DNA from: Geosiphon pyriformis
Taxonomy: Eukaryota; Glomeromycota; Glomeromycetes; Archaeosporales; Geosiphonaceae
Direction: 5' to 3'
Length of the DNA stretch: 64,000 bases
NCBI GenBank assembly: GCA_016748015.1
Contig: JAAOMT010000777.1
Location: forward strand, 441,014 to 505,013
Position numbers and translations under genes: made by a program. The notes below the pieces were generated by a model, which worked only from the letters and a program-made list of their open reading frames with translations, was not told where the DNA came from and searched no databases. Positions within the stretch are counted from its first letter, which is position 1. Each line of letters begins with the position of its first letter. Positions 1 to 64,000 of this stretch are shown piece after piece.

Positions 1-599
1 TCTAGAAACACAGAATGTTAATGGTCTTTAGCACTTTTCTAATTCTCACAATAAAGCTTTTATCAATTAGTAACAACATGAATAATCTTGATCAAGAATT
101 ATTCTTCCAAGGGATTCAGTTGATGAATGATAGTTTCATTCAATAAATAATACAAGTAAGTTTCTTAATACTTTGGGTTGTGATAGTTCCGTTTTAAATA
201 TTCTTTTTCATTTCTTTTTGATTTTTAAAGGTTTTTTGAGATATTTAATTTGAAAGTATGATTTAAAGTGGAGTTTGTTGGATAAAATTGGATCTGTTGC
301 TTGATAAGTTATGATTTTTATTACTTGATTGATTATTTCCCAATATTAAAACTATTGTATATATACATGTTTGTAGTTCTATGAGAAAATACTTTCTTTT
401 TGATATTTCAACCTGGTGTTTGCTGCTATCACCAGTTGGTGTTGGCTGCTATTGTGAACTGGTGCTTGCCACTATCGCAAGATGGTGTTTACTACTATGT
501 TAATCATTACCTTTCTAAGATTATTACTGTGCTATATTATGATTGAATAGTTTGTATTATTTTTATGATTCTTTTTGCTAAATTCTTAAACTGTAACAA
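1..599. other. AT-rich flank, no gene recognised
   Basis: No convincing coding frame is visible. The base composition is less extreme than in the decayed LINE to the right. A short ATG frame near position 78 runs about 20 codons and a GTAAGT-like donor follows near 155, but this is too little to call an exon. The only clear structure is the minisatellite at 411-502. Confidence 0.4.
411..502. repeat. 23-bp minisatellite, four degenerate units
   Basis: Four consecutive 23-base units (411-433, 434-456, 457-479, 480-502) share the pattern nnnTGGTGnTTGCTnCTATnnnn. They differ by substitutions and keep exact length. The block is more GC-rich than its surroundings. Confidence 0.75.
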
Positions 600-847
600 C
601 TTGTTTAAAAAAAACCAATTTATGCAGAAATAAATAGTGCAAAGTCTTATTAAAAAAGTTTTTTGGCAAATTAGTCTTATATTTAAGTTTTTTTTTATTA
701 AAACATTTTATTTTCAATATGTAATCTTAAAAATAAAGCTAAATTGTATACAGTAATTAATTATAGATTGTAAAATCACTAAAACTAAATAAAAAAATTG
801 TTTGTTTAACAAAGTTTTTTTAAGAACCATTTTTGAAAAAAACTTAA
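600..847 (-). mobile_element. Decayed LINE relic, segment 1 (RT/RNase H linker)
   Basis: This stretch aligns by eye, base for base over long runs, with about 27700-27970 of the better preserved LINE in this window. For example, the run with CTAAATAAAAAAATTGTTTG near 786 matches ACCAAATAAGCAAACTGTTT near 27912. Differences are almost all C-to-T or G-to-A. It ends exactly where pogo copy 1 begins, so the transposon landed in it. There is no open frame left. Confidence 0.6.
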
Positions 848-849
848 TA

Positions 850-1060
850 CAGTGAACTTTCTCTATAGTCCCTTTGGTTATAGTTACTATCTTCTTATAA
901 TCATATTTTTTTAAAAACCAAAACCATTTATATATAATATTATCTTCTTATAGTCATTTTTACTATATATATCTCCTTATAGTCCCTATTTCCACAAATA
1001 TGATAGCAAAATATAAGTAATTTTTACTCTCTATAGTCACATTATAATCATATAATATTA
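850..1060 (+). repeat. Left terminal inverted repeat and subterminal TATAGTC repeats
   Basis: The terminal repeat begins at 850. Over the next 200 bases the motif TATAGTC or TATAATCA occurs about seven times (near 863, 879, 894, 947, 979, 1031, 1045) at irregular spacing. The same motif recurs at the right end and in copies 2 and 3. Subterminal repeats of this kind are commonly transposase-binding sites; that role here is inference. Confidence 0.7.
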
Positions 1061-1082
1061 GATATGAACATTAGATGTTATC

Positions 1083-1948
1083 TCATATTTAATCAGACAT
1101 ATACAGTCAGAAAAATTTCCCAATTTGTCAATAGAAATTATTTTTTTTATGATAGTAAAAAAAATTAGAAAAGTTTCTAAAAATAATTGTAGAACACTAA
1201 ACAAAATTTCTGAAATATTACAACATTCAATTACTTTTCTTTATAAGCTGTCACTGCCATCAGAAGACAATGACAGAACTATTATATTTGGCTTGTTGTT
1301 TGTAAGTATTATGAAAGTTTTAATAATAGTTGACATATGATACAGTACTGCTGCTCTTGGTGCTTTGGAGACTGGTGATACTTCAGAAGCTGGTAGTGCT
1401 TTGGAGGCTGTTGCTGCAGGTATCGATGAAGTTACTCTGGATTAAACTTTGACTAACAAGATTACTTTTTCTCTGTATTAGAAGAAGGAATTAACAGACC
1501 TACAAACAAGAATAATGGCCCAATGGGATCTTCTAGGAACAAGTTTGTTAATGGGACATTGTTCAAGCAAATTAACTGGAAATGAAGTTCAAATTTACCT
1601 TTTCTTAGGAAAAAAAATGTGACCAGTAATAAAACTCAGAGCATGAGGATTCCAATATATACCCAATAAATACATTTTCACACCAACTTTGGCATTTACA
1701 ATTAAAAAAGGGCTCCATACTAGCAATCATATTCATTATTCAACCAATATTTAGTATTAGTGAGCAAAAGTTTGATTGATAATTTTAAAGATGTATTAAA
1801 AATCAACTTTTTTGGGGCAAATAAATCTGTGTTAAATGCTTTTTATAATCCAAACATAATCACACAGAATAGAGATTCGGACCTAGACTCAACATATTAT
1901 GTTTTAAAAATGCCAATTATAAATAGTAATATATCCAATCCAAGATAA
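1083..1948 (+). pseudogene. Passenger frame X of the pogo-like element (broken)
   Basis: The frame runs from about 1083 through 1340 (ending FVSIMKVLIIVDI) and continues in the same frame past a TGA at 1338 as STAALGALETGDTSEAGSAL and KITFSLY...KKELTDLQ. It then shifts frame into 1760-1948 (SLIDNFKDVLKINFFGANKS). Copy 2 holds the same protein on the opposite strand at 23264-24130 with similar residues and different stops, so the frame was under coding constraint. No ATG start is evident, and the 1125 start used by simple callers is a TTG. I do not recognise a domain. It is convergent with frame Y and on the transposase strand. It could be an accessory gene of the transposon or a captured host gene. 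Confidence 0.6.
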
Positions 1949-2111
1949 ACAAAACTGTATACAATACAATATATTTCTAATTTCTTGAAGGATATTTATT
2001 AGGCTGTTACATAATTAACTTGATAAGCTTTGAAAACATGATCACTTAAAAGAGGTATTAGAGAGTTAATAATAGGTAATAGTTGTGATTTTATTAACAG
2101 ATTTATATTTT

Positions 2112-2897
2112 TTAATAATCTGCTTTTTCACTTGTTACTGGAATTAGTTTCCAAGTACCTAACAATGTTTTCTTAATTCGCCTTGCTTTAAAAAAATCTA
2201 TTCTTTTCATCCATGTAATTTTACTGAATTTTTTCATTTCTTTACTTAATATCCATTCATGGCCAATATCATAAAAAACATAATTAAAGACATTTGGATT
2301 TACAAACTGTGTCTTTCTTATCTGAATTCGAAATCAATTTGATTTAGCAATAAAACTAAGACATGTATAAGACCTATATATTTTACTTTTAAAATATCCA
2401 ATAACATTAAAGAGATTAGTATGCAATCTCTCAAATTTGATACAGTTATGCATTGCAATTTTCCAATGCTGTTGTGAAGGTGTAGAAAAAATTAACGATT
2501 TGAGTGTTTTGTTAATTTCTTCAAGTATTGCATCATGGCCTTGATATTGATTTGAAAGTTTAGATTGAGAAATTACAATTCTTTTTTGAATCAGCTTGCA
2601 AACTTCAGGCTTTAATTATAACTATTATTCTTCATCAGCAATTTCAATTAATTGGTAAATAGAATGGCACTGAGCAAACCAAATTGGTGCAAACATTTGT
2701 TTAGCCACAAGTCTTAATGAAGACTTATTGAAACAAACTCCAGTGTGAAAGTTAATAATTGCTTGTAAATAAAAAAAAACTTGTTCATATTTTAACCTGA
2801 ATGTGGGATCTGTTTCATTTTGGGCCCATTCTAAGTAACTTTTAACAAATGAATTTTTCTTAAAAACAACATATGGTCACATTAATTCAGAAGCCAT
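2112..2897 (-). pseudogene. Passenger frame Y of the pogo-like element (broken)
   Basis: The frame starts at an ATG (MASELM) at 2897 and runs divergently from the transposase. Stops and small shifts break it, and the end is a TAA at 2112 where copy 2 has CAA. Copy 2 (22315-23109, +) reads the same protein, with segments such as YLKWAQNETDLMFRLKYEQV and SRSKLSNQHQGHNAILEKIN. Copy 3 reads its beginning from an ATG at 63832. The length is about 262-265 residues and no membrane segment is evident. I do not recognise a catalytic motif; a resemblance to uncharacterised fungal proteins such as DUF6589 is only a guess. Three copies with the same frame argue for a real gene carried by the element. Confidence 0.65.
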
Positions 2898-2936
2898 TGC
2901 ATGTCTATATATATTACATATCAAATTCTATGACTT

Positions 2937-3245
2937 ATGATGATCAGAACATTTTTTAAAAAACTACAGTTGACTTTTACTCCAATATCCCTAACATTGT
3001 GCAAAGTATTTTATATTGATATTCTAATTAATATAGGTGTTGCTGTGTTTGGAGAGCTTAACAACATGACATTGTGCTATCTTCTATGCAATTATGCAAG
3101 TATGCGAAGAATCAAATTGACAGCTTTTATTATTGATCATCAGTTGGGAGTAAGAGGCAAAAAGTGTCACAGATGTATTATCAAAATTAGGGTTTTTTTT
3201 ACTGAGAATTTGTCATTTGTATTTAGAATCCTACAGTTGGATTAA
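2937..3245 (+). CDS. Conserved small frame between Y and the transposase
   Basis: This is an open frame of 102 codons upstream of the transposase on the same strand, containing LTFTPISLTLCKVF, FGELNNMTLCYLL and DHQLGVRGKKCHRC. The equivalent stretch in copy 3 is open over 91 codons (63484-63759) and keeps most residues, while copy 2 has two stops. It also overlaps the divergent promoter region of Y, so nucleotide conservation could reflect regulation rather than protein. No family is recognised. Confidence 0.35.
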   Translation: MMIRTFFKKLQLTFTPISLTLCKVFYIDILINIGVAVFGELNNMTLCYLLCNYASMRRIKLTAFIIDHQLGVRGKKCHRCIIKIRVFFTENLSFVFRILQLD

Positions 3246-3413
3246 AATCTTCATTTTTATAATTTGGCCACTTTTTATAATCTGAGGCACCTCATATGAC
3301 ATAAGACACCTCACATGTCTAATTAGATATAAGACAAAATAATATTTGAGACATAACAGATACATCAATGCATTATAAAAGCAAAATGCAATAAAAAGTG
3401 TGTTCTTATTAAC

Positions 3414-4972
3414 ATAACAAAAAATACAAACCAAAAGTGTGCAGCAATCTCCTTGGAAACTAAAAAAACTCTTTATCAGTACAAATTAGAGCATCCTGAC
3501 TACTCAGCAAATAGACTTATCGAAATATTTAATCTAAAAGTTGACCACTCTACTGTAACAAAGATACTTGTGAAATCAGACCAATGGATTGAAAAGAATG
3601 TATCTGGCAACTCTGGTCAATTGACAAAGGACAAGAAAAAAATGTTTCCGAAGATAAATGATGCACTGAAGGAATGAATGCTTGGAGCACTAGCTACCAA
3701 CTGCATTCTTACTGGAAAATTTTTACAAACAAAAGCCTTCAAGTTTGCTGAAAAGTTTTCAGAAGAAAATAACTTTAAAGTATCAGATAGTTGGTTAGAA
3801 AAGTTCAAAAAACATCATAATTTGCATCACATTAAGATGCATGGCAAAGCAAACAGTGTCCTCTTGGAAATTTTACCAGAAGAATAAGAGAAACTGCATA
3901 AGATTATCAGCAAATATGATCTAAATAATGTTTACAATGCCAATAAGACAGCATTATTCTTTAGAATGTCACCAAATACAACTTTGGCAACAAGATCTAT
4001 CTCTGGCACCAAGTGTGATAAGAGTCAAATTACCATACTTCTTGCTTGTAATGCAACAGACAGCATCAAGTTGCAGTCTTTAATTATTGGCAAAGCCACA
4101 AAGCCATGATGTTTTTGCAATATTAATATAAATACACTTTCAATCACTTATTATTACAATACAAAAACATGGATGCAAACTGATATTTTTAGTGAATGGC
4201 TTAATTTATTAAATGAAGAAATGCATTACAAGAAAAAAAAATTTTGCTATTGCTTAATAATACTGGTCTCCATGGTAGAGAATCTTTTATATTAACTAAT
4301 ATTATGATTAAATACCTACCATCCAATACAACATCTCATTTGCAATCATTAGATACAGGAATTATTGCATCTTTTAAGGCACAATACTGAAAGTTGTTTC
4401 TTTTCCATCTTATTAATCAGTATGATGGCAAGATTCTAATATCAACAGTAACATTAAAGGATATAATTGATTTTCTAATTGATGCATGGTCAGTAGTAAC
4501 AACAACTACAATCCAAAACTGTTGGCATCATACAGAAATTCTGAATAATAGTCAAATGCCAGCCCATCCATTAGATATTAAACAAAAACTCTTACAGAAA
4601 GTACAAGTTCTTATTGAGCACATTGATATTGACAAGCTATTAACAATAGACTTTATTAATATTGACAAGTTTGAATTATTATTCATTTATGTCTCAAAAG
4701 ATAAAATTGTAGATCTTATTAACAACAAGTATAGTGGAAATTCTAATTCAAATAAAGATTTAGAAAATGAAAATGAAGATAAACCTTTGTTTTTGCTATC
4801 TACACATCAAGGTAAAATTGCACTTGAAGATACATTGTGCTATTGTAAAAAGCAGTATAGTAAAAAAGTTGATTTAGACTTTTTTAAAACTTTGAGAACA
4901 TTAATTCGTAATACTGTTCTCAAAGTTTAAGAAGAGAAAAAACAGTTGCAAATAGATAGCTTTTTTAAATAA
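3414..4972 (+). pseudogene. pogo/Tigger-type transposase, copy 1 (broken)
   Basis: A CENP-B/psq-type helix-turn-helix occupies the first 60 codons (YKLEHPDYSANRLIEIFNLK, then TVTKILVKSDQW). A second DNA-binding stretch follows (KFAEKFSEENNFKVSDSWLE), then a DDE_1 catalytic domain. The sister copies place the start at MPKN; here the ATG has become ATA at 3414, and downstream TTG or ATG codons are poor alternatives. Stops occur at 3675, 3885, 4388 and 4928. The first two catalytic aspartates are Asn (YNANKTALF near 3942; LLLNNTGLHG near 4255), and the third is kept (SLDTGIIASFK). The C-terminal tail after the stop at 4928 reads on to SFFK and TAA at 4972. Dead as it stands. Confidence 0.85.
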
Positions 4973-5034
4973 AATATATATAATTGATTATTATATTATG
5001 CATGTGATATATAGATCATGTGATAAGATATTAA

Positions 5035-5113
5035 TCATTTTTTATAGTCTCATCTCTCTATAGTTACCACAAATGTGCTGACCAAAAGGTGTGATTATAA
5101 AGAGAGTTCACTG
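5035..5113 (+). repeat. Right terminal inverted repeat of pogo copy 1
   Basis: Two TATAGT motifs are followed by ACCACAAATGTGCTGACC and then the terminal inverted repeat ending at 5113, with the TA target duplication behind it. The stretch is nearly identical, inverted, to 20121-20200 and 61615-61690 in the other copies. Confidence 0.8.
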
Positions 5114-5115
5114 TA

Positions 5116-6639
5116 TTTGAAAAAGTCTTGACAAGACTCTGCTTAGATATACTTTTTATTAACAAAAAAATTTTTAAGTATTTGTAAAATTTATTATATT
5201 TGATAATAAAAATTAACTGGTTATTAATATACAAAGAAACATTTACAACTTTCTAATTAATAAAAATAACTACTGATTTATTATTATTAATAGAAATATT
5301 ATTAATCCTAAAAAACTTATTAATTATGTTTAAAGTATATTGTATTAAAACTTGATTATTTCCAATCCAAATTATATTATTAACAAAAGTATTAATCACA
5401 AAAAAAAATTTTTTCTCTGCTAATCTCTACTCTGTCTATTTTTGCTATTAAGTAAATATTGATTTTATATCTATATAAATATTCATGTTTTTTTATTTTA
5501 TATAATAAAAAATCATATAAAATTTTTTAAATTTATAATAAGAATATTTTGTTCTAATTAAGCTTATTTAATATTTTATAACTATCTAAAAAGCTAAAAT
5601 CAATCATTATTTTGTTAATTTTGTTTATATATATATTTTCAAAAAATCTAATAAACCTATTGTATATTCTAATATATCTTAAACTAATTTTTAAATAATG
5701 CTATCTAACCAAATTGTAAACTTTATACATATTTTGCAGGATTAACTACAGCTTTAATTTTTTTCTAAAGCATTTTTTATTATTAAACCAATAATAAACA
5801 CAGAAAATTAAATTAAAATATCTTTTAAAACCAAAAAGTTGTTATCTTAAAGAATATTAAACTTATTACAAATAAATAAAATATGATTTAAAAAAATTTT
5901 AAATAAAATTTTTTTAATTATTTTAATTAATACAATAGATTAAGTATTTATTAAAATATCATTTTAGTTATAAGACTTGGAGATCATTGAAATTCATGTT
6001 TTTTTTCAAAGAACTAAAATATTACCAAAAGTTAGACAAAAATTTAATAAATTTAAAAAGTATTCTATTACTATACAACTATAATCCTTCCAAAATTTGT
6101 TCAATATGCCAGATAAGTCAATAATTTTGTTATAAAACAAATTACTAATTACCAAAACCAATTTATTCCTATTTATCTTATCTATTATATTAAAAAAACA
6201 TTTTTTTTTATATAATTTAATGATAAATATTAATAGAATCACAAATCAAACAATACTGAAAACATATTCTATTTTTTTGTTTAATTTATCATGATTTTAT
6301 TAACTTTAAGCTTTATTTTATTTGGTTTAGAACTAACTTTTTTTTAATAATCAAATAATTTAAAACTATTTTATAAAATAGTCATTTTAAAATGCTTTTT
6401 ATTATATTTTTTTTGTTAAAGTTAAAATTTTCTATGCACTAATTGATTGTTTTCTTAATAGATGTATTTTTAGCTGTCTTTAATTTATAATACTTGAATT
6501 TTTTATATATTTTTTGATTATTAACAAATATTTAATAACTTTTGTTAATTTAATATTATTTTAAACTAAATTATAGATTATAAAAGCCCTTTTTTTATCA
6601 ATAATAGTCTATTTTACCAAAAGACAATCAAATTTAAAT
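5116..6639 (-). mobile_element. Decayed LINE relic, segment 2 (reverse transcriptase region)
   Basis: The relic picks up where segment 1 stopped. Near 5365 the bases CCAATCCAAATTATATTATT match CCAACCCAGATAATATCATC at about 28226 in the preserved LINE, the site of its FIDD catalytic motif. On the minus strand, 6006-6242 still reads SGILNKFWKDYSC then LNLLNFCL, the counterpart of SGITNELWKCCDK and LVLLNFCL in the preserved LINE. Loss of C and G makes the stretch over four-fifths A/T. Element A interrupts it at 6643. Confidence 0.7.
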
Positions 6640-6643
6640 CTGT

Positions 6644-7662
6644 TGTTACTGGAAGTTTTTGGTCTCTTTTTTTGAATGTTGTAAATGTCTGTTGGTTGCA
6701 AATTCACGTTTTCTAGAAGTAGTTGAACCTCTAATAACTGAATTTATTTTCAAATTATCTCCTATAATTTGAACTGCTGGGCTTATGAGTAGAATGGCCA
6801 ATTCCATGCCAGTTACTTTGTATAGTTATGTTGTAGTAAACATCAACTCTTTCCCAAGAATTGCTCATCTGGAAGCTCACTAAAAAATGTGTAGTTACTT
6901 TGCTGTGAAAGTTAACTTTTCTACCAGAATCTTGTCTGTAGGCTACTCTAATGATTGTAATAAAAAAATAAAAGAAAAATAAAAGAAATGTAAAAGAAAT
7001 GTAAAAGAAATAGAATTTTGTCAAGAGAAACGTTTTCTATCTAGGCCTGGAGTCACTAACAGTTTACTGAAATTGGTAGTTAATCAAAACGTTAGTTGGG
7101 TTTTTGGAAAGTTTCCAAGTGCAATATTTAAAAAAATTGGTTTTTCAAATTATTTGATATTTTATTTCTCTTTGTGTATGTAGGAATGGTTTTAAGTGAT
7201 AAATCTAAAGTAAAATACATTTTCTTGAAGAGAAAAGCTCTTTTTTTATACAACTTGTTGTAGTACTAGTCTATGAACTTGCACTTTTTCTCTTTGCTCA
7301 AATTTCAGTGAACTAAAGATACATTTTGATGGACTACAAGTTATTTTGCTGAACTATTGATTAATTTGGGTGAACTATTTATAATTTTGGCGAATTTCTA
7401 TAAATTTCGGCAAATTTCTTATAAATTTCGGCGAATTTCTATAAATTTCGGCGAATTTTTGAATGTTACAAAGTTTAGGATATTGTGTAATTTAATCATC
7501 CTACTTTTTGTTATACTAATTGGATTATTTAATTGAATCGTGATATGTGATAATTGATTAAATAATAAATGATAATTTGAAATAATATTAATATACTAAT
7601 TAATTATAGGAATTATAAGGATAATTTCATGCTAATTAATAGCTAAAATTCTACTGATAACA
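6644..7662 (-). repeat. 3-prime LTR of element A
   Basis: It matches 15968-16961 over its whole length with scattered transitions. It is 1019 bp, about 25 longer than the other LTR, because it has one more TTTCGGCGAA unit and one more unit of the AAAGAAATGT run near 7000. On the minus strand a TATAAAAA box lies near 7240. A short chance frame at 6755-7024 lies inside it and is not a gene. Confidence 0.9.
7385..7460. repeat. LTR-internal 20-bp tandem repeat (TTTCGGCGAA)
   Basis: Four units of roughly ATAAATTTCGGCGAATTTCT stand in a row; the corresponding part of the 5-prime LTR (about 16705-16760) has three. The core TTCGGCGAA is near-palindromic and CpG-containing in an otherwise CpG-poor region. 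In the solo LTR at 39150 the same zone has diverged CCGAAAT units. Confidence 0.8.
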
Positions 7663-7675
7663 TAATCTCCTCCTC
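7663..7675 (-). other. Polypurine tract of element A
   Basis: On the minus strand the bases next to the 3-prime LTR read GAGGAGGAGATTA, a purine run at the position where plus-strand DNA priming starts. About 15 bases upstream lies GATGGAGCTCA, a string also found before the tract in elements C and D. Confidence 0.75.
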
Positions 7676-7703
7676 AAGACTGAGCTCCATCAAAGTCCAA
7701 GCA

Positions 7704-8342
7704 CTATCTGTGATAGTAATCCAAAATAATTGAAGTAATCTGGTCTGAAAATTGTTGAAATTTCAGTTCTGTAAGTTTGCCAATGTATTGGATTTTTATT
7801 GGTTGCAGTATTGGATTTTGTAGAACATTTTCACAAGTATTAAACAAATCATAAAGTCTAAAAGCTGCTCTAAGTTTGTAGCGAGTGTTTGTTGGTCCAA
7901 CTGCTGTTTTAAATTCATTGTGAATTTGTTTTTGTATAGCTTCAGGAGTGAGATTTGTTGCTTTAAGTTCCAGTTTTTGTTCATAAAGTGTCTTTTCAAT
8001 GTAAAAGTATTTATAGATAGGGGTGTGTTCATTGTTCTGTTTATTGAGAAGTAATAGAAGTTTTTGTTGCATTGTAGCATTCAGTGAAATGTCAATAAAG
8101 GCAATTAAAAGATTTTCTTCCAGTGCTTGCTTTAAAAGTCTTGGTAACCTATTTTCAGAGTAACTTCTTGTTTTTCTTCTATAGAGGTAATAGTTCTGTG
8201 GATGATTTATTACTGGGGCTGTGGTTTTTTTCTGAATGTAATTAATTTGACTTCTATTAATCGTTATGGATAAGTCAGGAAGTGTTTTCAAGGCTAACAT
8301 TAACTTTTGGAATATTTGTTGAATATTTCGGAGAATAATCAT
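7704..8342 (-). CDS. ORF3 of element A, unknown protein, open
   Basis: The 212-codon frame starts at an ATG and lies between the integrase end (8486) and the polypurine tract, where some retroelements carry env or accessory genes. I see no signal peptide or membrane span, so it is not an obvious envelope protein. It is basic and rich in Leu, Gln and Asn. It aligns with the third frame of element D (55743-56396). Shared blocks are QQIFQ, ITIN, KYFY/CYFY and, near the end, GKLTELKFQQFSDQITSIIL versus GKITNA.FKELQTQITQVIL. The TAG at 7704 is probably secondary, because reading on gives LDFDGAQ, matching ELDFDGA of element D. It has no internal stop although gag-pol of the same element has many. 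Confidence 0.7.
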   Translation of the reverse strand: MIILRNIQQIFQKLMLALKTLPDLSITINRSQINYIQKKTTAPVINHPQNYYLYRRKTRSYSENRLPRLLKQALEENLLIAFIDISLNATMQQKLLLLLNKQNNEHTPIYKYFYIEKTLYEQKLELKATNLTPEAIQKQIHNEFKTAVGPTNTRYKLRAAFRLYDLFNTCENVLQNPILQPIKIQYIGKLTELKFQQFSDQITSIILDYYHR

Positions 8343-8485
8343 GGTAAAATTGACTAATTATGAAAAGGGAGAATAAAGAAAATTATTTTTGGGTATGGGG
8401 TTTTTATTTGTTTTTGGGTTTGAGTGTTTTTGTAATTATTTACTATTTTTGTCTTTGTGTTTTTATTAGAGAATTATTGTAAAAT

Positions 8486-9760
8486 TTAAGTGTTCAAGTT
8501 TGGTTGTTGTTCTATTATAATTATTGGTTCTAAATTTTGGAGAATATTTTCAGGATTAATTAAAAGAGAATGTGTACCAATTTGTGGAATTAATGTTTCA
8601 GAATTGTTTCTGGAATGATAGTGTTTCAATCTGTCTCTATGTGCAACTTTTGCTAGTATTTTGTTATCAAGTTTTAACTTGTATGATCCATTGCCTAGAA
8701 TTTTGTTGTCATGTCTTTTTTTTTGTTGAGCTTGAGAATGTTTAATATAAGTTGCTGCTATTCTTCTTTTTTCTTCCAGTGTACTAAAAAGAATGTAGGC
8801 CCTTCTTTGGAGTGTTTTTTGAAAGTTCTCTTCATTAATTGGTTGCACAGAATATGTTTTCACTGTAAAATTAATTGGTAATGTTGCTGTCTTTTCATAA
8901 GTTAAATCAAATGGTGTGTGTTTCATAGTATCTTGTTTTAGTGTTCTGTATGCTAGTAACACTGATAGAATAAAGATATCCCATTCTTGCTCAAAGTCTG
9001 TTGAGACTTTGGCTAGAGATTCACACAATGTTCTGTTGAAATGTTCTACAAGTCCATTTGTTTGAGGGTCATAAAGTGATGATAGAGGTCTTTTGACATT
9101 GAATTGTTCACAAATTTTTTGTATCAAGTTGTTCACAAAATGTGTTCCTTGATCAGATAAAAGTTCAATTGGACATTCATGTCTACAAATAATGTCTTTA
9201 TAGATGAAATTTGCTACTGATTTTGCATCTGCTTTTTGGATGGCTCTAGCTTCAGGCCATTTGGTAAGATAATCTACTGCTACTGCAATATAGCGATTTC
9301 CTTAGGTTGTAATAGGTAATGGTCTAACTAAATTAATTCCAACTTTGTCAAAAGATTGTCCAACTTTGATTGAATTTAAAGGTTCTGTGGGACAAGTTTT
9401 TTCTCTTCTTTGACAACTATCATAAGATTCTACATATTGTTAAATGTTTTTTTGCATATAAGGCCAAAAATAATGTTTAAGAGTTCTTTGAATTGTTCCA
9501 TCTCTTCCCAAGTGTGTTGAAGATAGATCTGTGTGCATGTTATATAAAATTGTTTCTTTTTTATTCTCTTGTACTAATTTGAGTGGTTGGTTTGAGTTTC
9601 TGTGATTTTTATAATAGATTTTGTTGTAGTGTATGAAATATTGCTTTGATTTGTATTGTAAACAATGTTTTTCACTTGGAGACAAATTCTCTGGCATGAT
9701 AAGGGTCTTTAAATAGTTTTTAAGATTGCTGTAGTTTCTGGGATCCATTGTTAGTAGGTT
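8486..9760 (-). pseudogene. Integrase region of element A (broken)
   Basis: The N-terminal zinc-binding part (9440-9748) keeps the HTDLSSTH histidines, but the Cys pair reads ESYDSCQR, so the first Cys is Tyr. A stop at about 9438 and a TAG near 9304 interrupt the frame. The catalytic core keeps all three acids: Asp in AVDYLTKWPEA (near 9275), Asp in LLSDQGTHFV (near 9150) and Glu in NGLVEHFNR (near 9045). The open part 8486-9136 extends through a C-terminal region (GNGSYKLKLDNKILAKVAHR) like the GPY/F end of Gypsy integrases. No chromodomain is evident. It is in a different frame from the RNase H, so one frameshift lies near 9800. Confidence 0.85.
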
Positions 9761-9885
9761 GGTAAGTTTTGGTGGAATTGTTGTTGGTGTTAGTCTTGTC
9801 TTATTCTTGAGAGACTATTAACATTGGTGTGTAGTTTTCCTGGTTTGTGATGTACAATGTATTTGTAGTCTGCTAAGAAGTCATT

Positions 9886-10272
9886 TTATCGAAACTGTTT
9901 GGCACTTTGTTCAGTTTTCTTTTTATTAAGCCATTTGAGACCAATATTGTCAGTTATTATGTCAAATTTTTTTCCATTCTTTAGGTATTGTTGAAAATGT
10001 TTAAGAGCCCAGATGACTGCAGTGGCTTCCAATTCAGTTGAGTCATATTTGAGTTCTGTTGGCTTGAGTGTTCTACTAGCATAGGCAATAACTTGTTTCT
10101 GGCCATTTTTATTCAATTGTGATAAAATGCCACCAAATACTATGTGTAAAGCATCAATGGCTAATTGGAACTGTTTGTTGAAGTCTGAGTAAGCAAGAAC
10201 TGGGGCTGTTATCAATTTTGTTTTGAGAGTTTCAAAAACTTTTTGTTGTTCTTTAGTCCATTTGTATGGCAC
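9886..10272 (-). pseudogene. RNase H domain of element A
   Basis: The frame is open over 128 codons. It starts with the connection region PYKWTKEQQKVFETLKTKL. The first catalytic Asp is in LAIDALHIVFGGILSQ, the Glu in STELEATAVIWALKHF and the second Asp in DIITDNIGLKWL. Gypsy RNase H usually has TDH at that last motif; here His has become Asn. It degrades the RNA strand of the RNA-DNA hybrid during reverse transcription and is in frame with the RT upstream. Confidence 0.85.
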
Positions 10273-10542
10273 ATTTTTGTTGGTAAGATAATTGAGTAGT
10301 TTGGCAATTTTTGAGAATTTTTTTATGAATTTTCGATAGTAAGAGGCTAATTCTACAAATTTTTTTAGTTCTGTGGTATTTCTGGGGGTTTAAAAGTTTT
10401 TGACAGCACTAATTGTTTCTGGATTTGGTTTGACTCTATCTTTACTAACTATGTGTCCAAGAAAGATCAAGCTTGTTTTTCCAAAGTAACATTTCTCAAT
10501 GTTTAACTTTAATTCTGCTTTTCATAATCATTGAAAAACTTC

Positions 10543-11223
10543 TCACAGGTGAATGAGATAGGCTTCAAAGCTTGGTGAGTACACATCAGTGTTATCAAGA
10601 TAAACAACTACTGATTGCCATAAGAGTTCTTTATATACAACATTCATGAGTCGTTGGAATGTTGCTGGTGCATTGCAGAGTTCAAAAGGCATAACATTGA
10701 ACTCATAGTTTCCTTCTTGGGTGGTAAATGCTGTTTTGAGTTGGTTTTTTGGGTCCATTTCGACTTGTCAGTATCCACTTTCCAGGTCTAAAGTTGAGAA
10801 GAACTTGGCTTTTCCTAGAGCATCTAGCATGTTATCAATTCTTAGAAGAGAATAAACATCTTTAATTGTAACATTATTCAGTTGTCTATAATCAACACAG
10901 AATCTGATTTTTCCATTTTTCTTTTTAACTAAAACTACTGGTGAGGCCCAAAAACTTCTTAATGGTTGAATCAATCCGTTATTGAGCATTTTTTGGATCT
11001 CTTCTCTGATAAATTGGTGACTGGCAGGTGGCACTCAATAAGCTTGTTGATGTTTTGGTGGAGCATCTCCTATATGGATCTGATGTTGAACAATATCCGT
11101 TTTTCCCAAGTCATTGTTGTCTTTTGCAAATATATCTGCAAATTCAGCTATTAATTGTTTCAATTGTCTTTGTTGTTGGGGTTCCAAAGAACCCATGTTG
11201 ATTTGAGAGAGTTTTTCTTCCAA
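10543..11223 (-). pseudogene. Reverse transcriptase domain of element A (catalytic Asp lost)
   Basis: The motifs appear in order: KKKNGKIRFCVDYRQLNN, then FFSTLDLESGY, then a stop where Trp is expected, then TAFTTQEGNYEFNVMPFEL and NAPATFQRLMNVV. The catalytic box reads VVYLDNTDVYS at 10591-10602, so YLDD has become YLDN. The N-terminal piece 11035-11223 (GSLEPQQQRQLKQLIAEFAD) is the usual pre-RT linker. A thumb region with further stops extends to about 10300. It is in a different frame from gag-protease, with the shift located in the dUTPase. Confidence 0.9.
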
Positions 11224-11619
11224 AAGGTGGTAGTTTTCAGTAGTAAAAATGATATTTGGATTTGGGAGTAGAGTGTGCTTTACAATTTCGATGAAATTAG
11301 AGACAATTTGAGGGTTTTCATCTTGAAAGATATTGCTGTATATGATTCCAATTTCTAATTTGTTTAATAAAACAATAGGGTAATTATTGGGGTTGTAGAA
11401 TATAACTCAAAATTTTTTCATTCCTTTGGGAATATAAACGTTTGGAATTGATATTTCATGCTTCAAACAAATTTGTTCATTGGATTCAAAGATTTGTTGG
11501 GTAGTAGTGGGTTTTGAGCAAGTGTAAATTTCGTGATGTTCTCCAAAAGGTGAAATGGTAATTGGTTGTGGAAGTTGAAGAATCTGGTGAGATTTATTTT
11601 GTATATTAAGAGCTATGTT

Positions 11620-12060
11620 TACTGGTACTATAAATCATCCAGTTAAACCAAAATCTTGCATTCCTCTTTCACTTTTTCCCACTTGTTCTCTGTTATTAAC
11701 TGATTGTAAACCCAAAATGTTGATTAGGGGTAGGTAAATTGCTTGGGCAATTTTTTCAGCATGTTCAATCTTGAATGGTTTGTCTGTTTCATTTTACAAC
11801 ATGTAGTAATGTCTTCAGTATATCCTGCATCTATAATTCCTTTTCTGACATTAATTTCTTTGCTTGCCAATGATAATTTGGATGCAATTTGAACTATTGC
11901 TCTAAGTGGAATTTCAAGAGTGATTTTGAGATTGATTTTTGTCAAAGATTTTGGTTGGAGAATTAAAGTGTCTTTGTCAGGATATCTTAGGTTATATCCT
12001 GCATCAATTTCGTGGGCTTTTTCTGGTTTTATTCCTTTTCCATTGTTGTCAAAGTATTTG
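11620..12060 (-). pseudogene. dUTPase domain within Gag-Pol of element A (frameshifted)
   Basis: Trimeric dUTPases have five short motifs, and all five can be followed here. Motif 1 is DAGYNLRYP (near 11990-12010). Motif 2 is VQIASKLSLASK (near 11880-11910). Motif 3 is GIIDAGYTEDI (near 11820-11845). Motif 4 is EKIAQAIYLPL, reached after a one-base shift near 11815. Motif 5 is RGMQDFGLTG (near 11650). The enzyme would convert dUTP to dUMP and keep uracil out of the cDNA. It lies between protease and RT. The frame 11724-12251 covers only motifs 1-3 before running off into nonsense. Confidence 0.85.
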
Positions 12061-12069
12061 AGTTGTATA

Positions 12070-12938
12070 GCAGGCTGGTTTTTAGTAAGATAGATTGGTG
12101 TGGTTGCAATTTTTTCTTTTGTTTCTGGTTTTCCAAATTCAATTTCTTCCTGGTCATTCTCACTAGGCAGGGGAATGCTAAGAGCATAGCATTCTGGACA
12201 CCATTTGTCATCACAAGGCATGATGTATTCTTTACACAATTGAATGTTCATTTGCTCTAATCATTGAATTTGAGCTTCTTGGGTCGAGTATGTGTGGCTT
12301 GCAATTTGGTGGTAGGTTTCTACTTTATTTTCATAATCAAATCCAGCTAATTCCATGGTATACTCAATGTATTCAGCTTCTTTCATTTGGCGGACATCTT
12401 CTTGTGTGGCTCCATTGATCAATGCCATTGCTAGGTCAAAAATCATTTCAGCATCATGAGGGTAGTAGTAAAGTTTATTGAGAGTACTGTTGTATGCTGC
12501 ATCAAATGGTGTTCTTCTTCTGACTTTTTCCGAAATTGATAGAGCATATTGACAGGTTTGATCACATACTTCTCCTCTTATTGCAACATCAATCCAGTTG
12601 TATTCTTCTGGTAGCATATCTCCACATGCAAGGCAAGATGTGTTGTCCCATTTTCCACTTCTTTTTGGAGATTCAAATCATTCTCTATGGCATGCTTTGC
12701 AAAAGTAACAGGTACAAGTTTCATATTCTTCTTCTGGAGAAATACATGCTTTTATTGATAAAAGTTTCTTGTTGCAATCTTTGCATTTAAGTGGAATATA
12801 GGGTGGTTGTTTCCATGGTTTTGGTGTAGAATATCTAACTTTCTTCCATCCTCTTGATTCTTTAAAAATCTCCTGTTCTGTTTCTTCAGCCCAATTGGAT
12901 GTTGATTCAAGAGCCATGTAGGTTTCAGTAAGTGGCAT
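12070..12938 (-). pseudogene. Cys-rich region between protease and dUTPase, element A
   Basis: In one frame with the protease, the segment shows KCKDCNKKL, then CTCYFCKACHRE, a TGA at 12678, CLACGDMLPEE and CDQTCQYALS. About 110 helical residues follow (12261-12617) and then LCKEYIMPCDDKWCPECYAL. The spacing of CxxC pairs resembles zinc ribbon or treble-clef units. The same order of Cys pairs occurs in elements C and D. The function is unknown; nucleic-acid or protein binding is a guess. Ty3/Gypsy Pol proteins normally have no such insert. Confidence 0.75.
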
Positions 12939-12980
12939 TTTTTTCTCCTCTTCAAATTCAAATACTGGGGCTTTTTCTGA

Positions 12981-13330
12981 TCATTTGTTAAAAGTATCAT
13001 AAGTAGCAGGTACTATGGTGTATTGTTCTTGGTATGAGATTTTTAGTTCCTGAGTTTCCCAGTCCAAGTTTGCATTGGCCTTAAGAAGCCAATCATTTCT
13101 GACCAGAGCTTGGTATTGGGGTGTATCCATGACTAGAACTTTGACTGGAATGGTGATTCTATCAATGGTAAATGGAAAATTGTCAATTTCTCCTACTGGT
13201 GTCTTTTTCATACCATCTGCTGTAACAATTACAGTTTGGGCTAGTCTGTCAACAGTTCTTTGAAGCTGTTGCATTAACTGCTAGGTGATAATACTTCCAG
13301 CTGATCTACTGTCTAGAATTAGTCGGATGG
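12981..13330 (-). pseudogene. Retropepsin-like aspartyl protease of element A
   Basis: The active-site loop reads LILDSRSAGSIIT (Asp codon at 13311-13313), a variant of the usual DSG or DTG in which Gly is Arg. A TAG interrupts just after it, at about 13281. Downstream are ITADG-like TADGMKKTPVGEI and VLVMDTPQYQALVRNDWLLK, which give the flap and the second half. It is in frame with gag. Retropepsins work as homodimers and process Gag-Pol. The Gly-to-Arg change probably inactivates it. Confidence 0.85.
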
Positions 13331-13339
13331 GTTTTTTTT

Positions 13340-13940
13340 CTACTGTAGCTTTAGTGTATATGGCAGTAATAGCTTTTTGTTCATTAACTGCTGCATTACT
13401 AAGTAAGAATGGTGATTCATTTGCTTCAAATTCAAATGGAAATATATCTGAAAGATTGGCATTTTGGGCAATTTGAGCTGGTGGAATAGTGTTGTTGGAA
13501 AGGTTTGATTTGAGTGCTGCAACTTCACTTTCAGAAAGTGCAGGTTGTTAAAAATCCGATTCCTCTGGTATTGTAAGATAACTGGGTTGAGTGTGATAGT
13601 GATTGGGTCTTTGCTGACCAGAATTTCGGGGAACCAACTGGTTATTTGGATTAATTCTGTTGTTGTTATTCTGAAATTGATTTTGGGGTGTGAATTGGTT
13701 ATGTTGAACCAATCTTCTTGCTGGTACTTGATATTGTTGAGTGGATAGTGTCTGATATTGCTGAATTGATAAAAGTTGCTAATATTGTTGCTGAATTGGT
13801 TGTGGAACTGGTTGATAGTAACTGTTTTGATTTTGTGGTCTTGGTGAATAATAAGTTGGTGGTAGAGGTTGATAGTAAGATTGTTGTGGTGAAAAATAAC
13901 ATTGATTACTTCTGTTTTGTTGGTCTCTTTGCAATTTTTT
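13340..13940 (-). other. Low-complexity linker between Gag knuckle and protease, element A
   Basis: In the gag-pol frame this is a Gln- and Asn-rich spacer with several stops; its CAA/CAG repeats create long spurious frames on both strands (for example 13340-14098 minus and 13718-14002 plus). The D element has a comparable Gln/Tyr-rich stretch at about 49830-50340. No domain is visible. Confidence 0.6.
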
Positions 13941-15413
13941 GCAATCTTATTTCCAGTGTCTTGGAATTCCACAATAATGACAATTTTGAGGTTGGTTGTT
14001 AGAGGGTGATCCAAAATTGTTTTGGTTGTGTCATTGTGGTGGTTGATATCTTTGTGGTTGTTGCTGCTGCTGTTGTTGGTTTGTAAAATAGCTTTCAACC
14101 TTCTTTGTGAGTTGGTCTATCTTTTTTTTAGCTGTTGAGCTGGTTTCTCCAATTGCAAAGTTTACAAGCTTGGTGTGATTTGCTTCTTCTATTGTCATTT
14201 TATAGCTCTTTGCATGTCTAATAACAGTTGCTAAGTCTGCTGGAGCATGTGGGTAGACTTTTTTAATCAGTTTGTTTTTTAATCTTGCTATAAACTGATC
14301 CAAAATTTGGGCATCCGAATAGTAGTTATTGGTTTCCAATTGTCAAATTTGTCTGAGAAGTTTGTTAAATCTTCCAAGATAGGTCATAACAGTTTCAGAT
14401 ATTTCTTGTTTGATATTGCAAAAGTGATTGCGGAGAGTGATAGAGGTGTTGTTGTCAATGAATTGTTGTAAGAAAGCATCTTTGAATGCTTGCCAGTTCT
14501 CAAATGATTCTTCTAAATTTTCAAACCATTCTCCTGCTGTTCTTTGGAGAAAGTAAAGAATTGCTTTGAGCATTCTTACTGTGATCCAACCATTTGCATC
14601 TTCTGCTTTTTGAACTTTGTCAAGCCATTTTTAAGGACTGGTATCATTGTCTTCACCAGTGAATTCTGGGATTTTTGCAATGTAAGCAGTTGCCATTTCT
14701 TCTTTGTTTTCTGTAATTTCTTCTGGTTCTGATTCAGTTTCTTTACTTTTCAAGCTTTCTGAATGATTACTTTCGTTTTTCTGTAAGTAATCAATGATAT
14801 TGGCACTTGTTAATATTGGTTCCTACTGTTTAGTAGAATTTTTAGATGACTGAAAATCTTCTGGTCTGGAGAAGTGGTTGAGTGGTGAATTTGGTGTTTG
14901 TGATTAAACAAGTGAAATTGGAAATGATGTAATAGAAAGTGGTAATTTGACACTGGTTTTTTGTTCAGGTGTTTGCAAGTGTTTGGCAGTTGTCTTTTGT
15001 AGTATTGGAGTGTTTGGAGTGGTTCTTGAGTATTGCTTCAATCTTTGTTTGCCTTTGTTGTTTGTTTCTGTCTCTGATTCAAAGTCAATAGAGTATTGAG
15101 ACTGTACTAGGTATTTTTCTTCACAATACTCAATAATGTTAAAATTAAGTTCTTGAAAGTAGGTAGCAAGTGTTTCACTGTTCAGGTCTTCTGTTTCCAA
15201 TCGTGAATAGTGCACTAAATTATTGTAGAGGTTGCTTCTGACTTCTGAAATGTTGTAGTTTCCAAAAAGATAATTGTTAATATGGTTTTCAATGTATTGG
15301 TATACTGATTTCTTGACAACTTCAATTCCATCTAAAATGTTGAATCTTTGCTTGCAGTGGGTGTAAATTGATTGGTAATACTCTAGAGTTGCTGTGTCTG
15401 ATGTGGTCACCAC
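13941..15413 (-). pseudogene. Gag of element A with CCHC knuckle (broken)
   Basis: The frame begins at a GTG (15413) in the context AAAGTGGTG, with no ATG available in frame. An N-terminal part (14904-15413, YYQSIYTHCKQRF...) is followed by a retrotransposon-gag capsid segment (QRTAGEWFENLEESFENWQA near 14500; ETVMTYLGRFNKLLRQI near 14360; DQFIARLKNKLIKK). The CCHC knuckle CHYCGIPRHWK.DC lies at 13941-13982 with a stop inside. Stops occur at about 14904, 14821, 14632, 14341 and 14031, all in one frame. A Gln-rich linker leads to the protease. Long frames seen on other strands here come from this low-complexity stretch. Confidence 0.85.
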
Positions 15414-15444
15414 TTTGAATTTGTTGTTGCTGTGTTATTTCTAT

Positions 15445-15458
15445 AGGAGAGCACCAAA
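15445..15458 (-). other. Primer binding site of element A
   Basis: Directly inside the 5-prime LTR the minus strand reads TTTGGTGCTCTCCT. TGG is the complement of a tRNA CCA end, and the following bases would pair with an acceptor stem ending AGAGCACCA. Elements B and C have TTTGGTGCTC at the same place, so the families appear to share a primer tRNA. I cannot name the tRNA from here. Confidence 0.65.
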
Positions 15459-15906
15459 TGTTACTGGAGGTTTTTGGTCTCTTTTCTTGAATGTTGTAAA
15501 TGTCTGTTAGTTGCAAATTCACGTTTTCTAGAAGTAGTTGAACCTCCAATAACTGAATTTATCTTCAAATTATCTCTTATAATTTGAACTGCTGGGCTTG
15601 TGAGTGGAATGGCCAATTCTGTGCCAGTTACTTTGTATAGTTACATTGTAGTAAATGTCAACTCTTTCTCAGAAATTGTTTATTTGGAAGCTCACTAAAA
15701 AATGTGTAGTTACTTTGCTGTGAAAGTCAACTCTTTTACCAGAATCTCGTCTGTAGGCTACCCTAATGATTATAATAAGAAAATAAAAGAAAAATAAAAG
15801 AAATGTAAAAGAAATAGAATTCTGTCAAGGGAAACGTTTTCTATCCAAGTCTGGAGTCACTAACAGTTTACTGAAATTGGTAGCTAATCAATTTCAAAAT
15901 GTTAGT

Positions 15907-15926
15907 NNNNNNNNNNNNNNNNNNNN
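15907..15926. other. Assembly gap (20 N) flanked by a 489-bp duplication
   Basis: Bases 15418-15906 and 15927-16415 are the same 489 bases as far as I can compare them, including the AATTTGTTGTTGC start and the AAAATGTTAGT end. Two contig ends that overlap were joined with a nominal gap instead of being merged. Confidence 0.95.
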
Positions 15927-16561
15927 AATTTGTTGTTGCTGTGTTATTTCTATAGGAGAGCACCAAATGTTACTGGAGGTTTTTGGTCTCTTTTCTTGAA
16001 TGTTGTAAATGTCTGTTAGTTGCAAATTCACGTTTTCTAGAAGTAGTTGAACCTCCAATAACTGAATTTATCTTCAAATTATCTCTTATAATTTGAACTG
16101 CTGGGCTTGTGAGTGGAATGGCCAATTCTGTGCCAGTTACTTTGTATAGTTACATTGTAGTAAATGTCAACTCTTTCTCAGAAATTGTTTATTTGGAAGC
16201 TCACTAAAAAATGTGTAGTTACTTTGCTGTGAAAGTCAACTCTTTTACCAGAATCTCGTCTGTAGGCTACCCTAATGATTATAATAAGAAAATAAAAGAA
16301 AAATAAAAGAAATGTAAAAGAAATAGAATTCTGTCAAGGGAAACGTTTTCTATCCAAGTCTGGAGTCACTAACAGTTTACTGAAATTGGTAGCTAATCAA
16401 TTTCAAAATGTTAGTTGGGTTTTTGGAGATTTTCCAAGTACAATATTTAAAGAAATTGGTTTTTTGAATTATTTAATATTTTATTTTTCTTTGTGTCTGT
16501 AGGAATGGTTCTAAGTGATAAATCTAAAGTAAGATACATTTTCTTAAAGAGAAAAGCTCTT

Positions 16562-16569
16562 CTTTTATA
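16562..16569 (-). promoter_or_regulatory. TATA box in the 5-prime LTR of element A
   Basis: On the minus strand the LTR contains GTTGTATAAAAGAAGAGC, a textbook TATA box. The same string is present in the 3-prime LTR near 7240 (TATAAAAA) and in the solo LTR near 39525. It is the likely start region of the element's transcript. Confidence 0.6.
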
Positions 16570-16965
16570 CAACTTGTTGTAGTACTAGTCTATAAACTTG
16601 CACTTTTTCTCTTTGCTCAAATTTCAGCGAACTAAAGATACATTTTGATAGACTACAAGTTATTTCACTGAACTATTGATTAATTTAGGTGAACTATTCA
16701 TAATTTCGGCGAATTTCTTATAAATTTCGGCGAATTTCTGTAAATTTCGGCGAATTTTTGAATGTTACAAAGTTCAGAGTATTGTGTAATTTAATCATCC
16801 TACTTTTTGTTATACTAATTAGATTATTTAATTGAATCGTAATATGTGATAATTGATTAAATAATAAATAATAATTTGAAATGATATTAATATACTAATT
16901 AATTATAGAAATTATAAGAGTAATTTCATGCTAATTAATAGCTAAAATTCTACTGGTAATACTGT

Positions 16966-17444
16966 TATTCAAATTCAACTTCTTTACTAATTTAGCAATT
17001 AGCAATTTTAACTTATAAAACTTTGAAGATAACTTGTTTTTTAAACAATTAAATTTGAAAAATTAATATTTAGAAAATATTTTATTAGTTGAATTTACCA
17101 TTATTTCTTTTAATATTTTTTATATTGTATTTAAATCATCAAAAACTTTCATTTTTGTGAATTTATTTACTATTGTTAATAGCTTATTAAAAAAAATACT
17201 CTATAAAGTGCATTTATTTAACATTATCTGTATTTTTAAGCTTAAATTTTCAATAATTTTAATTGATTTTTTTGTATATAACATTTAAATAAGCATCTAA
17301 AAAATAATCCAACCTAAAAAAACAAATATAGTCTTGTAATTAGTATTAAAAAACTTAAACATATCAGAAATTTTATAATTAATAACTGCTAATAGAAAAT
17401 AGTTATTAATAAAAATATAATCAAAAGTTTTTTTCATATTCTAT
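16966..17444 (-). mobile_element. Decayed LINE relic, segment 3 (endonuclease-RT linker)
   Basis: This stretch aligns with about 29510-29990 of the preserved LINE: CTTCTTTACTAATTTAGCAA near 16980 against CTTCACCAGTTTAGACACTA near 29522, and GTCTTGTAATTAGTATT near 17330 against AGCCTTGTAATTAGTATC near 29870. The segment lengths agree (479 against about 480). Element A begins where segment 2 ends and stops where this one starts, which shows insertion into the relic. Confidence 0.75.
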
Positions 17445-18406
17445 TGTTAATAAAAATTTGAGATATTAGTTAACATAAAATTATTTTTATAATTTTTATC
17501 ATTAATTAATATATATTATTATTTCAATTATCACTTATTATCTTACCAAATTATCCAAATATTATTTAATTAATAATCTGATTTGTATATTACACAAATA
17601 CAATAATCAAATTATGCAATATTTTAAACTTTATAACATTCAAAAATTTGCAAAAATTTGTAGAATTTTATGAAATAATTTAATAGTTTATTGAAATAAT
17701 TAATAGTTTGTAAAAACAACTTGTAATTTGCTAAAATATATTTTTAATTTATTTGAATTATAGCAAAAAAAAGTTCAAGTTTATAAACTAGTACTATAAT
17801 AAATTATATAAAAAAAAACTTCTCTTTTTAAGAAAATATATCTTAATTAAAATTATCTTTACTCGAAATATCTTTCTTAATATCTATACAAATCACTTTA
17901 ATAAAAACTATATTAAAAACAACAAATTTATAATTATTTTTTGCTTGGAATTCTCTAAATTTCAATTAATGTTTTGAAATTGATTAGCTATTAATTTTAT
18001 TAATCTGTTAGTAAATTTAAACCTAGTTAAAAGATGATTTTTTCAAACAAAATTTTTTTTTATATTTTTTATATATATATTTTCTTTTTTTATTATATAT
18101 ATTAAAGTAGTTTAGAGACAAAATTCTTATAAAAAAGTTGACTTTTATAGCAAAATAATTACACATTTTTTGTAAGCTTTTAAACAAGTATTTTTTAGAA
18201 AAAGTTGATTTTTTTTACCAAATAACTATATAAATAACTAGTACAAAATTGGTTATTTTATTTATAAGTCCAGCAGTTTAAATTATAAAAAATAATTTGA
18301 AAATAAATTCAGTTATCAGAAATTTAACAGCTTCCAATAAGTAGAAATTTACAGCAAAACAATAACAACAATACTTAGAATAAAAGACTAAAAAACTTTA
18401 GTAACA
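17445..18406 (+). mobile_element. Decayed solo LTR of family A
   Basis: It matches the solo LTR at 39150-40128 from TGTTAA to GTAACA in the same orientation, but with nearly all CG pairs and many C and G lost. For example, AACATTCAAAAATTTGCAAA stands where the other copy has AACATTCAAAAGTTTGCCGA. It is 962 bp. Internal sequence and the second LTR are missing, so it is a recombination remnant. It splits the LINE relic. I could not find a clean target duplication. Confidence 0.75.
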
Positions 18407-20118
18407 ATCCTTTAAATTGCTTTAGATTGGAAGCTTAGCAACAAAATTATTTAAGAAAAAATTGCTCAAACCCAAATTAAAACATTTCTTAAAACTCATA
18501 TTCTGCTTTATTCTATTTTTATTAAAATTACCATCTAATACTACATAAAAGCTTAAATTAACTATATTAGTAATATAAAAATTTATCTTACAAACTTAAT
18601 TAAATTGCACATTAGTTAAAACATCAATATATAAATCTAAAATTGTTACTAAAAGTTTGTTGTTAAACAGCAAATAAATTGAAAAAAATGACCAAAGATT
18701 TTAAAAACTTTATATATATGCTAAGTAAAAATATTATTCATAACTATTACCATTTTTAAATCCAAATAACCAATATTCAAACCAGAAATAAAAACTTTTA
18801 CACCTAAAAATCTGTTTTTAATCTAAAACTTAGTCTGTTTTTTAGCTTTATCTTAGTAAATATAAAAACCAAATTGCCAGAATTCTTATATTATCTAATA
18901 ATATCTTTTTGTTTAGCCAAATTGTTTACTTTTTTAATATTATATATTGCAATCTTTCAAACATAATTAGTTGTTAAAATAAAAAATATATTAAAAAACT
19001 TAAGCCAAAACACAATTGATCTAACTTTGTCAAAATTAAACTAACAAAAATCTTAAGAGCAATTATCTTTAATTTTAAGTTATCTATCTTGATAGTTAAA
19101 ATCTTAGAGTTACTTAAACTTAAATTTGAAGTTAAAGTTTTTGTTACTAGAAGAAAAAAAGAAAACAACACCTATAAAATATTTAAAATCATATTTAAAT
19201 TTAAACTTAAATTCAAAAACACAAAAACAGTTACAAAAAAAGATAAAAAACAGAAACTAAAGATACTAAGTTTGTAATATTTAGTTTTTAAATAATACCA
19301 AATATTTAATTGGTTAGAAGTTCTAAAAAATACTCCAAAGAAACTAAATAAATATTAATAGATAAACTATTATATAGAATAAAAAAGATTTTATTAAAAC
19401 ATAAAACACCAGAAAAAAACAATTCAAAACCAGAATCAGAATAAATATTATCAAAAACAGAAGCCAACAAGACTATTTGGGCCCATGATTTGCCATCAAA
19501 AACAACAGAACATATAATAAAAACACTTTTTTTTACATATAATTTGGTTAACTAAAAATAATTTACATCTAAAACAAACTTTTTATATACTTTTAAAGGC
19601 AATAAAACAAATACACTTGGTATATTACACTTTAGAGCAAAATGTTCAAAATGGTTACACTTTTTACAATAAACTAAATTCAGTCTAGCCCAAAAAAGCT
19701 TTACATTACCAAAATTTGTTTTATGTAAAATACTGAGTCTAGATTTTTTTTTAATTCATAATTAACTACAACATAATAAATTTTATTATTAAATTTAAAT
19801 AACTGGTTATTTATATATGTTTTTTAACCAGTTTTTTTAATAAAGCATTCAAATTATAAGCAGATATTTTCACAAGCAAAGTAAACAAAAACACTCTGAA
19901 TTAATTCCTAAATATCTAAATATTATGATTTTCTATAGTTTTGAGTATACACATTAAATCTTTTTCAATTAAAAAAAACCATTTAAATACCAAATAATTA
20001 GCTTAACTTAATTTGGCAAACTTCATTACAGTTTTTTATTATAGTCTAATTAATTATAATTAGATTAATACTATCTAATTATATTTAGTTATTACAGTAA
20101 TGATTATTTCTTTAAGTA
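18407..20118 (-). mobile_element. Decayed LINE relic, segment 4 (endonuclease and ORF1)
   Basis: CAAACCCAAATTAAAACATT near 18468 aligns with CAAACCCAAATCGAAACATT near 30039 in the endonuclease part of the preserved LINE. GGGCCCATGATTTGCCATCA near 19479 aligns with GGGTCCATGTTTTGCCACCA near 31046 in ORF1. The zinc-knuckle region falls near 19645. No long frame survives; 18974-19277 carries two overlapping short frames of no meaning. Pogo copy 2 cuts it at 20119. Confidence 0.7.
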
Positions 20119-20279
20119 TACAGTGAACTCTCTTTATAATCACACCTTTTGGTCAGCACATTTGTGGTGACTATAGAGAGATAGAACTATAAAAAATAAT
20201 TAATATCTTATCACATAATCTATATATTACATGCTTAATATAACCAATTATATATATTTTATTTAAAAAAGCTATTTAT

Positions 20280-21798
20280 TTACAACTGTTTTTTCTCTTC
20301 TTGAACTTTGAGAACAGTATTATGAATTAATGTTCTCAAAGTTTTAAAAAAGTCTAAATCAACTTTTTCACTATACTGCTCTTTACAATAGCACAACATA
20401 TCTTTAAGTGCAATTTTACCTTGATATATAGATAGCAAAAGCAAAAGTTCATCTTTATTTTCACTTTTTAAATCTTCATTTGCATTAGAATTTTCACTAT
20501 ATTTGTTGTTAATAAGATCCACAATTTTATCTTTTGAGGCATAAGTGAATAATAATTCAAACTTGTCAATATTAATGAAGTCTATTGTCAATAGCTTGTC
20601 AATATCAACATGCTCAATAAAAACTTGTATTTTTTATAGGAGTTCTTGTTCAATATCTAATGGATAGGCTGGCATTTGACTATTATTCAGAATTTCTATA
20701 TGATGCCAACAGTTTTGAATTGTAGTTGTTATTACTGCTGACCATGTATCAATTAGAAAGTCAACCATATCCTTTAATATTACTGTTAATATTGGAATCT
20801 TGCCATCATACTGATTAATAAGATGGAAAAGAAACAACTTTTGGTATTGTGCCTTAAAGGATGCAATAATTCTTGCATCTAATGGTTGCAAATAGAATGT
20901 TGTATTGGATGGTAGGTATCTAATCATAATATTAGATAATATGGAAAGTTCTCTACCATGGGAATCAGCATTATTAAGCAATAGCAAAATTTTTTTTTCT
21001 TGTGATGTATTTCTTCATTTAATAAATTAAGCCATTCACTAAAAATATCAGTTTGTATCTATGCTTTTGTATTGTAATAATAAGTGATTGGAAGTACATT
21101 CATATTAATATTGTGAAAACATCATGGCTTTGTGGTTTTACCAATAATTAAAAGCTGCAACTTGATGCTGCTTGTTGCATTACAAGCAAGAAGTATGGTA
21201 ATTCGACTCTTATTATGCTTGGTGCCAAAGTTGCATTTGGTGGTATTCTAAAAAATAATGCTGTCTTATTAGTATTGTAAACATCATTTAGATCATATTT
21301 GCTAATAATCTCATGCAGTTTCTCATATTCCTTTGGTAAAATTTCCAAAAGGACACTGTTTGCTTCACCATGCATCTTAATGTGATGCAAATTATGATGT
21401 TTTTTGAACTTTTCTAACCAATTATCTGATGCTTTAAAGTTATTTTCTTCTGAAAACTTTTCAGCAAACTTGAGGGCTTTCTTTTGTAAAATTTTTCCAG
21501 TAAGAATGCAGTTGGTAGCTAGTGCTTCAAGCATCTATTCTTTTAGTGCATTATTTATCTTCGGAAATATCTTTTTCATGTCCTTTGTTAATTGATTAGA
21601 GTTGCCAGATATATTCTTTTCAATCCATCAGTCTGATTTTGCAAGTATTTTTGTTACAGTAGAGTGGTCAATTTTTAGATTAAATATTTTGATAAGTCTA
21701 TTTACTGAGTAGTTAGGATGCTTTAGTTTGTACTGGCAGAGAGTCTTTTTAGTCTTCAAAGAGATTACTGCTCACTTTTGGTTTGCATTTTTTGGCAT
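20280..21798 (-). pseudogene. pogo/Tigger-type transposase, copy 2 (broken)
   Basis: The expected start MPKNANQK is present as an ATG at 21798, followed by a TGA after eight codons. The helix-turn-helix (HPNYSVNRLIKIFNLK) and the second DNA-binding stretch follow. The first catalytic Asp is Asn (VYNTNKTALFFRIP near 21265) and the second is Asn (LLLLNNADSHGREL near 20975). The third is kept (LQPLDARIIASFK near 20880). About 24 bases are missing near 21215 relative to copy 3 (the KRDKS-side linker). Stops also lie near 21630, 21535 and 20634. The reading ends at a TAA at 20280, slightly earlier than copy 1. Confidence 0.85.
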
Positions 21799-21964
21799 GT
21801 TAATAAGAACACACTTTTTATTGTATTTTGCTTTTATAATATGTTAATGTATCTGTTATGTTTTAAATGTTATTTTGCCTTATATCTAATTAGACATATA
21901 AGATGTCTCATGTCATATGAGGTGCCTCAGATTATAAAAAGCAGCCAAATTATAAAAATAAAGG

Positions 21965-22275
21965 TTTTAATCCAACTGTAAAATTCTAAGTACAAATGAC
22001 AGATTTTTGGTAAAAAAAAACCTAATTTTGATAATACATCTGTGACACTTTTTGCCTTTTACTCTCAACTAATGATCAATAATAAAGGCTGTTAATTTGA
22101 TTCTCTGCATACTTGCATAATCTTATAGAAGATAGCACAATGTCATGTTGTCAAGCTTTTCAAACACAGCAATGCCTATATCAATTGAAATATTAATATA
22201 AAATATTTTGCACAATATCAGGGATATTGGAGTAAAAGTCAATTGTAGTTTTTTAAAAAATGTCCTGATCATTAT
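21965..22275 (-). pseudogene. Counterpart of the small frame at 2937-3245, two stops
   Basis: On the minus strand this reads the same residues as 2937-3245 (FKKLQLTFTPISLILCKIFY and GKKCHRCIIKIRF) but with stops after LCYLL and after FIIDH. It occupies the spacer between the divergent Y frame and the transposase. Confidence 0.35.
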
Positions 22276-22314
22276 AAGTCATAGGATTTGATATGTAATA
22301 TATATAGGCAGGCA

Positions 22315-23109
22315 ATAGCTTCTGAATTAATGTGGCCATATGTTGTTTCTAAGAAAAATCCATCTGTTGAAGGTTACTTAAAATGGGCCCAAAATGAAAC
22401 AGATCTTATGTTCAGATTAAAGTATGAACAAGTCTTTTTTTATTTACAAGCAATTATTAACTTTTGCACTGGAATTTGTTTTAATAGGTCTTCATTAAGA
22501 TTTGTGGCTAGACAAATGTTTGCATCAATTTGATCTGCTTAATGCCATCCTATTTACCAATTAATTGAAATTGCTGATGAAAAACAATGGCTACAATTAA
22601 AGCCTGAAGTTTGCAAGCTGATTCAAAAAAGAATTGTAATTTCTCGATCTAAACTTTCAAATCAACATCAAGGCCATAATGCAATACTTGAAAAAATTAA
22701 CAAAATGCTCAAATTGTTGATTCCTTCTACACCTTCACAATGGCATTGAGAAATTGCAGTGCATAACTGTATCAAATTTGAGAAATTACATACTAACTTC
22801 TTTAATGTTATTGGATATTCTAAAAATAAAATATACAGGTCTCATATATGTCCTAGCTTTATTGCTAAATCAAATCAATTTCGAGTTCAGATAAAAAAGA
22901 CACAGTTTGTAAATTCAAATGTCTCTAATTGTGTTTTTCATAATATTGGCCATGAATGGATATTAAGCAAAAAAATGAAAAAATTCAGTAAAATTGCACA
23001 GATAAAAAGAATAGACTTTCTTAAAGCAAGGCAAATTAAGAAAATATTATTAGGTACTTGGAAACTAATTCCAGTAACAAATAAAAAAGCAGATTATCAA
23101 AAAATGTAA
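22315..23109 (+). pseudogene. Passenger frame Y, copy 2 (best preserved)
   Basis: The start codon has changed from ATG to ATA (22315), seen by comparison with copies 1 and 3. The frame reads ASELMWPYVVSKKNPSVEGY and continues to about codon 72. A TGA pair then breaks it near 22531-22540, it reads on in frame as HPIYQLIEIADEKQWLQLK, and a TGA near 22748 interrupts at SQWH. It then finishes with NCIKFEKLHTNFFNVIGYSK and FVNSNVSN to a TAA at 23109. The stops sit where Trp or Gln would be expected. The total is about 265 residues, mostly helical and basic. Function is not recognised. Confidence 0.65.
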
Positions 23110-23263
23110 ATCTGTTAATAAAATCACAACTATTATCTATTATTAACTCTCTAATACCTCTTTTAAGTAATCATGTTTTTAAAGCTTATCAAGTTAATCA
23201 TGTGACAGCTTAATAAATATCCTTTAAGAAATTAGAAATATATTGTATTGTGTACAGTTTTGT

Positions 23264-24130
23264 TTACCTTGGATTGGGTGCATTACTATTTATAATTGGC
23301 ATTTTTAAAACATAATATGTTAAGTTTAAGTCTGAATCTTTATTCTGCATGATTATGTTTAGATTATAAAAAGCATTTAACATGGATTTATTTGTCCCAA
23401 AAAAGTTGATTTTTAATACATCTTTAAAACTATCAGTCAAACTTTTGCTCACTAATACTAAATATTGGTCAAATAATAAATATGATTGTTAGTATGGAGC
23501 TCTTTTTTAATTGCGGATGCCAAAGTTGTATTTATTGGGTATATATTGGAATCCTTATGCTCTGAGTTTTATTACTGGTTACATTTTTCTTCCTAAAAAA
23601 AGGTAAATTTGAACTCTGTTTTTAGTTGATTTGCTTGAGCAATGTCCCATTAACAAACTTGTTTTTGGAGGATCTCATTGGGCCATTATTCTCACTTGTA
23701 GGTCTGTTAATTCCTTTTTCCAATACAGAGAAAAAGTAATCTTGTTAGCCAAAGTTTAATTCAGAGTAACTTTATCAATATCTGCAGCAACAGCCTTTAA
23801 AGCACTACCAGCCTCTGAAGCACCATTAGTCTCCAAAGCATCAAGAACAGCAGTACTGTACTATATGTCAACTATTATTAAAACTCTTATAATACCCACA
23901 AACAACAAACCAGATATGATGGTTCTATCATTGTCTTCTAATGGTGGTGGTGGCTTATAAAGAAGAAGTGTAATTGAATGTTGTAATATTTCAGAAATTT
24001 TGTTTAGTGTTCTACAATCATTTTCAGAAACTTTTCTAATTTTTTTTACTATCATAAAAAGAATAATTTCCATTGACAAATTGGGAAATTTTTCTGACTG
24101 TACATGTTTGATTAAATATGAGATGACATC
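23264..24130 (-). pseudogene. Passenger frame X, copy 2 (broken)
   Basis: The minus strand reads DVISYLIKHVQSEKFPNLSM from 24130, then IRKVSENDCRTLNKISEILQ and a PPPP run, to a TAG at 23861. It continues in frame as LDALETNGASEAGSALKAVA and KITFSLYWKKELTDLQ. After a frameshift near 23500 it ends with SLTDSFKDVLKINFFGTNKS to 23264. The residue pattern is the same as copy 1, with different breaks. Confidence 0.6.
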
Positions 24131-24356
24131 TGATGTTCATATCTAATGTCATATAATTATAGTGTGACTATAGAGAGTGAAAATTACTTATATTTTGCTA
24201 TCATATTTGTGAGAATAGGGACTATAAGGAGATATATATAGTAAAAGTGACTATAAAGAGATAATATTATATACAAATAGTTTTGGTTTTTAAAAAAATA
24301 TGATTATAAGAAAATAGTAACTATAACCAGAAAGACTATAGAGAGAGTTCACTGTA

Positions 24357-25724
24357 TTTATAAATTTTTTTTTAATAATTACAGCTTAATTTGAATAAAA
24401 TTTTTGTCTTTTAAAATTACTGTTTATTATAATATCTTTTTTTAGTCAATAATATGGTCTTTTTTATGTTTTTTTTTAGATCTATTTATTTTTTCAAATT
24501 TTAAAAGAGTAATAATCTCTCTAAAAATAATTAATAAAAAAAGTTTTCTGATTGTTTAAGTTTTTGCAGTTGCTAATTTGTTTTCTATTATTAAAAATTA
24601 ATATTCAATACAAAAATTTTTTTAATGACCACTTTAACTTGAGTTTTTATTATTTTAAAATTAATCTATTTTTTTGTTTAAAAAGATATTAAAAAAAAAG
24701 AGGAGTTTTTTATTTTTATTCATATTATAATCAATTATACCAATAAAAAAATCATATTTTAAGCCAATATTAATTTTTTTTGCTTTAAAAATTATTACTA
24801 TTAAGCCAAAAAAACTATTATTAATATTCACTAAGACATTATTATCTTTACTATTACTGAATTTACTATTTATATCCGAAAATATACTAATTTTAAGACC
24901 AAGTTTGACCAAAAAAATATCTTTCTTATTATTAGAGTGTTTAATATTATCTACAGAAATTTTTTTCTTTTGAGAGAAAAAACTTTCAATTAAATCATAA
25001 AAAGTTTTTTGAGTGCTTTTTTTTAGATATATTGCTACTTAAAGCAATTTTTAAATTTATTACAAAAAATTATTAGCTTAAAAATATTGAAAATAATATT
25101 ATAAGAAAAACAAAAACAAAAAAAACTTTTTTCTTTGAAAAAAAATGCTCTTTGAAAATTTTGAACATAAAAGAAAAAAAAAGTTTTTTTTAACTTTTTT
25201 AAATTTAATTAAATAATCTTAATTAAATATAACTTATTAAATTATAACAAAAAGCTATAGTATAATTTACCAATTTAATATTATAAAATTAATAATATTT
25301 AAATAATTTATTTTATAAATAAGAATTTAATATATATAGTTAAAATTAATATTAATAAAAAATTATAAAAAAAATAACCATTAAATTTTATTATATATTT
25401 TGCTAATAGGTATAATTATATAAAAATTTTTTTTATAATAAAAAAATATATATAATTAAATTAAATATTTTATTATTTGTTTTAAGTTTAAAAAAGCTTT
25501 AAAAAACATTTTTAATTTTTAAATATATGAATTTTAAATAGTTTAAAAAAAAACTTGTCTAAGTTAAATAATCAATAATTAATTTATATATATATTAAAA
25601 AACATATATTTATTAATTATATTTTTTTTAGTAAAAAAACTTAAATACAAATTATTAAGAGTTTTTTTTGTAAATTTTTTTGTATTTTTATTAAAGTTAA
25701 AATTAATTTGTTTTTAGATATTAA
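24357..25724 (-). mobile_element. AT-rich relic, probably the 5-prime part of the ancient LINE
   Basis: Just right of pogo copy 2, TAATAATTACAGCTTAATTT near 24374 resembles GATTCCACAGCCAACTTTAG near 31652 of the preserved LINE, which suggests that the ORF1 part of the relic continues here. Beyond about 25000 the stretch is nearly pure A/T and I see no feature in it. A short minus frame at 24661-24912 is Lys/Asn/Ile-rich noise. Confidence 0.4.
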
Positions 25725-25738
25725 TTTTTTTTTTTTTT
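25725..25738 (-). other. Poly-A tail of the LINE
   Basis: Fourteen T residues on the plus strand mark the 3-prime end of the minus-strand element, 125 bases past the ORF2 stop. Confidence 0.7.
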
Positions 25739-25863
25739 ATTAAAGTTTAACGAGTGAAGTCCAAATGCCACCTAGTGTAATACATCATATAAATAATCCA
25801 AACTAAGCATGAATCATTGTCTTTACTATATATGACCAGACACTCAGACTAGTCAGAACAATA

Positions 25864-27789
25864 CTACACACTTATATGAACAAAAGCCATATTACCAACA
25901 CCTGCATAAAACAAATAATGCTTATGATACCCAAAATTGACACCAAGTGCATTAGCAACACCCAACAACTTAGTCACCCCAGCCAAAAGCCATGTAGAAA
26001 AACCAGAAACAGCAACAGGAATAGAACCATCATGTGGAATCAACTTATTCTTCTCCATAATGGCCTGGTGTTTCACACGGACCAGCCAGATACTATCACA
26101 AAATGCAAGACAAAACTCATGCACAAAATTCATAATATTAATCACTGCCACCTTAGAATCTTTGTAAACAGAAACAGACTCGCAATATCAATCACTGAAA
26201 ACAAAACTCTTACACAGGGCCATACTGACAGTCACATCTGAAATGCAAGTCAACAACAACTGTGATACACACAAAAAAGAACAAAACAGACCAGAACGCA
26301 CCTCCCAGGCAGCTGCATAAGTGTTTAACAAAACAGCACGATTATCAGTGTTAGAAGAGCAAAAAAAAACATAGTCTGAAATCTCAATCTCACCATAGAA
26401 CAAACAAACTACACTGGGATAATCCCTATCATACAGACGCTTTCGCACAGCAACAGGAAAGTGATGATGAAAGGCTTTCATGAAATATGTATGAAAGCCA
26501 GCCATTTGAATACTAGTAAAACCAATCGTCATATAAAAATCCAGGTGCCACACCAGAGAAGACCTCAACCAGTTAATATCAACATGCAAACAACCTGGAA
26601 CAACTCAGAAACCAAAACCAATCTCCCAATGCACGCAATGAATTGACCTGAATATGCTACAAACAAAATGCCTCAAATTACCAGAAACCACATCAATACC
26701 AGTCTTCAAAAACCTCTCACTGACCAAGTGGGGCAGGTGCCAGGCAGAAAAAGCAGCATTCTTAGCCAGCGCATCAGCACGCTCATTGTCTGAAACACCC
26801 AAATGGCTCTTAACCTTAATCCAATTAACATCCAAATTTTTGTGACAAATGACATTGGTGATGTGACAATGCTCAATCCAACAACAATTCTTAAAATCAG
26901 GGCCAACCAATAAAGACTCCAACCTGCAAGCATCTATAGCCATCTGGCTGTCCAAGAACAAGTCAACCAAACGAAAAGAAGGAACACACTTAAGAGCTAA
27001 AGCAATGGCCTACAACTCCACCAAAATAGAAGAAACCAAACCAGAAATCCCTACACCCAGACCTGAATCAATGTCCTCAAAGAAAACTGCCATATCAGCC
27101 AATATGTCAACAGTGCCCAAGTTACTCAGAGATCTATCTGTGTACACAAAGAGGTGGGTGGCACCAACATTCAACAGATCATTACAAATAACACCAAAAC
27201 CAAGAGACTGACGGATGTCAGAAGAGCCACAAACACCCTCATAAAAAGAACGATCAGAAGGAGAAGCTACACCACCAAGAAAATGTACAGAGAGATCAAA
27301 CCAGAAGGGGACTGGGCCACAGGGGTCCAGTCTTTTCCAATGCTTGAAAGTCTTCCAATCAAAAACAATGCCATTACGGTCACAAAGCTGTTCTACAAAA
27401 GCAATACCATAACACTTGAGGAAAGAGACACATTTGAAGAAAATCATCTCACCAAGAACTAAAGACATAGAAGTACCACTCCGAAGACAAAAAGCACTGG
27501 CCAGAGAGCCCTCCAAAGACAAATCACACCCAGAAAAAATACAAACCACACTTGCTAAAAAGTTGTTTGAAGGGCTGACTCTAACATGAACTAGAAACAA
27601 CAAAGGGTAATGAGAACGCCAGCTAAAAACCTGAAAATCATGAGCCTTATGAGAGAACAAGCGACCCAAAACACCAAACAAATTCGCAAAAGTAATGACA
27701 AAAGCCAACTTGCTTTCAGTCTGAATCTGCTCAAAAGTCTTTAAATTGTACAAAGAAGAATGATGAAGTGCATCATTGGGAAAGTCCAA
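25864..27789 (-). pseudogene. LINE ORF2, RNase H and C-terminal extension
   Basis: This lies in frame with the RT part. RNase H motifs: YTDRSLSNLGTVD (TDG expected, Gly now Arg), Glu in SSILVEL (stop just after), Asp in LFLDSQMAIDACRLESLL and NERADALAKNAA. About 330 more residues follow, with a Cys/His cluster that has partly decayed (CLFYGEIEISDYVFFC; CxxC and His expected from its shape). The end is GVGNMAFVHISV and TAG at 25864. Stops at 27010, 26605, 26188 and 26151 divide it. The extension is also present in the fragment at 33460-35094, so it belongs to the family. Its role is unknown. Confidence 0.75.
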
Positions 27790-27834
27790 AGGCAGCCCAA
27801 ATTTAGACTTCAGGCCTTTGCAAATCAGAGTGTC

Positions 27835-29125
27835 TCATTTATTACACACACTAAGAGGAATATAACTGAACTGAGTTCTGTAGCTGACAATAAGAAAGAG
27901 AACTGAAAACACCAAATAAGCAAACTGTTTATCTGAAACAACTTTCTTTAGAATGAGATTGGTGAAAAACCAAACATCCGAATGTGTCTTAACCAAGCTG
28001 GGCTTCGAAAGACCATTAGAAAATAAAAAAATCTCTAGATAATAATGAGGTTCACTCCTTTTGGTGATGGAGATTGGCAAACCACAGATGGTCAAATAAG
28101 GAGCAGTGACTTGACAGTTGATGGGAATGGTCACAGTCTTATCATTGTTTATCGAAATGTTATTTAAATAAAAGAAATCACTAGCAACATTGAGAATGTG
28201 TTGTGTAGCAGCCTGGCTGCTACCAACCCAGATAATATCATCAATAAAAGCACTAGCGGCCAGAAATGATGTCAGCCCAGCCTAAGATTCTATCTGGCCA
28301 GTCTTAGAAATGAAATGAGAAATCAATCTGTAACCACAAATGCTCTCCTGTCTCTTAACCTCACACAAGAGTGGGTCATAAAATATGTACCAAAGAAGTG
28401 GTGAAAAAACCTTTCCTTGATCCAATCTATCGTGAACCTGATATCCATCAGTCAAACCAAAATTCATTATCACTTTGTTTGTGCAACCATTATGAATATG
28501 ACCAAAAAATCTGATAAATTTGTCACACATTTTGATCCTGATCAAACTCCTCTTGAGATGCTTCCAATCTACAGAATTATATGTTTTGCGCATATTTTGT
28601 AAAACCAGTCACAACTCTTGGTTTTTTTCCAAAGTATTTTTGATCACCAAACCAATAGCAAAGATAGGTGACTGTGTAGACATATCTTTTAGGACAGAGA
28701 AATTGTCCTTATGAAGAACATCAAAAGTGCTACAAGCCAAAGAGATCTGGTCTAAAAAAATCTTAGAAAGAACTTTGCAAGCTGTCTCAATCAAAGCAAT
28801 AGGGTGGATATTTGTAAAAATCTCCTTCCACTCGTAAGGTTTAGATCAAAACCCATGCTTCCTTCCAAGATCCAGGCACTGACTCACAATCCAAACAAAA
28901 ATTCAAGAGCACCAAAAGCATATCCAATACTAACTTGTCACAGCATTTCCAAAGTTCATTAGTGATACCAGAAAGACCAGCCGCTTTCCCATCAGGCAAA
29001 TTTGAAATAACACCAAACATCTTATCAAAACCGATTGAATACATCACATTAGAGAAGGCACTATCAAAGACATAATCCAAAGGCTGAAATTGCCTTGTCC
29101 AGTCATCAGAGATATCAGAAGTCAC
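27835..29125 (-). pseudogene. LINE ORF2, reverse transcriptase (broken)
   Basis: The N-terminal RT part reads NLPDGKAAGLSGITNELWK and LNFCLDCESVPGSWKEAWV (28841-29125). A frameshift near 28700 follows. Next come YNSVDWKHLKRSL (Asp of the first catalytic box, palm A), GLTDGYQVHDRLDQGKVFSPLLW and YDPLLCEV. The catalytic FIDD box lies at about 28235-28246 (AFIDDIIWVGS), intact. The thumb part (27835-28134) begins MTIPINCQVTAPYLTICGLP. Target-primed reverse transcription would be its job. Stops at 28282 and 27835. Confidence 0.85.
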
Positions 29126-29140
29126 TACATGCCTCCTGGT

Positions 29141-29641
29141 TCAACCCTCCATGATTTCATCCATCTTAGATTTAACCAACTCAGGCTCCAAGACCAACTC
29201 CTCATTATTCACCAAATGATCCAACACTACTTTATGAAAAAGACGCTCCAAAACACTCCTAATGATATGATCTTTATTCATTTCAAAACTTTCCATCCTC
29301 CTTTTAATAGCCTGCCTCATATAAGATTCCTCAGCATGCTTAGATTCCAACAACTTAGAAGAGTGGTAAGACTTCTTCGCCTTAGCCAGCTCAGAACAGA
29401 TCGCATTAAAACTAGAGCCAGAAAGAAACAGAGATCTCACTGGTAAAGTGTCCACAGAATCAAGCCTGTACCAAGTATTCAACAACAAAGCAAAATCTCT
29501 GCCAGAAACCAACCAAGAAGCCTTCACCAGTTTAGACACTAGTAGCTCCAGCTTATGAAACCAGGAAAACACCTTATTAAAAACACAATTGAAACCCTTA
29601 AACCATTTTTTCTTGAATGTTCCACCAGCTGAAAGAACCAT
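29141..29641 (-). pseudogene. LINE ORF2, endonuclease-RT linker
   Basis: This is an open stretch in frame with both neighbours, bounded by stops at 29642 and 29141. It is Lys/Ser-rich and mostly helical (WFHKLELLVSKLVKASWLVS, AKKSYHSSKLLESKHAEESY). No separate domain is recognised; linkers of this kind join the endonuclease and RT in LINE ORF2 proteins. Confidence 0.6.
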
Positions 29642-29659
29642 AATCTTATGAACAATGCT

Positions 29660-30547
29660 CTACATCACATCCAAATCAAAAAACTGCTTAGCTGCAACAA
29701 ACTCATCCGAGAACATAATAGCATTAGCAGCCATAGCATTCATGAACTCAGACCACTTAACCTCATTGGCATTTTTGATATCATACTTCCAACGATCTCT
29801 ATTTGCTTGTTTGTGCAGTGAGTTTAACTGGACATTGAGCAGGCCTCCCAATTCCACAGAAACAGACACAGCCTTGTAATTAGTATCAAAATAGTCTTCA
29901 ATACCATCCACATCACAATCCATTACTGCACCAGCCAAATTAGAAGAAATGAGCATGTAGCTAATCGTTTTAGTGATGCCACAAGAATTGCACCAAGTGA
30001 GTGACTTCATGAAGGAGCTTCCCCCCAGAAAGTTAATCAAACCCAAATCGAAACATTTTTTGAAACTTGCATACTTGTAAGAATCATCCTCATTAAAATC
30101 ACCACCAAGAATAACAAAGGAGGACTCATTCACAGTCTTAACAATAAGAGAGTTAATTTTACCAGCCTGAGAAAACCGAACTGCTGAAGATGCACCAGCA
30201 TACAGCCCCAGAATAGACACAGAGAGTTTGTTCTTAAAAAGCAATCTAACCAACAGAAGCTGACCAGGCACCTCTGAAACTTTACACACATGTTTCGCCA
30301 AAGAAGAGTCCAAAATAATTACAACACCAGATCCCATGTGACCAGAATCCAGTTTAGAAGTAAAAATACAAACACCATCAAACTTATCAGCAATTTAAAG
30401 ACAAATTTTTTCCTTCAACTTTGTTTCAGTGACAATAAAAACCAAATTGTTCATATCTTTATGTCAATAAACAATGTCTGCCTGCTTTGTACAAATGTTT
30501 ATATCTCTGACATTGCACATGGCAATCTTCCAAATTAAGTGAGTCAT
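29660..30547 (-). pseudogene. LINE ORF2 start: apurinic-type endonuclease
   Basis: ORF2 begins at an ATG (30547-30545) that overlaps the ORF1 stop as ATGA. Catalytic residues of the exonuclease-endonuclease-phosphatase fold are present: Asn in KIAMCNVRDIN, Glu in FIVTETKL, Asp and Asn in VILGGDFNEDDS, and the SDH-like end DTNYKAVSVSV where His is Tyr. Two early stops (TGA near 30468, TAA near 30398) interrupt before MGSGVVIILDSSLAKHV. The enzyme nicks target DNA to prime reverse transcription. The His-to-Tyr change would impair it. Confidence 0.8.
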
Positions 30548-32526
30548 TGAGATGACATGGGAGCTGACAGACCCAAACCAGAGCACAGAAGATTTAACTT
30601 ATCCAAAACTGAACCAACTGAAGCCTCCAATGCGACCAATTTTATTTTCAAACCATGCACTTTGACAGTAAGAACCTTGGAACTACTAGCATTGAGATCG
30701 ACAACAGCATCAATAGTGATGGGAGGAGTAATATCAGAAGAACTCAAAGCATTGTCCACAATCATATCTGAATCTACTTCAGAACTCAAAGCTGCAGAAA
30801 CAGCAGGAGGGAGGGCCAGAGAAGAAGGAACCAAAGAAACCACACCAAAGGAATCCAACCTGACCAGAATGCCAGAAACACAGTTAGCCAGAAGCTCCAA
30901 AGAGTGTTCCAAAACTGCCAAATGATTATTTAAATGGGAAACAACAAGATGATTAGAGACCGCTAAAGGAGGAACCAAACCAGAATACAAACCAGAACCA
31001 GGAAAACCAGAAGGAGACACACAGAAAGAGGTGCCACTAGCAACTTGGGTCCATGTTTTGCCACCAAACAAAACTGGGCAAGCAATAGGAGCCGACTTCT
31101 TCTTATATATATTAGCCAGACAAACCTAATTCTGATCAGAAACCACCCTTTTTTCACGAACACCAGAACTTCCACCCACAAGACAGTTAATAGTGATATG
31201 ACCAAACTGTTCACACTTAATACAGCTAGCCAAAACAAAACTAGCCCAATGCAAACTAACACCTTTGAAAATTAGAATAGTACTAACAGCAGCCAATCTG
31301 ACATCCTCATTCTCAAAACAAATAATTGCACACTGATTATGGACATATAAACCAGGATTGCAGCCAATAAAACAAGTTCTTCTACCATATAATACCAACA
31401 ATTCTGACAGATCATAGGCTGAAGTACCAACTGAAAGAGTATAGAGCAAAGCCCAATGATGATCTCTTGACGCCCATGTTTGTTTATTATTGACAGTCAG
31501 TGCCACATGAACTAAATCCTTTCCCATAAGAACAGACCACTTAGAAGCAGCCAAACTGGCAACTTCTGATGACTCAAATTCAATCAGGGCCTTTTACCAA
31601 AGACCAATTAATTGCATCTTGATGGAAACAATCTTGCCAAATTTAGAAAAAACAGATTCCACAGCCAACTTTAGAAGATCAACTGAGATCTCCTTAACAA
31701 TCACTTCCTGATTCAAATGAATGTTTGCTTTTTTAAGATCACTATTGACAACAATTTTTTCACAGACTGCCATTTTCCTGGCCTTAATCAAACTAGACTC
31801 ATTTGTGAAAGTTGAATGAATAACACCAGGAAATTTTGAGGAAGTTGAAGCTCCCCCAAAACCATCAATTTTGTAAAATATTTTTTTGATTGAAATGAGC
31901 TTATTACTATTAGTCCTGCCAGGAACAGCTGACAAATTCACATCCAGAGCAAATGATTTTACTGGCCTGAAACTACGACTCTCTAGAACATGTAATTTAG
32001 AAGAGGGCAGCTGATTGGACCCACTGATTTTAGGAGATAGCAACACGGAATCATCGTTGTTATTATTCATAGTAGCAAATAGAGATGCCTTAAGAGATTG
32101 TTCCAACACATATGTCCAAGTACGAGTTTTTCATGGCATAGTCTTATTTATTTCATTGTCTTCACCTGAATCAACATAGCTTGTCTTCTCGGCAATCATG
32201 TTTCCCAAATTCTCAACATCTGAAAGACCACTTACACTACCAGAAATATTACCCACTCTGCTTCCCCAGGATGCAACTGGCTTACCATTGTCACCACCCA
32301 AATCTTCTAAATGTAGAGGATCAGCAGACAACTCAACCAAAACGCCAGCTACAGACTTCTTAGGCTTCTTGTAGGATGCACCACGAGAATAGACTGTATT
32401 AACACACTTGTTTTTAGCACTCTGGCAGGTCCCCAAACCAGCCAAACCCAAACTAGAACCACTAGCAGATGAGCCCACCAGTTCTATCACAACAAATAAA
32501 AGTAAGTTAGAAGAAATAGTTAACAA
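30544..32526 (-). pseudogene. LINE ORF1: RRM-like domain and CCHC knuckle
   Basis: One frame of about 660 codons carries stops at 32131, 31594 and 31126 only. From the N terminus: a Ser/Gly-rich region, then an RRM-like domain (VIVKEISVDLLKLAVESVFS, KFGKIVSIKMQLIGLW, FESSEVASLAASKW). The CCHC knuckle CIKCEQFGHITINC lies near 31205-31245 (C-x2-C-x4-H-x4-C). A long Ser/Leu-rich tail follows and ends APMSSQ with TGA at 30544-30546. ORF1 proteins of this type bind the LINE RNA. The true start is unclear because 32526 is a TTG and the frame may open slightly upstream. Confidence 0.75.
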
Positions 32527-32560
32527 AAATTGAAAGGAAAAGGAAAAGGAAAAGCGATTT

Positions 32561-33459
32561 CTTCAAAATTATCTTTTGCTCTCATTGTGGTCAGGAGATC
32601 AACAAGAGAAAAAAGTTTTTTAATTTTTTTTGCTAATTTTAAACTTTTTTAATTTATATTTTGTTGAATTAAAATAGAGTTTTATTAATATTATTAGATA
32701 AAATTTAAATTATTAAATATTATTTAATAAATAATCTGATTTATATAATATACAGATATAATTAATATATAATAATTAAATCATATAATATTTTAAATTA
32801 TATAATATTTAAAAATTTATTAAAATATGTAGAAATTTATTAAATTTTTGTCCAAGTTTATAAATGATTTTAAATTTTTAAATTTTTTTATTAATATTAA
32901 ATTATATACTAAAACTTTTATATTATTAATTTTTCTTATTATTATACTTTTGGCTATTTTTGTTATTATTACTGTTAATTTTATAATTAATTTTAAGTTG
33001 AATTTTTTAAAATCTTAAATATTTAATTTGGCTGTATTAATTAAATTTATTATTAAACTAATTAATTTTTTGGTTATTTTAGTTACTTTTATTTAACCAA
33101 AAATATATGTAAAAAGTTTAAAATAGTAAAAATTTAATTATTATAGAATATATTATAAAAAAATTTATTAATTTTTTGGTTAATTTGTCTAAAAACTTTG
33201 TTAATTTTAAAATTAAGTATTATTAAAACATTTTTTAAATAATTAAATTATTAAATATTTAATAATATTATAACAAATAAATAATCTTAATATTAAAAAT
33301 AATATAAAAAAAATTAAATTGTTTTTAAGTAAATTTGTTTTTAATAATTAAAATTTAAATAGTTTTATTAATAAACTTAATAAATTAGATTTATTTTTAG
33401 CTTTGTTAATATTTTAATTAATTTAAGTAGTTGGTTACATATAAAAAACATATCCTTTT
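32561..33459. other. AT-rich relic zone with a decayed family-A LTR fragment
   Basis: No gene is seen. Bases 32690-32870 align in order with the family-A LTR (AATAATCTGATTTATATAAT near 32732 against AATAATCTGATTTGTATATT near 17570), so an LTR relic on the plus strand lies here. The block near 32945-33010 (TTGGCTATTTTTGTTATTAT) resembles the plus-strand LINE thumb region, which may be the decayed upstream part of the next LINE fragment. The rest is A/T runs. Confidence 0.45.
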
Positions 33460-35094
33460 TGTTGTTTGCTAATGTTAAGATGCTTTGGTTAGAAAAAATT
33501 TTAAGTCTAAAGCTGAGCCGCCATGTAATTTTCCAAGCAAAGTACTATATTATCCTGTATTATATGGTCTAAAAAAATTTGAGCAAATTTAGACTGAGGG
33601 AAAGTTAGCATCAGTTGTCATTTTTGCTAATGCTTCTGAGATTCTTGGTCAGCTTTTTGAGCACAAATTTCTGGATTTGCAAGTTTTGGGCTGGGCTTCT
33701 TTAAACCCTTTACAATATTCTGTATGGTTGCATATTAATTCTTTAAACAATTTTTTGGCTGGGATTGTGCATGTTTTTTTAGACAATAGTCTTTCTATAA
33801 CTAACAATCTGCCTTGTGCTTTTTGCTGTCCTGGCAGATTTCTTATTTCAAAAGTCTTGGAACTGTCATTGTATTATGATCATATTAGTTCTTTAAAGAG
33901 TTTTGGTGTGACTTTCTGTAACAGACTTTTAGACAAATGTGGCAAAGTTTTGGATTAGAAAACATTTTGACATTAGAAGAGATTGGATCCTAGGAGATCT
34001 GTGTCCTTTTGGTTTATTATGGTGTCAAAATTTTTGCATGATGCTGTGCTTACACTTGTGTCTCTTAACAGAGACTCTATGTTGGATGTTGATAGTGTGT
34101 TGTTATTTGGTCAGTTTTCTGATATTAAAGATAGTTTTCTTGAAATCTGGTTAAATACTTTTACTGTATATATAGATAGTTTCTTAAAAAGGCTTGGTTT
34201 TGTTAATGTGGCTGGGGGTGCTGCTATATTTTTTCTCAAAATTGATTTGGGTATTGGAATTCGGGTAGTTGGGTGTTTGTTTTCTATAATGACTGAATTA
34301 CAGGTTGTTGCTTTGGCTCTGGAATGTGTGTCCTCTTCTTGTTTAGTGATAGTATATTTAGACAGTTAGGCCACTTTGGATGCATGTGTCTCAGAATTGG
34401 TGTTGTCTGGTTCTGATTTTTGTAATTGTTGTTGGATAGAAAGAAAACATATTGCAAATTTGATTATTAATAAGGACATTTCTGTAGTCTGGTCAAAGAT
34501 CAAAGACCACTTGGGGGTTTTGAATAATGTCTATACAAATGCTTTGATGAGAGAAGCTGCTTACTCATCTTTGCTATTGCCAACTAATGCATATAAATAC
34601 TTTATTGTGGCTAATAGTCTGCTGGTTTTTGGTAATGTTTATTATTTTATTTGGAACATTTTTAGGTCAGTAAATCGGGTGCATTGGGAAATTAGTCTTG
34701 GTTCTAAAGTTTTAGGTGGTTTTTTAGTTCATAATATTAATTGAATCCATACTGTGACTGTTTGGCATCCTGATTTACATATGCTGTTAGAGTCTATGAG
34801 CAGAGCTTTTACTGGCTTGTGCACTTATTTTATGAAGGCTGTCTATGAAAAACTGTCTGTTGCTGTTAGGAAAAGGCTTTATAACAAACATTATCCTGAT
34901 GTTTTATGTTTGTATTATAGTAAAGTTGAGTTTTTTAATCATGTGTTCATGTGCTGCAAAGAGTTTAACTCTCACAAAGCAATTTTGTTTGAGTGTATTT
35001 TTTGTTGGAAATCTCTGGCTAGTTTTCATTTTCTTGCTTCTTTTGTGGTTATGGAATTCTTTCTCTCATGTTTATCTGATATTGGTCTGTATAT
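33460..35094 (+). pseudogene. LINE ORF2 C-terminal fragment (RNase H and extension)
   Basis: In one frame from about 33460 to 35094 this reads the same protein as 25864-27840 minus: FANASEILGQLFEHKFLDLQ, then FVNVAGGAAIFFLKIDLGIG, MTELQVVALALECVSS (Glu), IVYLDS (Asp), LGVLNNVYTNALMREAAY, and the Cys region VLCLYYSKVEFFNHVFMCCK. Stops occur at 33956, 34367 and 34742. The fragment lacks endonuclease and RT and ends where the LTR of element C starts at 35095, so the last codons of the open stretch up to 35122 are LTR sequence. It is in opposite orientation to the complete LINE. Confidence 0.8.
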
Positions 35095-35971
35095 TGTTAT
35101 AAATAATTATTTGGGGTCTTAAGTCAAATAACAAACTCATAACTTGGTGCTCAGAAGCTATTTGCAGTGATAGTAATTTGAAAGTATGGTTATCTGAAGG
35201 TTTTGGATTGAGTCTTTTGTATAATAAACAGAGATTTGATAGTTGTTTATCCATAGCTTCCCAGAATTGCAATTCTGTTAATTTTTTTCTTTAGCTTGAT
35301 AGCTGGTACTCTTCTGATAAGTAATTTATAATTTCTTTATATGCTCTACCCACTTGTAGGAGTTTTTTACCAGGCAATTTTTGATGTTAATAATTCAACA
35401 CTTAATCTTCAATCAATTAGTAAATTCAAAGAAATAACAAGAAAAATAAAAAAAAATGAAAAAAATAAAAGAAATAAGCCAAGGCAATTTGTATGTTAGT
35501 ATCCCATCAATAGCCATGATCAAGAGCTATTGTTCCAGTGGTGTTAAGTATCAATTACTATCAACATAAAGTGTTAATAGTGAGAGTGGATTAAGATAGT
35601 GAAATAATTATTTATTTGATATTGGTGAAGTGGAAGGTTGTTTTAGATCAAATCCAAACTGCAAAGTCTCTAACTAAAAGATTCTGCCTTTTCTACTTCT
35701 AACACTACTGCTATATATACATAATTGAGATTCCTTAATTTCTCAATTTCTCAATTCTTCACACCAAGAATCTTGGAATTCCTGGAATTCTGCAATTTCT
35801 TTGAAAAAAATCCTGGAATTCTGGAATCCTGTGATTTTTTGTATGAGAATTCTGAAATTCCTGGAATCCTGCAATTCTTTTGAGAGGAATTCTGGAATTC
35901 TACATTTACTATGGTTATTTCTGATTGGCTAATTTATATGCTAATATACTTCCTATATTCTATGAATAACA
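35095..35971 (-). repeat. 3-prime LTR of element C
   Basis: On the minus strand it starts TGTTATTCATAGAATATAGG, next to the polypurine tract, and ends at TAACA. It shares with the LTRs of B and D the palindromic GGAATTCC-rich stretch (here 35765-35915), a TATA box (near 35710) and the GATCAAGAGCTATTGTTCCA string. The left end abuts the LINE fragment. Confidence 0.85.
35765..35915. repeat. Palindrome-rich GGAATTCC block in the family-B/C/D LTR
   Basis: About ten overlapping copies of TGGAATTC, GGAATCCTG and their complements lie at roughly 12- and 22-base steps and can fold into many alternative hairpins. Equivalent blocks are at 37025-37185, 38970-39120, 47260-47360 and 56490-56650. They lie upstream of the LTR TATA box, in U3, where enhancers normally are. 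Confidence 0.7.
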
Positions 35972-35988
35972 TTATTCCTTTTTTTTTA
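35972..35988 (-). other. Polypurine tract of element C
   Basis: The minus strand reads TTAAAAAAAAAGGAATAA directly before the LTR. Elements B and D have AAAGGAGGGAATAA at this place, so the G-rich core has partly decayed to A. GATGGAGCTCAATA precedes it. Confidence 0.7.
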
Positions 35989-35989
35989 A

Positions 35990-36640
35990 TATTGAGCTCC
36001 ATCAAGATCTTCTAATTCTAATTCTCCATCTTTGAGTATTTCTTGAATTTTTTTTTTAAGAATTACTTGTGCTATCTTGTTCTGTAATTTTTCAAATTGA
36101 GCATTAATTATTTTTCCCATTTGGTTAATGATAATGAAATTCATTTCTGGATTGAGTAAAATTTCTGGTCGATCTTGGAATCTAGTGTGTAGCTAATAAA
36201 TAGCTTTTGCTTGTGTGGTCAAATTGTTCTTCTCCACAAATTGTTCTAATTGTTGTAGTATTGCTGTGTCAAATAATCATTTCATTTTATCTGTGTACAA
36301 GCTCTGAATGTTCAAGTGTTGTTCCAAATGAAAGTAACAAAAATTTTTTGGAAATTGTTGTATCCACCAATTCCAAGTTTCTATAATTAACTCTTGATAT
36401 TGGATGACTTTTAATTGTGTTTCTATTGCCAATTTTACTTTTGTGATTATTTTGTCCACAGTGTTTTCTGTATTTCTTCTTATTTTATCTTATGGTCTTT
36501 TTTTGGTGTTTATGTATTTGATAGTTTGTTGGTTGATTGTAATTTCCATTTCTTGTTGTTGGATTAGTTGAAAAAGTTGTTGTGCTAGTGAATGAATGCT
36601 GTTAGTAATCTCTATTTTCTGTTGTCTTTTGTCACATATA
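35990..36640 (-). pseudogene. ORF3 of element C (broken)
   Basis: The frame reads EITNSIHSLAQQLFQLIQQQ then EMEITINQQTI, a stop, DKIITKVKLAIETQLKVIQY, QQFPKNFCYFHLEQHLNIQS and, near the tract, GELELEDLDGAQY. It is colinear with ORF3 of element D (55743-56396). Stops at about 36276 and 36490. It lies between the integrase end and the LTR. No function is recognised. Confidence 0.65.
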
Positions 36641-36699
36641 CTATGTCTTTATATATTCTTTTGGTTATTTAATTTTACATGTTTGGTTTAATAATTATA

Positions 36700-36957
36700 A
36701 TTGGTTCTAGATCTAATGAAATCTTATCTGGTTTGACTAGTATTCTCTGTACTCCTAATTGTGAAATATTACTGGTAGATAATAATGCTAGCTGGTAATA
36801 TTGTTTTAGTTGATTACTATGTGCTGCTTTGGTTAAGATTTTGTTATTTAATCTTAATTTATAAGCTCTATTTCCAAGAATTTCTTCTATGTAAAATAGT
36901 CCATCCCATTTGGAGTCAAATTTTCCACTCTATTGTTTTTCTACTTTAGTATGATGT
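36700..36957 (-). pseudogene. Integrase C-terminus of element C, distal part
   Basis: The minus strand carries SGKFDSKWDGLFYIEEILGN, AYKLRLNNKIL and a terminal LEPIIII. It is the continuation of 40868 onward; element B inserted between the codons for the tract that element D reads as LLHHTKVEKQWSGKF. It corresponds to the GPY/F end of the integrase. Confidence 0.7.
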
Positions 36958-37732
36958 TGTTACTCATAAAATATAAGAAGTATATTAGCATATAAATTAG
37001 CCAATTAGAAGTAGTCATAGTAAATGTGGAATTCCAGGATTTTTCTTAAGAGGAATTGCAGGATTCCAGGAATCTCAAGATTCTTGTATAAGGAATCATA
37101 GAATTTCAGAATTCCAAGATTCTTCTCAAAAGAAATTACAGGATTTTAGGAATTCCAGGATTCCTGGTGTGAAGAATTGAGGAATTGAGAAATTTCAAAT
37201 ACATATATATAGCAGTAGTATTAGAAGTTAGAAAATCAGTCAATAGGACTCAAAATCAATTGATACTTAAAAACACTGGAACAATAGCTCTTGATTATGG
37301 CTATTGACAAGATACTAACTTGCAATTACTTTTGTTTATTTTTTTACTTTTTTCTTTATTGTTTTTATTTTCTTTATTGTTTTGATTTTATTGTTGTGTA
37401 CTAATTAATTGAGAATTAAAGCACTAAATTATTGACGTCACAGATAGCCTGGTAAAAGACTCAGAGATAAGAGTAAGAATATATATATTAATGAATAGCT
37501 TACCAGAAGAGCACAACTGCCAGATTAAACCAGCCATTATGCTGAAAACAGAAATTGGGAAAACAACTTACCAACTACATTATTATCAAATCTCTGTTTA
37601 TTATACAAAAAACTCAACTCTAAAATTTTCAAATACAACCAATGTATCAATATTACCAGCATTATCAAGATATTAAGTACCAAGTTATGAATTTGTTATT
37701 TAATTTGAAATCCCAAATAATCATCTATAACA
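36958..37732 (+). repeat. 5-prime LTR of element B
   Basis: It runs TGTTACTCATAAAATATAAG to ATCATCTATAACA, 775 bp. It lacks about 200 bases present in the 3-prime copy between CAATTGAT and CAATTAAT, a deletion between short direct repeats. The primer site TTTGGTGCTCCCTGTGAG follows at 37733. Confidence 0.85.
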
Positions 37733-37796
37733 TTTGGTGCTCCCTGTGAGATATAATCCAACAGAGAATCAGCACCAGCAACAACCATGTAAAAAA

Positions 37797-38801
37797 GTGA
37801 CAGACCAAGAGAAAACAAGAGAAAATTACTTAGGATTTGCAAAATCTTTATTTTATCATTATCTTTGAAAAACTCGTTATATTGAAACTCCTATCATTCA
37901 AAACCTGATTATTAAAACCCCAAACATTCATTAAATTAAAACTTTATTTATTTGAAACCTGATAATTCCAACCCTACTATCGTATAAAAAAACTTACCTT
38001 TGATAAAACTCGTTAAAACTCTGACCCAATAGTTCAAAACCCAAACATTTGAAACCCAATAATTTTAATCTCACTATTACACAAAAGAACTTACCATTAA
38101 TAAAACTTGTTAAATCTTTAGCAATTCAAACTTCAGGAATTATTCAAAAACCTGAACATTCAAAGTTCGATAAATTCCAAACACCACTATTGAACAAGGA
38201 AACTTACCTCAAATAAAACCTATTAAATCTCTAGAAATTCAAAACTCTGATTATTTAAAGATCTGATGAAAAAATTCTAGAAAAACTACTCAGATTCATA
38301 CTTATCTGTACAAAAACTGTCTTTTTCCATGCCAAAAGTCAGTGTTGGGAAAGTGTCAATACAAAAAAGACTTGGAGAAGAAAAAGGAATTTGAGAATCA
38401 GCAATACCAAAATCGATCAACAAATCATCAAAACTCACTTAACAGTCCCAAGTTACAATCCACTTTCATGCATCATATATTCGAACTCCAAGAAAGACGA
38501 GCCAATCAGCAAGAATTGGAATCAGAACTTAATCCCAATTTAAACTTTGCTAATAACAACAACAATTCAAACTCCGCTAAATGACAATGACAATTTAAAC
38601 TCTGCCAACAATAATTCAAACTCTGTTTCAAACACCAAACAATATATTATGCTTTTAGATCTTACAATAGAGCAGGAATTAATTAAATTTAGTGATAATA
38701 ATAAGAGCATTATGTTTAAACATGCACATAATACAGATGCAAGATTTGAATGTGAATATTCTGGACAAATCACTATAGTTAAAAACTCCAGTCACATATA
38801 A
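37797..38801 (+). pseudogene. Gag start and dUTPase-leader remnant in element B
   Basis: At 37797 a GTG begins VTDQEKTRENYLGFAKSLF, the gag N-terminus of the family, and a stop soon follows. Most of gag-pol is missing. From about 38460 the reading resumes in the Asn/Ser-rich leader and 38547-38801 runs YIMLLDLTIEQELIKFSDNN then NTDARFECEYSGQ, matching the segment before and including dUTPase motif 1 in elements C and D. It then ends at the polypurine tract AAAGGAGGGAATAA (38890-38902). Confidence 0.6.
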
Positions 38802-38902
38802 AATTAGATATAAAAATAGCAATAAAAATTACAGCAACAACATTGATACAAAAGAGAAATTTAGAAGATTTCACAGAAGCTCAATATTAAAGGAGGGAAT
38901 AA

Positions 38903-40863
38903 TATTACTCATAAAATATAAGAAGTATATTAGCATATAAATTAGCCAATTAGAAGTAGCTGTAGTAAATGTAGAATTCCAGGATTCCTTTTAAGAGGAA
39001 TTGCAGGATTCCAGAAATTTCAAGATTCTTGTATAAGGAATTATAGAATTCCAGAATTTTAGAATTCTTCTCAAAAGGAATTACAGAATTCCAGGAATTC
39101 TAGGATTTCTGGTGTGAAAAATTAAGAAATTGAGAAATTTCAAATATGTTGTTACCAGATGAAATTAGAGATATTATTTAGCATGAAATTATCTTATAAA
39201 TCCTATCATTAATTAGCATATTATCATTTCAAATTATCACTTATTACATTAGCAAAATGTCCAAAATTATCATTTAATTAATAACCCAATTTGTACACAA
39301 CACAAATGTAACCTAATTGCAATAATCAAATCATGTAATACCCTGAACTATGTAACATTCAAAAGTTTGCCGAAATTTGTAGAAATTCACCAAAATAATT
39401 GATAGTTTACCGAAATATCTAATAGTTTGCAGAAATAACTTGTAGTTCGCCAAAATGTATCTTTAGTTCAGCGAAATTATAGAAAATACCAAAGTTTAAG
39501 TTCATAGAATAGTGTTATAACAAGTTGTATAAAAGAAGAGCTTCTCTCTTTGAGAAAATGTATCTTATTTTAGATTTATCTCTTAAAACCATTCCTACAC
39601 ACACAAAAAGAAATAAATATCAAATAATTCAAAAAAACCAAATTCTTTAATTATTGTACTTGGAAAATCCCCAAAACCCAACTAACATTTCGAAATTGAT
39701 TAGCTACCAATTTCAGTAAACTGTTAGTGACTCCAGGCCTGGATAGAAAACGTTTCTCTTGACAAAAATTCTATTTCTTTTACATTTCTTTTATTTTTCT
39801 TTTATTTTCTTATTACAATCATTAGAGTAGCCTACAGACAAGATTCCTGTAGAAGAGTTGACTTTCACAGCAAAGTAACTATACATTTTAGTAAGCTTCC
39901 AGATGAGCAATTTCTGGAAAAGAGTTGACATTTACTACAACGTAATTACATAAAGTAACTGGTAAGAAATTGGCCATTCTACTTATAAGCCCAGCAGTTC
40001 AAATTATAGGAGATAATTTGAAGTTAAAATTCAGTTACTGGAGGTTCAACCACATCCAAAAAACGTGAATTTACAGCAAACAAGTATCAACAACATTACA
40101 GAAAAGAGACCAAAAACCTCCAGTAACAATGTATATATAGCAGTAGTATCAGAAGTTAGAAAATCAATCAATAGGACTCAAAGTCAATTGATTCACAGAG
40201 TCAATTAGACTCACAGAATCAATTAGACTCACAAATCATAATTATTAAAAATACAAAAAAAAGAATTCTTTAGTTAGAGACCTCTCAGTTTAGATTTGAT
40301 TTAAGCAATCTTCTATTCACAAATATTAAATAAATAATTATTCACTATTTCAATCCATTCTCCACTATCAACATTTCATGTTGATAGCAATTAATACTTA
40401 AAAACACTAGAACAATAGCTTTTGATCATGGCTATTGACAGAATACTAACTTGCAATTGCTTTTGTTTATTTCTTTACCTTTTTCTTTATTGTTTTTATT
40501 TTCTTTCTTGTTTTGATTTTATTGTTGTTTACTAATTGATTGAGGATTAAAGCACTGAATTATTGACATTACAGATAGCCTGGTAAAAGACCCAGAAATA
40601 AGGGTAAGAATATATATATTAACGGATAGCTTACTAGAAAGACACAACTGCCAGATTAAACTGGCCACCACGCTAAAAACAGAAATTGAGAAAACAACTC
40701 ACCAACCATATCGTCATTAAATTTTTGTCTATTATACAAAAAACTCAACTCTAAAACCTTCAAATACAACCAATGTACCAGTATTACCAGCATTATTAAG
40801 ATATTGAGCACCAAGTTACAGATTTGTTATTTGATTTGAGACCTCAAATAATCATCTGTAACA
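38903..40863 (+). repeat. 3-prime LTR of element B, split by a solo LTR
   Basis: The first part is 38903-39149 and the second 40133-40863, together about 978 bp. It starts TATTACTC (TG decayed to TA) and ends ATCATCTGTAACA. A short tandem repeat, CAATTAGACTCACAGAAT, about 18 bases in three copies, lies near 40176-40236. Confidence 0.8.
39150..40128 (+). mobile_element. Solo LTR of family A, nested in the LTR of element B
   Basis: It runs TGTTACCAGATGAAATTAGA to AACCTCCAGTAACA, 979 bp, and is the reverse complement of the LTRs of element A. ATGT lies on both sides (39146-39149 and 40129-40132) and removing it restores a continuous LTR of element B. It is better preserved than the relic at 17445. 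It contains the TATA string GTTGTATAAAAGAAGAGC near 39525. Confidence 0.9.
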
Positions 40864-40867
40864 ATGT

Positions 40868-41760
40868 AGAAGTACTTTGTTTCCAATCTTAAATTCAACT
40901 GGTTTCTCTGATAGTTGGTTATCATGTCTTTTTTTTTGTTTTTCTTGTAACTTTTAAATATTATTAGCTGTTCTTCTCTATGTGTTTTCTAATGTCTCCA
41001 TTAAGTTATATGTTTTTTTCAACAATGTTCTTTGAAAATTTTCTTCTGTTATTGATTCTGTTAAATATGTCTTGACTTCTATCTTAACTGGTAATGTTGC
41101 TGTTCTACTGTATACTAATTCGAATGATGTTGTTTATGTAGTGTCTTGCTTCATTGTCTGATAAGCAAATAACACCAATGATATAATCAAATCTCATTTA
41201 TTCTGGTTTTTTTAGCTGATTTTGGCAATGGTTTCACACAATATTCTGTTGAACCTCTTAACTAACCTATTTGTTTGTGAATGGTATGATGATAATAATG
41301 GTCTTTTTATCTCAAATCTTTGACTTAATTCTGCTAGTGTTTTCTTCACAAAGTGAGTTCCTTAATCTGATAGTAGTTCTTTTGGACATCTGTGTTGACA
41401 AATCAAATCTTGATAAACAAATTTGGCAATGGATTCTGCATCTGCTCTTTGAATTGCTTTTGCTTCTGGCCATTTTGTGAAATAATTCATGGCTACTGCA
41501 ATATATCTGTTGCCTCTGCTGGTTATTGTTAATGATCCAACTAAGTTAATTCTAATATGATTAAATGGTTGTTTCACTTTGATTGGTCTCAATGGTTCAC
41601 TGGGTTTTATTCTACCTCTTCTTTAACAAGCATTACAATTTTGAACATATTGAATAATGTCTGAATATATTGATGGCCAATAGTATTTTTTTCTGGTTTT
41701 TTCCATGGTTGCTTCTTTGTAAAAATGTCCTGCTGTTGAATCTAAGTGATGTTAAATAAT
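40868..41760 (-). pseudogene. Integrase of element C (catalytic residues lost)
   Basis: The core is open at 41362-41592 and reads FNHIRINLVGSLTITSRGNR, AVAMNYFTKWPEAKAI and RHRCPKELLSD-like CQHRCPKELLSD. The first catalytic Asp is Asn (MNYF against IDYF in element D). The Glu motif reads NRLVKRFNR near 41250, where element D has NELVERFNR. The zinc-binding Cys pair is near 41620-41650. Several stops. The C-terminal part runs up to the insertion of element B. Confidence 0.8.
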
Positions 41761-42100
41761 ATTGTTTCTTTTTTCAGTTCTGTGATTACTCTAGTTAGTT
41801 GATCTGGATTCTTTCTGTTTTTTTGGTAAAGTATATTTTGGTAATTAATAAAATATTTTGATTGTTGTTTTATGTTGTTTTGTTCTTTTTAAAATAATTT
41901 CTTCTTGAACAATTAGGTATTTATATAATGTTGAAGTTGTTGGTATTTTTGGATATTCATGTTTTGTTATATTTTTGGATTGAAATGTTTTTTTAGATTT
42001 GTCTCATTTATAACAAACCATCAACATTTCTATTGTCTTTTCCCTTTTTATAATGTATTATAAATGTATATAATGATAGTGCTATTTTCCATCTTGCATG
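41761..42100 (-). pseudogene. RNase H-integrase linker of element C
   Basis: This is decayed coding sequence colinear with 54150-54520 of element D (KIALSLYTFIIHYKKGKDNR, then an Asn/Gln-rich stretch and the integrase N-terminus). Many stops. Nothing else is seen here. Confidence 0.5.
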
Positions 42101-43430
42101 GTAATCATCTCCAAATTCTTGCTTCTGGATTGAAGTCAATTCTTTGTAATCAGTATATACATCAAACTTTTGACTTAAGTATTTTTTCCATTTAATAACA
42201 GTCTAATAGATAGCTAAGTGTTCCAGTGCTAGAGTTCTATAGTTTTTTTCAGCTGAATTTAAGCTTCTACTGGTATAAGCTATTGAATGTTTTCTTCTAT
42301 TTGGTCTTCTCTGTAATAGTACTGCTCCTAATGCTTGGCCTGATGTATCAGTGGTAATAATAAATGGTTTGCTGTGATTTGGATACATCAACACTGGATC
42401 TTGAATAAACTTTCTTCTCAGTGTGTCAAATGCTTCTTGTTGAGCTTCTGTCCATTTATACTTTATATTCTTAGTTTGTAAATGATGAAATGGCTGGGCC
42501 AGTTTAGAAAAGTTCTTAATAAAATGGCAATAATATTCTGCAAATCCCATAAATGTTCTTAGTTTTGTCAAGTTGGTTGATACTGGAAAGTTTTTTACTA
42601 TTGCAATCTTATATAAATTCATTTTGATACTGTTTTTGCTTACAACATGTTCCAAAAACTTGAGTTCTGTTTTTCCAAAGAAGTATTTGTTGGCATTTAG
42701 TTTCAATCCTGCTCATTTAAGTCTTTCAAATACTTGTTGGAAATGATACAAATGATCATCAAATGTTTTTGAGAACACATTGGTGTTATCCAAATATACA
42801 ACTACTGATTTCCATAATAGTCTAGTATAGACAATTTTCATAAGTTTCTGAAACATAGCTGGAGCATTCATTAAGTCAAATGGCATAACTTCGAATTCAA
42901 AATTCTCTTCTTATGTTATAAAAGCTGTTTTTTCTTTATCTTCTGGCTTTATGACTACTTGCCAGTAACCACTGTCTAAGTTCAAAGTTGAAAACCATTT
43001 TTTTCCTCCAAAAGCATCAAACAGTTTTTGGATCTTTGGAGTCAGGTAGCTATCATCTTTGGTTATTCCATTCAGTTTTCAATAATCCACACAAAAATGG
43101 ATCTTTCTATTCTTCTTTCAGACTAGTACCATTGGTAATGACTATGGGCTTATTGATGATTGAATTAACCTGTTGTTAAGCATCCGATTAATTTCTTGAT
43201 GAATGATTTCATGGCTGGCTGGTGATACTCTGTATGCTCTTTGTTTAATTGGCATCACATCTCCAGTTTTAATTTGATGTTAGATAATGTCAGTTCTGCC
43301 AAATTTATTTTCACTGGCAAAGATATCATTGAAATTGTTAAGTAACATCTTGAGCTGCATACATTGTAGTGGGTCTAGATTTCCCAAGTTCATCTGTTTC
43401 AATTGTTCTGGTTAGAGCAGATAGCATTTT
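42101..43430 (-). pseudogene. RT and RNase H of element C (broken)
   Basis: RT motifs: KNRKIHFCVDY, KWFSTLNLDSGYWQV, FEFEVMPFDLMNAPAMFQKL. The catalytic box VVYLDNTNVFSKTF is at 42785-42796, with the second Asp changed to Asn. The open stretch 42203-42706 covers the thumb and connection (KTELKFLEHVVSKN, FAEYYCHFIKNFSK) and RNase H: Asp in TTDTSGQALGAVL, Glu in LALEHLAIY, Asp in DVYTDYKELTSI (His of TDH is Tyr). Stops near 43137, 42914, 42717 and 42203. It shares one frame with the protease and dUTPase. Confidence 0.85.
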
Positions 43431-43432
43431 TC

Positions 43433-43831
43433 TCATCCATATATTGTTTGTGATGTAATATCCACATATCTACACAATTGTGGAAAATCTGGAATAGTAT
43501 CTGGTAGTTGATCTTCAATTTTGGTGGTTAAATGTCCAATGGTAGTTTCTTTTGGTATCTTGATAATATTTTCTATGTTGTTGTAAATAGAAATTTTAAT
43601 GTGATTGTGGTTTTTAGCTGGTATATGTAAATTGACTAATCCAATTTTTTTTGATTCACAAAGTGTTGCTTCTGTCTCAAAAATCTGAACCTGATCCTTT
43701 ATTTTTCTTTCTATGACTACTATGTACTGGTCATATGGTGGAATAGAAATTGGTTGATGAGTGGAGATAATTTCTCTCTTGTCAACAATTTCTTCCTTTG
43801 CCATATTAACTGGTATATCTATTTTATCCAT
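43433..43831 (-). pseudogene. dUTPase-RT linker of element C
   Basis: Open over 132 codons, in frame: DKIDIPVNMAKEEIVDKREI, then IPPYDQYIVVIERKIKDQVQ, LCESKKIGLVNLHIPAKNHN and TTIGHLTTKIEDQLPDTIPD. The start directly continues dUTPase motif 5 of the neighbour frame. The rest is a beta-rich segment of about 110 residues also present in element D (52510-52830). I do not recognise a domain; it may be part of an extended protease-like or connection fold. Confidence 0.5.
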
Positions 43832-43897
43832 TGATTCAAAACTCTGTATCTCTCTAGCTGTAATCCCTAATTCTTTCCTGTTTTCTATTGAGATTAG

Positions 43898-44596
43898 TTA
43901 AGCTATTTTAACCAGAGGCAGGAATATTGTCTGTGCTATCTTTTTATTTGGCTTTATAATATAGGCTTTTTCTGAGTCATTTTGTAGCATAGCAATGATA
44001 TTTCTTACATATCCTGCATCAATTATTCTTTCCTTGATATTGATTCCTTTTTTTGCTAAGCTATTCCTAGATGCTAGTTGAACCATTGTTGTTGCAGAGA
44101 TTTCTAATGTTATTTTGAGATCAATGCATGTACGTGAATATGGTTCTAATTTGATGGTCTTTTTCTCTAAATATCTCATATCAAACTTTACATCTGTATC
44201 ATGCATATGTTTTGGCATGAGACCTTTATTGTTGTTACTATACCATTTAAGTTCTTGCTTTTTGGAAAGATTAGGAAGTACAATATATGTTTCGGGGTTT
44301 GAATTGGAGTCCAAATCACTATTATTTTCTTTGCCATATTGAGCAGAGCTGGAACCATTGTTTTTGTTATCATCATTGTCAGAGTTTGAATCAGAATTGA
44401 GAATTGATTCCAATTCTGATGTGCAGCTATTGATTGGTTCTTTTTCCTCTGGTATTGTGTAAATCATACATGGTAGAGGATTGTAAATGAGGTCACACTC
44501 ATTACAATATTGAAAGTCACATGGAATTAGGCAGTGTTGACACAGTCGAGTGTTCAGCTGTTCTAAGCATTGCTCTTGCTCTTCCCTTGTGAGCAC
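43898..44596 (-). pseudogene. dUTPase with acidic leader in Gag-Pol of element C
   Basis: The 232-codon frame begins with Cys pairs (RLCQHCLIPCDFQYCNECDL), then an Asp/Asn/Ser-rich leader. dUTPase motif 1 is DTDVKFDMRY, motif 2 VQLASRNSLAKKGI, motif 3 IIDAGYVRNI and motif 4 IKPNKKIAQTIFLPL. Motif 5 falls just past the stop at 43898. The Tyr of motif 3, which stacks on the uracil in known enzymes, is kept. The second acid normally found there (D.DYRG) is Gly. It is open over motifs 1-4, although RT and integrase of the same element are dead. Confidence 0.85.
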
Positions 44597-45130
44597 TAAC
44601 TTTTGGTAGTGTTGGTGAAATTGTTATGGATCCAGAAGGTTTATAACTGGTTCTGGGTCCCAGTTAAGCTCTATGGATTCAAATGAGTTATTTTTGATTG
44701 TTCTTATTTCTTCTAGTGACACTCCTTCGATTTTGGCGAGAGCCATTCACCAAATTTCATCATTATTGTGTGGACAGCCATCCAGATGTTGAACTGTTTG
44801 TCTTCAAGCAGTGTCTATGGGTGTTCTCTTTCTTACCCAGTTGCTTATGAGAATTGTGTACTAACATAATTTGTCGTACATTCTTCCTTTTCCAGGAATG
44901 TTGTTCTATATTCCTTCATTGAGAAAAGTTTCTCCACAAGCCAAGCATAGCTTATTATCCTATTTTCCAACTTGTTTTGGTCTTCCAAAGTGGTCAATAA
45001 GACATGAACAGCAATAGAACTTAGTTGCCATCTGGTATTCCTTATTGTTATTACAGCATGTGCCCATTAATAACAACTTCTTGCCACAATTGACGCATAC
45101 TAGTTTTAGATGGCGATAGTTAGATGATTG
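44597..45130 (-). pseudogene. Cys-rich region of element C
   Basis: The minus strand reads VCVNCGKKLLLMGTCC, FYCCSCLIDHFGRPKQVGK, a TAG and LCLACGETFLNEG. The order and spacing of Cys pairs are the same as in elements A and D. A stretch homologous to the helical linker of element D (DNAWKQALKHLKK) leads to the dUTPase leader. Stops and shifts are present. Confidence 0.7.
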
Positions 45131-45715
45131 TGGTGGAGTATATGTGTATGAGGTATAAATGACAGTAGTAATTAGTATTAGTTCTTTTTCTTTCCTTTTT
45201 TTTTTTCCTTTTGTATTTTCTTCTTACTTCCAATTTATTAGCTCTTTTTGGTTGTTGTTGGTTCCCCAAGCTGGGTCAGAATTCCAGATAGGTTCTTTTT
45301 TTTTCTTTCCTTTCTCATTGTCATTCCACAAAAGTATCAGTGGTAACTTGTTGTGGTCTTTATTGGCCCAAAAAACTTGGTAGGCTTCTCAGATAGGTTT
45401 CTTCTCTTTTTTCTCAAACTTGATAAGTGGTGCTGTTGTGTTGGTGGTTTTAAAATGGCCACATATGATTGGTACACATGTGTGTTGACCATTTTGGCTG
45501 AGTTAGAGCTCTTGTGTGTTTCAATCAAGCATCACATTAGTTTTGAACAGCCAATTGTTATCAACAAGTGCTTGGTATTGAGTTGCTTCCATGACCAATA
45601 CTTTGATTGGCATAATAATGCTGTTGACTTCTATAGGTAGGTTATCTATTTCATCAATTGAAGTCTTAGTGGCTCCATCAGCTGTAATTATCCTTGTACT
45701 GGCAGCTCAATCAAC
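45131..45715 (-). pseudogene. Protease second half and linker of element C
   Basis: Coding sequence here is colinear with 50540-51130 of element D: a TADGATKTSIDEIDN-like start, then VLVMEATQYQALVDNNWL, and a Lys/Glu-rich linker that creates the T-rich plus strand at 45170-45310. Plus-strand frames in this stretch are antisense noise. Several breaks. Confidence 0.55.
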
Positions 45716-45928
45716 TCAGCAACCTAATTGGTCCATAAGCTGTCTTGTGATGATGCTGTCAGCTGATTCATTATCTAGGATCAGTTTGATATAATAACCA
45801 TCAACTTTGGCATTAGTGTACATCACCGTAATGAGTTTTTCCTCAAGAGTGGCTCTACTAAACAAAGATGTTTCAGATGATTCTTTAATTTCAAAGAGGA
45901 ATATAGCTGTGAGTAACTCGTCTTTCAT
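45716..45928 (-). pseudogene. Protease active-site half of element C
   Basis: Open over 70 codons: ATLEEKLITVMYTNAKVDGY, then LILDNESADSIITRQLMDQL. The catalytic triad position reads DNE instead of DSG or DTG. The equivalent in element D is DSS and in A is DSR, so the Gly has changed in all three. Confidence 0.8.
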
Positions 45929-46359
45929 AACAGTGGCTGGTAGAATGTTGCTGGTAAGTGTTGATTATTGGTTGGTTTCTGGGTTATTGGGTTGGGCATC
46001 TTTTGGGGTAACCAGAAGACTTAAATAGTGTTGGGAATTCAGATTTTGGGTGTGCCCAGTTCCTAAATTCTGAGAATGTAATCCTGTTGGTTGGTGGAAG
46101 GAGCTGGAAATTGGTTGGTGAACAACTATTGCTGATCTCCAATTTTGAGTGACTCTTGATCTAGGATTTTCTGATGTTATCTGAGCTGGATTTAATGAAA
46201 GTGTTTGAACTACAGGTGTTTAATAAATTATTTGTGGCTGTGGTAGTTGATATATTACTTGTGGCAGTAATTGATAAATTGATAATTGATATCTGTGTAG
46301 TTAATATATTGGCTGCTGCATCATTGGCAGATAAGTAAACTGATGTTGGTTTTGATTTA

Positions 46360-47174
46360 AGTAATAATTCAGAATATGAATGCTGTGATCAGGGTTTCGA
46401 TATTAATTTCCCAATTGTAGGTTACTATAAAAATAGCAGTTAGCTCGAATATGATTTTGTTTACCACAGTGGTGGCAGACATGTGTTTCTGGCTGCCACA
46501 GCTGATTGGATGATGATGATGGACATGACTGATTTTGGAAACAATTTGCATTTTCTGAATTATTGGGTCATTGTAATAGTTGATAAATTGTGCAATTGTC
46601 AGCTAAGTATTCCTCAATTTTCTGATTGATCAAATTACAGAATTGCTTTAGTTTGGAATTCAAGTCAGATAATCCATTTATTACTAGATTTACAGCTTGG
46701 GCATGATTAGCTTCTAATTCAGCTGATTCAAAATCTCTAGTGTGTGTAACTGCATCTTGTAAGTTGACTAAATGTAGTGGCCATATGTGTTACAGAATGG
46801 TACTGTGTAATCTGTGAATAAACTGATTCAAGATCTGGGTTACAGTGAAATAATTGACATCAATGATTTGTATTTGGTGCAAATTTTGATGAAAACCTCC
46901 CAAGTAAATGGTGACTGCTTTAGTATCTCTCTGTTTAATGATGGTGAAGATATTTGCTAAATGATTAATACTATTATTATTGCTGAAGTATTGTAAGAAT
47001 ACAAGCTTAAATGCATTGAAATCCTGATGTTTGTTGGCTAAGCTTTAATACTATGAATCAGCAGTATCCTGAAAAAAATAAGAGATGGCTTATATGGCTC
47101 TGGCATTGTTCCATCTATTGGCTGTAATGGCTTTTTTCACATTGTTTAGCCATACTTGTGCATCATTTTTTTTG
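46360..47174 (-). pseudogene. Gag capsid and CCHC knuckle of element C, distal part
   Basis: Capsid residues corresponding to AWLNDIAKAIMANNWNDNRA of element D begin at 47178 and run to about 46700 with several stops. The knuckle CHHCGKQNHIRANC (C-x2-C-x4-H-x4-C) near 46445-46486 is intact. Element D inserted upstream at 47178; the remainder of gag is at 57314-58262. Confidence 0.75.
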
Positions 47175-47374
47175 TCAGTGTTACTCATAGAATATAGAAA
47201 ATATAGTATTATTAGTCAGTAAATATTAGCCAATAGAATGTAGACGTAGTAAATGTGGAATTCCAAGATTCCTCTCAAAGAAATTGCAGAATTCCAGGAA
47301 TTTCAGAATTCTCCGACAAGGAATCACAGGATTTCAGTTGCAAGGAATTGAGGAATTAAGGAATCTTAAATATG

Positions 47375-47382
47375 TATATATA
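47375..47382 (+). promoter_or_regulatory. TATA box in the LTR of element D
   Basis: TATATATA in AATATGTATATATAGCA, about 197 bases into the LTR and directly after the palindrome block. It is present at the same place in the LTRs of B, C and D. Likely transcription start region for the element. Confidence 0.5.
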
Positions 47383-47623
47383 GCAATAATATTAGAAACA
47401 GAAAAGACAGAATTGACACCAAGAATTCTTAGCCTAGTTACCACAATCCTCAAATAAAATAATTATTCATTATATTAAATTCCTTCCTCACTATCAACAC
47501 TTCATGTTGATAGTAACTGATACTTAACCATATTGGAACAATAGCTCTTGATCATGGCTATTGATGGGATACGAATCAGAATTGCCTTGGTTTATTTGCT
47601 TTATTTCATATTCTTTGCTTTTT

Positions 47624-47661
47624 TTCTTTTCTTTTCTTTTCTTTTCTTTTCTTTTCTATCT
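47624..47661. repeat. TTTTC microsatellite in the LTR
   Basis: About seven tandem TTTTC units. The 3-prime LTR of the same element (near 56916-56940) has only two or three, so the array expanded or contracted after insertion. Confidence 0.8.
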
Positions 47662-48015
47662 TTGTTTTGTTGTTGTATACTAATTAATTAAGAATTAAAA
47701 GCACTGAGTTATTGACATCACGGATAGTCTGGTAAAAGACCTAGAAATAAGAGTAGAATTTTATATATTATTGGATAGCTTACCAGAAAAGCACGACTAC
47801 CAGAATAAATCCAGCCTCCACGCTGAGAAAAAAATTGGACGGAATTGTGATTCTGAAGACTATTACAATTACAATTGAATCTCTGTTCATTATACAAAGA
47901 ACTCAACCCAAACCTTCAGATTACCAATACCAACATCAACAGAAATCAATAGCTTTTGAGCACCAAGTTATGGGTTTGTTATTTATTCTCACACCAAAAA
48001 TAATCACCTGTAATA

Positions 48016-48033
48016 TTTAATGCTTCTTGTGAG
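48016..48033 (+). other. Primer binding site of element D (decayed)
   Basis: TTTAATGCTTCTTGTGAG stands where elements B and C have TTTGGTGCTCCCTGTGAG or similar. The TGG needed for the CCA end has become TAA. Confidence 0.6.
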
Positions 48034-48074
48034 GTATAATCCTACAGAGAACTAGCACCAACAATCAACTAAAA

Positions 48075-48749
48075 GTGGCAGAATCAGAAAATATAGGAGC
48101 AAACCATTTAGGATTTGTGAAATCCTTGTTTCAACAATACAGCCAACAATTAGGATTAAACAGTAATCATTACCCAGCCGAATCAGCCTTCAACTTCTAC
48201 GTCAATAACAAAATCACTGAATGCTTAGGAGGAACAGTTAACATTGAAGCAGCAAGAGAAAACTTTTACACAGAATTATTTCAACACACCAACTTACCAA
48301 GAAATCACAGTTTCGCCCCAATCATCAGGGAAATTAATCAAATCATTGAAAAATACATGCAACAACAATTTCCTATTACTTACGCAGACAAAGGTAAAGG
48401 AAAGTTACAAACACCAGCAGTAATGCCTAAAGAAATACAACTACCAACCTGGAAAAAACAAAGAATTGAATCTCCACCATATCTATTATATCATCACACA
48501 TCCGAAAGTACTATCAATATTACATTAGCAGGTGTGTTCACACCAAACGCAACATTGACATTTGGACAATTCCCATTCCAAAGTAAACAAAGAAAAGCGG
48601 AGTTATTAGGACCATATGGTGAATATTTCGAGGGGTTTAAATCGAGATTACCAACACCATCAAGATTTCAATCACTGCCTTATCAGCCAGATTTCGGAAC
48701 CGTCAGTCTCTGGGAAATTACTGAATCAGAAGAAGAAGACAAGGATTAA
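48075..48749 (+). pseudogene. Gag N-terminal domain of element D
   Basis: Open over 224 codons, starting from GTG in AAAAGTGGCAGAATCAG. No in-frame ATG lies between the primer site and this GTG. Readable segments: NHLGFVKSLFQQYSQQLGLN, FNFYVNNKITECLGGTVNIE, AARENFYTELFQHTNLPRNH and FAPIIREINQIIEKYMQQQF. It aligns with element C (57690-58262) and more weakly with element A gag. The TAA at 48747 separates it from a Gln/Pro-rich linker and the capsid in the same frame. Function: matrix-like part of Gag, inferred from position. Confidence 0.75.
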
Positions 48750-49040
48750 GAATTTAATTACCAAAAACTAATCTCAGAAAACCCGAACATTCAAACTCAG
48801 CAACATTTAGAAAATCCAGAAATTGAAACTCCAAATATTCAAACCCCACCAAATCAAAGAAATCAAAACCCTGATTTAATTCATCAGCAAAACCTACCTC
48901 CAGTTATCATTATCAATCAACCACCAATTGAGCTGATTGGTGAGCCAATTCAACCACCTCAAGTACCACCTCAACAACTGTTACCTCTTCAACAACTTCA
49001 GCAACAGCCATTTCAACAGCCCCAGCAATCTATAGTACTG

Positions 49041-49664
49041 ATGGTCTATGCACCAATCGCCAAATTAGAAAAATTCACTGGTGAAAAAAATGATGCTCAA
49101 GCTTGGTTGAATGACATTGCCAAAGCAATCATGGCAAACAATTGGAATGACAACAGAGCTTTTCAGGCAATCTCATATTTTCTCCAAAATACCGTAAATT
49201 TGTGGTATCAAAGCTTAGCTGCAAAACCTCAAACATTTGATGCATTTAAGCAGGAGTTCCTAAGATATTTCAGTAATAATAACTGTATCAACTATTTGGT
49301 AAATACTTTTATTACCATTAAACAAAGGGACACTGAAGCCATTACCATGTACTTGGGACAATTCCATAGATGCCTGCACCAGATCCAAGCTATCAACACT
49401 GATTATTTCACAGTGGCCCAAATTTTGAATCAATTTATCAGAGGCTTATGCAGTAGTATTCTCCAGTGCGTACATTTACTACACTCAGTAGATTTACAAA
49501 CAGCCATCACTAATGCCAGAGATTTTGAAGCAGCCGAACTCAAAGCTAACCATGCCCAAGCCATTAATCTAGTAATGAATAGATCATCTGAATTGGATTC
49601 TAGATTAAAACAATTCAGTGATTCCATCAATCAAAAATTAGAGAGATACTTAGCTAACAACTGA
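49041..49664 (+). pseudogene. Gag capsid (retrotransposon gag domain) of element D
   Basis: Open over 207 codons: APIAKLEKFTGEKNDAQAWL, YFLQNTVNLWYQSLAAKPQT, FDAFKQEFLRYFSNNN, then TMYLGQFHRCLHQIQAINTD and ILNQFIRGLCSSIL. This is the classic helical retrotransposon-gag pattern (W, aromatic, F..F and R.L). It is in frame with the N-terminal part and with pol. Gag assembles the particle that packages the RNA. Confidence 0.85.
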
Positions 49665-49778
49665 GCAATCTATCAACTGCCACAATAACACAACAATCAG
49701 GAAAACTTCAATTGCATCCAAAATCAACCACATCCATCATTTCTGGCCAATCAACAGTGGCAACAAAAAATGCATGTT

Positions 49779-49820
49779 TGCCACTATTGTGGTAGACAAG
49801 GACACATACAAAACAATTGC
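49779..49820 (+). other. CCHC zinc knuckle (nucleocapsid) of element D
   Basis: CHYCGRQGHIQNNC, the perfect C-x2-C-x4-H-x4-C spacing, in the gag-pol frame. It binds the element RNA in relatives. Confidence 0.9.
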
Positions 49821-50340
49821 TGCCAGCATTTAAATAACCAATGATTGAGAAATCAATATTGAAACCCCAATTGCCGGTTCCCAGCTCCGAATTCTTAGCA
49901 ACATCAAGAACAATACCAACACTTATCTCATTATGCACCAATAATGTAGCAATCAATATATCAATCACCAGTATATCAGGCTCCAATTTATCAACTGCAG
50001 TCACAAGTAATTTATTAACAACTGCAGCCGCAAATAATATATCAACCCCAACAAATTCAAACACTGCCCCAAAACTTACCACCCAACAGAACACAAAGAC
50101 CAAGAATGACTCAACAGAGCTGAAGATCAGTGATGGTGGTCTATCAACAGATCTCCAGTTTTTCACAACAACCATTTGGATTACGCCAATGGAATTTGGA
50201 TACTGGTCAACCCCAGAACCCGAATTTTCAGAACTATTTAAGTTTCCTGGTCACCCTAGAAGATGCTTCAGCCAATAACCCAGCATTTACTTAAAAACAA
50301 CCACTCACCAGTAATATCCCACCTGCTACCATTACCAAAG
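49821..50340 (+). pseudogene. Low-complexity Gag-Pol linker of element D
   Basis: In the gag-pol frame this is a Gln/Tyr/Pro-rich linker with stops at CAA or CAG positions (for example PVYQAPIYQLQSQVIYQLQ). Apparent long frames here (49841-50278 plus, 49708-50175 minus) come from the repeats. The last part (ENPNFQNYL..., ASANNPAFT) leads into the protease. Confidence 0.55.
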
Positions 50341-50348
50341 ACAAGTCC

Positions 50349-50771
50349 TTGGCTGCTATCTTTCCATTCAAATTCGAGGAAACAACTGCAATGCCATTAT
50401 TTAATGGAGCCACTCTTGAAGCCAAACCAATTACCATGATGTACACTAATGCTAAAGTCAAGGGACAATCCATCAAATTGATCTTTGACAGCAGTTCAGC
50501 AGACAGCATCATCACACAACAACTTATGGATTAATTAGGTCGCCGAGTTAATCAAGCTGCCAGCGCCAGAATCATCACAGCCAATGGAGTGACCAAAACT
50601 CCAATCAGTAAAATCAACAACTTCTCTTTCAAAGTCAATGACATCGTAACTCCCATTAAAGTTTTAGTGATGGAAGCCACTCAATACCAAGCTTTTGTTG
50701 GTAATAACTGGCTATCCAAAGTCAATGCAACGTTAGATTGGAACACTCAGGAACTCCAGCTAACATATTAG
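50349..50771 (+). pseudogene. Retropepsin-like protease of element D
   Basis: Residues PLFNGATLEAKPITMMYTNA, then KLIFDSSSADSIITQQLMD with the catalytic Asp at 50487-50489, a TAA, then ITANGVTKTPISKINNFSFK and VLVMEATQYQAFVGNNWLSK. The triad reads DSS where the family norm is DSG or DTG. About 150 residues overall including the stop, a fair size for one protease monomer. Confidence 0.85.
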
Positions 50772-51500
50772 GACCAACACATATATGTACTGGCTACGTG
50801 TGGTCACTTTAAGACTCCTCCAAAAGAGAAACTATTAATTGAACTGGAAGAAGAGAAAAAGAAACCTATCTGGGAAGCTTACCAAGTCTTCTGGGCCAAT
50901 GCTGACCACAATGAACTACCACCCATACTATCATGAGACAACAAGAGAAAGAAGAAAGAAGAAAAACTTACCTGGAAGCCAAACCTAGGAGCATGGAGTA
51001 AAGACAACTTAAGCAAACCAACCACCAAGTAAACCTGGGAAGAAAAAAGAAAAGAGAAAGAAAAGGAAGATGACCAATCACCAAGCATCTATTCAGTTCA
51101 TACTCCATATTCTACACCACAGCAACCAAGATACTGTTGACCCAAACTAGTATGTGTCAGTTGTGGCAAAAAACTGTCAACAATGAATACATGCTGTAGT
51201 AAGGACGAAGAATAGACAACAGCAACCAAGTACTACTGTTGCCCATGTGTCCTTGAACATGATAGATGGCTGCCAAAAGTAGGAAAATGGGACAGTACTT
51301 TGTGTTTAGCTTGTGGAGATACTCTCTTAGATGAAGGGATATGGAAAGACATTCCTGGAAGAAAAAGAGCATGTGACAAGACATGCCAATACACAATCCT
51401 AATCAATAACTGGATATGAAAGGGAACTTCTATTGACAATGCCTGGAAACAAGCATTAAAACACCTGAAAAAATACCCATATGACAAAGATGAAATCTGG
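50772..51500 (+). pseudogene. Cys-rich region between protease and dUTPase, element D
   Basis: A Lys/Glu-rich linker (to about 51130) is followed by LVCVSCGKKLSTMNTCC, a TAG, KYYCCPCVLEHDRW, KWDSTLCLACGDTLLDEGIW and RACDKTCQYTI. There are six Cys pairs or doublets over about 90 residues, in the same order as elements A and C. Next comes a helical stretch (DNAWKQALKHLKKYPYDKDE) that resembles FDAAYNSTLNKLYYYPHDAE of element A. This looks like one or two zinc ribbon units plus a helical domain. Confidence 0.75.
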
Positions 51501-51503
51501 AGA

Positions 51504-52514
51504 ATGACATATGCTATGTCAGAAAGTGCTACAACAGAGGAGCTAAGAAAAATTAAAAACAACCCACTATTCCTACCTGAGCCTAAATATGTCCAAACTT
51601 TTGATGCCTTTAGCAACATCGAAGATGATCCAGAGAAATTCCATGAGCACTACCAACGATTAGCACCCACGAGAGAGAAACAAGAGCAATGCTTGGAAGA
51701 GATAAACACCCGACTATGTAACCACTGTTTGATCTTATGTGACTTCCAGTATTGTGATGAGTATGACCTCATCTACAATCCACCACCACACATGATCTAC
51801 ATGATCCCAGAAAAAGAAAAACCAATCAGCAGCTGCGCATCAGAATCAAAATTACTGATCAATTGTACTTCAAACTCTAACGACAATGATAATAACAATG
51901 GTTTGAGCTCCAGTCAAGATGGCAATGACAACGACAATGGTATAAACTCAGATTCAAACTCCAATTCAGACTCTGAACAATATATCACACTCTTTGACCT
52001 TACCAAAGACCAAGAACTTAAATGGTTTAGTGATAATGACAAAGGTATCATGCCAGAATGAGTGCATGATACTGATGCAGAGTTTGATCTGAAGTATCCA
52101 GGAAAAGATGCCATCAAATTGGAACCACATTCATGCATCTGCCTTGATTTGAAAATAGTGCTGGAAATTCTGGCAACAACAATGGTTCAATTAGCATCTA
52201 GGAGTAATTTAGCGAAAAAAGGGATTAATATAAGAGAAGGAATAATTGACATGGGATATGTAAGAAATATCATTGCTATGCTACAAAATGACTCAGAAAA
52301 AGCCTATATAATAAAGCCCAACAAAAAGATAGCACAGGCAATATTTCTGCCTCTGGTTAGAGTAGCTCAGTTAGTATCAGTGGAAAAAAGAGAGGAATTA
52401 GGAATAACAGTGAGAGGAATACAGGGATTTGGATCAACAGGTAGAATAGATGTGCCAGTCAACATGGCAGAAGAAAAAATTATTGGCCAAGGAAAAATTA
52501 TCTCAACCAGTTAA
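51504..52514 (+). pseudogene. dUTPase with leader in Gag-Pol of element D
   Basis: The leader has RLCNHCLILCDFQYCDEYDL and an Asp/Asn/Ser-rich run. One TGA (52039-52041) precedes the domain. Motif 1 is DTDAEFDLKYPGK, motif 2 VQLASRSNLAKKGI, motif 3 GIIDMGYVRNI, motif 4 IKPNKKIAQAIFLPL and motif 5 RGIQGFGSTGRIDVPVN. All five motifs are in one open frame (52062-52514). Motif 5 FGSTG closes over the active site of a neighbouring subunit in trimeric dUTPases. This is the cleanest dUTPase copy in the window. Motif 3 lacks the usual second Asp. Confidence 0.9.
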
Positions 52515-52860
52515 GCAATTTCCATTCCACCATATGACCAGTACATAATAACAATAGAGAGAGAGGTAAAAGACCAAGCACAAATTTTTGAAGCAGAAGC
52601 AAGTCTTTGTGAATCAAGAGAAGTTGGACTCATCAATCTCCACATACCAGCCAAGAATTATAACCACATCAAAATTCCCATCTACAACAACACCAGAAAT
52701 GTTGTCAATATACCAGAAAGAACCATCATCAGATATTTGATCACAGAAATAGAGGATCAACTACCAAGCACCATTCCAAACTTTCTACAGCTTTGTAAAT
52801 ATGTCAATATCACATCACAAATAATATATGGATGAAGCAAATGTTATTTGCTCCAACCAA
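52515..52860 (+). pseudogene. dUTPase-RT linker of element D
   Basis: In frame with both neighbours: IPPYDQYIITIEREVKDQAQ, LCESREVGLINLHIPAKNYN, TIIRYLITEIEDQLPSTIPN and SQIIYG, then a TGA. It matches 43433-43831 in element C. Function unknown. Confidence 0.5.
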
Positions 52861-53700
52861 AACAGTTAGAACAAATAAACATGGGAAACTTAAATCCACT
52901 CCAATATATGCAACTTAAGATGTTGCTCAACAATTTCAACAACATCTTTGCCAGTGAAAATGAGTTTGGCTGAACTGACATCATTCAGCATCAGATCAAG
53001 ACTGGAGATGCAATGCCAATTAAATAAAGAGCATACAGAGTACCACCAACTAGTCACAAGATCATTCATCAAGAGATAAACCAAATGCTTGACAATGAAC
53101 TAATTTAGCCATCAATGAGCCCATGGTCATTACCAGTGGTACTTGTTCAGAAAAAAAATAGGAAAATCCACTTTTGTGTGGATTATAAAAAACTCAATGG
53201 AGTAATTCATGGAAATAGCTACTTCACTCCATGGATTCAAAAATTATTCAATGCTTTTGGTGGAAACAAATGGTTTTCAATATTAGACCTGGACAGTAGT
53301 TACTGGCAAGTAGCCATGGATCCAGCTGACAAAGAGAAAACAGTATTCACCACAAGGGAAGGGAATTTCGAATTTGAAGTAATGCCATTCAGCTTAACCA
53401 ATGCCTCAGCAACTTTCCAACAGCTAATGGAAATCGTTTATACTGGCTTATTGTGAAAATCAGTAGTTGTATACTTGGACGACACCAATGTATTCTCAAA
53501 AACATTTGATAATCATCTTTATCATCTTCAACAAGTGTTCAAAAGACTAAGAAAAGCAGGACTAAAGTTAAATACAACAAAGTGCTTTTTTGGCAAGACA
53601 GAACTAAAATTCTTGAGACACATAGTCAGCAAAAATGGCATCAAAACGGATTCAGAGAAAATAGAGATAATAAAGAACTCTCTAGTGCTAACCAATATAA
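52861..53700 (+). pseudogene. Reverse transcriptase of element D (catalytic box intact)
   Basis: The pre-RT helix region (QLEQINMGNLNPLQYMQLKM) is followed by PPTSHKIIHQEINQMLDNEL, KKNRKIHFCVDYKKLNG, KWFSILDLDSSYWQVAMDPA, FEFEVMPFSLTNASATFQQL and the catalytic box VVYLDDTNVFSKTF (YLDD at 53472-53483). Stops at 52973, 53026, 53107 and 53454. It is the only copy in the window with both catalytic Asp of the YxDD box. In frame with dUTPase and RNase H. Confidence 0.9.
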
Positions 53701-54143
53701 CAGAGCTGAAATCATTCTTGGGATTTGCCAGCTACTATCGGTGTTTTATTAAGAACTTTTCCAAGATAGCGCAGCCACTCAACCAACTGCAAACCAAGAA
53801 TACAAAATATGAATGGACAGAAAATCAACAAGAAGCTTTTGATATTCTGAAAAGAAAACTCATTCAAGCTCCAATACTGATCTATCCAGATCACAGCAAA
53901 CCATTCATTATCACCACTAATGCATCTGGCCAAGCATTGGGAGCAGTATTATTTCAGAGAGGGCCAGACAGCAGAGAACATCCAGTAGCATATGTCAGCA
54001 GAGGTTTAATGCCAGCCAAAAAGAACTATGGAACACTGGAACAAGAACACTTAGCAATATACTGGGCAGTCATGAAATGGAAAGAATACTTGAGCCAGAA
54101 ATTTAAAGTATACACAGATCACAAAGGATTAACATCACTTTAA
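53701..54143 (+). pseudogene. RNase H and connection domain of element D
   Basis: Connection: ELKSFLGFASYYRCFIKNFS, KYEWTENQQEAFDILKRKL. RNase H: first acid position reads TTNASGQALGAVLFQR, so the catalytic Asp is Asn; the Glu is in GTLEQEHLAIYWAVMKW and the second Asp in VYTDHKGLTSL. The frame is open from 53475 to 54143. Confidence 0.85.
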
Positions 54144-54337
54144 AAACAAGAATTTGGAGATAGAAGACAGTCAAAATGGAAAATAGCACTCACACCATAT
54201 AATTATACTATACATTATAAAAAGAGAAAAGATAATGGAAATGCTGATGGTTTGTCATAAATGAAACAAATCTAAGAACATTTCAACCCAAAAATATAAC
54301 AAAACCAGAACAATACCAACAAAAAATATAACAAAAG
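54144..54337 (+). pseudogene. RNase H-integrase junction of element D
   Basis: Coding sequence continues (RWKIALTPYNYTIHYKKRK-like, NADGLS) with stops, and the frame changes by one position before 54338. No separate feature. Confidence 0.5.
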
Positions 54338-55321
54338 ATGAACATACAAAAATACCAACAACTGCAACATTATATAAACACTCAACAGTTCAAGAAAAAT
54401 TTATCTCAAACAGAACAAAAGAGTATCAAACAACAATCAAAATATTTTATTACTCACCAAAATATACTGTATCAGAAAAATAGAAGAAATCTAGAGCAAC
54501 CAACCAGAGTAATTACAGAGCCAGAAAAAGAGACAATATTATTTAACATGCACTCAAATTCAACAGCAAGACACTTTCACAAAGAAGCAACCATAAAAAG
54601 AACCAGAAAAAAATACTATTGGCCATCAATGTATCCGGACATCATCTAATATGTTCAAAATTGTGATGCTTGTCAGCAAAGAAGAGGTACGAAATCCAGT
54701 GAACCATTAAGACCAATCAAAGTGAAACAACCATTTGACTGTGTTGGAATTGATTTAGTCAGACCATTAACAATCACCAGCAGAGGAAACAGATACATAG
54801 CAGTAGTCATAGACTATTTTACTAAATGGCCAGAGGTGAAAGCAATTCAAAGAGCAAATGCAGAATTCATTGCCAAATTCATTTATCAAGATTTAATTTG
54901 TCGACACAGATGTCCAAAGGAATTATTATCAGACCAAGGAACTTATTTTGTGAACAGAACATTAACAGAATTGAGCCAAGGATTCGGAATTAAGAGACCA
55001 CTATTATCATCATACCATCCACAAACCAATGAATTAGTCGAAAGATTCAACAGAATATTGTGTAAAGCAATAGCTAAACTCAGCCAAGAAAACCAGAACA
55101 ATTGGAATTTGTTGATACCATCAGTACTATTTGCTTATTGGACAATGAAGCAAGATACTACACAAGCAATGCCATTTGAATTAGTATATAGTAAAATAGC
55201 AACACTACCAGTAGAAATAGAAGTCAGCACATACTCAACCAAACCAATAACAGAAGAGAATTTCAAAAACACATTGTTAAGAAAAACATATGACTTAATA
55301 GAAACATTAGAAAACAAATGA
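54338..55321 (+). pseudogene. Integrase of element D (catalytic triad intact)
   Basis: The zinc-binding N-terminus has NMHSNSTARHFHKEATIKRT and, after a TAA at 54647, QNCDACQQRRG with both Cys. The core has Asp in VVIDYFTKWPEVKAIQRAN, Asp in LLSDQGTYFVNRTL and Glu in HPQTNELVERFNRILCKAI. The open core runs 54722-55321 (199 codons). It would insert the cDNA. The 4-bp duplications seen around copies of this family are probably its footprint. Confidence 0.9.
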
Positions 55322-55719
55322 CAAAGAGCAGCTGATAACATACAAAGGTCACAAAAAAACAAAAAGAAAGACATGATAACCAACTACCAGATAAACCAGT
55401 TGAATTCAGGATTGAAGACAAAGTACTACTACATCATACCAAAGTGGAAAAACAATGGAGTGGAAAATTTGACTCCAAATGAAACAGACCATTTCACATA
55501 GAAGAAATTCTAGGAAATGGAACTTACAAATTAAGATTGAATAACAAAATCTTGACCAAAGCAGCACATAGAAATCGACTAAAACCATACCATCATATAG
55601 CATCATCATCCACCAATGACATTCCACAATTAGAAGTACAGAGAATACTAGTCCAATCAGATGAGATTCTACAAGATCTGAAACCAATTATTATCATTAA
55701 CAACAACATATCTAATTGA
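55322..55719 (+). pseudogene. Integrase C-terminal (GPY/F-like) region of element D
   Basis: After a TGA at 55319 and a frameshift near 55390 the reading is KVEKQWSGKFDSK, FHIEEILGNGTYKLRLNNKI, TKAAHRNRLKPYH and a tail EILQDLKPIIIINNN. It is similar to the C-terminus of element A (NGSYKLKLDNKI; NLEPIIII). No chromodomain is evident. Confidence 0.75.
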
Positions 55720-55742
55720 TCAACAAAAAAATATATAAGAAC

Positions 55743-56396
55743 ATGGTCAACATGACAGAAGAAATCAGAAAAATGGAAATTACGGACAATATCTATTCAC
55801 TAGTCCAACAAATTTTTCAATTAATCCAACACCAGGAGATGGAAATTACAATCAATCAACAAACCATTTGTTACAAAAATATGGCAAAGATACCACAAAA
55901 CAAAGCACAGAAAAGACTTGAAAATGTTGTTGACAAGATCATAACCAAGATAAAATTGGCCATAAAAAAACAACAAATAGTCGGATTACACCAAGAACTT
56001 ACCAGAAAAACTTGGACTTGGTAAACACAACAATTTCCAAAAAATTATTGTTATTTTTACTTGAGACAACACATGAATATCCAGAACTTATATACAGATA
56101 AAACAAAATGGTTATTTGACACAACAATACTACAACAACTAGAACATTTTGTGGGAAAAAACAACTTATTCACACAAGTTTGAGCTATATACCAAATACA
56201 CACAGCATTTCAGAATTGACCAGAAATCCTACTCAACAAAGCAATAGATACAGTTACCAATAATCAATTGGGAAAAATCACCAATGCTTAATTTAAAGAA
56301 CTACAGACTCAAATAACACAAGTAATTCTCGAAAACAAAATTCAGGAAATACTTCAAAAGGGAGAATTAAAAGAATTAGATTTCGATGGAGCTTAA
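55743..56396 (+). pseudogene. ORF3 of element D (few stops)
   Basis: The start is an ATG at 55743 (or 55752), 24 bases past the pol stop. The frame of 218 codons reads MEITDNIYSLVQQIFQLIQ, EMEITINQQTICYKNMAKIP, KIITKIKLAIKKQQIVGLHQ, QQFPKNYCYFYLRQHMNIQN, LGKITNA, FKELQTQITQVILENKIQE and ends ELDFDGA with TAA at 56394-56396. Stops at 56022, 56181, 56218 and 56288 only. Homologous to ORF3 of elements A and C. No membrane span, so not a typical env; function unknown. Confidence 0.7.
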
Positions 56397-56400
56397 TATT

Positions 56401-56415
56401 AAAAGGAGGGAATAA
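56401..56415 (+). other. Polypurine tract of element D
   Basis: AAAAGGAGGGAATAA directly before the 3-prime LTR. Element B has the same string at 38889-38902. GATGGAGCTTAATATT precedes it. Confidence 0.85.
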
Positions 56416-57309
56416 TGTTACTCATAAAATATAGGAAATATAGTATTATTAGTCAGTAGATATTAGCCAATGATATGTAGACGTAGTAAATGTGAAATTC
56501 CAAGATTTCTCTCAAAGAAATTGCAGGATTCCAGGAATTTCAAAATTCTCCAACAAGAAATTGCAGGATTCCAGAATCCCAGGATTCCTCTCATCAGGAA
56601 TCACAAGATTCCAGGAATTCCAGGATTCCTGTTGTAAGGAATTAAGGAATTGAGGAATCTCAAATATGTATATATAGCAGTAGCATTAAAAGCAGAAAAG
56701 ACAGAATTGACACCAAGAATTCTTAGCCTAGTTACCACAATCCTTAAATAAAATAATTATTCACTATATTAAATTTCTTCCTCACTATCAACACTTCATG
56801 TTGATAGTAACTGATACTTAACTATATTGGAACAATAGCTCTTGATTACGGCTATTGATGAGATACGAATCAGAATCACCTTGGCTTATTTGCTTTATTT
56901 CATATTTTTTGCTTTCTTTCTTTTCTTTTTTTTCTATTTTTGTTTTGTTGTTGTATACTAATTGATTAAGGATTAAAAGTGTTGAGTTATTGATGTCACG
57001 GATAGCCTGGTAAAAGACCCAGAAATAAGGGTAGAATTTTATATATTATTGGATAGCTTACCAGAAGGGCACAACTGCCAGAATAAATCTGGCCTTCATG
57101 CTGAGAAAGAAATTGAACAGAATTGTGATTCTGAAGACTATTACAATTATAATTGAATCTCTGTTCATTATACAAAGAACTCAATCCAAACCTTCAGATA
57201 TCAAAACCTTCAGATTACCAATACCAACATCAACAGAAATCAATAGCTTTTGAGCACCAAGTTATGGGTTTGTTATTTATTCTCACACCAGAAATAATCA
57301 TCTGTAACA
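56416..57309 (+). repeat. 3-prime LTR of element D
   Basis: It runs TGTTACTCATAAAATATAGG to ATCATCTGTAACA, 894 bp. The palindrome block is at 56490-56650. It is bounded by CCAG, the target duplication, after which the gag of element C resumes. Confidence 0.9.
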
Positions 57310-57313
57310 CCAG

Positions 57314-58262
57314 TGAATTTCTCGAGTTTAGCTATGAAAGCGTAAGCCATTGGTATGATCAGTTGTTAGTGTAGTGGTTAAAGTTGTTGTTAAATAAGTT
57401 GCTAAAGTGGCTGTTGTTAAATTGGTTCAATAATCAGTTCAATTGGTGGCTGATTAATAACGATTATTAAAGGTAAGTTTTGCTAATTAATTGCTTTGGA
57501 GTTTGAATTGTCTTGAGTTTGCTGAATTTGAATGTTCGGAGTTTCAACTTCTGAATTTTCTAGAATCGAGTTTTTGTAAGTAAATTCTTGATCCTCACTT
57601 TCTTCTTCTGATTCCATTACTTTTCACGAACTCGTGGTTCCAAAATCTGGTTGAGGTAGCAGTGATCAAAATCCTAATAGTGTTGGTGATCACAATTTAA
57701 ATTCTTCAAAATATTCACCATATGGTCCTAGTAATTCTGCTTTTCTTTGTTTACTTTGAAATGAGAATTGTCCAAAGATTAATATCATGTGTGATGTGGA
57801 TGCATTTGCTGTGGAGATATTAATGGCACTTTCTGGGGTATAATGGTATGATAGATTGATTGGTGATTTAACTCTGGTTTTTTTCCAAGTGGGTGGTTGT
57901 ATCTTTTTGGGTGTTACTGCTTGTGTTTGCAGTCTTCTTTTGTTTCTGTCTACATAGGTGATGGGGAATTGTTGTTGGGTGTACTTTTCAATAGTTTGAT
58001 TGATTTCTCTGATAATTAGTGCAAAACTGTAGTTTCTTGGTAAGCTGGTATGTTGAAACAATTCTGTATAGAAATTTTTTCTTGCTGATTTAATATTAAC
58101 TGTTCCTTCTAAGCAGTCTGTGATTTTATTGTTGATGTAGAAGTTAAAGACTGATTCTACTGGAAAATAATTATTGTTTAATCTTAATTGTTGGCTGTAC
58201 TGTTGAAACAAAAATTTGGCAAATCCTAAATGGTTTGCTCTTATGATTTCTGATTCTGCCAC
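57314..58262 (-). pseudogene. Gag N-terminal part of element C
   Basis: The minus strand starts from GTG (AAAAGTGGCAGAATCAG) at 58262 and is open for 190 codons to 57690: NHLGFAKFLFQQYSQQLRLN, FNFYINNKITDCLEGTVNIK, SFALIIREINQTIEKYTQQQ. A Gln-rich linker and AFIAKLEKFTG follow to the insertion point of element D at 57310. Confidence 0.8.
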
Positions 58263-58312
58263 TTTTGGATAATTGTTGTTGGTGTTGGTTCTCTGTAGAA
58301 TTATATCTCACA

Positions 58313-58324
58313 GAGAGCACCAAA
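58313..58324 (-). other. Primer binding site of element C
   Basis: The minus strand reads TTTGGTGCTCTC immediately inside the LTR, followed by TGTGAGATATAATTC. It has the TGG needed to pair with a tRNA CCA end. Confidence 0.65.
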
Positions 58325-58933
58325 TATTACAAGTGATTATTTGAGGTCTCAAGTTAAATAACAAACCCATAACTTGGTGCTCAAAAACTATTTGCAGTGA
58401 TAGTAATCTAAAGATTTTGGGTTGAGTCCTTTGTATAATGGACAAAAATTTAATAGTTGTTTATCTATAGCTTTTCAGAATTGCAATTCTGTCAATTTCT
58501 TTTTTCAGCTTGATAGCTGGTACTTCTTTGGTAAGTAATCCGTATTTTTTTATATGCTCTACTCACTTACAGAGGTCTTTTATCTGGCAATTCTTGACAT
58601 TAATAATTCAGTGCTTAATTCTCAATCAATTAGTAAATTCAAAGAAATAACAAGAAAAATAAAAGAAAATGATAAAAATAAAAGAAATAAGCCAAGACAA
58701 TTTACATGTTAGTATCTCATCAATAGTCATGATCAAGAGCTATTGTTCTAGTGGTGTTAAGTATCAATTACTATTAACATAGAGTGTTGATAGTAAGAGT
58801 GAATTAAGATAGCAAAATAATTATTTATTTGATATTGGTGAAGTGGAAGATTGTTTTAGATTAAATCCAAACTGTGAGATCTTTAACTAAAAGATTTTGT
58901 TTTTTCTACTTTTAACACTACTGCTATATATAA
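58325..58933 (-). repeat. Truncated 5-prime LTR of element C
   Basis: It matches 35095-35710 (for example GATCAAGAGCTATTGTTC near 58732) and stops at CTGCTATATATA, after which unrelated A/T sequence begins. The U3 part, including the palindrome block, is missing, so this copy has lost its 5-prime promoter region. Confidence 0.8.
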
Positions 58934-61612
58934 TAAAAAAACATATATATATAAATTAAAATTCAGAATTTTGTTACTAAAATTCATTTATTTTTTTATA
59001 TTTAAAGTTAAATACAATTAGTATAATGTTTTTAGAATTTTTATGAATTAAATTAATTGTTTTTAATTATAATTATTAATAATATATTAATATTTATTAA
59101 TTATTATTATTATTTTTTCTTAAATTAAGAAATTATAATAAATTTAAAATTAATTAAAAGTAGCATAAACAATAATTTAATAATTATAACAAGTAATTTA
59201 ATATTATAATAGTTTAATAATAATAAAAAATATTTTAAAAAATTAATTTTACAAAAGATTATAACTTATTAAAAAAATAAAAAACAATATTAAATTTTGC
59301 TAATTGTAATTAAATAGTATAAAATAAACCAATTATAAATAAAAGTAAATATTATTAACTAAAAAAACTGTTATTAAGAATATTAATATTCAAAAAGCTT
59401 TAATATATCTGTTTTTTATAAAAAAAGCTTAATAGATAAAATTATTAGTAAAAATATTAAAAAAATTTCAAATACAACCAAATCTTTAAAATTTAATATT
59501 ATATAAACAAAACACTAAAAGTTATATTATTTTATCTAAATAAATTATTTATAATAATATTTAACAAATAAAAAAGCTAAATATATTAAATATATTTTAA
59601 AAATAATTAATTATAACTATTTTAATAAAGTTAAGCTATATTAAATAACATTAAATTACCAATACTCTTTAAAAAAAACACAAATTTAATATTTAAAACA
59701 AATAAATATCAATTTTATTAAGAATATATGTTTTATAATAATTAATAATATTTAAAATTCTATATTTTTAATATATTATTATTTATTAAAACATAAAATC
59801 AAATTTAAAAAAATCAAAACAAAAACATTTTTTTAATTACTTTAATTAACTTAATTAAAATCTAATTTGTTGTTTAACTTAAACATTTTACCAACAATAA
59901 ACAAAAGATTAAATCAAAAAATAATATAAAATTAATACTAAATATAATTTATAATATTTAAAAAAAAACATTAGTTTTATAATTATAATTATTAATTAAA
60001 CTTAATTTAAAATAATAATAATACAAATTGCTTTAAATTATTTTTAATAAGCAAAAAAATTAATATTAAAAAAATTATTAATACAAAATACAATAATATT
60101 TTAAATAAAACAATTTTTTTTACAATTAAATATGCTAAAAATATTGTTGAAATTATTTATTTACTTTTAATTAATATTTCGAATTTACAACTAATTTAAA
60201 AAATTTAATATTATATTTTATAATTTTAATAATTATTTAGTTATTTTATTTAATTGTTTAAATATTAAAATTATATATAATATTTTTTAAAAAAAATTAA
60301 TTTAACTAATTCTAAATTTTATTTAAGTTATTCAAAATTTATTTTTAATATCTAATAATATTTTTATTACTAAAAATTATTATATTATTATAAACTATTT
60401 TAAATTCACATAAAACAATTAAAACAATATTAACAAAAACAATTTAAGCAGTTTATTATAGAATATGCTAACATATTTACAATAATTTAAAAAAACTAAT
60501 TTGTTTTAATACTAAATTTACATAAAAAATACCAAAACAAAATAATAACAAGCTTATTAAGTATTATTTTATTAAAAAAAAGATATAATAAATGTTTAAT
60601 AATAGATTTATTTGGTTTTTAATAAGTTTATAAATAGTTTTTATAAAAAATTTGATCTTATATAAATTATTATTAATTTAACAGTATTATAATTAAAAAT
60701 ATTTAATTTTTATTACATATTAATAATATGTATTAAATAATTTAAAATATTTAAAATATTTTTCAACTTTTAACTTAAAAAGTAATATTAATAAATTACT
60801 TTAAATTTTAAAAATTGTTTAAAAACAATATTTATTATTCAAAAAAATATTAATTTAATATTATGTTTTTTAATTTATGCAATATATTAAAAACTTATAT
60901 ATATTGTTCATATTAAACTTTTGTAAAAATTAATAGTTGTTTATTTTAATAATATTAATATTTATTTTTTAATATTTAAAACTTATTTAATCTATTTATA
61001 AAATTTTTTTAATAATTATAAAAAACAAAATTAAAATTAAATAGTAAAAAATATTATTTTAAAAAAAAAACTTGGTTTTTTTAATCATATTATTAACAAA
61101 AATAAAATAAATTTGATTTAAAAAAGTTTAACAAAGTTTAATAATTTAAAATTTTTTAAATTAAAAATTCATAAAATTAGCTTTTTATTATAGAAAATTT
61201 ATTAAAAATTACTAAATTTTTCAATTATTTACTTAATAAAAATATAAAATATTAATAAATAATTAAACAAAAACAGCTTTAAATATTTTAAAACAATATT
61301 AATAAAAATTTTAATTTTTACTTATTTAAATTTTAACAAAAAATTTTAACTAATTATTAATGTTTTTATATAATTTTTAGTATTATTTTATTTTAATTAA
61401 ATAATAATAACAACAAAAAAAGTATAATATTTGTTAACAAAATTCTAAAACCAAATATTTCTTAACAAAATCAGAAACAATAACAGTAATTTAAATTTTT
61501 AAATATTTTTAATAATAATAATATAATTATTATTAAATTCAAATAATTACACAAAACATTAAAACTTAATATTAAACAATTTTGGTAAATAAAATTTTTA
61601 ACCAATTATAAA
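58934..61612. other. 2.7 kb of extreme AT-rich DNA without recognisable genes
   Basis: It consists of A and T runs with very little C or G; no frame above 60 codons and no terminal repeats are visible. It resembles the decayed LINE segments elsewhere in texture, but I could not align it to a specific part. Confidence 0.6.
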
Positions 61613-61755
61613 TACAATAAACTCTCTTTATAATTACACTTTTTGGTTAGCACATTTGTGGTGACTATAAAGAGATAGAACTATAAAAAATGATTAATAT
61701 CTTATCATATGATCTATATATTATATGCATAATATAATAATCAATTATATATATT

Positions 61756-63315
61756 TTATTTAAAAAAGCTATCTATTTGCAACTGTTTTTTCTCTTCTTG
61801 AACTTTGAGAACAGCATTACAAATTAATGTTCTCAAAGTTTTAAAAAAGTCTGAATCAATTTTTTCACTATACTGCTCTTTACAATAGTGCAATGTATTT
61901 TCAAATGCAATTTTATCTTAATGTGTAAATAACAAAGACAAAAGTTCATCTTCATTTTTACTTTCTAAATTTTCATTTGCATTAGAATTTCCACTATACT
62001 TGTTGTTAATAAGATCCACAATTTCATCTTCTAAGGCATAAGTGAATAATGGTTCAAACTTGTCAATATTAATGAAGTCTATTGCTAATAGCTTGTTAAT
62101 ATTAATATGCTCAATAAAAACTTGTATTTCTTGTAGGAGTTCTTGTTCAATATCTAATGGATAGGCTGGTATTTGACTATTATTTAGAATTTCTATATGA
62201 TGCCAACAGTTTTGAATTGTAGTTGTTATTATCACTGACCACACATAAATTAGAAAGTCAACTGCATTATTTAATGTTACTGTTGATATTGAAATCTTGC
62301 CATTATACTGATTAATAAGATGAAAAAGAAACAACTTTTGGTATTGTGCCTTAAAGAATGCAATAATTCTTGCATTTAATAGTTACAAATAAAATGTTGT
62401 ATTGGATGGTAGGTATCTAATCATAATATTAGATAATATGGAAGGTTTTCTATCATGGAGACCAGCATTATCAAGCAATAGCAAAATCTTTTTTTTCTTG
62501 TGACCCATTTTTTTATTTAATAAATTAAGCCATTTACTAAAAATATCGGTTTACATCCATGCTTTTGTATTGTAATAATAAGTAATTGGAAGTGCATTCA
62601 TATTAATATTGTGAAAACATCATGGCTTTGCAGCTTTGTCAATAATTAAAGGCTGTAACTTGATGCTATCTGTTGTATTACAAGCAAAAAATATGGTAAT
62701 TTGACTCTTATTATGCTTGGTGCCAAAGATAGATCTTGTTGTCAAAGTTGTATTTGGTGGTATTCTAAAGAATAATACTGTCTTATCAGTATTGTAAACA
62801 TTATTTAGATCATATTTCCTGATAATCTCATGCAGTTTTTCTTATTCCTCTGGTAAAATTTTCAAAGAAGCACTGTTTGCTTTATTATACATCTTAATGT
62901 GGTGCAAATTATGATGTTTCTTGAACTTTTCTAACCAACCATTTAATGTTTTAAAGTTATTTTCTTCCAGAAACTTTTTAGCAAACTTGAAAGCTTTCAT
63001 TTGTAAAATTTTTCCAGTAAAAATACAGTTGGTAGCTAGTGCTCCAAGTATCCATTCTTCTAGTATATTATTTATCTTTGGAAACATCTTTTTCCTGTTC
63101 TTTGTCAATTGACCAAAGTTGTCAGATATATTCTTTTCAATCCATTGATCTGATTTTACAAGTATCTTTGTTACAGTAGAGCAGTCAATTTTTAGATTAA
63201 ATATTTTGATAAGTTTATTTGCTGAGTAGTTAGAATGTTTTAGTTTGTACTGACAGAGAGCCTTTTTAGTTTTCAAGGAGATTGCTGCTCACTTTTGGTT
63301 TACATTTTTTGGCAT
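61756..63315 (-). pseudogene. pogo/Tigger-type transposase, copy 3 (broken)
   Basis: It starts MPKNVNQK at an ATG (63315), with a TGA after codon 8. The stretch 62842-63276 is open for 144 codons: HTH (HSNYSANKLIKIFNLK), KFAKKFLEENNFKTLNGWLE, HHNLHHIKM. Unlike copies 1 and 2 it keeps the first two catalytic Asp (VYNTDKTVLFF near 62780; LLLLDNAGLHD near 62470), but the third is Asn (LLNARIIAFFK near 62370). The C-terminal part is open at 61918-62334. Several stops. Confidence 0.85.
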
Positions 63316-63483
63316 GTTAATAAGAACACACTTTTTATTGCATTTTGCTTTTATAACGCATTGATGTATATGTTATGTCTCAAACATCATTTTGTCTTAT
63401 ATCTAATTGGACATGTGAGATGTCTCATGTCATATAAAGCGCCTCAGATTATAAAAAGCAGCCAAATTATAAAAATAAAGGTT

Positions 63484-63759
63484 TTAATCCAATTGTAGGA
63501 TTCTAAGTGCAAATGACAGATTCTTGGTAAAAAGAAATCTAATTTTGATAATGCATTTATGACACTTTTTGCCTCTTACTCCCAACTGATAATCAATAAT
63601 GAAGGCTGTCAATTTGATCCTCTGCATACTTGCATAATTGTATAGAAGATAGCACAATGTTATGTTGTCAAGCTCTCCAAATATAGCAATGCCTATATTA
63701 ATTGAAATATTAATATAAAATACTTTGCACAATGTCAGGGATATTGGAGTAAAAGTCAA
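63484..63759 (-). CDS. Counterpart of the small frame at 2937-3245, copy 3
   Basis: Open over 91 codons on the transposase strand and closely similar to 2937-3245 (LTFTPISLTLCKVFYINI-like start, FGELDNITLCYLLYNYASMQ, KCHKCIIKIRFLF). Two of three copies remain open. Coding status is uncertain, see 2937-3245. Confidence 0.35.
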   Translation of the reverse strand: MTFTPISLTLCKVFYINISINIGIAIFGELDNITLCYLLYNYASMQRIKLTAFIIDYQLGVRGKKCHKCIIKIRFLFTKNLSFALRILQLD

Positions 63760-63831
63760 CTGTAGTTTTTTAAAAAATGTTCAGATCATTATAAGTCATG
63801 AAATTTAATATGTAATATATATAGATATGCA

Positions 63832-64000
63832 ATGGCTTCTGAATTTATGTGGTCATATGTTGTTTTTAAAAAAAATCTATCTGTTAAAGGTTACTTAAAA
63901 TGGGCCCAAAATGAAACAAATCCTATGTTCAGGTTAAAGTATGAACAAGTCTTTTTTTATTTATAAGCAATTATTAACTTTTGCACTGGTGTTTGTTTCA
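63832..64000 (+). pseudogene. Passenger frame Y, copy 3 (partial at window end)
   Basis: ATG at 63832, then ASEFMWSYVVFKKNLSVKGY and LKWAQNETNPMFRLKYEQVF; a TAA interrupts after FFYL near 63966. The frame leaves the window. It confirms the ATG start inferred for copies 1 and 2. Confidence 0.65.

What the first reader, a model, noticed from the sequence alone, without database searches (positions are those of the whole stretch)
50772..51500. Conserved Cys-rich module inserted between protease and dUTPase
Elements A, C and D carry the same series of Cys pairs (CxxCGKKL, a CC doublet, YCCxC or CYFCKAC, LCLACGxT, CDxTCQY), then a helical stretch and a second cluster (RLCxHCLxxCDFQYC). Ty3/Gypsy Pol does not normally have such a region. 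It makes an unusual PR-zinc-dUTPase-RT polyprotein and could be an undescribed domain.
Basis: partly seen in the sequence, partly recalled or inferred. Interest (0 to 1): 0.75.

Follow-up and report, generated by a model that had tools for sequence, protein, structure and literature searches.

The report
Three-zinc domain in fungal retrotransposon polyprotein
Jumping genes of the fungus Geosiphon pyriformis carry, between two of their known enzymes, a conserved cysteine-rich domain that probably binds three zinc ions and that none of the protein family libraries searched describes.

Summary
The window is Geosiphon pyriformis DNA (named hits). Three broken Ty3/Gypsy copies carry a ~215-residue Cys-rich module between protease (PR) and dUTPase; copy D's runs to ~51767, past the given end. 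An open 1132-aa frame elsewhere holds PR-module-dUTPase-RT. The eight loci ranked best by dUTPase all carry it. Twelve paired Cys are kept in 397 of 426 cells across diverse representatives, 23 of 29 losses being Tyr; of five other Cys in the most distant relative, four are kept 0-11%, one 69%. Module dN/dS is about 0.35 against 0.44-0.67 for dUTPase and RT. No Pfam, NCBIfam, PHROG or PDB-sequence match is convincing. A modest AlphaFold model suggests two tandem treble-clef fingers plus helices. One protein of unnamed source has the module; two relatives have PR-dUTPase-RT without it. Best reading: an unannotated three-zinc accessory domain, probably tethering dUTPase/RT to a partner. Zinc binding and function are inferred. 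Zinc motifs beside retroelement dUTPases have precedents.

The parts
47179..48013 (+). 5' LTR of element D
   Evidence: pairs with 56416-57307 at 88.6% and 91% identity in the two main pieces
48750..49661 (+). gag open frame of element D (capsid)
   Evidence: Pfam Retrotrans_gag 5.2e-10, Ty3_capsid 6.2e-9
49779..49820 (+). CCHC zinc knuckle of Gag (C-x2-C-x4-H-x4-C), separate from the module
   Evidence: read by eye from the sequence; pattern as given in PMC2864245
50391..50771 (+). aspartic protease region (PR) of element D, ends at a stop
   Evidence: translation; colinear with Pfam PR of L007; boundaries approximate
50772..51122 (+). variable, charged linker between PR and module
   Evidence: translation
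51153..51248 (+). module, first Cys4 set (CxxC...CxxC)
   Evidence: Cys codons 51153, 51162, 51237, 51240 and 51246 (51237 and 51246 align with the core pair); conservation
51303..51386 (+). module, second Cys4 set (CLxCG...CDxxCQY)
   Evidence: Cys codons 51303, 51312, 51372, 51384; conservation
51387..51716 (+). module, predicted helical stretch
51717..51767 (+). module, third Cys4 set (LCxxC...CxxC; last position Tyr in this copy)
   Evidence: Cys codons 51717, 51726, 51753; conservation
52062..52514 (+). dUTPase
   Evidence: Pfam PF00692 E 6.2e-14
53457..54143 (+). end of RT and RNase H
   Evidence: Pfam RT_RNaseH_2 3.5e-34, RVT_1 8.6e-10
54332..55321 (+). integrase (H2C2 and core)
   Evidence: Pfam Integrase_H2C2 6.4e-10, rve 4.1e-9
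56416..57307 (+). 3' LTR of element D
44495..45106 (-). module copy in element C
   Evidence: tblastn 41% identity to the L007 module, E 6e-41
12189..12791 (-). module copy in element A (a different family)
   Evidence: tblastn 38% identity, E 8e-45; 36-40% identity to the other seven modules aligned

Best explanation
The module is a real, selected domain of a Ty3/Gypsy Pol polyprotein lineage. It is a ~215-residue accessory domain with three Cys4 zinc sites (two tandem treble-clef-like fingers, a helical spacer, a small C-terminal finger), inserted between PR and dUTPase. Most likely it is made as part of Gag-Pol and stays joined to dUTPase (and perhaps RT) through a flexible linker. There it serves as a docking or tethering surface that keeps the dUTP-removing enzyme at the site of reverse transcription, much as the nucleocapsid part may do in the NC-dUTPase fusion of betaretroviruses. 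SHOWN by computation: presence, position in an open frame, conservation of twelve paired Cys, low dN/dS, absence from two related elements. INFERRED: zinc binding, fold, tethering, the partner, and whether PR cuts it free.
For: Open frame PR-module-dUTPase-RT in L007. The 8 loci ranked best of 150 by dUTPase have the module upstream, 8 of 8, L007 among them. Three own-genome searches each filled the 150-candidate limit. Twelve Cys kept 24/27, 24/28, 32/33, 27/32, 43/45, 39/43, 37/40, 36/38, 35/36, 34/35, 34/36, 32/33, in all 397/426; the other five Cys of P0160 kept 0/29, 0/37, 0/35, 4/38, 24/35. dN/dS of the module 0.35 in 30 copies picked by the module and 0.35 in 22 copies ranked by other parts (13 of the 22 are also in the first set); dUTPase 0.55/0.44, RT 0.67/0.56, linkers 0.56-0.76. 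Fold model: CxxC ... CxxC (second time CxxxC) at a helix start, twice, then helices; weak fold neighbours include LIM, Rim2, PHD-like, ZZ and HNH fingers. P0160, source label 'ena' only, keeps all twelve Cys at 36-47% module identity.
Confidence: 0.55

Rival explanations
1. The module is a host-factor or chromatin interaction domain (LIM- or PHD-like use) that steers the pre-integration complex or escapes silencing, with no special tie to dUTPase.
For: Weak fold neighbours include protein-interaction fingers (LIM, PHD-like, ZZ, Rim2). Module not basic. A flexible, Asn/Asp/Ser-rich linker separates it from dUTPase in L059 and L060.
Against: No match to any such family reaches its cut-off. The module keeps its place beside dUTPase in 8 of 8 dUTPase-ranked loci and in P0160, which a free targeting domain would not need.
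Confidence: 0.25
2. A second nucleocapsid: the module binds element RNA or cDNA directly as a chaperone during reverse transcription.
For: In betaretroviruses the dUTPase carries the nucleocapsid, which has zinc fingers and chaperone activity (PMC4531489, passages); bdelloid Juno has an extra Zn knuckle after dUTPase (PMC5408684, passages).
Against: Gag of element D already has a CCHC knuckle (by eye); the module is neutral to acidic and has no CCHC pattern.
Confidence: 0.12
3. Passenger: a captured stretch hitch-hiking in Pol without function; apparent conservation is recent common descent.
For: Nearly all named protein relatives are from one genome, and most listed genomic copies contain stops.
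Against: Low dN/dS in two differently ranked sets, though they share 13 copies; core Cys kept while four of five control Cys in the same protein are lost, across families at 36-56% identity.
Confidence: 0.06
4. A diverged LIM domain (or other named treble-clef family) taken from a host gene.
For: LIM is the Pfam family hit by most members of the module alignment: 3 of 24, best E 8e-4, 20.0 bits. LIM chains are among the fold neighbours.
Against: All three LIM hits are below the gathering score (20.0, 12.3 and 10.2 against 22.9 bits) and each covers only about the second half of the profile over the module's first finger. The gap between the two fingers is ~20 residues in real copies; a gene model with a shorter gap skips 12 codons of the genome.
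Confidence: 0.1

Closest known systems
dUTPase-bearing Ty3/Gypsy elements of fungi (Postia PosPlaTy3-5 and others; PMC2864245, passages seen)
   Same: LTR element with dUTPase; PosPlaTy3-5 has it between PR and RT.
   Different: No such zinc module is mentioned in the passages seen; dUTPase position varies among those elements.
Betaretroviral NC-dUTPase fusion (MMTV p30, M-PMV; PMC4531489, passages seen)
   Same: A zinc-finger protein segment is covalently joined to the N-side of a retroelement dUTPase.
   Different: There the segment is the Gag nucleocapsid, joined by frameshift, and dUTPase lies before PR. Here the module is a 12-Cys domain inside Pol, after PR; Gag has its own CCHC knuckle.
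Bdelloid rotifer Juno elements (PMC5408684, passages seen)
   Same: dUTPase between PR and RT plus an extra zinc motif next to it.
   Different: A single Zn knuckle after dUTPase, not a three-site domain before it.
LIM domain (PF00412) and other treble-clef fingers
   Same: CxxC pairs in tandem; weak fold neighbours; best LIM score 20.0 bits.
   Different: Sub-threshold score, no His in the conserved ligand set, long gap between the two fingers, third Cys4 set ~105 residues away.
P0210, Ty3 polyprotein of unnamed source ('ena')
   Same: Long Cys-rich stretch (627 residues, 19 Cys) between PR and dUTPase.
   Different: Different repeats (by eye); no profile similarity to the first 145 residues of the module (hhalign probability 0.4%).

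Membership tests
Ty3/Gypsy LTR retrotransposon | two LTRs | tested here: met
   47179-48013 and 56416-57307
Ty3/Gypsy LTR retrotransposon | Gag, then PR, RT, RNase H, IN in that order | tested here: met
   Pfam on element D (Gag, RT end, RNase H, IN) and L007 (PR, RT)
dUTPase-bearing LTR element | dUTPase domain (PF00692) in Pol | tested here: met
   E 6.2e-14 in D, 8.7e-25 in L007
LIM domain (PF00412) | score above Pfam gathering cut-off | tested here: not met
   3 of 24 members hit, 10.2 to 20.0 bits against 22.9
LIM domain (PF00412) | two zinc fingers separated by two residues, with His/Asp among ligands (motif recalled) | tested here: not met
   ~20 residues lie between the fingers and the conserved ligand set is all Cys
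LIM domain (PF00412) | LIM fold | tested here: inconclusive
Retroviral CCHC zinc knuckle | C-x2-C-x4-H-x4-C | tested here: not met
   no such spacing in the eight aligned modules; no zf-CCHC hit on the L007 module
Integrase H2C2 zinc domain | PF17921 match in the module | tested here: not met
   no hit on the module; the element's own H2C2 is at 54332-54649
Betaretroviral NC-dUTPase | NC segment of Gag joined by frameshift to dUTPase, before PR | tested here: not met
   module lies in Pol after PR and in frame with PR and dUTPase
Zinc-binding domain | binds Zn2+ | not testable with these tools
   inferred from Cys pairing
RING / FYVE cross-brace fingers | interleaved ligand pairs and family score | tested here: inconclusive
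   one sub-threshold zf-RING_5 hit, E 0.77; RING and FYVE chains appear low in the fold list; ligand pairing not resolved

The most novel reading that the evidence does not exclude
An undescribed three-zinc domain family, gained once by a dUTPase-bearing Ty3 lineage before its present families split and now in probably hundreds of Geosiphon copies and at least one element of unnamed source. It acts with dUTPase as one unit during reverse transcription: a Pol-borne counterpart of betaretroviral NC-dUTPase, evolved separately.
Probability: 0.35. Interest if true: 0.62.

Novelty: new variant of a known kind. Interest (0 to 1): 0.48.

Why it matters
Retroelement Pol proteins are among the best-charted polyproteins, so a conserved ~215-residue domain that no model of Pfam, NCBIfam or PHROGs recognises is worth recording. 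Zinc segments beside dUTPase also occur in betaretroviruses and bdelloid Juno in other forms, so this may be a third, separate case. That makes an idea testable: dUTPase in retroelements often works tethered, not free. It would also give a marker for annotating this lineage in early-diverging fungi, where such ORFs are now called 'hypothetical protein'.

Tried and rejected
(dN/dS) is void: minus-strand loci had not been turned; replaced. The LIM idea was followed and not accepted. The shorter gap between fingers in some gene models is an artefact of the public annotation, tested for P0185 alone: a 103-aa piece spans 345 nt in its own genomic place, which has one TGA although the match is otherwise 100%. 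A reading as Gag/NC knuckle, integrase H2C2 or other known Pol domain was rejected. NCBIfam and PHROGs gave only scattered weak hits: best NCBIfam E 1.5e-3 (NF011897, 3 of 24 members), best PHROG E 3.7e-3 (phrog_32654, no known function, 5 of 24); I judged them chance. P0210's Cys-rich interval as a distant homologue was not supported. Scans of viral contigs (two) and prokaryote genomes (one) found no relative; eukaryote and metagenome collections could not be scanned. Fold searches gave no E at or below 1e-3, which does not show a new fold. Literature: no description of this module seen in searches; only their listings were seen (12 of 11,726 papers, 8 of 22,848), plus passages of four papers, and the library is open-access only. 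The phylogeny has 9 rows; with P0210 as outgroup the module-bearing set is one side of a branch at 80/91 (83/92). That does not exclude loss of the module in P0199/P0200.

Full report
WHAT WAS GIVEN. A tool-less reader saw the same series of Cys pairs in three retroelements of the window, between protease and dUTPase, and proposed an undescribed domain.

WHERE WE ARE. The window is part of a 124.7 Mb genome of 406 contigs. Named protein relatives are Geosiphon pyriformis (30 of 30; 120 of 120 listed of 227, where the other 107 were not shown). Element D is a Ty3/Gypsy element with LTRs at 47179-48013 and 56416-57307, Gag at 48750-49661, dUTPase at 52062-52514, RT/RNase H at 53457-54143 and integrase at 54332-55321. 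It is broken, with seven in-frame stops from the end of PR to the dUTPase.

IS IT PART OF POL? An intact relative, L007, has one open frame of 1132 aa with PR (58-147), module (237-460, my limits), dUTPase (501-632) and RT (866-1025). The eight loci with the best dUTPase scores, of 150 scored, have the module upstream in 8 of 8; L007 is one of them, and L004 belongs to the copy-A family. The lists are lower bounds; at least two places are shared, and overlap was not checked fully. Most listed places contain stops.

CYSTEINE TEST. I took 120 module sequences (112 database proteins aligned over at least 110 residues at E 1e-10 or better, of 210 proteins held; seven locus or window modules; P0160), kept 51 below 70% identity, aligned them, and counted each Cys of P0160, the most distant relative. 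Counts are over ungapped rows of 50; many gene models start late or skip pieces, and 5 to 23 rows were gapped or X at the core columns. Twelve Cys fall into six pairs: 16/19, 44/47, 68/71, 91/95, 202/205, 214/217. They are kept 24/27, 24/28, 32/33, 27/32, 43/45, 39/43, 37/40, 36/38, 35/36, 34/35, 34/36, 32/33, in all 397 of 426. Of 29 losses, 23 are Cys to Tyr, which one G-to-A change gives and which fits decay of dead copies. The other five Cys of P0160 serve as a control: 0/29 (position 49), 0/37 (119), 0/35 (129), 4/38 (184) and 24/35 (209, else mostly Ser). So three Cys4 sets are the likely zinc ligands; the fifth Cys of the last cluster is partly conserved and its role is open. Which pairs share a zinc is inferred from order.

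SELECTION. Pairwise dN/dS (Nei-Gojobori) in 30 copies chosen by module similarity gives module 0.35, dUTPase 0.55, PR 0.58, the stretch after dUTPase 0.65, RT start 0.67, linkers 0.61 and 0.76. As choosing by module favours a low value, I repeated it in 22 copies: 20 ranked by the match of P0024 at and after dUTPase, plus L001 and L007. By place, 13 of these 22 are also in the first set, so the sets are not independent. Module 0.35 (subsample range 0.32-0.40), dUTPase 0.44 (0.38-0.50), after dUTPase 0.49, RT 0.56 (0.41-0.70; one copy without and two with partial RT cover), linkers 0.72 and 0.56 (0.38-0.89). In both sets the module has the lowest point value of the regions compared, although ranges touch or overlap. 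An earlier run was wrong and is void.

RELATIVES OUTSIDE. A search with L007 residues 230-640 found 60 proteins; 56 carry Geosiphon names, four carry none. P0160 ('ena') has PR-module-dUTPase-RT with all twelve Cys; its host is unknown and could be a Geosiphon relative. P0199 ('ena') and P0200 ('jgi') have PR-dUTPase-RT with only 114 and 152 residues between PR and dUTPase and 2 and 4 Cys. P0210 has 627 residues with 19 Cys of another pattern. In a tree of the dUTPase-to-RT part, module-bearing elements are one side of a branch (80/91 with P0210), so one origin is possible; loss in P0199/P0200 is not excluded.

HOW IT MIGHT WORK. Retroelement dUTPase is thought to keep uracil out of cDNA (recalled). 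In betaretroviruses the enzyme carries the nucleocapsid with its zinc fingers (PMC4531489, passages), and bdelloid Juno elements have a Zn knuckle after dUTPase (PMC5408684, passages). I take it as most likely that the module is a zinc-stabilised docking domain for the dUTPase/RT unit. The neutral to acidic charge points to a protein partner as much as to RNA. This step is inference.

NOVELTY. dUTPase-bearing Ty3 elements are known in fungi, with PR-dUTPase-RT order in PosPlaTy3-5 (PMC2864245, passages), and dUTPase domains are enriched with other retroelement domains in Entomophthora muscae (PMC11105155, passage). I found no description of this module in eight library searches (listings only), nor any family model that recognises it. 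I rate it a new variant of a known kind.

Recounted: Cys losses (29, of which 23 Tyr), the E range of the three window copies, and the overlap of the two dN/dS sets; the strongest LIM hit was traced.

Noticed in passing
window 20637-21534 (-) and 62845-63288 (-), inverted copies near 1663-4991: Copies of a Tc5/pogo-type DNA transposon (HTH_Tnp_Tc5, DDE_1); pieces are 87-94% alike. The name pogo is recalled.
   Followed up: partly
window 26191-32562 (-): A decayed element with RNase H (PF00075, E 6e-6) and weak RT (E 6e-3) remnants and several abutting open stretches; seven of the nine stretches scanned there have no retroelement Pfam hit.
   Followed up: partly
P0210 (protein of unnamed source), residues about 660-1280: Another Ty3 polyprotein with its own Cys-rich repeats between PR and dUTPase, without profile similarity to the module: the PR-dUTPase junction may gain such inserts more than once.
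   Followed up: partly
public gene models P0185 (tested), P0126, P0168, P0172 (alike by eye): Geosiphon gene models of these elements skip short stretches, for P0185 one that holds a stop, probably as false introns; this shortens the gap between the two fingers.
   Followed up: partly
L007 residues about 640-760: Module-bearing elements also share a ~120-residue stretch after dUTPase that P0199/P0200 largely lack (468-473 against 328-334 residues from dUTPase to RT).
   Followed up: no
P0156: A 1771-aa Geosiphon model joins Gag, dUTPase and a PF00075 RNase H in one protein (listing).
   Followed up: no
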